A program made the translations under genes and the position numbers. From an uncultured Verrucomicrobiales bacterium (GTDB taxonomy: Bacteria > Verrucomicrobiota > Verrucomicrobiia > Verrucomicrobiales > Akkermansiaceae), in the NCBI GenBank assembly GCA_937934595.1, contig CALGZA010000032.1, positions 1-38,200 of the forward strand: a stretch of 38,200 nucleotides of DNA, given 5' to 3'. Below are positions 1 through 38,200 of the stretch, piece by piece (position 1 is the stretch's first letter; the number at the start of each line of letters is the position of its first letter). The notes under the pieces are model-generated. The model did no database searches, had not been told where the DNA came from, and saw only the letters and a program-made list of their open reading frames with translations.

Positions 1-345
1 CCCCTCCGTCAGCACCTTTACAGCCTCCTGCTCCTTCCCCTTCTGCATCAAGAAATAAGCATACAGCTGCTTATCAGCCACCCCACCCTTAACCGACCTC
101 CCACTCAGAAAAACCTCCAACGACTTCTCACTCCCCTGAGCCAACCACCCCGTCTGAAACCTCTCAAACAAGCTCCTAGACTCCGGACGCTTCAACAACA
201 ACCTATGATACCGCGCCGACTTCTTATCAAGCACCACCTCCCCCCCCACAACAGCATTCTCAACCTGAGCAACCTGAGTAAAACCCATCAAAGAGAACAA
301 AACAAAAAACAAAATAGAAGTAAGCAAAGTAATAAATGTTTTCAT
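1..345 (-). CDS. Secreted TPR-like protein, 3' end outside the window
   Basis: This is a partial gene read leftward. From an ATG at 345 the frame stays open for 115 codons to the window edge. The protein starts MKTFITLLTSILFFVLFSLM, a basic-then-hydrophobic signal peptide. A mature part follows with helical segments such as YAYFLMQKGKEQEAVKVL that resemble one TPR repeat. Codons end mostly in G or T, as in the other leftward genes here, which supports real coding. It is divergent from the MoxR operon, with about 210 bp between starts, so it may share its control region. The exact family cannot be named from 115 residues; a TPR role in envelope assembly is a guess. Confidence 0.72.
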   Translation of the reverse strand, partial: MKTFITLLTSILFFVLFSLMGFTQVAQVENAVVGGEVVLDKKSARYHRLLLKRPESRSLFERFQTGWLAQGSEKSLEVFLSGRSVKGGVADKQLYAYFLMQKGKEQEAVKVLTEG

Positions 346-557
346 AAAATAAATTATATTACGTCCTTAGCATTATCAACAAACAGAGGATTCAGTCAAT
401 ATGTTTCGATTAAAAACAATACTTCAACATGCTAAAAAAACAGCAAATATAATTGCATTAAAAATATTATTATAAAAAAATCTGGCAAATTTCCTCAATT
501 CTGTAATTCTGCCCTGTGTGTAAATAAAAGTGTCTCCTAAAGCAAAATAACTATGCC
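346..557. promoter_or_regulatory. Divergent control region of the MoxR operon
   Basis: This AT-rich stretch lies between two divergent starts (345 leftward, 558 rightward) and must hold promoters for both. It contains TTGCAT at 453-458 and several TATTAT/TATAAA-like boxes at 465-476, but no pair has standard 16-18 bp spacing, so I assign no promoter. There is no ribosome binding site ahead of 558. Confidence 0.4.
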
Positions 558-2381
558 ATGAAAGAATTCATAAATGAAATAAAACTACGCTTAAATAAAG
601 GTATCGCCATAAGAGCACTTTTACTAAGCACCATAATTGCTTCTTGTATCACACTAATCTGGGGACTGACCTATATCATAAGAGGCCATGCAGTAGAATC
701 CAGCATAGTATATCCGGCCGGCCTCCTAATCATCGCTATCCTAGCGCTAGCAATATGGAAGGTAAGAAAAAAATCAGAGCTTCAATCCGCAATATTCGCA
801 GACAATTTTTACCATCTCAAAGACTCACTAGCCAGTGCACTAGAATTCCAACAAACTAACAAAGAAGGCCACATCTATGAACTTCAAAAGCAACAAGCCA
901 TCAACAAAATAAAAGAAATATCTCCACAAGCTATCCCCCTACCATTCTCAAGAAAACTATCCATCGTAGCAGGTATCAGCGCCATCGCTGCAGGCAGCCT
1001 ATCCCTAGCCACACCCTCAGATGAAGTACTAAAGGCTATCAAAGAAAGAGAAATAACATCAGCCCGCACTGAAGAAATCCAAAAAACCGTCGAAAAAGAA
1101 GTAGAAAATTTGATCAATTCCCTCTCAGACGAAGAAAAAGAAGCCATCGACCCAGACGCCATTCGCCAATGGGTAAAAGAACTCAAAAAAACCGATGACA
1201 AAAGAGAGGCACTCAGGAATATAGCCAGAGTTGAACAAAAAATACAAAAATCTATCGATAAACTTCAAAACAGAAAAAATGAAGAAACGCTCAAAGCAGC
1301 CGGCATCAAGATGCTTCAAGCAAAAAACCAAGCAACAAAAGACATCGGTAAAAGCCTAAAAAATAAAAACTTCAAAAAAGCTGCCGCCAAATTAGAAAAG
1401 TTTAAGTTAAATCAAAACAATATCAAAAAAACTAAACTAGACAAAAAGAAAATGGCTCAACTAAAAGCTGACGCCAAAGACCCAAACAAGAAAAAAGCTC
1501 TCAACAAAAAACAAAAGCAACTAGCCAAATTAAGAGAACTTACCAAACGTCTCTCGCAAGCTGCACAGCAAAATAGAAACCAAAGTAATCCATCCTCATC
1601 CGAAACAATGAGCATGGAACAATTTGCCGAACTACTCGAAGAAGCAGATATAAACAAACTCCCAGAAGAGCTAAACCTAGAAGACTTAAAAGAGTTACCT
1701 CAAGATCTATTAGACCAGCTACCTCCTGAACTACTTAACAAATTCCCCAGAGAATTACTCAACCAGCTCCCCCCAGAACTACTAGAGAAACTACTCGAAA
1801 TGCTTGAGAATAACGCCCAAGACCTCCAAGAAAACATGGATGAAATGGAGCTAGATATGATGGAAGGTGATCCCATGTCACAAGAAGAATGGGAAGAACT
1901 ACTAGAACAGTTAGAAAATATGGACATGGACATCGAAGCACTTCAAAAAATGTTAGAACGCATGGAAGCCATGAAAAACATGAGAGAGAAACTTCAAGGG
2001 CTCCAGAAAATGCTCGGCCAATCTCAAATATCCCCCAGCGAGAAAGAGCTATTTCTCAGAAAAAGCAAAGGAGGCAAAAAACCAGGATTCGGATCAGACT
2101 CATCACGTAGAAAAAACAAAGATAAACTCAAAAATAATAAACAACACACTAAAATAAAAGGCAAAAAAGGCATCGGACCAGTCAAAAGCTCAGTAGAAAG
2201 CGCAGACTCAGGATCAGGCGTTTCACGCAGAAAAGGAACAGCAAAAAAACGCAGCCATGAAAAACAAATGAGCTCATTCATCGATAGAGAAGACGTATCA
2301 GAAGAAATGAAACAGGCCGTCAAACAATACTTCCAAGACATCCACAGTATCCAAAAACCATCAAATCAAAAATCTAACTAA
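558..2381 (+). CDS. Membrane-anchored coiled-coil protein leading the MoxR/VWA operon (DUF4175-like)
   Basis: A 607-residue protein. Two hydrophobic segments near residues 18-42 and 48-67 form a membrane hairpin, and a third is near 135-152. Next comes a long Lys/Glu/Gln-rich coiled-coil region (about 165-345). Then there is an octad repeat built on LPxELLxx (about 368-419), an acidic Met-rich stretch (420-490) and a basic tail. It ends in a short helix with VSEEMKQAVKQYFQDIH, like the C-terminal tail of large membrane proteins that lead Bat-type operons in this phylum. Only 7 bp separate it from the MoxR gene, so the two are cotranscribed. By position it may be a membrane scaffold for the MoxR/VWA machine. 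The resemblance to DUF4175-type proteins is by layout, not by clear motifs. No ribosome binding site is visible. Confidence 0.7.
   Translation: MKEFINEIKLRLNKGIAIRALLLSTIIASCITLIWGLTYIIRGHAVESSIVYPAGLLIIAILALAIWKVRKKSELQSAIFADNFYHLKDSLASALEFQQTNKEGHIYELQKQQAINKIKEISPQAIPLPFSRKLSIVAGISAIAAGSLSLATPSDEVLKAIKEREITSARTEEIQKTVEKEVENLINSLSDEEKEAIDPDAIRQWVKELKKTDDKREALRNIARVEQKIQKSIDKLQNRKNEETLKAAGIKMLQAKNQATKDIGKSLKNKNFKKAAAKLEKFKLNQNNIKKTKLDKKKMAQLKADAKDPNKKKALNKKQKQLAKLRELTKRLSQAAQQNRNQSNPSSSETMSMEQFAELLEEADINKLPEELNLEDLKELPQDLLDQLPPELLNKFPRELLNQLPPELLEKLLEMLENNAQDLQENMDEMELDMMEGDPMSQEEWEELLEQLENMDMDIEALQKMLERMEAMKNMREKLQGLQKMLGQSQISPSEKELFLRKSKGGKKPGFGSDSSRRKNKDKLKNNKQHTKIKGKKGIGPVKSSVESADSGSGVSRRKGTAKKRSHEKQMSSFIDREDVSEEMKQAVKQYFQDIHSIQKPSNQKSN
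1659..1814 (+). repeat. Octad (24-bp) protein repeat LPxELLxx
   Basis: Inside the first operon gene, residues 380-411 hold four successive 8-residue units (LPQDLLDQ, LPPELLNK, FPRELLNQ, LPPELLEK). They are flanked by looser copies at 368-379 and 412-419. The DNA units are 24 bp and diverged in codons, so the protein sequence is what is conserved. Confidence 0.85.
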
Positions 2382-2388
2382 TCCACAT

Positions 2389-3381
2389 ATGACCACTACT
2401 AAAACAAACAACATCGAAGAAAAAGCTAAACACTTTAAAGAAACATTTCTCAGAGTCAGAAAGGAAGTTGGTAAATTCATCGTCGGCCAAGATGACATCG
2501 TTGAAAACGTCCTAGTCGCCATCTGCTGTGGCGGTCACGTCCTTCTAGAAGGTGTACCAGGACTCGGAAAAACAGCTCTGGTGAATACACTAGCCACTGC
2601 TCTAGAACTACAGTTCAAACGTATTCAGTTCACCCCTGACCTCCTCCCCTCAGACGTCGTCGGAACTCAAATCCTATCAGAAAAAGATGGCAACAGAGAA
2701 CTCATCTTCCAGCCCGGCCCCGTTTTCTGTAACATCCTGCTAGCAGACGAGATAAACCGCGCCACACCTAAGACCCAGTCCGCCCTTCTTGAAACTATGC
2801 AAGAAAAACGTGTCACTGTAGCTAACCAAACTCACTCAATAGGACTACCATTCTTCGTCCTCGCCACACAAAACCCTATCGAAAATGACGGAACATACCC
2901 ACTCCCAGAAGCTCAGCTTGACCGATTCTTCTTTAAACTAAAAGTAGAACTCCCAGGACACGATGACTTCCTAGAAATCCTTGAACGCACTGGAGGTAAC
3001 TCCACACCATCACTCAGACCTACAGCATCCGGTAAAGACATCATCGCCATGGGTAACACCATCCGCGAAATCCCAGTAGCCAAAGAAGTCATGAACTACC
3101 TAGTACGTATAGTTCGTACCACCCACCCAGATGAAGAAAATGCTCCTAAAGAAGTGAAACAATACGTCAGAAACGGCGCCTCCCCACGTGCAGCTCAGGC
3201 CATCCTTGCAGCATCCAGAGCCAAAGCCATACTAGATTCCAGATTCCACGTATCTAAAGAAGACGTCGCTGCAGCAGCCATCCCAGCTATCCGTCACCGC
3301 CTTATACTTTCATTCGAAGGTGAAGCTGAAGGTATCAATCCAGACGACATCGTGAAAGCTGTCATCGCAAAAGCTAAATAA
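2389..3381 (+). CDS. MoxR-family AAA+ ATPase
   Basis: A 330-residue cytoplasmic AAA+ ATPase of normal MoxR length. It has the Walker A motif GVPGLGKT (55-62), Walker B ILLADE followed by INRA (116-124), a sensor-1 region with ATQNPIENDGTYPLPEAQLDRF, and a C-terminal lid with GASPRAAQ. MoxR proteins use ATP to remodel or insert metal into partner complexes, nearly always with VWA-domain proteins. The DUF58 and VWA genes directly downstream fit that. The ATG at 2389 lies 7 bp after the previous stop and lacks a Shine-Dalgarno sequence. The family is certain; the client is unknown. Confidence 0.96.
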   Translation: MTTTKTNNIEEKAKHFKETFLRVRKEVGKFIVGQDDIVENVLVAICCGGHVLLEGVPGLGKTALVNTLATALELQFKRIQFTPDLLPSDVVGTQILSEKDGNRELIFQPGPVFCNILLADEINRATPKTQSALLETMQEKRVTVANQTHSIGLPFFVLATQNPIENDGTYPLPEAQLDRFFFKLKVELPGHDDFLEILERTGGNSTPSLRPTASGKDIIAMGNTIREIPVAKEVMNYLVRIVRTTHPDEENAPKEVKQYVRNGASPRAAQAILAASRAKAILDSRFHVSKEDVAAAAIPAIRHRLILSFEGEAEGINPDDIVKAVIAKAK

Positions 3382-3434
3382 CAACCAAGCATCAGCTACT
3401 CCATCTAACAAAACCATCAAGAACCCCATTCACC

Positions 3435-4301
3435 GTGTCCTTCACTGACCCCAAATTCATTCGTCGCCTAGAATCCCTCTACCTTCTCTCCAGAAGAGTA
3501 ATTGGCGGATCACTCCAGGCAGACAGAAAGTCGCGCCAGAAAGGCACAGGCATAACCTTCGCCGACTACTCAGAATATAACCTCGGTGACGACTACAGAG
3601 CCATCGACTGGAGAGTATACGCCCGTACCGAAGAATTATTCATCAAACTCTTCGAAATGGAAGAAGATGCCACCATATACCTCCTCCTAGACACCAGCCA
3701 CTCCATGAAATCCAAGCTCATCGAGGCAAAAGAACTAGCAGCTGCTCTAGGCTACATCGCCCTCAACTGCATGGACAGACTCGTAACCTACGGCATGGCA
3801 GATATCCTCTCGCCCATACAAGAACCATCCAGAGGACGCGGCGCCGTCCTCCCATTCCTAAAAAACCTAGAACAAGCAGAAACCTTCGGCGCTGATACAA
3901 ACTTCACCTCATGTATCAAATCACTCCAAGCCCGCCACTCCAAAAAAGGCATGGTCCTCGTCATCTCAGACTTCCTCTACCCAGACGGATTCCAAAACGG
4001 CCTCAAACTACTCCAAGGACTCAAGCACGACGTATACTGTATCCAAATACACGATCAAGCTGACCTAGAATGTGACTGGAAAGGCGACATCACACTAGAA
4101 TGTGTTGAAACCAAAAAAAGCAGCAAAGTCACCGTTACAAAAAAACAAGCCAATGCATACAAACAAGCCATCAGTGACTGGAATGAACAACTTAAAAAAG
4201 AATGCCTTAAACGAGGTTTGGGACACCTCCAGACATCGAACATCGAAAACTTCGAGCAAACCATCGCCAACGTCATCAGAAAAGGAGGACTAGCAGGATG
4301 A
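3435..4301 (+). CDS. DUF58 protein with a VWA-type metal site
   Basis: A 288-residue protein. The N-terminal half carries the DUF58 signature GDDYRAIDWRVYARTEEL (about 51-69). It is followed by a von Willebrand A-like fold whose MIDAS motif reads DTSHS (D-x-S-x-S), with the later VLVISDFL strand. DUF58 proteins are standard partners of MoxR ATPases and are thought to bridge the ATPase and the membrane VWA proteins. The start is GTG at 3435, 53 bp after moxR, and the first residues (MSFTDPKFIRRLESLYLLSRR) match the family's usual start. The stop overlaps the next ATG by 4 bases (ATGA), implying translational coupling. Confidence 0.93.
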   Translation: MSFTDPKFIRRLESLYLLSRRVIGGSLQADRKSRQKGTGITFADYSEYNLGDDYRAIDWRVYARTEELFIKLFEMEEDATIYLLLDTSHSMKSKLIEAKELAAALGYIALNCMDRLVTYGMADILSPIQEPSRGRGAVLPFLKNLEQAETFGADTNFTSCIKSLQARHSKKGMVLVISDFLYPDGFQNGLKLLQGLKHDVYCIQIHDQADLECDWKGDITLECVETKKSSKVTVTKKQANAYKQAISDWNEQLKKECLKRGLGHLQTSNIENFEQTIANVIRKGGLAG

Positions 4302-6055
4302 GCCTACTAGCACCACAATTCCTCTGGGGCCTCCTCGCCATAATCCCACTCGTCGCCGCCTACCTTCTCAAAGTACGCCCGCGCAAAAAAACAACAAACG
4401 CATGGTTCCTATGGGAAAAAATCTTAACGGAAAAAAACTCCAGCTCCCTTTTCAGCAAAATGAGGAATATTATCTCCCTCCTCATCATGCTAATCGCACT
4501 TATATTAGTCATCTTTGCTCTCTGCCAGCCCAAGTTCAGCACAGAAGACAACCGTGATCTCATCATCGTCATTGACCGCTCAGCATCAATGAACGCCACC
4601 AGTGACGACAACACCTCCACCTCTCGCCTAGCAAAGGCAAAAACAAAAGCTCACAACCTCATTCGTTCACTCAGCCCCAATCAGCGAGCCTCACTTGCCA
4701 CAATTGACAAACAACTCAACTTCGTCACCCACCTAAGCTCCAACGCCCTGCGCCTCCACCAATCCATAGATAACATCAAACCCAGCGCAATACCACTGAA
4801 TCAATCCACCCTCTCATCCATATCTAACAACAGCTCAGAAAACCATCGCATCATCTTCATAACAGACGGATGCACAACAAAAAACACCACCCCAGAAAAC
4901 CAAAAAATAGAATTCCTTAACATCGCAGAAGATGCCAAACCTGACAACCTAGGAATCATCGCAGCTGACATCCAGCTCACCCCAGGCGACACCTCCGCAA
5001 AGTGTATGATCAAAATAGCATCATCACTCACAAACACCACCAAAGCAGAAGTAGAACTCTTCCACTCAGCCACAGAATCCGTCGGAAAATTATCAGAATT
5101 CACCATCAAACCAGGCACCAATAAACCATTCTTCTTTGACATCCCAGACGCTATCGACAAACCAGGAGAATGGATCGCCAGAATCCTCAGAAAAGATAAC
5201 CTAGAAGAAGACAACACCGTCACACTCATCCTCAGAAAACTTCCCGTCATTCCCGTCACCATACCCTCAGGAGACAATTACTTCTACCAGCGCTGTATCG
5301 AAGCATTCTCTAAATCAGGCGGCTCACTCCAAATCGCCTCACCAGACCAAAACTCTAAAATCACAGTCTACCACGGAGCAGTCCCTGAAAACGCAGCAGG
5401 TAATATCATCATCTTCGCACCAACAGGAAAATCCCCATTCTGGACTAAACTCGGAAAAGAAGTCCTCGTCGACCTAGCTATCGCTGAAAACCCACTACAC
5501 CCAACACTCAGACACTCAGATATAAACCAAATCAACTTCCCTGGCGCCAAACAAATCACCCCCCCAGATAACGCCAGAATCATCGTCGAATCTGAACAAA
5601 AAATCCCCCTCATCTACCAAATCAATTACTCCAACAAATCAGTCATCGTCGTCAACCTCAACCCATCTCAGGCAGACTTCTTCCTCTCACCATCATTCCC
5701 CATCATGATCCACGATGCCGCCACATACCTAAGTGGTCATGACTCCCAGCTTGCCTCCATCTACCCCACAGGCACCATACTCACACTCACAGACCCAAAA
5801 TCATCAAACTCATCCCCAGCCACCACCATCAGCCTAAACTCCCCAGGCACACATGAATACCCTAAGAAAAATCGCCCACTAAAAGTCTCTGCAGCCACCC
5901 TCTCAGAAACAGAAACCCTCCTGAAAAGCAGCCTTATATCATCAGATCTTAAAAACCTAGCCACCGGCTACCCACTCAGCTTCTGGCTCATCATCCTCGC
6001 CATCACCCTCCTCACACTAGAATCCATCCTCTACCACAGAAGAAAAGCAGACTAA
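4298..6055 (+). CDS. BatA-like membrane protein with VWA domain
   Basis: A 585-residue protein. The N-terminus (LLAPQFLWGLLAIIPLVAAYLL) matches the BatA N-terminal membrane domain, and a second membrane helix lies near 57-77. A VWA domain follows with intact MIDAS DRSAS (93-97) and a later IIFITDG strand. The middle, about 210-500, is beta-rich and resembles CARDB or Ig-like envelope modules. A final helix lies near 560-578, then a short basic tail. Most of the protein is therefore predicted periplasmic. It overlaps the DUF58 gene by 4 bp, and AGGAGGA about 10 bases upstream, inside the DUF58 gene, is one of the few Shine-Dalgarno-like sequences in this window. It probably forms the envelope arm of the MoxR system. 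Confidence 0.88.
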   Translation: MSLLAPQFLWGLLAIIPLVAAYLLKVRPRKKTTNAWFLWEKILTEKNSSSLFSKMRNIISLLIMLIALILVIFALCQPKFSTEDNRDLIIVIDRSASMNATSDDNTSTSRLAKAKTKAHNLIRSLSPNQRASLATIDKQLNFVTHLSSNALRLHQSIDNIKPSAIPLNQSTLSSISNNSSENHRIIFITDGCTTKNTTPENQKIEFLNIAEDAKPDNLGIIAADIQLTPGDTSAKCMIKIASSLTNTTKAEVELFHSATESVGKLSEFTIKPGTNKPFFFDIPDAIDKPGEWIARILRKDNLEEDNTVTLILRKLPVIPVTIPSGDNYFYQRCIEAFSKSGGSLQIASPDQNSKITVYHGAVPENAAGNIIIFAPTGKSPFWTKLGKEVLVDLAIAENPLHPTLRHSDINQINFPGAKQITPPDNARIIVESEQKIPLIYQINYSNKSVIVVNLNPSQADFFLSPSFPIMIHDAATYLSGHDSQLASIYPTGTILTLTDPKSSNSSPATTISLNSPGTHEYPKKNRPLKVSAATLSETETLLKSSLISSDLKNLATGYPLSFWLIILAITLLTLESILYHRRKAD

Positions 6056-6073
6056 AGAAACGCCAAATCAAAC

Positions 6074-8590
6074 ATGAACTTCTCTAACATAACCCACCTC
6101 TGGTGGCTCATCCCTATCATCACCATTCTCGGAGCTGGCTTCTGGCTATCACTCGTGGACCGCCCTAAACACTGGAAAATCATATCATTCACACTCAGAA
6201 CACTTGCCGTAGTATTTCTACTCCTTGCACTCTGTAACCCATTCTCAAAATCAGCAGCAGAAGACCTTCACATCATCTTCCTCGTAGACGGATCCGCATC
6301 AGTCTCACCTAAAGGAATAGAACACGCTACCACCCAAATAGAAAAAGCCATCAGCAATCTCGACCCATCAGACTCCCACTCCATATACCTATTCGCAAAA
6401 GAAACAAAAAAATCAACCATCAAAGAAATCAAAGAATTCGCCAAACAAGCTGCTCAAGACGGTGGCAACGCACAATTCCGAGCAGCATCAAAACTATCCT
6501 CAGCTCTACTCAGCACACGGCTAGAATTCCCATCAAATAAAGCCAGAAGACTCGTCTTATTCTCAGACGGTATACCCACAGACTCAGACAGCACAACAGC
6601 AGAAACAATCAATACACTACAAAACGAAGGAATCGAAATCAGCTTCCTTCAAACCCAAGGCCTCCAGCAAGCAGAAGCCGCAGTCACCAGCTTCAAACCA
6701 CTCGTATCATCAGCATACGAAGGCGAAATCGTCAGAATGCAAGCAGACGTCACATCAAGCCAAGACATGAAATGCAACATCCGCCTCCTCCACCAAGGAG
6801 TCGTCGTCCAAAGCCAAAACATCAAACTCACAGCTAAAGGACCAAACAGAATTGGATTCGATGCCGAAATGACTACCGCAGGCATCAGCAGATGGGCAGT
6901 CGAAATCAATCCAGAAAATGACTACTTCCCAGCTAATAATAAAGCCAAAACCAACATCACCGTCTCAGGAACTCCTCGCATCCTCGTCATCCACAAAGAC
7001 CCTAAAGCCATGCGCCCATTCACCAGAGCCATCCGTAAACAAGGCATCGAAATAGACGTCCGCGGAACCAAAGGACTCCCTCAAACTCTCCAAGACATGC
7101 TCGCATTCAAAGCAATCATTCTCGCCAATGTCCCAGCCACAGAACTCACCAGCAATCAGCTCACAGAACTCAAACGCTACGTCTCAGACTTCGGAGGAGG
7201 ACTCGGAATGCTAGGTTCAGAAAACTCCTTCGGACTCGGCGGATACTACCAAACAGCCATAGACGAAATCCTCCCACTCACTTCGCGATATGAAAAAGAA
7301 AAACAAAAACCCAGCCTCGCAATGGTACTCGTCATAGACAAATCAGGCTCCATGAGCGGCCAGAACATAGCCCTTGCTAGACAAGCCGCTAAAGCAGCTG
7401 CAGACCTACTCGGAGCTCAAGACCAAATCGCAGTCATCGGATTCGACTCCTCTCCACAAATCATCGTAGACATGACATCAGCTGCTGCAAAAACAACCAT
7501 CCAAGACTCCATAGACTCACTCACAGCAGGCGGTGGAACAGACCTCTACCCAGCATTCAAACGTGCAAAAGAAATGCTAGACTCAACATCAGCCAAAATC
7601 AAACACGTCATTATACTATCAGACGGACAAACCCAAGAATCAGACAACCTAGGACTCGCTCAAGAACTCGCAGATGCCCGCGTAACCGTATCAACAGTCG
7701 CCATGGGTGAAGGTGCCGCCAAAGAACTCATGGCATCCATCGCAGACATTGGAAAAGGCAGATACTACGAGACCAATGACCCAGCAAACGTCCCCCAGAT
7801 CTTTACCAAAGAAACCATGCAGGCATCCAAATCAGCCATCAAAGAAGACCTCTACGCATCAGTCCAAATCGGCGAACACCCCATGCTCAACGGATTCGAA
7901 AAAGCCGAACTCCCCTTCGTTCTCGGATACGTCATGACTCAGACCAAGCCAACCGCAAAAATAGTACTAGCAGCAGAAACCGGTGACCCTCTCTTAGCCA
8001 CATCACGCTTCGGACTCGGTAACACCTTCGCATACACCTCAGACCTAACAGAAAAATGGGGATCAGAGTGGCTAGGATGGTCCGCAGGAGCTAAATTCTG
8101 GGACCAAACACTACGCTCCATACTCAGAAAAGACGACGGCAGAGGAATCACTCTCAATAACAACCTCCAAGAACAACATTGGAACATCAACATCAACAGA
8201 AAAGACAACGCCGGAAAATACATCAACAACGTCCAATGGAGAATCAACGCACTAGACGGATCAGGTAAACAACTTAACCCCAAACTCATACAAAATGGAC
8301 TAGGCAGCTACAAAACCACACTCCCCTTAAAAGGCCTAGACCGCGTATTCCTTCAGCTCACTGACAAAGCAGACGGAAAAAGTAAAACCCTCTTCTGGCA
8401 ACGCCCATACCCAGCAGAATACCAACTCAATGACAGACCTACATCAAACATAGCTGCACTACCAAAGACCAACATCCCAGAAATCCGAGCCAACCTCCCC
8501 ACAGAAGCCATAGAAAAAAATCGCATCCCCACCTTTGCATTCCTAGGCATATTCCTAGCAATAGGCAGCGTCTACACACGCAGAATCTAA
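6074..8590 (+). CDS. Double-VWA membrane protein with a glutamine-amidotransferase-like fold
   Basis: An 838-residue protein ending the MoxR operon. Hydrophobic segments near 10-27 and 38-54 anchor the N-terminus. VWA domain 1 has MIDAS DGSAS (72-76). A beta-rich region follows (about 205-300). A glutamine-amidotransferase-like fold (about 303-400: PRILVIHK, GGGLGMLGSENSFGLGGY) shows no catalytic Cys-His-Glu set, so it is probably structural. VWA domain 2 has MIDAS DKSGS (422-426). One helix lies at the C-terminus (about 820-836). The layout is well known in planctomycete and verrucomicrobial Bat operons. Two metal sites in one chain suggest it binds two ligands or partners. The gene starts 18 bp after the previous stop. 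Confidence 0.9.
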   Translation: MNFSNITHLWWLIPIITILGAGFWLSLVDRPKHWKIISFTLRTLAVVFLLLALCNPFSKSAAEDLHIIFLVDGSASVSPKGIEHATTQIEKAISNLDPSDSHSIYLFAKETKKSTIKEIKEFAKQAAQDGGNAQFRAASKLSSALLSTRLEFPSNKARRLVLFSDGIPTDSDSTTAETINTLQNEGIEISFLQTQGLQQAEAAVTSFKPLVSSAYEGEIVRMQADVTSSQDMKCNIRLLHQGVVVQSQNIKLTAKGPNRIGFDAEMTTAGISRWAVEINPENDYFPANNKAKTNITVSGTPRILVIHKDPKAMRPFTRAIRKQGIEIDVRGTKGLPQTLQDMLAFKAIILANVPATELTSNQLTELKRYVSDFGGGLGMLGSENSFGLGGYYQTAIDEILPLTSRYEKEKQKPSLAMVLVIDKSGSMSGQNIALARQAAKAAADLLGAQDQIAVIGFDSSPQIIVDMTSAAAKTTIQDSIDSLTAGGGTDLYPAFKRAKEMLDSTSAKIKHVIILSDGQTQESDNLGLAQELADARVTVSTVAMGEGAAKELMASIADIGKGRYYETNDPANVPQIFTKETMQASKSAIKEDLYASVQIGEHPMLNGFEKAELPFVLGYVMTQTKPTAKIVLAAETGDPLLATSRFGLGNTFAYTSDLTEKWGSEWLGWSAGAKFWDQTLRSILRKDDGRGITLNNNLQEQHWNININRKDNAGKYINNVQWRINALDGSGKQLNPKLIQNGLGSYKTTLPLKGLDRVFLQLTDKADGKSKTLFWQRPYPAEYQLNDRPTSNIAALPKTNIPEIRANLPTEAIEKNRIPTFAFLGIFLAIGSVYTRRI

Positions 8591-8783
8591 ACACGATTCC
8601 AAGCACCCTCCCCCCCACATCCACCTCAGGCATCGCTCAATCAGCCACGCCCACCATCCCTCATGTTTTTAATTGCGGAATCCATCATTTCTGCATAAAA
8701 ACCCACCCACCACAACCACCCAATCTCCACAGCACCCCCCACCCATAAAAATTCAACACAAACCAACCATTTCACAGCGCAAC
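8591..8783. other. Gene-free gap before purE
   Basis: This 193-bp stretch is very rich in C and A on the + strand. I see no hairpin terminator, no tRNA and no convincing promoter. An open reading frame from TTG at 8673 runs into purE, but its product ([16 protein letters not shown]...) is low-complexity and unlike the PurE N-terminus, so I treat this as untranslated. Confidence 0.5.
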
Positions 8784-9308
8784 ATGAACACACCAGCACC
8801 ACAAGTAGGCATCATCATGGGCAGTCTCTCAGACTGGCCCACACTAGAACACGCAGCCAAAATGCTCACCCAGCTAGGCATCTCATGGGAATCCAAAGTC
8901 GTCAGCGCACACCGCACACCAAAAAAACTCTACAACTACGCTGAAACAGCCGCCGAAAGAGGTATCCAATGCATCATCGCAGGAGCAGGAGGTGCTGCAC
9001 ACCTTCCAGGAATGGCAGCCGCCATCACACCACTACCAGTCCTCGCTGTCCCAGTAAAATCCAGCACCCTAAATGGAATAGACTCCCTCCTATCCATCGT
9101 CCAAATGCCAGCTGGAATACCCACAGCGACATTCGCCATCGGTAAAGCAGGTGCTACCAATGCAGCACTCTTCGCCGCCGCCATATTCGCAGCAACAGGT
9201 AACCAAGAAATCGCAAAAAACCTAAACAAATTCCGCACCGACCAAACCACAAAAATCGAAGCAGGAACACTCCCACAAATGCAAGACATCCAAGACCAAC
9301 AACACTAA
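8784..9308 (+). CDS. purE: N5-carboxyaminoimidazole ribonucleotide mutase
   Basis: Class I PurE converts N5-CAIR to CAIR in purine synthesis, in the cytoplasm, using the product of PurK. The 174-residue protein has the family landmarks: [12 protein letters not shown] (10-20), SAHRTP (41-46) with the catalytic His, [12 protein letters not shown] (66-77) and MPAGIPTAT (108-116). The ATG at 8784 is chosen because the family begins just before VGIIMGS; an upstream TTG would add 37 low-complexity residues. Many class I enzymes have GSxSDW with Asp, Lys or Ser in the third position, and Leu here is less common. Only 3 bp separate it from purK, so the pair is an operon. Confidence 0.96.
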
Positions 9309-9311
9309 AAC

Positions 9312-10460
9312 ATGGAACACGAAACATGCATCGGAGTCCTCGGAGGAGGTCAGCTAGGTAGAATGTTATCCCTAGAAGCCCGTAGAATGGGATTTCAAGT
9401 CATCATGTGGACCGGAGGTGACAACTCAGGTGCAGCGCGCCTCGCTGACCACACCATCACCGAACCATTCAACTCACAACAAGCCTTCCAGCTATTCACA
9501 ACAACAGCGCACTGCGCAACCGTCGAATTCGAAAACATCCCCAGCACCCTTATCGACAAAGTCAGCACCACCATCCCCATCATGCCATCCTCAAAGGCTA
9601 TCAGCATCTGCCAAGACAGAGAAAAAGAAAAAACATTCCTCCGCTCAAAAAACATCCCCACCACTGCATTCCAAATAGTAACCAGCGCAGAAACCCTCCA
9701 GCTAGCGCTCGAAAAAATCCCAGGTGACGTCATCCTAAAAACCCTCAGAGACGGCTACGATGGTAAAGGCCAACTCCTCATCAAACAAAACAACAACAGA
9801 CCCTCAGCATCTGAACTCTGGAACACCTTCGGAAATCACAACGCCATCCTAGAAAAAAGAATCAACCTCAAATCTGAACTATCCGTAATCTGCGCACGTA
9901 GCCAAGACGGACAGACCATCGCCTACGATCCCGCAGAAAACGAACACCGAAACCACATCTTAGACATCTCCATAGTCCCAGCTAGAATCTCAGACACCCT
10001 CACCAGCCAAGCCAAACAAATAGCAGAAGAAATCACCACAGCACTAGACTACATCGGAGTCCTAGCCGTCGAATTCTTCGTAGATCAAGACGACAACCTA
10101 CTCGTAAACGAAATCGCACCACGCCCGCACAACTCAGGTCACCACACCATCGACGCCTGCGAAACATCACAGTTCGAACAACAAGTCCGTGCCGTTACAG
10201 GACTTCCTCTCGGAAGCACACGCCTCATACAGCCAGCAGTCATGTTAAATCTACTCGGTGACATCTGGCTTGACCCCACCACACCACCAGACTGGACCCC
10301 CATCCACACCACCCCCGGCGCAAAACTCCACCTCTACGGAAAAAACCACGCCAAACCCGGCCGTAAAATGGGACACATCACCTTCACCGCACCAACCATC
10401 CAAACAGCCATCCAAAACGCGGAAAAAATCAAACAAACCTACAACATAGGCACAACATAG
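9312..10460 (+). CDS. purK: N5-carboxyaminoimidazole ribonucleotide synthase
   Basis: PurK makes N5-CAIR from AIR, bicarbonate and ATP. The 382-residue protein has the N-terminal GGGQLGRM motif (11-18), an ATP-grasp core with VILKTLRDGYDGKGQ and the metal-binding VNEIAPRPHNSGHHTIDAC, and the typical C-terminal lid (GKNHAKPGRKMGHITF). The length is normal and all core motifs are intact. It starts 3 bp after purE. Having both PurE and PurK fits the standard bacterial two-step route. No Shine-Dalgarno sequence is visible. Confidence 0.96.
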   Translation: MEHETCIGVLGGGQLGRMLSLEARRMGFQVIMWTGGDNSGAARLADHTITEPFNSQQAFQLFTTTAHCATVEFENIPSTLIDKVSTTIPIMPSSKAISICQDREKEKTFLRSKNIPTTAFQIVTSAETLQLALEKIPGDVILKTLRDGYDGKGQLLIKQNNNRPSASELWNTFGNHNAILEKRINLKSELSVICARSQDGQTIAYDPAENEHRNHILDISIVPARISDTLTSQAKQIAEEITTALDYIGVLAVEFFVDQDDNLLVNEIAPRPHNSGHHTIDACETSQFEQQVRAVTGLPLGSTRLIQPAVMLNLLGDIWLDPTTPPDWTPIHTTPGAKLHLYGKNHAKPGRKMGHITFTAPTIQTAIQNAEKIKQTYNIGTT

Positions 10461-10543
10461 GCATAACATAACAAAACACCTACCTCCCCCAGCACCCCCT
10501 AAAATGATTTTACTTTTCTCCCATCATTCCCTAGCGTTATCAC

Positions 10544-13072
10544 ATGCGTAACATTCACCTGATCACAGCCCTTATCCTCATCCTTGCAGGATCGATCAGT
10601 GCGCAAAAAACAACGCCTTCGGCACTCAAAGCCAACCCAATCTTCAAAGAAGGTATCAACGCACTTGCAGACCATCTACCCACCATAGCCAGTGAGAAAT
10701 TCACCACCCTCCTGAAATCCAAAAAACTCCCCAGACAAGACAACATAACACTCCTCCTCCTCCTAACAGAGTCTCAGATCCAAGCCAATAAACCAAACTC
10801 TGCTCTAAAAACACTCAAAAACCCACTCATCACTAAACACCCAGACACCCCCTTCTGGAAAGGTCAGGCCACAGCCAACTCTGGCAGATACAATGACGCC
10901 ATCAAGATACTCGAACAAACCACCACAAAATCAAAACACCACCAACGCGCACAAATCAAAATAGCCAACCTCGCAGCAGCCCTAAACAAAACAGACAAAG
11001 CGCTCAGCACACTCAAAAAATCAATCAAACAAACACAAAACAACAACATCTCACCCCAGACATACCTCTCACTAGCTAAACTATACCTCACCAAAAATGA
11101 CCACCAAAACGCAACCAAAACCATCACAAAAATCAACACCACAGACCCACACACCAATACAGAAAAACAAATCATCCTAGCACAAATCAACATCCTCAAA
11201 AAAAACTACCCTCAAGCTATCCAGTCACTTACAGAACTCGTAAAAAACCCAAAACACCTAGACAAAAACGCACTAAGCCACGCCACCCTCCACCTAGCAG
11301 ACGCTCTCCACCTCAACGGCAACAACGTTAAAGCCATCAACACACTCATCACCTTCACAGAAAATAACAAAAACTCCCCACTACTAAGCTCCATCTTCTC
11401 CAAGCTCACTAACTGGATTCCATCAGACGCAGCTCTCACCGCCCCCACCATCAAACAGCTCATTACCTGGGCAGACAGAGACCAGCCAGAACAAACCAAT
11501 AACATCACAAAAATAAATCAAGAACACAGCGACCTCAAAGCCTTCGCACATTACTACTACGCCCGCCACCTCGCTAATCAAAAAGACACTACCAGCAAAA
11601 CAAAAGCCATCTTCGAATTTAGCATACTAAGACTCCGGCACCCCACACACATCCTAGCAGGAACATCATTAACAGACACAGCCACCACCCAGCTCGCACT
11701 CAACAGAATCAAACCAGCTAAAAACACACTAAAACTCATCCAAGAACTAAACATCCCCATCGCACCCATTGCAAAACAACAAGCCGCATTCCTACTAGGT
11801 AAAATCAACCACAACGAAAAAAATCACCTCGCAGCTGCCGCAGCATTCCAAAAAGTAGTAGACACCGCCAGCAAAGAACTCAGAACCGCAGCCATTGTCA
11901 ATGCCGCCAGCAGCTACCTCGCAGCAGCAGACACAAAAGGATTCAAAAAACTACAAAAAAACATCAATAACCCACAAACACAAACAAACCTCACTCTAGA
12001 ATACGCACTCTGGCTAACCAAAGAAAATAAAATCCAAGCTCGCACCATACTCCAAAACTTCACCATCAAACACCCAGACCACCCACGCATCACAGAAGCC
12101 AGACTAGCTCTAGCACTCAATAGCCTCCTTGTCCCACCCACAGACCCAGTCATCTACCAAAACACCATACCCCAGATTTCTAAAACCTCACTAACCCCAG
12201 CTCAACAAGCTGACTACGCATACCTTGCATACAGAAACGCCATATCACTAAATAACTTCACCGGCGCAGCAAACATTGCCAAAAACTTCGCAGAATCTTA
12301 CCCACTTCACCCCCGCAACCCAGAATTTAGTCTCCTAGAAGGACAAGCACTCTACCACAACGGACAACACAACGAAGCCCGCCGTATCCTCCTCAGCCTC
12401 ACAAAAAAACACCCCAAACACCCCCTTAAAAACTACGCCCAATATTACGCAGCCATGTCTGCTAAACTAGAAGGAACACCTCAGTCAGAAACAGAAGCCA
12501 TCTCACTATTCTCTAAAATCGCATCTAATAAATCCTCCCTCAGCAAAGAAGCTCTCCATCAACTAGCCAAACTCCACATCAACCAAAACAACCCACAACA
12601 AGCCATCAAAATCCTACAACCACTCTACAATACCCAACCCAAAAACAAAAAAACACTCAACACCAGCATCACTCTAGCATCCGCCTACCACACCCTAGGG
12701 AACACCAAACCCGTAAACTTCAAATCAGCACTCACCATCTACAACACACTCATCTCCCAATTCAAAAACACTCCCCTCATACATAACCAAATCAAATACA
12801 CCAAAGCTCTCACCCTCCAGCACATGGGCAATAATGAACATGCCCTAAAAGTATACTACTCAGTTATTAACGCCCAAAATCCAAAATCTATAGAATGGAA
12901 ATGGTACTATAAATGCGGCTTCACTGCCATAGCCATGCTAGAAGAAATGAAGAACCCTAACGCAGCCATAGCAATAGCCAAAAAACTAGCCAACACCAAA
13001 GGTAACCGTTCTCAAGAAGCACAAAAACGCGCCCGCGCACTCGAAATGAAATACATGATCTGGGAAAAATAA
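10544..13072 (+). CDS. Large secreted TPR-repeat protein
   Basis: An 842-residue protein with a clear signal peptide (MRNIHLITALILILAGSISAQ, probable cleavage after SISA). The rest is almost wholly alpha-helical repeats of about 34 residues, with TPR-like spacing of Ala, Gly, Leu and Tyr. Examples lie in the stretches containing GRYNDAIKILEQ, NYPQAIQSLTELV, HLAAAAAFQKVV, GQHNEARRILLSL and NPQQAIKILQPL. It resembles YbgF/BamD-type periplasmic TPR scaffolds and the long TPR proteins common in Verrucomicrobiota. No enzyme motif is seen. It starts 83 bp after purK and may have its own promoter. The function is unknown; a scaffold for envelope complexes is the general expectation. Confidence 0.85.
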   Translation: MRNIHLITALILILAGSISAQKTTPSALKANPIFKEGINALADHLPTIASEKFTTLLKSKKLPRQDNITLLLLLTESQIQANKPNSALKTLKNPLITKHPDTPFWKGQATANSGRYNDAIKILEQTTTKSKHHQRAQIKIANLAAALNKTDKALSTLKKSIKQTQNNNISPQTYLSLAKLYLTKNDHQNATKTITKINTTDPHTNTEKQIILAQINILKKNYPQAIQSLTELVKNPKHLDKNALSHATLHLADALHLNGNNVKAINTLITFTENNKNSPLLSSIFSKLTNWIPSDAALTAPTIKQLITWADRDQPEQTNNITKINQEHSDLKAFAHYYYARHLANQKDTTSKTKAIFEFSILRLRHPTHILAGTSLTDTATTQLALNRIKPAKNTLKLIQELNIPIAPIAKQQAAFLLGKINHNEKNHLAAAAAFQKVVDTASKELRTAAIVNAASSYLAAADTKGFKKLQKNINNPQTQTNLTLEYALWLTKENKIQARTILQNFTIKHPDHPRITEARLALALNSLLVPPTDPVIYQNTIPQISKTSLTPAQQADYAYLAYRNAISLNNFTGAANIAKNFAESYPLHPRNPEFSLLEGQALYHNGQHNEARRILLSLTKKHPKHPLKNYAQYYAAMSAKLEGTPQSETEAISLFSKIASNKSSLSKEALHQLAKLHINQNNPQQAIKILQPLYNTQPKNKKTLNTSITLASAYHTLGNTKPVNFKSALTIYNTLISQFKNTPLIHNQIKYTKALTLQHMGNNEHALKVYYSVINAQNPKSIEWKWYYKCGFTAIAMLEEMKNPNAAIAIAKKLANTKGNRSQEAQKRARALEMKYMIWEK

Positions 13073-13114
13073 AGCTAATAAAACTCTTATCCCAGCTATG
13101 ATAACAAAAACAAC

Positions 13115-13127
13115 GTAAATAATTTAC
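13115..13127. promoter_or_regulatory. Small palindrome upstream of the PEP-CTERM gene
   Basis: GTAAATAATTTAC is a perfect inverted repeat (5-bp arms, 3-bp centre) 48 bp ahead of the ATG at 13175. A TTGTCA at 13137-13142 lies just after it and could be a -35 box with a weak -10 (TAAATG, 13158-13163) at 15-bp spacing. The layout would allow a repressor or activator site, but the palindrome is short and could be chance. Confidence 0.3.
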
Positions 13128-13174
13128 ATTTATTTCTTGTCAAATGAGAAATGGGGATAAATGTTACTTGAACC

Positions 13175-13975
13175 ATGAATAATAAAACGTTAAAAATTAT
13201 TTGCTTCACAGCAATACTATCCTCTTCAGCCCAAGCAGCTGTAACTTCCTGGAATATAGTTGAGCCAGGTGATTCTGGCACTCGGCTACTAACTGTAAGC
13301 ACTTCGTCTGGATGGACTGACCCATGGGGTAACACTATCACCGCAACTAACACCTCAAGCACAGGTGGTAACACTTCTAACTTCCATACACAGTTTAATT
13401 TAGCTAACCACTGGCCAGCATCAAGTACCACATATGATCCACTCATTTCGGTAGACCCAGCGGAACTGGACTTGCTTACCACTAACCTCACTGCAGGTCA
13501 GTTAGCCACAGTCACGCTAGATTTCTCAAATGACATGACACAACCTCACCAATGGATGTTTATTGGTTTAGAAGGTTCCAATGAAAGCATAACTATTACA
13601 GCTTTCTTAGACGGAAATCAAGTATCTACAACGGGTTGGGGTGACGCTTCATTGGTAAATGGAATAGATGGTGATTTTGGTTCCAAGAACCCTACAATTG
13701 CCGGTGGCACTGCTCCAGATATCACTAATAGTGGCAGCTCAGTTTTAATTGAAGGAACAAGTACTGCTGGCGCTTTGTGGGACTTCTCTGTTGCTCTCCT
13801 TGAGCCTACAGCAGCATATGACCAATTAGTCATCAGCTACGATGGAGGAGCTAGTAACTCTTCATCATTTGGAGTAATACTCAACTCAGATACAACAATT
13901 GTACCAGAACCTACTACTCCTCTTCTAGGTTCACTTGCCCTTGTAATGTCTGCCTTATGGCGTCGCAGATCTTAA
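13175..13975 (+). CDS. PEP-CTERM sorted extracellular protein
   Basis: A 266-residue exported protein. The signal peptide ends near AQA (residue 22). The middle (23-240) is rich in Ser, Thr, Gly and Asn and looks like a beta-sandwich, with no Cys beyond the signal region. The C-terminus is a PEP-CTERM tag: VPEP (243-246), a hydrophobic helix (about 248-262) and RRRS. Such tags are cut by exosortase, which passes the protein to the surface or matrix; no exosortase gene is in this window. The gene has more G than C on its coding strand, unlike its neighbours. A strong terminator follows. The substrate or role is unknown; an adhesin or matrix protein is plausible. Confidence 0.9.
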   Translation: MNNKTLKIICFTAILSSSAQAAVTSWNIVEPGDSGTRLLTVSTSSGWTDPWGNTITATNTSSTGGNTSNFHTQFNLANHWPASSTTYDPLISVDPAELDLLTTNLTAGQLATVTLDFSNDMTQPHQWMFIGLEGSNESITITAFLDGNQVSTTGWGDASLVNGIDGDFGSKNPTIAGGTAPDITNSGSSVLIEGTSTAGALWDFSVALLEPTAAYDQLVISYDGGASNSSSFGVILNSDTTIVPEPTTPLLGSLALVMSALWRRRS

Positions 13976-14017
13976 TTTAAGATTATAGATATATTATTTT
14001 AAATTAGTTTATATTTC

Positions 14018-14050
14018 TTGTCCACTCATCTATGGGTGGACAATTTTTTT
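14018..14050 (+). terminator. Rho-independent terminator of the PEP-CTERM gene
   Basis: TTGTCCACTC pairs with GGGTGGACAA (10 bp including one G-T pair) around a 6-base loop, followed at once by seven T. It starts 42 bases after the stop at 13975 and would end this one-gene transcript. Confidence 0.92.
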
Positions 14051-14405
14051 ATCCATACATGCCTTATCTTAATTCCAACCACACTATGATAAAAATCTAC
14101 AGGAATTCTTCGCAATACAGATATTTCTCAGCACGACTTCTTCAACATATTTTATTAAAGGTGCAATCCACCACAGGTGATACTAACAGCATTAAAATAA
14201 TAAAAAAAATCACAGAGTAGCTAATCTAGCTAATAGGCGCAAACTAAAAATACTATCCATATCATCACAGATGAACATCAAGGATAATAACAGAAACTGC
14301 ACAGCACCTACTGAGAAATATTTAATTCGATGTAAAAGAAATCACAGAAACCATTTATTTTTCTTCATACTACGAAGTGGTGTATTTAGAAAATTCATAT
14401 AGCAC
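14051..14405. other. Gene-free gap after the terminator
   Basis: About 355 bp, AT-rich. A 62-codon frame (14032-14220) starts inside the terminator stem and has no protein-like features, so I reject it. I see no tRNA, no repeat and no clear promoter, although the promoter of the 14406 gene must lie here. Confidence 0.5.
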
Positions 14406-16208
14406 ATGAGTAATTCCAACAACTTCACAGCTCTTAAAACTGTCAGTAAAAAAACACATCTATGGTGGCTCTATTTACCCCTTCTTCCTATTTTTCCATT
14501 ACTAGCACTCATTGCTTTCAGTTCAGGATGCTTCCCTGGTGCATATATTTTTGATGACAAACCCACCATCCGTGATAACCAAGCGCTTAATTCACCATGG
14601 CTAGCAATCACTAAACAGTCAGCTCCCGAGCCCAGCGCTTTCAACGGTCGCCCCATTGCCGCACTCTCTTTTGCAGTAGCTAATTTAATACTGCCCTCTG
14701 AACCCGGCTACATGAGACTATTTAGTATTATTCTTCACAGCATAAGTGGCTGGCTTATATTCTGCCTAATAGCAGATCTTAGCTCCCGGCTCAGCTGGAA
14801 ATCACCAAAACTAGTAGCTCTTTTTATCTCAACCATCTGGATGGTACACCCTATCCACTGTCAAGCTGTCTTGTACCTATCTCAGAGAACATCCCTCCTC
14901 ATGGGCCTCTGTTTCATTACCTGCCTGTGGGCAAGTATTCGCAGAAAACCTAATGGCCCCCTTGAACAGACACCTCACCCATACTGGACCACATTAGGTG
15001 TTCTTGCATGTTGGATTGGTGTTGCTAGTAAAGAAGTCATGGTAGTCGCCCCATTAGCAGTGATCTTAATAGATGTAGCTCTGGCTGGTCGTTCACATAT
15101 AAAAGAAATCTTTAAAAAAAATATACTCTACTACGGACTTCTCCTATCATCATGGATCTACTTAGCTATCATGCTAATCATCAGACCTGTATCAAAAACA
15201 GCCACATTTGGAGGCAATCTGTCACCAGTAAACTTTCTCAAAACACAAGGTGAAATTATATTCTCCTATTTACACACCCTCATCTGGCCAGAAAAACTTA
15301 TCTTTGATTATGGTGATTTTAAACCCGTTCAAGGATACACCTTTCTCTTCCCATTAATCATCCTTGCCTTATCACTCAGCACTGCATCGTATTATTTATT
15401 ACGTAAGAAATCCTCAATTAACCTACGTTTTTTTGCAACTACCATCATCTTTACACTCATTACCCTCGCACCAAACTCAAGTATCCTCCCCAATTTATCA
15501 GAAATCGGTGCGGAACGAAGAATGCTACTACCTTCTCTAGGTATCATAGCCGCCATTCTAGCTATTTCCTACCTTACTCTTCAGCGTTTACGCCATGGAA
15601 CAATAGTCTTCTCCGCCATAGGAGCTTGCCTCATCATAGCCCTGACTTCCCTAGCATACTCCCAGTCCTTAAATTATAAAACCGAAGTATCCCTATGGCG
15701 TGCAGCTAACAACTCAAAACCGGCGAACAACAGAGCATCTATTCACCTTGCTCTCGCACTACATGACACTGGCAAAACTCCCGAGAGCATGACGATCATC
15801 AATCAGGTAATCACCAAAGATGACCTCAATCAATTTGACCAACTCAGTATTGCTGAATATTTCGGTAAATCTAAGCAATGGAAAGACGCTTATAAATATC
15901 AAAAAGTAGGTCTCAGTAATTTAGTAAAAATATATGTTGATCCAACTTATACAGAGCTTAACGGCACAATAAGACTAATTGAATTAGTCACCAAATATCA
16001 TCAAGACTATGCAATAACATATAAATACACTAGCAACGCCCTAAAACGCTTTCCTAATCAAGCTTCGATAGTGAAACTCCACGCTATTGCAGCGAGCAGA
16101 TGTGACAAAAAATCAGAAAGTATCGAGCTACTTAAGAGATTTACTAAAAAACACCCTGAACAACTGCAGCTAATAAAACTTCTTGAACAAATTAAAGCTC
16201 TTCCATAA
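14406..16208 (+). CDS. TMTC-like GT-C glycosyltransferase with TPR tail
   Basis: A 600-residue protein with about 9-11 membrane helices (roughly 20-425) and a C-terminal TPR-like helical region (about 430-600). The N-terminal loop has IFDDKPTIRDN (48-58) with the acidic pair expected of GT-C enzymes. Then come NGRPI (80-84), LHS (110-112), MVHPIHCQAVLYLSQRTSLL (146-165) and SKEVMVVAPLAVILID (208-223). These match the motif order of TMTC/Pmt-like proteins, which move sugars from lipid-linked donors to proteins outside the membrane. Bacterial members with TPR tails are common in this phylum, but few have a known substrate. The start is ATG at 14406 with no ribosome binding site. The family is fairly sure and the activity is inferred. 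Confidence 0.85.
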   Translation: MSNSNNFTALKTVSKKTHLWWLYLPLLPIFPLLALIAFSSGCFPGAYIFDDKPTIRDNQALNSPWLAITKQSAPEPSAFNGRPIAALSFAVANLILPSEPGYMRLFSIILHSISGWLIFCLIADLSSRLSWKSPKLVALFISTIWMVHPIHCQAVLYLSQRTSLLMGLCFITCLWASIRRKPNGPLEQTPHPYWTTLGVLACWIGVASKEVMVVAPLAVILIDVALAGRSHIKEIFKKNILYYGLLLSSWIYLAIMLIIRPVSKTATFGGNLSPVNFLKTQGEIIFSYLHTLIWPEKLIFDYGDFKPVQGYTFLFPLIILALSLSTASYYLLRKKSSINLRFFATTIIFTLITLAPNSSILPNLSEIGAERRMLLPSLGIIAAILAISYLTLQRLRHGTIVFSAIGACLIIALTSLAYSQSLNYKTEVSLWRAANNSKPANNRASIHLALALHDTGKTPESMTIINQVITKDDLNQFDQLSIAEYFGKSKQWKDAYKYQKVGLSNLVKIYVDPTYTELNGTIRLIELVTKYHQDYAITYKYTSNALKRFPNQASIVKLHAIAASRCDKKSESIELLKRFTKKHPEQLQLIKLLEQIKALP

Positions 16209-16512
16209 CCAAGGCCAAACCTCTTAAGTCTTTCCCCCCCCCGAATATCACTCTCCAAAAAAAGAAGCCTGACTCTAATATCACCATCCCATAACGAATA
16301 CTGATGATTTCCTCAGCAAGCAAACAACAATGCAAACAGCGTAAAATAAGATACTAACAAAATCATCCCACAAGGCACACCAACCAGTAGAAGCCATCCC
16401 CAAAATAAACCAGATATCACACTCTAGACTTGTCACAACTACACCTCACTAGTATCAATATATTATACTAAAAACACTAAAATCATTTCATCCTAACAGC
16501 ACCCCAAACTTC
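16209..16512. other. Gene-free gap between two TPR genes
   Basis: About 304 bp. It holds a run of nine C (16234-16242). Near the 3' end there is a possible TTGTCA (16430-16435) with TATCAA 17 bp later, and a second AT-rich box (TATTATACT, 16461-16469). This may be the promoter of the 16513 gene, but the match is weak. Confidence 0.4.
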
Positions 16513-17274
16513 ATGATAATACGCTACATCCCTCCCCTATTAACCGCATTTATTCTATTCATACCTACACTCAATGCTCAGCAAAGAAATAATACAGCCA
16601 TCAAAAATTTAAACAGAGTATTCAGTAACCTTCCTGAAACTGATAGATTAGAATATTCACGCCTAACGAAAAAATCAATGCGCTACCTGGCAAACAATAG
16701 AATCTTCGATGCTCTTGTTACTGCCCACCAAATGCACGTCATATTTAAAGATGATCCAAACTCCTACATTCTACTAGCTAATATTTACCTAAAAATCCAA
16801 AAATATGATTCTGCCCGTAAAAACCTTAAACAAGCAGAAAAAATGCTTGGAATCACTCCTGATATTGCCTTCGCATACGCCACAATAGAGTTTAACAAAA
16901 ATAACTGGAATGCTTCTATTAAGCATAACCAGAACTTCATCAAAATTTCATCCCCTTATACCAAAAAATCTTTACTTGAAATAGCAGACTTCAAAATCTT
17001 TCTCGCCTTACTATCACTAGATTCCAATAACACCAAAAACAAAAAACTAAACATAATTCACAAAAAAGGAATCAATCACTTAAAACAAAAATATACATTT
17101 TTAGATGACTCACCATTCTTCTACTACGCTCAAGCAGCTATCAAAATTCAAGCTAATGACTCTAATGGCGAAAATGAATGGCGTAGAAAAGCTAATAAAA
17201 TTTTTAGTAACAGCTCAGTACAACTTGCACAATGGAACAACGCGCTAAATATTTTTATAACATCGAAAAAATAA
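16513..17274 (+). CDS. Small secreted TPR-like protein
   Basis: A 253-residue protein with a signal peptide (MIIRYIPPLLTAFILFIPTLNAQ, probable cleavage after LNA). Helical repeats of TPR spacing follow: DALVTAHQMHVIFKDDPNSY, ILLANIYLKIQKYDSARKNL and AFAYATIEFNKNNWNASIKH. It has no enzyme motif or lipobox. Two TPR-containing products next to each other (this one and the 14406 gene's tail) may interact at the outer face of the inner membrane, but 304 bp separate them and no shared operon is shown. The gene is real by codon pattern and signal peptide; the function is unknown. Confidence 0.75.
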   Translation: MIIRYIPPLLTAFILFIPTLNAQQRNNTAIKNLNRVFSNLPETDRLEYSRLTKKSMRYLANNRIFDALVTAHQMHVIFKDDPNSYILLANIYLKIQKYDSARKNLKQAEKMLGITPDIAFAYATIEFNKNNWNASIKHNQNFIKISSPYTKKSLLEIADFKIFLALLSLDSNNTKNKKLNIIHKKGINHLKQKYTFLDDSPFFYYAQAAIKIQANDSNGENEWRRKANKIFSNSSVQLAQWNNALNIFITSKK

Positions 17275-17535
17275 ACATATCACTCTAACATTTACCACCC
17301 CGAGCCGTCAAAAGCCGATTCAAACCAGAGCTAACCGGTAACCCTATCTCATATCACTATAAAGATTAAGTAACTTCCTTTGATACCGCCTCCTATGTTC
17401 ATTCACATCCTTGTATCCTCCTATGTGATTCTTGTTAAGCATACCAAAATTCTACCTATCAACTCCCGTCAACCATAACAACAAGATGCACTATGCTTTG
17501 CCCAGCCACCAAGTCAGTGCGACCCTGCCAAGCAC
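17275..17535. other. Gene-free gap between convergent genes
   Basis: The stop of the rightward TPR gene faces the leftward ahcY gene. I see a 10-bp direct repeat CCTCCTATGT (17389-17398 and 17417-17426) with no clear role, and the ahcY terminator just beyond. Nothing else can be supported. Confidence 0.5.
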
Positions 17536-17566
17536 AAAAAAAGCTGAGAGGAATAACCCTCTCAGC
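17536..17566 (-). terminator. Rho-independent terminator of metK-ahcY
   Basis: Read leftward, GCTGAGAGG pairs perfectly with CCTCTCAGC (9 bp, 6-base loop) and seven T follow. It lies 28 bases past the ahcY stop and ends the leftward transcript. Confidence 0.95.
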
Positions 17567-17594
17567 CTAATAATTAAAACATAAACAAATAATC

Positions 17595-19025
17595 TTAATA
17601 CCTGTAATGCTCAGGCTTGTAAGGCCCAGCTACAGGAACATTGATGTAGTCGGCCTGCTCTTGAGACAATACAGTTAACTTAGCTCCTATCTTCTCGAGG
17701 TGTAGTCTAGCCACCTCCTCATCGAGTGCCTTCGGTAATAAGTATAACTTATTCTCATACTCATCCTTGTTCTCCCACAGATCAATCTGAGCCAGTGTCT
17801 GATTCGCAAAACTGTTAGACATTACAAATGATGGATGACCAGTAGCACAGCCCAAGTTAATCAAGCGCCCCTCGGCAAGTAAATAAATACTGTTACCCTC
17901 AGAAAAAGTATACTTATCAACTTGGGGCTTAATGTTCGTATGTGTCACACCAGAAACCTGAGTAAGCTGTTCACCTTGAATCTCATTATCAAAGTGTCCT
18001 ATGTTACAAACTATCGCCTGATCCTTCATCTGCTTCATATGCTCTAAGGTGATAATGTCCTTATTACCTGTCGTAGTTACATAGATATCAGCTGTCCCAA
18101 GCGTACTCTCCACAGTATTCACCTGATACCCTTCCATTGCAGCCTGAAGCGCACAAATCGGATCAATCTCAGTCACGGTCACAATCGCTCCCATATTCTT
18201 AAGAGCCTGAGCAGAACCTTTACCCACATCTCCATAACCACATACTACAGCATGCTTACCAGAAATCATAACATCGGTTGCACGCTTGATGCCATCCACA
18301 AGTGACTCACGACAACCATAAAGGTTATCAAACTTGGACTTAGTAACAGAATCATTAACATTGATCGCTGGGAAAAGCAACTCACCATTCTCAACCATCT
18401 GCTGAAGCCTATGAACACCTGTCGTCGTCTCCTCAGAGACTCCTTTACACTCAGCTACCACTCCACCCCAGAAACCTGGACGCTCCTCTAAAGTCTTCTT
18501 CAGAATATTCTTAACACAAGCCTCCTCAGTGTTAGAGGCTGGTCCATTCACCCAGTCACAACCATTCTCCAAGTCATTTCCTTTGTGAATAAGTAATGTA
18601 GCATCACCACCATCATCAACTATAAGCTGAGGCCCCTTATTACCTGGGAAAGTGAGCGCATTCAACGTACACTCCCAGTATTCCTCCAATGTCTCACCCT
18701 TCCATGCAAACACAGGAACCCCACTTGCTGCAATAGCTGCTGCTGCATGGTCCTGAGTCGAAAATATATTACATGAACACCAGCGAACATCCGCACCCAG
18801 ATCCACCAGGGTCTCAATGAGAACAGCTGTCTGAATCGTCATATGAAGTGAACCCATAATACGCACACCAGCCAAAGGCTTAGCTGCAGCATGCTTCTGG
18901 CGAATAGCCATCAGTCCTGGCATCTCGTGCTCAGCAACTTCTATTTCCTTTCTCCCCCAATCAGCGAGAGTTATATCCGCGATCTTATAATCGTCTGTCT
19001 TTGGTTTTTCTAATGTAGTCGGCAT
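17595..19025 (-). CDS. ahcY: S-adenosylhomocysteine hydrolase
   Basis: This cytoplasmic NAD-dependent enzyme splits S-adenosylhomocysteine into adenosine and homocysteine, clearing the inhibitor left by methyltransferases. The 476-residue protein has [16 protein letters not shown] (58-73), [12 protein letters not shown] (195-206), [13 protein letters not shown] (222-234) with the substrate Lys and Asp, the NAD-binding GYGDVGKG (263-270) and the C-terminal KPEHYRY that closes the partner's NAD site. The length is typical of the long bacterial form. It lies 32 bp after metK and shares its transcript. Its C-over-G bias on the + strand is milder than in neighbouring genes, as expected for a highly expressed gene. 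No Shine-Dalgarno sequence is seen. Confidence 0.98.
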
Positions 19026-19057
19026 AATAATTGTATTGTTTGTGTTAGTTCTTGCGA

Positions 19058-20236
19058 TTAGCCCAATAAGCCCTTCAGCTCATCAACCTTGTTTGTTTTT
19101 TCCCATGTAAGTGCAGAAAGATTATCCTCACGGCCAAAATGACCATAATTCGTAGTATGATTATAAATAGGTCGTAGCAGATCCAACTGTGTAATAATAT
19201 CCGCTGGCTTGAATGAAAATACATCCTGAATAGCTTTCTCTATCGCCTCTTCATCCACCTGATTCGTCCCAAAAGTATCCACACTCACACTAACTGGATG
19301 TGGATGTCCTATCGCATAAGCCACCTGTAGCTCAGCCTTAGAAGCCAAGCCTGAAGCAACTATGTTCTTAGCTACCCACCTACACATATAAGCAGCTGAG
19401 CGATCCACCTTAGACGGATCTTTACCAGAAAATGCACCACCTCCGTGACGCCCCATCCCACCATAAGTGTCTACGATAATCTTCCTGCCAGTAAGACCAG
19501 CATCTCCCTCAGGACCACCAATCACAAACTGACCAGTAGGATTAATCAACAACTCAGTCTCCTTCGTAATCAATGCAGCCGGTATCACACGCCTAATCAA
19601 ATCCTTCTCTAATATCTCTCTAATCTCCGGAGTCGAAATACTATCCTCATGCATCGTAGAAACGACTACTGCTGTAACATGAGTGGGCTTGCCATCCACA
19701 TACTGCATCGAAACCTGAGTCTTCGAATCAGGCCTCAACCATGTATGTTGTCCAGATTTACGTAAAAGCGTCAGCTCCTTACCCAACTTATGTGACCATG
19801 AAATCGGTGCTGGCATAAGCTCTTTAGTCTCATCACAAGCATAACCAAACATGATCCCCTGATCACCAGCTCCCTGCTCCTCACTATCCTTATGATCCGC
19901 ACCCTCAGCATCCACACCTTGTGCAATATCGGGAGACTGCTGACCTATTAAATTCATGAAAAAGAAACTATCCGCATTAAACTTACACGCTTTATCAGTA
20001 TAACCTATCTCACGTATCGCCTTCTCAACTACTGAGCGACTATCAAAATCTGCATGCGTCGTAATCTCACCAGCTAGCCCCACCACATTATCTTTCACAA
20101 ATGTCTCACACGCCACACGGCTGTTCACATCTTGAGCAAGACACGCATCTAGGATGGCATCAGAAATAGTATCACATACTTTATCAGGGTGTCCCTCAGT
20201 CACAGACTCTGAGGAAAATATAAATGGTCTAGGCAT
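19058..20236 (-). CDS. metK: S-adenosylmethionine synthetase
   Basis: MetK makes S-adenosylmethionine from methionine and ATP in the cytoplasm. The 392-residue protein has all landmarks: [17 protein letters not shown] (14-30), the [12 protein letters not shown] signature (122-133), the glycine-rich phosphate-binding [16 protein letters not shown] (265-280) and [16 protein letters not shown]. The length is normal. It is the first gene of the leftward metK-ahcY pair, so SAM supply and SAH removal are controlled together. The ATG at 20236 lies only 62 bp from the divergent regulator start, leaving no room for a SAM riboswitch leader. Control is therefore expected at the promoter by the divergent SahR-like protein. 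Confidence 0.98.
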
Positions 20237-20258
20237 AATGTTTAATTCAGCTTGCTGT

Positions 20259-20284
20259 TATCAACAAATCTTGATACGTTGATA
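20259..20284. promoter_or_regulatory. Probable operator of the SahR-like regulator
   Basis: In the 62-bp divergent gap, TATCAA (20259-20264) and TTGATA (20271-20276) form a perfect inverted repeat with a 6-bp centre. A further TTGATA (20279-20284) repeats the right arm 8 bp on. Symmetric sites of this size suit a dimeric ArsR-type winged helix. The position would let one protein control metK-ahcY and its own gene. Binding is inferred. Confidence 0.7.
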
Positions 20285-20298
20285 TAACCCAATTTACC

Positions 20299-21216
20299 AT
20301 GCCGTCAATTATTAATTCACTAAAAGTCATCTCAGACCCAACAAGACTTCGCATTCTGAACCTCCTTCATGAACAAGAACTCAGCGTCGCCGACTTGCAG
20401 GAAATACTAAACATGGGCCAGAGCCGTATGTCCACACAGTTATCACAGCTCAAAAACGAAGACCTCACTACTGACCGGCGTGTCGGTAAAAACAATCTCT
20501 ACACAGCAACCATCCCAGAATGCCTCACTTCCATAATCGCAGAAGCCGTCCACGAAATGCCTGAAACCATCCAAGATCAAGCCGCCCTCCAACACCTCCT
20601 CAACAAAAGACAAAACAAATCAAAAGCATACTTTGACGAACTAGCTGGAAAATTCGGCAAACACTACGTCCCAGGCAGATCATGGAAAGCACTCGCTGAA
20701 GCACTTCTTAAAATCCTCAACTACGAAATAGTCGCTGACCTAGGAGCCGGAGAAGGAACCCTATCACAACTTCTCGCTCAGAAAGCAAAAAAAGTCATCG
20801 CCATTGATAGCTCAGAAAAAATGGTAGAATTTGGTACCCAACTCGCCAAAAACCATGACCTACCTAACCTAGAATACAGACTAGGTGACATCTCATCACC
20901 ACCCATCGATGATCAAGCTGTAGACCTCACCATCTTTAGCCAAGCTCTCCACCACGCTGATCGCCCACGTAAAGCACTGCGCGAAGCATTCCGTATCTTA
21001 AAGCCAGGCGGAGTAATAGTCATACTAGATCTCCTTCAGCATAACTTCGAACAAGCTAAAGAACTATATTACGATGTCCATCTCGGCTTCTCAGAAGTAG
21101 AACTATACTCCATGATGGACGATGCTGGATTTAAAGCCATCGACGTAGTAATAGCCGATAAAGAACCAGAAACCCCTCACTTCCAAACCCTCCTCGGTGT
21201 TGCCAGAAAAAGCTAA
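20299..21216 (+). CDS. ArsR-type regulator fused to a SAM-dependent methyltransferase (SahR-like)
   Basis: A 305-residue two-domain protein. Residues 1-75 are an ArsR winged helix: VISDPTRLRILNLLHEQELS, then a recognition helix around MGQSRMSTQLSQLKNE, then the RRVGKNNLY wing. Residues 105-250 are a class I methyltransferase fold with motif I ADLGAGEGT (146-154), the acidic end of strand 2 (D170), ALHHADRP and LKPGG (234-238). No metal-binding Cys pair of classic ArsR is present. This layout matches SahR, a repressor of methionine and SAH-recycling genes described in Proteobacteria, which responds to SAH through its methyltransferase-like pocket. Divergence from metK-ahcY strongly supports the same role. 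An alternative is a true methyltransferase with regulatory side activity. Confidence 0.9.
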   Translation: MPSIINSLKVISDPTRLRILNLLHEQELSVADLQEILNMGQSRMSTQLSQLKNEDLTTDRRVGKNNLYTATIPECLTSIIAEAVHEMPETIQDQAALQHLLNKRQNKSKAYFDELAGKFGKHYVPGRSWKALAEALLKILNYEIVADLGAGEGTLSQLLAQKAKKVIAIDSSEKMVEFGTQLAKNHDLPNLEYRLGDISSPPIDDQAVDLTIFSQALHHADRPRKALREAFRILKPGGVIVILDLLQHNFEQAKELYYDVHLGFSEVELYSMMDDAGFKAIDVVIADKEPETPHFQTLLGVARKS

Positions 21217-21237
21217 CTCCCAACAACACCATTAAAC

Positions 21238-24200
21238 TTACTTAATACTCTTCAGATACTCCATCATCGCATCAAACTGCTTCTTAGCATCATTGTTAAA
21301 CGCAGGCAGCGGTGACTTATTATCTATCGTATACCTTGGCATCTTAGTAGTCGGAGTGATCCTCTGAGGATTCTCCATCCAGCGGTGATAATAACCAGTC
21401 CGCAAACGACGAGCCACCTGATCAAAATTAATACCCTCAACCTCAAAAGCAGCCGTTGCCTTATCTTTTCCATTCGCATGACATATAGTGCAAGCAAAGC
21501 CACCATCAGCCCCCAGCAGCTTCAACCCCTTTTTCGCCAAATCAACATCCAGCTTCTTAGACGCCGGCAACATAGGAGTCATCCCATGCTGCGCAGCCAA
21601 ACCCTCACTCAATAAAACAGCCCTAGACCTAAACGCAGGCATCCGCATCGCCAACCAAGGTCGCGGACGTCGGTCTAATGTCCCGTCAAGCATCTGTCTA
21701 ACATAATCTGTATGCAGCATCTCACCCACATGCGTTAGTGACGGCCGTGACTGATCCACCTTATGATGCTCATCCACAGGCACACCCTTAGCCAAATGAC
21801 CACTCTGCGAATGAAGCGATTCCAATAATGAAGGCAAATCATCACGCTGGTGACAAGCCACACAGTTCAAAGCCTTAACCTGACGCTGCGCAAAATCATG
21901 ACTAGAAACACTCCTAAAAGTACTAACAGCACCATTCTCGTAATGCTTCCTATATCCCTCTAACAAAACCCTATCTTTAGCCGAAAGATTAAGCACCGGT
22001 GACTTAGCAACAGCTTTATGAGTAGTCGATACACAACCATGTTCAGACCAAGGCTTACTAAAAATCTCCTCAAAGCTCATCAACTTAGCATTCTCATCAG
22101 GCAAACCACTGTGACAAGAAGAACACTGATGCCTTGCTACCAACTTAGCTCCTCTCACCGCATCACCAGCAGGTAACTTCATCGCCTTAGGTGCTTTCCC
22201 CTCAGATTCAGCTCGCAAAAACGCCGCTATCTGCCCAGCCTCATCACCACTCAAACCAAAATCTGGCATCTTAATAGAAGCATGATGTTTATCCGGCTGA
22301 ACCAAAAACGCAGCTAAAGATACCTGGCTATACTTCTCTGAGATACGGTTCAGCGCAACACGCCCAGACTCAGCATCATACCCCTTGTCAGGTAAGCTAT
22401 GACATGCCACACATCCTAACTTATGGAAATGCGCTCCGCCTAATTTAACATCGGCAGCACCTACATTCAACGCCTTCCCCCTCTTAGCCTCTACCTTTAA
22501 TGACGCAAGATAAGCAGCCATATCAGCAGCATCCTTCTTCCCCTCTTTAGTAGAACCATCCACCACAGCCGGCATCGTAGTCCCAGGCTTCACAGTATGA
22601 GGAGAAACCAACCACTGAGCCAACCACTTCTCACTAACACGTGAACCTATACCCACCATATCAGGACCCTTGTCCCCTAACTCAGGAAAATGCAACGCCT
22701 CCTCAGACTTATGACAACTCACACAGTTCTGCTTCGCCATAACATCTCTCCCATGTCGCAATGCCATAAACTTTTTAAGCTCCTCAGTAGACTCATGCTT
22801 GAAATATGAAGACCCCACACTCTGTCTAGAAAACTCAGACCCCTTCCACATCAACCTAACATTCCCAGAACCATCATTCCCTCCCCTATAAACCATCTTA
22901 AATCGATGCTTCCCAGGGTTCAACCTCAATGGACTAGAAACCTTAGCCCCCAGCTTGCCCTTCTCCTCTAATATAACCTCCCCATTAATACTAAGCTTAA
23001 CCTCACCCTCACCATGAAAAGAAAACTCAAACGTATCCCTGTCCTCCAAATCTAAAAAACCTGACCAAGTCGAAATATACGCCTCATTACCTTTCAGCAT
23101 ATCACTAACAGCATCCTTACTAGATGTATACTCAGCTGCCAAACGCGCCACTCGCTGATCTATCTTATCTCCAACCTCTATCGTCTGACGTAATCCAGGA
23201 ACAAGATTCTTAGGCACCGTTGCCCCCTCATCACTTGATCGTAATGTTATCCCATCTTCATGCGCACCAAGCTTATGGACAGTATGATAAATATCACCCG
23301 CAGCCTTACTACCATCAGCAAATTTCAATTTATAAGAAAGGCTCATCTGGTCAGCAGGCTTAATGCTCGGTATCTCCAAAAACACCGTCTTACCATCCTC
23401 CAGCAAAGTACTCTTCACCACCTCCACCTTATCACGCTTCCTATACTTCTGACTCTCCTGCTTAGTTGCCTGCTCCTCAGCCTTTAAATCAGGATTATCA
23501 ATAGAAAAATCTCCAGAGCCATACATCGATGAACGTATATATTTCCATCTCTCTAACTTAAAACTAAATTTATCATTCACTGTCTCAGCATCTAGCCCCT
23601 TCTCAAAACGAATAAAAATACCCTTCTTAGTCACCTCCAAACGATCTGGAATCGTAACTTCACCACCTGTATATCGCACCCTATGGAATGCCTGCTCAGT
23701 CGCCGCATTCGTCTGCCAACCACGGAAACCAAGAGTATACAAAGATCCATCACTCTGGAAACGAGCCCTCATTGCAGATGAATTAAGTCTCACAGGAACT
23801 CGCACCACTCCACCCTGCATCACACCATCTACTTCCTGACGTAAAACCCTGTAAATAGAACTCTTACCATAAGAAAGATGTAGCAACTCCCCAGACTTTA
23901 GTCCCCAGTCCACACCATCAGGAACCCACGCCTGACCACCACCAGAATTATCCACACTCATCGGAAAATAACACAACGGTAAATGCATCTCCTGCCCCTT
24001 AAGAGCATGCGCTGCAGGCTCTACGCCCAAGAACTTATCCTTCTCAGTAAAATAGTTTAACTTACACCGCGGCTGCCAGCTACCCTCATTTTCACCAGTA
24101 GTCATCTCACCATTAGGCCCTATCCCTAAACCACCAGGAGCACGTAAACCAGTCGCCATCACCTCCATCTTCTTACCATCCTTTGATATCTTCATCATCG

Positions 24201-26868
24201 TACCATTATGAGGCAGTATCCTATCAAAACCTCTTCCACCACCCCGCACAGGAGCACCCTTCACAATATAAAAATCTCCATTCTTGTCCGTCTGTAATCC
24301 AAACGTAAATTCATGAAAATTACTCGTCACATAAACGTCATTATTAAAACACTCATACCAATCCGCCTCACCATCACCATCCAAATCATGCAACCGCGTT
24401 ATCTGGTCTCGCCCATTCACATAAACCACATCATTCACTATCTTTAACCCCAGTGGCTCATAAAGACCTGTCGCAAATCTACGCCACCTCACATCACCCC
24501 ACTTACCCTTCAGCCCCTTCACCACCCACACATCACCGTTCCACATACTCAGTGCCGCAGAATCTCCATCAGAAAATAAATCCAAGCCTCCTGGCTTTAT
24601 CTTAGAAAACCATGGATTAACAACAGGTAAACCAATCGTATCAACTGCCCAAGCACCCTTATCATCACCCAAGCTAGCCTGAGCCAAAACCTCATCAGGA
24701 TACAAAGCCTTACCACCACCCTTCGTCAATGAAACCAACTCACGCGGAACAGGAACCGTAGAATCTAACACCTTCTTAACATGATCAGCACTACCCTGCA
24801 CACCACTACTATAAGCTAAACTCAACATAGTAGAATCTCCCTTAGCCGGAATAGTCAAAGTCAAAGCCCCTCCATCAGATTTACCAAACTTCAAACCATC
24901 ACCCTTAACATAAACATAATGATCTTCTACAAATGATAACGGCTTAAGAGCCGGAGCCTTTGAACTATATACATCTACCTCAGAAAACAACGTATGTGAT
25001 CCCCCTCCACTCTTCCCTGAACTACAAACAAAAAGCAACTTATGAAACTTACCTAAAGTCTTCCCCTCAGGGGCAACAACAGCAACTCCATGCTTGCCTC
25101 CAGGACCCATCCCACTCGTATCAAACCTAGTAATCAGCTTCCATCCCCTCCACGCTAACTTCCGCCCCTTATAAGCAGCATCTGCTGTATCCTTAACCGC
25201 ACCATAAATCTCAACCTTCTGCGGAGCTCTCTCCCCAACATGACTAGAATAAACATGAATACGGCTCACATCCTGAAGTTCACCCAAATTCAACTCCAAT
25301 CGCCCAAGTCCCTCTTTCCCTTCAAAAAAGAAACTACGATCAATATCTTTGCCATGTCCCGCACCCAGCCCATCATTAAGTCGCACCGCCACACCCTCCT
25401 CATCTCCACCCTTCTTATGCGTCTGTAAAAACCCCGGGATCACCCTGAAAAAAGTCTTATCATTCTTACTCCTATCCACCGTATCATCAGCAGATGGCCC
25501 TCCCATAGAAAGCTCACTCCAGTCACCATCTGTCTTATCCACAACTACACTCACCTTACCTGGCAAAGCCTCTGGAACCACCTTACCATCATCACGCGAA
25601 GAACTAGAGATCTTAGCAAACGTTCCAGATTCATCAATCTCCACCTTAGCCCCCGCACCATCAGCTACCAGTAAAATTCTATCACTTTTTGACGCAGCCA
25701 AATCCATCTGCCTATGAACCACCGGTAAACCACTCACCACATCACCATAAGGCATCTCTAACACCCTAGAACCATGCACAGAATAATCTAAAATCGTCCT
25801 CCCACCATATCGGAAAAAACCACGAAACCTCCCATGATCAGCATCCAAGTTACCATAACCCTTAATCCGCCTCTTATCTGCAAAAGAACCACTCTTATCC
25901 GCCCACCCAGACTGAAGTGAAGTCTGCATAATCCTCCCACTATCATTCGCCAACCGGTTAATACCACCATGAGCACCAGTCCACGGAGTTCCAGAAAAAT
26001 AAATACCACCACGATGCGCCGAACTCATCCTCAACGTCTCAGTATCAAACAAACCCAACATCGACTCACTAGCAGAAAGCTCTAACAATAAACCTTTAAG
26101 AGCTCCCACCCTCCTCACCCCATCATAATGATCCTCAAAAACATTTGCCCACACAGGACCTATATCCATTTTCTCATACCACTTAGCATTCGGATTCTTC
26201 GCCGCATGATACTTGGCCCAGTCAGCTCGGCTCACACCTAACTTCTCTAACACCTCATCCAGCGTCTGCTTCACATCCCACTCCCTCACAGTCACCTTCC
26301 TAAAACTAACCCTAGAAGTCGGATCGTGGTTCTGTAAACCTATATGACCCTCCTTATCACCCCTACCTCGCTGAGTCGTAAACACATTCACCAGCTCACC
26401 ATTAATCACTATTATGATTTTATCCTCCCAAGTCGTAATCTGATAGCTATTCCACTCACCAGCCTTCTTCAGACTATTATGACTAGGCGCCTGAATGTTA
26501 TAAATAGACCCCGTGTCCTTCTTACCAGCCTTATCTCCACTCAACTGACACTCATAACCCTTCCTTACAGCCACCCATGGATCATTCCCAGGATCAGGGA
26601 AACGAACAAAAATACCAGAATTCCACTTAGGATTAGGAAGCTTAAACTCTACATCAAACGTCGCATTCCCATATGACTTACCTGCATACCACATCATACC
26701 CATCCCACCCTCACTCGTTGCTATATCATTCTCAACAGAAAACTTCCCCGGCCCAGACTGCTTCCACTGCTTATGATCCGCAGGAAATAACTCAACAACC
26801 TCAGACCCAAAACATGAACCGCAAAATATTGCACAGAGAAAAGCCTTAATAAATGTGTTTCTAATCAT
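21238..26868 (-). CDS. Giant secreted protein: DUF1080-like, propeller dehydrogenase-like, PA14-like and five cytochrome c motifs
   Basis: An 1876-residue exported protein with a signal peptide (MIRNTFIKAFLCAIFCGSCFG). In order it has: a DUF1080/concanavalin-like domain (about 25-215; WNSGIFVRFPDPGNDPW, GHIGLQNHD); a DUF6797-like region (about 235-400); a beta-rich middle; a sorbosone/glucose-dehydrogenase-like propeller (about 745-1080; GLRAPGGLGIGPNGEMTTG); a PA14-like module (about 1255-1350; LNPGKHRFKMVYRGG); then five CXXCH haem sites near residues 1382, 1485, 1580, 1668 and 1792. Proteins of this kind are typical of Planctomycetota and Verrucomicrobiota and are linked to periplasmic breakdown of sugars or glycans with electrons passed to haems. 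The substrate is unknown. It converges on the regulator gene with a 21-bp gap. No terminator is obvious. Confidence 0.93.
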   Translation of the reverse strand: MIRNTFIKAFLCAIFCGSCFGSEVVELFPADHKQWKQSGPGKFSVENDIATSEGGMGMMWYAGKSYGNATFDVEFKLPNPKWNSGIFVRFPDPGNDPWVAVRKGYECQLSGDKAGKKDTGSIYNIQAPSHNSLKKAGEWNSYQITTWEDKIIIVINGELVNVFTTQRGRGDKEGHIGLQNHDPTSRVSFRKVTVREWDVKQTLDEVLEKLGVSRADWAKYHAAKNPNAKWYEKMDIGPVWANVFEDHYDGVRRVGALKGLLLELSASESMLGLFDTETLRMSSAHRGGIYFSGTPWTGAHGGINRLANDSGRIMQTSLQSGWADKSGSFADKRRIKGYGNLDADHGRFRGFFRYGGRTILDYSVHGSRVLEMPYGDVVSGLPVVHRQMDLAASKSDRILLVADGAGAKVEIDESGTFAKISSSSRDDGKVVPEALPGKVSVVVDKTDGDWSELSMGGPSADDTVDRSKNDKTFFRVIPGFLQTHKKGGDEEGVAVRLNDGLGAGHGKDIDRSFFFEGKEGLGRLELNLGELQDVSRIHVYSSHVGERAPQKVEIYGAVKDTADAAYKGRKLAWRGWKLITRFDTSGMGPGGKHGVAVVAPEGKTLGKFHKLLFVCSSGKSGGGSHTLFSEVDVYSSKAPALKPLSFVEDHYVYVKGDGLKFGKSDGGALTLTIPAKGDSTMLSLAYSSGVQGSADHVKKVLDSTVPVPRELVSLTKGGGKALYPDEVLAQASLGDDKGAWAVDTIGLPVVNPWFSKIKPGGLDLFSDGDSAALSMWNGDVWVVKGLKGKWGDVRWRRFATGLYEPLGLKIVNDVVYVNGRDQITRLHDLDGDGEADWYECFNNDVYVTSNFHEFTFGLQTDKNGDFYIVKGAPVRGGGRGFDRILPHNGTMMKISKDGKKMEVMATGLRAPGGLGIGPNGEMTTGENEGSWQPRCKLNYFTEKDKFLGVEPAAHALKGQEMHLPLCYFPMSVDNSGGGQAWVPDGVDWGLKSGELLHLSYGKSSIYRVLRQEVDGVMQGGVVRVPVRLNSSAMRARFQSDGSLYTLGFRGWQTNAATEQAFHRVRYTGGEVTIPDRLEVTKKGIFIRFEKGLDAETVNDKFSFKLERWKYIRSSMYGSGDFSIDNPDLKAEEQATKQESQKYRKRDKVEVVKSTLLEDGKTVFLEIPSIKPADQMSLSYKLKFADGSKAAGDIYHTVHKLGAHEDGITLRSSDEGATVPKNLVPGLRQTIEVGDKIDQRVARLAAEYTSSKDAVSDMLKGNEAYISTWSGFLDLEDRDTFEFSFHGEGEVKLSINGEVILEEKGKLGAKVSSPLRLNPGKHRFKMVYRGGNDGSGNVRLMWKGSEFSRQSVGSSYFKHESTEELKKFMALRHGRDVMAKQNCVSCHKSEEALHFPELGDKGPDMVGIGSRVSEKWLAQWLVSPHTVKPGTTMPAVVDGSTKEGKKDAADMAAYLASLKVEAKRGKALNVGAADVKLGGAHFHKLGCVACHSLPDKGYDAESGRVALNRISEKYSQVSLAAFLVQPDKHHASIKMPDFGLSGDEAGQIAAFLRAESEGKAPKAMKLPAGDAVRGAKLVARHQCSSCHSGLPDENAKLMSFEEIFSKPWSEHGCVSTTHKAVAKSPVLNLSAKDRVLLEGYRKHYENGAVSTFRSVSSHDFAQRQVKALNCVACHQRDDLPSLLESLHSQSGHLAKGVPVDEHHKVDQSRPSLTHVGEMLHTDYVRQMLDGTLDRRPRPWLAMRMPAFRSRAVLLSEGLAAQHGMTPMLPASKKLDVDLAKKGLKLLGADGGFACTICHANGKDKATAAFEVEGINFDQVARRLRTGYYHRWMENPQRITPTTKMPRYTIDNKSPLPAFNNDAKKQFDAMMEYLKSIK

Positions 26869-26927
26869 AGTATCTAGTAAAATAAATAATAAATAAATAG
26901 TAGCCCGTAACCAACAAGCTACAACCC

Positions 26928-28073
26928 TTAATTTGCCTCCACCCTCACCCTCAGACTCTCATACCCCAAAACACGCTTGTAGCCATCCTCATCCTCATAA
27001 TTATTTACAGAATCAATATGCTCTATAAAAGACACCCGCTCACTCATAACCTTCAACACAGTCCGGATAATCAAACGAGCATGATTAGCCCCCAAACAAC
27101 TATGAACCCCACTACCAAAACCAATATGCGGATTCGGCTTACGGTCTATCCTCAGCTCCTCAGGAGAATCAAACACACTCGAATCAAAATTCGCAGACGC
27201 CCAACATAATCCCACCCTCTCATCAGCCTCCAACTCCTCACCATGAACATCCGTCTTCATAGGACACGTCCTGCCAATATGTGTCAAAGGAGACAGAAAA
27301 CGAACAAACTCCTCAGTCGCCGCATTGATCAACTTCGGCTCATCCCGTAACCTCACTAACAACTCAGGATCATTCGCCAAATGACCAATAATAGCCGAAA
27401 CAGAATGTATTATCGTATCTCGCCCACCAGCAAAAACCAAATTAGAAAAACCCAGCATCTCATCACGTGTCAACCCACGCCCATCATACTCAGCACCCAC
27501 CAAAACAGAGAAAAAATCATCACCAGGATCAGCCTCAGCCCTATCTATCTGTGAATGCAGATACTCCTCCAGCTCCTCTCCCCTTGACTTCCCATCATCA
27601 GTATTCCTGAAAACATGAATCCCCCAACTAATAAACAACTCAGCCTCAGACTCAGGAATACCTAATAAATAAGTCAACGCCCTAGACTGCAACGGCAAAG
27701 AAAAATCACGCACAATCTCAGCAGATTCCAACCCAGCTACAACATCAAACAACTCACCGACAAGCCCCTCAACACGCGCCACAAACTCCGGCTGACGCGG
27801 CCGATTAAAAACCGGCTCCACTATCCTCCTATAAGCCTTATGCACAGGCGGATCAGTCTCTATAGGTAGCTGCCTCACACTACGATCACCCTCCTCAGAA
27901 GGAATCGGCACCCGAAACGGTGTATCAGAACTAAAAGTCGTAAAATCCTTAGCTGCTCGTCTCACATCCTTATAGCCCAGTATCATCGGAATACGCTCCT
28001 CACCATAACGAACTGGTAACACACCCCTCTCCTCTCGGGCCTCTCTAAACGGATCAAATGGACATGATGACAT
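26928..28073 (-). CDS. Cytochrome P450
   Basis: A 381-residue soluble bacterial P450, slightly short but complete. It has the C-helix HKAYRR (78-83), the I-helix oxygen-binding AGGRDT (215-220), the K-helix ExxR (E255-R258) and the haem loop GFGSGVHSCLG with the ligand Cys at 326. There is no membrane helix. It lies just upstream of the giant cytochrome gene (59 bp) and downstream of a ferredoxin gene (44 bp), all leftward. The ferredoxin is the likely electron donor; no ferredoxin reductase is in the window. The layout resembles class I P450 systems (P450cam type). The substrate cannot be predicted; a small terpene, fatty acid or steroid-like molecule is possible. Confidence 0.96.
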   Translation of the reverse strand: MSSCPFDPFREAREERGVLPVRYGEERIPMILGYKDVRRAAKDFTTFSSDTPFRVPIPSEEGDRSVRQLPIETDPPVHKAYRRIVEPVFNRPRQPEFVARVEGLVGELFDVVAGLESAEIVRDFSLPLQSRALTYLLGIPESEAELFISWGIHVFRNTDDGKSRGEELEEYLHSQIDRAEADPGDDFFSVLVGAEYDGRGLTRDEMLGFSNLVFAGGRDTIIHSVSAIIGHLANDPELLVRLRDEPKLINAATEEFVRFLSPLTHIGRTCPMKTDVHGEELEADERVGLCWASANFDSSVFDSPEELRIDRKPNPHIGFGSGVHSCLGANHARLIIRTVLKVMSERVSFIEHIDSVNNYEDEDGYKRVLGYESLRVRVEAN

Positions 28074-28117
28074 AGCGTAAATCAGTTAAATAGTTATAAA
28101 TTAAAAATTAAAATAGC

Positions 28118-28429
28118 CTAAGAACCAGGAACCTCCATCACCAAACCATCAACCTCATCAGATACCTCTATCTGACAACACAACCTACTCCTATCACAAA
28201 CCGAATCCTCAAACTCCAATAAATCCATCTCATCCTCACTAGCCTTACCCAGCTTCTCAAGCCACTCAGGCGCCAAATGAACATGACAGCTAGCACAAGC
28301 CCCCACACCACCACAATTACCATCTATCCCCTCCACATCATGCTCAAGAGCCGTCTCCATAACAGTCCCCACAGAACCATCCACCACTACCTCTCGCCCA
28401 CCAGATTCAATAAAAGTAATTTTAGCCAT
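28118..28429 (-). CDS. [2Fe-2S] ferredoxin, putidaredoxin/adrenodoxin type
   Basis: A 103-residue ferredoxin that carries electrons to the adjacent P450. Cluster ligands are C39, C45 and C48 (CGGVGACASCHV) and the second Cys of SRLCCQI (C85), the same pattern as putidaredoxin. It ends MEVPGS and lacks the C-terminal Trp that putidaredoxin uses on P450cam. I chose the ATG at 28429 because MAKITFIESGG is the normal family start; an in-frame GTG at 28441 would add four residues. It is separated from the P450 gene by 44 bp in the same direction, so they are probably cotranscribed. Confidence 0.95.
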   Translation of the reverse strand: MAKITFIESGGREVVVDGSVGTVMETALEHDVEGIDGNCGGVGACASCHVHLAPEWLEKLGKASEDEMDLLEFEDSVCDRSRLCCQIEVSDEVDGLVMEVPGS

Positions 28430-28496
28430 AATATTGCGCACTCAGAGATAATCCAATAACCCACCCAGATCAACCCAAATCAACACACCACCATCA

Positions 28497-29522
28497 CTAC
28501 CCACCCTCAACCAAAACCCCATCACTATACAAAAACTCCTTATCCAAGCGTCCTTCATCATCCCATACAGTTATTACCCCATCTAACTTACCCTCTTTAT
28601 AACGCGCATCCACCCACTTCACACCATTCGAATACCAAGCCACCGCAGAACCATGCTGCAAACCACCCTTAAAATACCTCACATGCAGCTTATTCCCATT
28701 CTCACCCCACTCAACATCCCTTCCATGCCTTGTTCCATCCTTATAAAAAACCAGCCCCCTAAGTCTCCCTCCCTCATACCAGCTCTCATGCTTACCAATA
28801 GCCAATCCATCTTCATACTCTCCCCTATACTTCCTAGGCCCAGCCTCATGCCAAATAACACTAACACCATGTAACTTATCATCGCGAAAATAATGAACTG
28901 CTGACTTCCTACCACTGACAAACCAAGTTTTCTCTAAACCATGCTTCATCCCATCTTTCCAATGCCTCACCAAGATCTTACCACCCTCCTCACCCCACTG
29001 AGTCTCCACTCCATGTTTCTTACCATCTTTATAAAAACCTTCTACCCACTTCACACCTCCATTCCAGCCCACATAGGAACCATGCTCATCACCCGCTTTA
29101 AAATTCACCTCTAGAAGCCTCTGGCCACTCTTATCCCAAGTCACAAACAACCCGTCCTTCTTACCCTGAACAAAGCTCCTATCATACTTCTTCTTGCCAT
29201 TTTCATGCCAGCTAGAATCTAATCCATCCTTCTTCCCATTCTTATAACTTGTCACCCTCCACCTCTTGCCATCAGGATACCATAATGTATACACCCCATC
29301 CTTCAAACCCCCAATATAAACACACTCTGATAGCCTCGCCCCATCCCCATAATCCTCCTTCACCACACCAGAAAAAGCTGTAACCTCAGCACCCACATAA
29401 GCTACCCCCTCTCTATAAACCAGATCACTCACATCCACACGCCTTGCCTTACCATCATCCCCATCAGCAAAACCGTAACCAAATATTAATAAAAACAACA
29501 TCATCATCATACCAATTTTCAT
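28497..29522 (-). CDS. Secreted YwqK/MORN-type repeat protein
   Basis: A 341-residue protein with a signal peptide (MKIGMMMMLFLLIFGYGFA). After about residue 70 it is made of some ten to eleven repeats of about 23 residues around the pattern G-x-K-x-H/D-G-x-x-x-x-W-x-x-x-G-x-x. Examples are KKHGVETQWGEEGGK, MKHGLEKTWFVSGRK and LQHGSAVAWYSNGVK. The repeats relate to MORN motifs and to the group named YwqK. That name comes with a toxin-antitoxin label in databases, but no toxin gene lies beside this one and it is exported, so I do not infer that role. The ATG at 29522 is preferred over an adjacent in-frame GTG at 29525. The function is unknown. Confidence 0.88.
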   Translation of the reverse strand: MKIGMMMMLFLLIFGYGFADGDDGKARRVDVSDLVYREGVAYVGAEVTAFSGVVKEDYGDGARLSECVYIGGLKDGVYTLWYPDGKRWRVTSYKNGKKDGLDSSWHENGKKKYDRSFVQGKKDGLFVTWDKSGQRLLEVNFKAGDEHGSYVGWNGGVKWVEGFYKDGKKHGVETQWGEEGGKILVRHWKDGMKHGLEKTWFVSGRKSAVHYFRDDKLHGVSVIWHEAGPRKYRGEYEDGLAIGKHESWYEGGRLRGLVFYKDGTRHGRDVEWGENGNKLHVRYFKGGLQHGSAVAWYSNGVKWVDARYKEGKLDGVITVWDDEGRLDKEFLYSDGVLVEGG

Positions 29523-29525
29523 CAC

Positions 29526-30045
29526 TCAAATGATAAACCAGCTCAAAAAAATATCCAAGACCAAACCATCAAAAACAATCACACTGATCCTGTAAAAAAA
29601 AATCTCAAACCCAAGTCCCTCAGCCAACTAGAAATAAAAATAAAAAAATAAATCCACACTTGCCTCCTACTCCCCACCCCAATATGGTGAAGAAAATAAA
29701 AAATCTGCTATCATGCTAGTTACCAGATTATGACGTTTCATGGTGTCAAGCAAAGTGAGCAAATAAAGGTAATGATAGAATCGAAATGACAGCCCTCATC
29801 AAAAAAACATTTTGCCAAAAAATACGCAATTATCTTAAGCCGCAGATCAAATTCAGATAAATTCTATAATGCTATCCATGTAAACATTAAATATGTGGAT
29901 ATAACCGACAAAGTAGCCACCATCATCAGGCAAGCACTATCCCAGAGCTCCTCTAATATCCCAGTTAAACAACAGCAAAAAGAAGCTCCTTGATCAATAA
30001 ACTGAACAAAATCAACAGCCTACAACCGCAATTAAGCATCAAAAA
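29526..30045. other. 520-bp gene-free stretch before the TPR/AAA/exporter cluster
   Basis: This is the divergent gap between the YwqK-type gene and the 30046 gene, so promoters for both should lie here, but I see no clear -35/-10 pair. From about 29700 the G and C counts are nearly equal, unlike most of the window. One frame stays open without an ATG from 29790 to a TGA at 29991-29993 (67 codons) and reads quite protein-like. A 24-codon ATG frame starts at 29786 in another frame. Neither is convincing as a gene. No tRNA or strong hairpin is seen. Confidence 0.5.
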
Positions 30046-31266
30046 ATGCGAGGATACTACCAAAACGAAGAAGACTCACCAGAAGAAGACAGCACCACGA
30101 CATTAGAAAACCAATTGCTACATTTCCATACTTCTGACCAGCATGAAAGAGCCATATCCACAGGCACCGAACTACTCGCCATAGATCCCCTTAACGGATG
30201 GGTTCACGCTATAATGGGCCAAGCATACACCAGCCTGGAACAATACAATCATGCGGAAAAACATTTCAAAGCAGCCATAGCTCAAGACCCCGATGACGCA
30301 GATAATTTCACTCAAATTTCCTTCATGGAGTTACAACGTGGAAGAGCAGGAAAGGCAGATGACTATATCAGAAAGTCTATCAGCATGGACCCCACCAGCG
30401 CCTATACTTGGTACATCTTTGGCATACTTTGTATTCATTATGAAGACTTCAATCAGGCTCAATTCTGTGTAGCCAAAATCAGAGAACTCGACCCCAGTAG
30501 CAATAACGCAGAGCAACTGGACGTCATGTCTAAAACAAACATTGAAGGAAAAAACCAATACTCTACAACAGAAAAAATCTCTGAAAACGAGAAACTCCTA
30601 GGAACCGACCCCGAAAATGACTTCGCTCATTATCAACTAGCCAATATTTATCTCCACGAAATCAAAGACTTTGATAAAGCCGAGTTCCACTTCAGAAAAG
30701 CTCTAGAAATTGATCCCATAGACAAGGATTACCAAAAAGGCTTAATCAAATCATGGAGAAAAAGAGACTGGATCCTCAAAACACTATGGATCCCCTATTT
30801 ACCGATCCAATGGGCACTAGACATCTGCGGCTGGGCTAATAAGAAAATATGGCCATATGTATTCATGATATTTATTATGAAATACATTCTCATTGCTGCC
30901 ATCGTAGTAGCACTCATATTCTATTCTATATTCTGGCCAGTAGCTAAACTCTATGAATACATGACACTCGCAGAAATCCATCGTAAAATGGGCGTCTTAA
31001 AAATTTACAGTGGAACCATGGAGCAAATACACAAATGGAAGTTAAGTAAAAGAATGTTCACCATGGCCGGCATCGCATTATTCTACTGGGGCTGCATCGC
31101 ACTTCTAACACCATTAATCATAGATCATGAAGCTGCTAAAATGTCGATCACAGCTATCATCTTCGGTATATTCACCATCATTGTATCGCTCTCGTGGATA
31201 TGGCTAATAATAAACGCCATAAAAAAATCTAAGCGGTCATCTAAAAATAAATCATTAAAAGCATAA
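30046..31266 (+). CDS. Membrane protein with cytosolic TPR domain
   Basis: A 406-residue protein. Residues about 20-240 are TPR-type repeats with good consensus spacing: NGWVHAIMGQAYTSLEQYNHAEKHF, then ISFMELQRGRAGKADDYIRK, and FAHYQLANIYLHEIKDFDKAE. The C-terminal third has about three hydrophobic segments near 266-300, 338-360 and 368-393, ending in a basic tail. There is no signal peptide, so the TPR part is expected in the cytosol. It lies 9 bp ahead of a TPR-AAA ATPase gene, and the pair is almost surely cotranscribed. The natural guess is that this is the membrane receptor or adaptor for that ATPase. The ATG at 30046 has no in-frame alternative downstream of the stop at 29998. The family has no name I recognise. 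Confidence 0.85.
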   Translation: MRGYYQNEEDSPEEDSTTTLENQLLHFHTSDQHERAISTGTELLAIDPLNGWVHAIMGQAYTSLEQYNHAEKHFKAAIAQDPDDADNFTQISFMELQRGRAGKADDYIRKSISMDPTSAYTWYIFGILCIHYEDFNQAQFCVAKIRELDPSSNNAEQLDVMSKTNIEGKNQYSTTEKISENEKLLGTDPENDFAHYQLANIYLHEIKDFDKAEFHFRKALEIDPIDKDYQKGLIKSWRKRDWILKTLWIPYLPIQWALDICGWANKKIWPYVFMIFIMKYILIAAIVVALIFYSIFWPVAKLYEYMTLAEIHRKMGVLKIYSGTMEQIHKWKLSKRMFTMAGIALFYWGCIALLTPLIIDHEAAKMSITAIIFGIFTIIVSLSWIWLIINAIKKSKRSSKNKSLKA

Positions 31267-31275
31267 CAAAAAAAC

Positions 31276-32676
31276 ATGAACAACACCCAAACTATCAAAA
31301 TGCTGCAAGACGCACTCCTAGCTCAACCAGAAAACCATAATCTTAGAGCCCATATCATCCAATTAATGATAGATGACAATGACCTCACTGGCATAGAACA
31401 ACTAACAAACAATCAGATAGACCTTATGAATCTTGGCAACCAATCACTCAGCACAAAACCTGAAATATCAATCAAACTAGCTGAGACTGAACTACTGCAG
31501 AACAAAGCAAATGCCCAAGCCTACATGTTAATAGCAAAAGCCCACAAACTACTTCATAACAATGAACAAGCTCTCAAATTCTATAAAATAGCCGCAGTCA
31601 TTGACGAAAGCCTTGAAAACGTCGAATTCGAAAAACTAGCAGAACACACAACTCCCACTAATCCACACTCAGAACAGACTTCAGACCTATCCAAAGAACC
31701 CACTACACAACCAGAAACAGCAAAGCCCAGCATGCTATCCCATCATGGCGAATCCATTCCAGAACACGAACAAATCATCGATGATGAATTCATTGAAACA
31801 GACCCAGCCCTAGACGCACTTCTCGACCAAAAACTCATCGACTTCAGTGATGTAGGTGGAATGGAGGAACTTAAAGAAAGAATCCGGATGAGTATTATAT
31901 ACCCATTTAAAAACAAAGAACTCTTTAAAAAATTCAAAAAGAAAATAGGCGGAGGAATACTAATGTATGGCCCCCCAGGATGCGGAAAAACACTCATAGC
32001 CAAAGCCACAGCAGGTGAATGTGGAGCGCACTTCATGAATATCTCAATACATGACATCCTCTCAAAATGGATCGGAGAATCAGAGCAACGCGTCCACCAG
32101 TTATTTGAAACAGCAAGACGTAAATCACCAACAATCATATTCATAGATGAAATTGACGCCATGTGTATCAAACGATCAGACGCAGGGCACACAGCATCAC
32201 TAGTAAATTCCTTCCTCACAGAAATAGACGGAGCCACATCTAACAATGAAGACGTTCTCGTCATAGGTGCAACTAACACACCATGGAGAATAGACAGCGC
32301 CTTCAGAAGACCAGGCAGGTTTGATCACGTACTATTCGTCCCCCCACCAGATCCTAGCGCGCGAGAATCTATATTCAACATTGCTCTTCAAGATATACCA
32401 AAAGAAAACATCGATGTCAGAAAACTCGCTAAACTCAGTGACCGCTTCTCAGGCGCCGATATCGCAGCCACCATTGCCGCAGCCAGTGAAGAAGCCATCC
32501 AAGAAATAATGAAAACCGGTAAAGAAATAAAAATCTCCGAAAAAACTCTCCTCAAAGCAGTCAAAAAACACAGACCCACCACACTAGAATGGCTTGAACA
32601 AGCAGCAAACTACGCCAGCTACGCTAACCAATCAGGGCTCTATGATGACCTCGCATCATTTATAAAAAACTCTTAG
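31276..32676 (+). CDS. AAA ATPase (classical clade) with N-terminal TPR domain
   Basis: A 466-residue protein. Residues 1-115 form TPR-like helices, 120-185 are a polar linker, and 188-466 are one AAA module. It has Walker A GPPGCGKT (232-239), pore loop SKWIGESE (263-270), Walker B IIFIDEID (287-294), sensor 1 in GATN (331-334), arginine fingers in FRRPGRFD (343-350) and sensor 2 FSGAD (391-395). The motif set is that of the classical AAA clade (Vps4, katanin, CDC48, FtsH), with an aromatic pore loop for threading substrates. The helical domain, linker and single AAA order is like Vps4. No protease domain is present, so it probably unfolds or pulls apart complexes. Its partner is likely the membrane TPR protein 9 bp upstream. 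The substrate is unknown. Confidence 0.93.
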   Translation: MNNTQTIKMLQDALLAQPENHNLRAHIIQLMIDDNDLTGIEQLTNNQIDLMNLGNQSLSTKPEISIKLAETELLQNKANAQAYMLIAKAHKLLHNNEQALKFYKIAAVIDESLENVEFEKLAEHTTPTNPHSEQTSDLSKEPTTQPETAKPSMLSHHGESIPEHEQIIDDEFIETDPALDALLDQKLIDFSDVGGMEELKERIRMSIIYPFKNKELFKKFKKKIGGGILMYGPPGCGKTLIAKATAGECGAHFMNISIHDILSKWIGESEQRVHQLFETARRKSPTIIFIDEIDAMCIKRSDAGHTASLVNSFLTEIDGATSNNEDVLVIGATNTPWRIDSAFRRPGRFDHVLFVPPPDPSARESIFNIALQDIPKENIDVRKLAKLSDRFSGADIAATIAAASEEAIQEIMKTGKEIKISEKTLLKAVKKHRPTTLEWLEQAANYASYANQSGLYDDLASFIKNS

Positions 32677-32854
32677 CTCAAATAAATCACAAGCCAAACC
32701 AACATAAAAAACCATTTTTATGATTAATATGCTTAACCTATCAACCCCAATGCCTTATTGTAAATAAGATAGAATAGACTCCATCACTCAAATTACCATA
32801 AAAACACCTGCATTGAAAAAATCCAAAATACTACCCAGAGCAAACTCACTCAAC

Positions 32855-34465
32855 ATGCTCACCACAAAAATCATCCTATATAAGCTATCTCTTCTACTTC
32901 TAGGATGCTCAGCAAGCCATCATCACAAGCAAACAGATGCTCAGGTATACCAAATACTTAAAAAAGCTGAAAAACACGTATTCGGAAAATCAAATGACTT
33001 CACGATAAACACCAAATATTCTGGAAAAAAGCTTCTCAAAGTCAACGCACCAGAAGTCCTCAACGAAAGTCAAAATACTAAAACTCTGAACCTGTCCCTT
33101 GACCAAGCACTCAGCTATGCCACCAAGAACAGCAGAGAATACCAGACCCAGAAAGAACGCCTATACCTAGCTGCACTATCACTAACAAGCACACAAAATA
33201 ACTTCAGACCAAATATTTCTAGCAGGGCAAATACGCAGGCAACTAACCAAGCAGATGGTGACATCAGATCTACAGCTAACTTGAACCAAAGTCTAAATCA
33301 AAACCTTACCAATGGAGCTAACTACAGCCTAGCAATCGCAAATGACCTGCTCAGATACTTCACTGGTGACCCAAGAAGGTCGGCAGGCTCAGTCATCTCA
33401 CTAAACATTCTCCAGCCTCTAATTAAAGGACTCGGCAGTAAAATCGCAGCAGAAAACTTAACCCAGTCGAGCCGTAATGTTATCTATGCCATCAGAGACT
33501 ACCACCACTACCAAAACACATTTTCTAAGGATATAGTCATCCAATACCTCAGACTCATGCAGCAAAAAGAATCAGTGAGTAACCAATATAAAAACTACAT
33601 ATCAAGAAAAGAAAATACCGAATACCTAAGAGCAAGATCAGTAGATCGCGCAAGCCCACAAGAAGTAAGCGATTCAGAACAAGGTGAGCTACAAGCCAAA
33701 AACACCTGGATCAACACAAAATCAGCCTACCAATCAGCACTAGATGATTTCAAAATCACCCTCGGAGCTCCAACTAACACCTCGCTTAACCTCTCAGACA
33801 ATGAACTAGACAAACTTGTTAACATAGGCCTCCAGCCCATCAAACTCAATGAAAAACAAGCATTCAACCTAGCCCTCAAAAACAGACTCCCCCTCTTCAA
33901 TGCCATAGACCGCTTTGATGACAGCAAACGGCAAGTTGCCATAGCCGCTGAACAACTAAAGACACAACTTAACTTCCTCGCATCTGCCTCTATCCCATCA
34001 ACCGGAAATAACATCGGAAGATTCAATTTCAACAACCTATCAACCCAAGTCGGTCTAGAACTAAATCTACCCATCAACCGCATCAACGAGCGCAATGACT
34101 ACCGCCGCTCACTCATCAATTTCCAATCTAACATACGCTCATTAAGTCGCACCTTCGATAGCCTGAACAACCTCATGAAAAGACGTATCCGTGAAATCAA
34201 TCAGTTCAAACAAAACTACCAAATCCAACGCAACGCAGTCAAATTAGCAGAACGTCGCGTAGAAGGAAATCGCCTCAGATTCCAAGCAGGCACCGTAATA
34301 TTCAGAAGACTAAGTGAGTCTCAAGACGCACTCATATCAGCACAAAACGCAGTCACAAACGCACTCATAGACTACCAAAATGCAAGGCTTCAGCTATACG
34401 CCGACATAGGCAATTTAAATCCTAATTCCACCAACTACTGGCTAAAAAATAACCCCTCGCGCTAA
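32855..34465 (+). CDS. TolC/NodT-like outer-membrane efflux lipoprotein
   Basis: A 536-residue outer-membrane channel protein. The start MLTTKIILYKLSLLLLGCSASHH is a lipoprotein signal with LLGC as lipobox. I therefore prefer the ATG at 32855 to the TTG at 32813, which would put 14 extra residues before the signal. Two outer-membrane-efflux repeats follow: the first near LNLSLDQALSYATKNSREYQTQ, the second near LNEKQAFNLALKNRLPLFNAIDR. Each is followed by a long coiled-coil hairpin, as in TolC. It lies 10 bp before the HlyD-type gene and forms the outer part of a tripartite exporter with the next three genes. The distance from the AAA gene is about 180 bp, so a separate promoter is possible. 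Confidence 0.88.
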   Translation: MLTTKIILYKLSLLLLGCSASHHHKQTDAQVYQILKKAEKHVFGKSNDFTINTKYSGKKLLKVNAPEVLNESQNTKTLNLSLDQALSYATKNSREYQTQKERLYLAALSLTSTQNNFRPNISSRANTQATNQADGDIRSTANLNQSLNQNLTNGANYSLAIANDLLRYFTGDPRRSAGSVISLNILQPLIKGLGSKIAAENLTQSSRNVIYAIRDYHHYQNTFSKDIVIQYLRLMQQKESVSNQYKNYISRKENTEYLRARSVDRASPQEVSDSEQGELQAKNTWINTKSAYQSALDDFKITLGAPTNTSLNLSDNELDKLVNIGLQPIKLNEKQAFNLALKNRLPLFNAIDRFDDSKRQVAIAAEQLKTQLNFLASASIPSTGNNIGRFNFNNLSTQVGLELNLPINRINERNDYRRSLINFQSNIRSLSRTFDSLNNLMKRRIREINQFKQNYQIQRNAVKLAERRVEGNRLRFQAGTVIFRRLSESQDALISAQNAVTNALIDYQNARLQLYADIGNLNPNSTNYWLKNNPSR

Positions 34466-34475
34466 AAAATTCAAA

Positions 34476-35915
34476 ATGAAATCATCTCAAAAGATAATCT
34501 GGCTCCTCATCATCCTCATAGCAGGCAGCTTCATAGCCTACGGAATTTTTAACAAATTTGTATCTGATCCTCAAAAAAAATACGTATACTACACAGTCAA
34601 AAAAAACGACCTCCACATCTCCATCAAAGAAAAAGGCACACTCAAAGCCATAAACCAGCACAGCATAAAGAACAAACTCAGCGGAAAATCCGTTATCCTA
34701 TCCATCATACCTGAAGGATCATCAGTAAAAAAAGGTCAGCTCCTAGTCGAGCTAGACCCAGCTGAAACAATGAAACAACTAGCGCAAATACAAATAGAAG
34801 TAGAAACCAGTAAATCATCATACATCACTGCTAAAAATGACCTATCCATAGAAGAAAGCACAGTAGCTAGCGAGCAAAGAACATCTCTCCAAGAAACGAA
34901 ATTCGCAGAAATGGACCTCAAAAAATTCATCGAACTCGATAAAAACCAACAAATCAGAGAAGCAGAATCTAAAATAACCACTGAAGAAGAAAGCCTCAGA
35001 CTAGCTCAAGAAAAATTCAGATGGAGCGAAAAACTAACAAAAAAAGGATTCGAAACAAAAAGTCAACTAGACAGAGACAGACTAGAACTCATCAATAGCA
35101 AAAAAAAATTAGACTCAGCTAAAAGTAAACTAATCATGCTCAAGAAATTCGATCTCCCAAAAAAAGAAGAAAAACTAAAATCCGCAGTCGCAGAAGCAAA
35201 TAAGAAAAACAATCGCCTAACCAAACAAGGCGAAAGTAAAATCAGAAGAGCCAAAGGCCAGCGAGACGCTGCCAAAAGAAAGCTAGACTTCAATACAGCC
35301 CAGCTCATCAAGATCAAAGCCCAGCTCAAACACACAAAACTATACGCCCCAGTTGACGGAATCGCTCTATACCCCACTCAAAAATACAACAATACCCCGC
35401 CCCTAAGCATAGGATCCCCAGTCACTAACAACAAAGAAATCATCTACATTCCTGGACTCAACAAGATGAAGGTAGAAATCAAAGTCCCTGAACTACACAT
35501 CAGTAAAATAAAAACAAATCAAGAAGCGCTCATCACTCTAGACTCAATCTCTAATAAACAATACAAAGCCACTGTCTCAAAAGTCAGCCACCTACCAGAC
35601 AGACATAGTTACTGGACCGCTGGCCAAAATAACTACATTACAGAAATAACCATTAACGACTCCATTAGCGGTGTCAAACCATCCATCTCAGCTACAGCAG
35701 AGATCACCATAGCCAACCTCAAAAACGTCATCTCCATTCCCATACAAGCCATCAAAAGCAAAAAAGACAAATACATCTGTTTCATCAAAAAAGGAGATAA
35801 ACATATCGAAACAGAAATCTCATTAGGCTTGATGAACAACAGCCATGTAGAAGTAACATCAGGACTTAAATCAGGTGATACCGTCTTACTCAACATTCCC
35901 GTAACTAACAAATAA
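34476..35915 (+). CDS. HlyD/MacA-type periplasmic adaptor
   Basis: A 479-residue membrane-fusion protein. One N-terminal helix (about 8-25) anchors it, followed by a biotinyl-lipoyl half (SIIPEGSSVKKGQLLVELDP). A long charged coiled-coil hairpin runs from about 85 to 275 and is longer than in MacA. The second lipoyl half has HTKLYAPVDGIALYP. Beta-barrel and membrane-proximal domains follow (VEIKVPELHISKIKTNQEALITLD and ISIPIQAIK). It links the MacB-type transporter to the TolC-like channel. It starts 10 bp after the channel gene and ends 11 bp before the ATPase gene, an operon layout. The transported substrate is unknown. Confidence 0.92.
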   Translation: MKSSQKIIWLLIILIAGSFIAYGIFNKFVSDPQKKYVYYTVKKNDLHISIKEKGTLKAINQHSIKNKLSGKSVILSIIPEGSSVKKGQLLVELDPAETMKQLAQIQIEVETSKSSYITAKNDLSIEESTVASEQRTSLQETKFAEMDLKKFIELDKNQQIREAESKITTEEESLRLAQEKFRWSEKLTKKGFETKSQLDRDRLELINSKKKLDSAKSKLIMLKKFDLPKKEEKLKSAVAEANKKNNRLTKQGESKIRRAKGQRDAAKRKLDFNTAQLIKIKAQLKHTKLYAPVDGIALYPTQKYNNTPPLSIGSPVTNNKEIIYIPGLNKMKVEIKVPELHISKIKTNQEALITLDSISNKQYKATVSKVSHLPDRHSYWTAGQNNYITEITINDSISGVKPSISATAEITIANLKNVISIPIQAIKSKKDKYICFIKKGDKHIETEISLGLMNNSHVEVTSGLKSGDTVLLNIPVTNK

Positions 35916-35926
35916 ATATCCCCCAC

Positions 35927-36628
35927 ATGATAGAGCTAAAAAACATAACCAAAACCTTCCCACTCATAGACCAAGAGATTCATGCTCTCAAAGGAATTAA
36001 CCTAACAATCACAAAAGGATCATTCGTCGCAATCATGGGACCATCCGGGTCAGGTAAATCCACACTCCTAAACATACTCGGATGCCTAGACAGACCTACC
36101 CATGGAGACTACATACTCGGAGACAGTGACGTAGCTCAAATGGATGATAATCAACTATCTGCCCAACGTGGTAAAAAACTAGGCTTCATCTTCCAGTCAT
36201 ACAACCTCATCGCACAGCTCAACGTCATCCAAAATATCCAATTACCCCTCATCTACCAAAATGCCTCGCTAAAAGACAACCTTCCTCGCGCCATAGAACT
36301 CGCCAAACTTGTCGGCCTCCGTGATCGCCTCAGCCATAAGCCAAACCAGCTATCAGGAGGTCAACAGCAACGCGTAGCCATCGCCAGATCACTCATAAAC
36401 GACCCCCTCATCATACTCGCAGATGAACCCACAGGCAACCTAGACTCCAAAACAGAAGAGGAAATCATGCAGGTTCTCATCAAACTCAACAAAAACGGTA
36501 AAACCATCGTCATCGTTACTCACGATGAAGCAGTCGCAAAGCACACAGACAGAATCATCCACATGAAAGACGGCATCATCAACCGCGATGAAACCAGCAA
36601 AAACAAACAAAACCAAGCTGTGAAATGA
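35927..36628 (+). CDS. MacB/LolD-type ABC transporter ATPase
   Basis: A 233-residue ABC ATPase of normal size with all motifs: Walker A GPSGSGKS (38-45), Q-loop GFIFQSYN, signature LSGGQQQR (142-149), Walker B LIILADE with the catalytic Glu at 167, and the switch His in THDEAVAKHTD. It is of the MacB/LolD subclass, which drives type VII ABC mechanotransmission rather than direct transport through the membrane. In E. coli MacB, ATPase and permease are one chain; here they are separate genes. Its stop overlaps the permease start by 4 bases (ATGA), so the two are translationally coupled. Confidence 0.96.
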   Translation: MIELKNITKTFPLIDQEIHALKGINLTITKGSFVAIMGPSGSGKSTLLNILGCLDRPTHGDYILGDSDVAQMDDNQLSAQRGKKLGFIFQSYNLIAQLNVIQNIQLPLIYQNASLKDNLPRAIELAKLVGLRDRLSHKPNQLSGGQQQRVAIARSLINDPLIILADEPTGNLDSKTEEEIMQVLIKLNKNGKTIVIVTHDEAVAKHTDRIIHMKDGIINRDETSKNKQNQAVK

Positions 36629-37875
36629 AGATAAGCTCCATCACTCACACCATCAAACTAGGAATCAAAAGCCTCCTACTCAGAAAACTACGCTCAGCTC
36701 TAACCATCACAGGCATCATATTTGGCGTATGCTCAGTCATAACTATGCTCGCAGTCGGCGAAGGCGCAGCATTCGAAGCACAAGAACGTATCAAAAACCT
36801 CGGAAGCAACAACATCATCATCGAAAGCATCAAACCACAGAAAAAAACAAACACCACGCAAGAAAACATGCTCGTATACGGACTTAAACGTAAAGACGTA
36901 GAAATCCTTAAAAAAGCTATCCCAAAAATTCAAAACATCACCTCAAAACGATTATTAGATGACAAAATAAGCTCCACTATAGCATCTGAAACAGCACAAA
37001 TAACCGGAACCCAAGCAGACCTCGCAAACATAGAAAACATAACCTTACACAGCGGCAGGTTTATATCAGATCTAGACTACAACCAAAACCATACCGTCTG
37101 TGTCATTAGCAAAAACCTCGCTGACAAACTCTTCGCCTACTCAGACCCCATAAATGCCAGTGTTAAAATAAAAAAAATACATTTCACCGTTATAGGCGTA
37201 ACCACTGATAAAGGAAATACAGACTACAAAGATACAAACCACACTGTTCATATACCTCTTACCACTATGGTATCCCGCTATGGAGATCAAATCTTTAATC
37301 TCACAGCTGGAAGCATGAAATTAGAAAGCATTGAACTACACAAAATCATAATCCAAATGAATACCCCTGATGACGTACTCATATCAGAACCTCAAATCAC
37401 GCACATACTAAACCACCACCATAACAAAAAAGACTTCAAAGTCATCGTCCCACTCCAACTCCTCAGACAAGCCAAAGAAACTCAAAAAATGTTCAGCATC
37501 GTCTTAGGATCTATCGCAGCCATTTCACTCATAGTCGGAGGAATCGGCATCATGAACATCATGCTCGCCACAGTTAGCGAACGAACCAGAGAAATAGGCA
37601 TAAGAAGAGCCCTCGGAGCAAAAAAAAGAGACATCATCTCTCAATTTATGACAGAAGCCGTCCTCCTATCATTAACAGGAGGCATCATAGGCATAATCTT
37701 AGGCATAGCTATGCCACATATCATCTCTAACTTCACTTCAATAAAAGCCATCGTCTCCCCAGCCTCCGTCATATTAGCATTCATCGTCTCCGCTCTAACA
37801 GGCATCATTTTCGGTATCTACCCAGCTGCTAAATCAGCTCAGTTAGACCCCGTAGAAGCTCTAAGAAACGAGTAA
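36625..37875 (+). CDS. MacB-type ABC permease (FtsX family)
   Basis: A 416-residue permease with four membrane helices: one near 20-42, then a large periplasmic domain (about 50-280), then three near 286-312, 340-362 and 372-402. The conserved FtsX stretch GGIGIMNIMLATVSERTREI is intact after helix 2, and the protein ends in the usual LDPVEALRNE. The layout is that of MacB minus its ATPase domain. With the ATPase, the HlyD-type adaptor and the TolC-like channel it makes a full exporter for peptides, antibiotics or lipoproteins. It is the last gene of the operon; no terminator is obvious after 37875. Confidence 0.95.
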   Translation: MKISSITHTIKLGIKSLLLRKLRSALTITGIIFGVCSVITMLAVGEGAAFEAQERIKNLGSNNIIIESIKPQKKTNTTQENMLVYGLKRKDVEILKKAIPKIQNITSKRLLDDKISSTIASETAQITGTQADLANIENITLHSGRFISDLDYNQNHTVCVISKNLADKLFAYSDPINASVKIKKIHFTVIGVTTDKGNTDYKDTNHTVHIPLTTMVSRYGDQIFNLTAGSMKLESIELHKIIIQMNTPDDVLISEPQITHILNHHHNKKDFKVIVPLQLLRQAKETQKMFSIVLGSIAAISLIVGGIGIMNIMLATVSERTREIGIRRALGAKKRDIISQFMTEAVLLSLTGGIIGIILGIAMPHIISNFTSIKAIVSPASVILAFIVSALTGIIFGIYPAAKSAQLDPVEALRNE

Positions 37876-38129
37876 CCCCATAAAAACACCCATAAAATAT
37901 CCGACCCATATGACCAAGACAACTCAACCCAAATAGTTAAACAAATCATACAAATAACAAAGTGCGTATTGTTACTACCATTTGAACCGTTAGAATGGAT
38001 TGATAGCACAACAAGATACCAAGAGTAGCAAGGCAAGAGGAAAGCGAATAGTGGACTATGCAACTGACGAATAATACCACTCTGTAAAACTAAGGAGACA
38101 AGATACGTTTTCTATGATACAGTTTTTTC
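37876..38129. other. Gene-free gap with a change of base composition
   Basis: The first part, to about 37960, is C-rich on the + strand like the rest of the window. From about 37980 G equals or exceeds C. No hairpin terminator and no inverted repeat end can be proven, because the right side of any element lies outside the window. Confidence 0.5.
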
Positions 38130-38200
38130 ATGGGAAGAAAACGTGGTCGTATAGACTTTAAAAATGAAGCCGAGGAAGTAGCTACACGCTTTAAGAGTGA
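38130..38200 (+). CDS. Partial ORF, possible transposase N-terminus
   Basis: From ATG at 38130 (15 bases after an in-frame TGA at 38115) the frame is open for 23 complete codons to the window edge. It reads MGRKRGRIDFKNEAEEVATR then FKS. The start is basic, followed by an amphipathic helix, as seen at the front of helix-turn-helix proteins and some IS transposases. With so few residues the family cannot be named. The change in base composition just upstream supports a recently arrived element. Confidence 0.4.
   Translation, partial: MGRKRGRIDFKNEAEEVATRFKS

Follow-up and report, generated by a model that had tools for sequence, protein, structure and literature searches.

A membrane TPR protein and a Cdc48-like TPR-AAA ATPase form a widespread bacterial gene pair that is probably independent of the exporter beside it

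The window analysed here is a whole contig (G000:C32) of 38,200 bases, which belongs to a 3.15-Mb assembly of 123 contigs that is 95.9% complete. A preliminary description had placed six rightward genes in series in this window, and all six are found as open reading frames on the plus strand with the domains assigned to them (ORF list, Pfam and NCBIfam). The features are the following.

30046-31266, plus strand: gene 1, membrane TPR protein of 406 amino acid residues (open reading frame, Pfam TPR, hydropathy, AlphaFold2)
31276-32676, plus strand: gene 2, TPR-AAA ATPase of 466 residues (open reading frame, Pfam AAA and AAA_lid_3, alignment, model)
32677-32854, no strand: gap of 178 bp between the two modules (consensus scan for promoter and terminator sites)
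32855-34465 (alternative TTG start at 32813), plus strand: gene 3, TolC-like outer-membrane efflux lipoprotein of the exporter module (Pfam OEP)
34476-35915, plus strand: gene 4, HlyD/MacA-type periplasmic adaptor of the exporter module (Pfam HlyD_3)
35927-36628, plus strand: gene 5, MacB-type ABC ATPase subunit of the exporter module (Pfam ABC_tran)
36625-37875, plus strand: gene 6, MacB-type permease of the exporter module (Pfam MacB_PCD and FtsX)

The spacings between successive genes, from gene 1 to gene 6, are 9, 178, 10, 11 and -4 bp. The second of these is counted to the ATG at 32855 and becomes 136 bp if gene 3 begins at the TTG at 32813. The ATG, which had been assumed earlier, is favoured as the putative start because of a lipobox-like LLLGC motif and the N-termini of relatives. 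Genes 3-6, already regarded as a complete exporter, are by their predicted domains a complete MacAB-TolC-like exporter, in which a single operon encodes the outer-membrane protein, the adaptor, the ABC ATPase and the MacB permease; the module ends 325 bp before the contig end. The adaptor was searched for in 195 genomes of the family, and 21 of them, the window's own included, are positive at E<=1e-30. Eighteen of the 20 exporter loci other than the window were read, the weaker two (in G297 and G274) being left out, and the order of the four genes is identical in all 18.

The membrane TPR protein is modelled by AlphaFold2 (mean pLDDT 86.8, with lower confidence over the membrane region) as about six TPRs at residues ~12-240, followed by a helical membrane domain. 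Hydropathy predicts membrane helices at residues 273-291, 341-359 and 371-389: three in the window's protein, and up to six in its relatives. The membrane domain corresponds to no Pfam family among those listed, and fold searches with the whole protein returned generic TPR proteins among the matches listed. The TPR side is assumed to face the cytosol, as the protein has no evident signal peptide and the partner ATPase looks cytosolic.

The model of the ATPase has a mean pLDDT of 85.2 and a pTM of 0.62. It is predicted to contain TPR-like helices at residues 3-124, a disordered linker at ~127-176, one AAA module and two C-terminal helices. The window's own ATPase has no Pfam TPR match; the label TPR-AAA nevertheless holds, because TPR_19 is matched by 52 of the 57 aligned family members and the model has a helical N-domain. 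The residues K238, T239, D291, E292, N334, R345 and R348 are invariant in all 57 sequences, and the Walker A and B motifs, sensor 1 and the arginine fingers are present in every one. The pore-loop position 265 is Trp in 47 and Tyr in 10, while the second pore-loop position is Ile, Leu, Met or Val in 56 of the 57. A C-terminal signature, W439, N451, G454, Y456 and D457, is likewise found in 57/57. The conserved catalytic residues predict an active AAA protein and do not tell on what it acts.

The nearest solved structures by sequence are those of Cdc48/p97, and the D2 ring scores highest (272.6 bits for the D2 of the best chain). A fold search with the ATPase model also gives p97/Cdc48 as the nearest. 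A protease domain is found neither among the 10 Pfam families of the window's ATPase nor among the 25 of 40 families listed for the 57 members, and no membrane helix is predicted in the window's ATPase. Judged by its sequence and model, the product of gene 2 is a single-ring, Cdc48-D2-like AAA protein with N-terminal TPRs.

The preliminary description had called the first two genes coupled on account of their 9-bp spacing, and this is supported by comparison with other genomes. Besides the window, 112 distinct ATPase loci were examined (profile score of at least 300 bits, deduplicated), four low-scoring paralogues, L097-L100, among them. A partner was counted where a profile match to the TPR protein, having two or more predicted membrane helices, lies within 1.5 kb of the ATPase. 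Because genes in GC-rich loci escape a simple ORF caller, the counts of pair and exporter use stop-to-stop frames and profile searches. A partner occurs in 97 of the 113 loci, window included: downstream on the same strand in 86, upstream on the same strand in 9, and on the opposite strand in 2. The remaining 16 comprise 7 loci near a contig edge (900 bp away at most) and 9 internal ones; three of the four paralogues are among the internal loci, and the fourth lies at a contig edge. The distances of the ATPase and the TPR protein correlate with r 0.909 over 45 loci, a value, with shared ancestry included in it, that was reached in 0 of 500 shuffles.

The pair is found across seven phyla, Actinomycetota included. 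Among the best 80 of 311 confirmed ATPase matches, on which the phylum tally rests, it is present in 29 Verrucomicrobiota, 28 Bacteroidota, 7 Planctomycetota, 3 Fibrobacterota, 1 Calditrichota and 1 MAG filed as Cyanobacteriota; 6 further matches lie at edges and 5 are without the pair. In a search of plasmids, 13 records match the ATPase at E<=1e-40, with 36-48% identity among the matches listed: Streptomyces 8, Nonomuraea 1, Actinomyces 1 and haloarchaea 3. Three of the 12 matches listed were opened, two from Streptomyces and one from Actinomyces oris. In all three of these Actinomycetota records the ATPase gene overlaps by 4 bp with the gene after it, whose product matches the TPR-partner profile and has 2-4 predicted membrane helices. 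In the Streptomyces ATPases the pore-loop motif is retained, as is the larger part of the C-terminal signature. The Actinomyces oris ATPase has no match to the pore-loop pattern and departs from the C-terminal signature, with Asp (by eye) in the place of N451.

The distribution is patchy. In a sample of the phylum that covers 62 genera, the ATPase family reaches E<=1e-110 in 6 of 115 genomes, the window's own included. At the level of the order, 176 of 386 genomes have a match at E<=1e-40, but the true figure is lower, the matches of about 1e-41 in one genus probably representing another AAA family. In a tree of 57 ATPases, which has a midpoint root only and in which the window's row has an unusual composition and a long end branch, the window's form falls in a branch of nine Verrucomicrobiota rows with support 100/100. 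The TPR gene comes first in eight of the nine, and no TPR neighbour was found for the ninth (L111). In the remaining 48 rows, which come from six phyla, the gene order is reversed wherever a partner was found. The TPR-first form belongs in this tree to a Verrucomicrobiota-only clade.

The TPR membrane protein has relatives beside another motor. One of them, for which three membrane helices are predicted, is encoded ahead of a different, 552-residue AAA protein in the window's own genome (G000:C25, L028), and this second pair recurs in the congeners G011, G004 and G009; in G004 the contig stops within the AAA gene. The congener G002 has both ATPases, the Cdc48-like one and the one of 552 residues, in a single series with three TPR membrane proteins. 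The existence of this second pair supports the TPR membrane protein as a partner of AAA motors.

The surroundings of the pair within 6 kb were grouped into clusters, 45 of which were listed. With the pair itself and the antisense and frame shadows put aside, no listed cluster occurs in more than 10 of the 113 loci, and most are genus-level sets, for example in Lacinutrix/Psychroserpens, Chitinophaga and Ferruginibacter. A third conserved partner gene, sought among the 45 listed clusters, was rejected: of the same-strand clusters, the largest two apart from the pair (in 21 and 12 loci) are frame shadows, 21/21 and 14/16 of their frames overlapping the pair's own genes. In G043 a SahH-MetK-ArsR/methyltransferase block immediately precedes the pair, and in the window this block is situated about 9 kb before it. 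No other cassette locus searched has the block at E<=1e-15; its place beside the pair is therefore read as a shared chromosomal location and not as a function, and a functional link was rejected.

No model specific to the pair was matched in Pfam or NCBIfam, the latter having been applied, among the TPR relatives, to the window's protein. A literature search found nothing on the pair; most subscription journals lie outside its scope, and it is weak evidence of absence. The earlier statement that the two genes belong to no known exporter agrees with this search, in which no described system matches them. The two genes seem to form a bacterial pair that is widespread and, as far as this search goes, unstudied.

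The predicted motor competence, the single ring, the lack of a protease domain, the TPR N-domain and the membrane TPR partner favour a membrane-tethered unfoldase or segregase. It is moderately probable, in our judgement, that genes 1 and 2 encode such a machine, standing alone, and that the exporter is a separate neighbour. Three other explanations were considered.

The best placed of these would make the pair a dedicated chaperone or assembly factor for one narrow client, in the manner of CbbX, EccA or SpoVK, with the membrane TPR protein as the docking site of that client. The single AAA ring, the TPR N-domain and the absence of a protease domain agree with such a role, and passages of PMC10659427 describe dedicated AAA chaperones, EccA with its TPRs included. 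However, the profile scores place CDC48 nearest to the ATPase, then PAN, with EccA far below (a ranking by scores and not by a tree), and no client gene recurs widely in the 6-kb neighbourhoods among the 45 clusters listed. We consider this role unlikely.

An anti-phage or other conflict system might be suggested by the patchy distribution and by PADLOC, in which the ATPase matches IetA and TRIP13, both AAA proteins. These matches cover the AAA part only, and the reading was set aside for this reason. In addition, the score against the curated NCBIfam model of IetA (NF042959) is 110 bits, with a cut-off of 510, and the TPR protein has no PADLOC match at 1e-5. IetAS includes a protease partner, unlike the pair. 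A defence function is accordingly rated as improbable.

The preliminary description had also proposed a functional link to the neighbouring genes, by which the pair would regulate, recycle or load the exporter, or prepare its cargo. The two modules are indeed on the same strand and 178 bp apart, and the consensus scan of 32677-32854 gave no terminator-like and no promoter-like site above threshold; such a blank result neither joins nor separates them. Two signs had been named as speaking against a link. One of them, a gap with a terminator or strong promoter, was not found, while the other, a cassette occurring mostly away from exporters, is what the genomes display. A complete exporter is absent from all 112 other ATPase loci, which have at least 3 kb on both sides in 85 cases and at least 5 kb in 76, and an outer-membrane-protein match is found in none. 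Lone matches to exporter parts occur in four: a permease in L031 (33 bits) and L174 (24 bits), an adaptor in L139 (40 bits), and two adaptors in L170 (49 and 94 bits). In the other direction, neither the TPR protein nor the ATPase (E<=1e-4) is present in the 18 other exporter loci, upstream sequence exceeding 2 kb in 14 of them (all except L206, L214, L218 and L219). The one exception is in L204, where the ATPase has a match of 124 bits downstream of the exporter on the opposite strand; we take this match to be another AAA protein.

The same separation is seen between whole genomes. The pair is present in G006 with no adaptor match at 1e-30, while in G004, G007, G008 and G009 the exporter is present but the pair's ATPase has no match at 1e-40; in G003 the exporter is present and the ATPase match is only 3.5e-41. 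On the side of a link, G002 holds both modules, though on different contigs, and any TPR homologue (E<=1e-8) and the exporter are found together in 5 of the 12 genus genomes; each is present in 7, and about 4 joint occurrences are expected by chance. The pair occurs in Actinomycetota, which as a rule are without a TolC-type outer membrane; a function bound to a tripartite exporter therefore cannot hold for the pair in general. With the neighbourhoods in both directions (112 cassette and 18 exporter loci) against it, an accessory role for the exporter is the least credible of the three explanations and is rejected as very improbable. The six genes are read as two independent modules, the pair probably not being the partner of the exporter. 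The exporter would be a separate operon that came to adjoin the pair in this lineage. This removes a false lead about the neighbouring genes.

For the favoured membrane-tethered unfoldase or segregase, the following mechanism may be proposed. The ATPase would form a homohexamer, whose TPR N-domains could dock on the partner's cytosolic TPR solenoid. That partner would recruit the ring to the inner membrane and present membrane or membrane-associated substrates to it. ATP-driven threading past the Trp/Tyr pore loops might then unfold, extract or remodel these substrates. A more specific proposal, put forward tentatively and with rather less confidence than the general one, is that the pair may be a bacterial membrane-protein dislocation machine: a Cdc48-D2-like single-ring motor with a dedicated membrane TPR receptor, present in several phyla as a mechanistic counterpart of PEX26-Pex1/6.

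Accounts of membrane quality control in bacteria centre mostly on FtsH and a few proteases. If the proposal is true, a conserved Cdc48-like motor that has a membrane receptor to itself and lacks a protease, occurring from Bacteroidota to Actinomycetota, would point to bacterial extraction without degradation. The pair occurs in the culturable genera Chitinophaga, Hymenobacter and Streptomyces, where it can be tested.

Both modules can be compared with known systems. Genes 3-6 resemble MacAB-TolC in having TolC-like, MacA-like and MacB-like parts in one operon. However, the ATPase and the permease are separate genes here, while the NCBIfam MacB model is one chain of 648 residues.

The combination of a membrane TPR protein with an AAA enzyme recalls LapB and FtsH, by analogy and not by membership. 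FtsH is membrane-bound and carries a protease. The pair's ATPase has no protease domain that would place it with FtsH or another AAA protease, and it scores 190 bits against FtsH_fam, with a cut-off of 600. LapB (YciM) of E. coli is described in an excerpt of PMC8745692 as an inner-membrane-anchored cytosolic TPR protein that presents its client to FtsH. Its N-terminal anchor and rubredoxin domain are not seen in the pair. Msp1/ATAD1, a single-ring AAA protein acting at the membrane (PMC9273213, in part), offers another analogy, again without membership. Msp1 is reported to be itself membrane-anchored (PMC12793716) and to have two aromatic residues, Trp-Tyr, in pore loop 1 (PMC9273213). In the window's ATPase, however, no membrane helix is predicted that would provide such an anchor, and the second pore-loop position, with Ile, Leu, Met or Val in 56 of the 57 sequences, departs from Trp-Tyr.

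The Pex1/Pex6 motor consists of two different AAA subunits in a double ring. An anchored partner, PEX26, Pex15 or APEM9, recruits this motor to the membrane of eukaryotic peroxisomes for client extraction, as stated in a portion of PMC8172628. The likeness, an AAA motor with a dedicated membrane partner, is one of analogy and not of membership, and the partner of Pex1/Pex6 differs in being tail-anchored. Cpa, an actinobacterial Cdc48-like protein described as a proteasome interactor (PMC6017811, in part), is a further bacterial Cdc48 relative, compared here by description only.

The closest known system by sequence and fold is the D2 ring of Cdc48/p97 (VCP). The two tandem AAA rings of Cdc48/p97 are not found in the pair's ATPase: it has one module, which corresponds to positions 449-709 of the 733 in the CDC48 model, and it scores 229.7 bits against NCBIfam TIGR01243, with a cut-off of 802.65. 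Its TPR N-domain, its own C-terminal signature and its membrane TPR partner are further differences. However, the catalytic classical AAA module with an aromatic pore loop is present in all 57 aligned sequences, and the Walker A and B motifs, the arginine fingers and the position of the aromatic pore-loop residue are shared with the D2 ring.

The TPR/AAA module is found in an enlarged form at the locus L022, where the gene series is a tandem expansion of the module. The genes concerned, including the 552-residue AAA protein as it occurs at L028 in the window's own genome, are as follows.

L022, 100-6654: three TPR membrane proteins in tandem, then the Cdc48-like ATPase and the 552-residue AAA protein
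L028, 8760-10418: 552-residue AAA protein

The Walker motifs of the L028 protein are intact, and Pfam gave no match across its N-terminal part of about 300 residues. The 552-residue protein is accompanied by a related TPR membrane protein in five genomes read.

The window also contains the following genes.

2389-8590: consecutive MoxR AAA, DUF58, BatA-like and VWA genes
17595-21216: SahH, MetK and an ArsR-methyltransferase fusion
21238-26868: a protein of 1876 residues whose domains include 3-keto-disaccharide hydrolase, DUF6797 and cytochrome c
26928-28441, both minus strand: cytochrome P450 adjoining a 2Fe-2S ferredoxin

The PA14 match in the 1876-residue protein lies slightly under the PA14 cut-off. 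In genome G043 (locus L020) a MoxR homologue is located about 4 kb from the TPR/ATPase pair, and at another locus, L158, one lies at a distance of about 2 kb. The G043 counterpart of the SahH, MetK and ArsR-methyltransferase trio (L020, 4764-8855) is situated immediately 5' of the pair.
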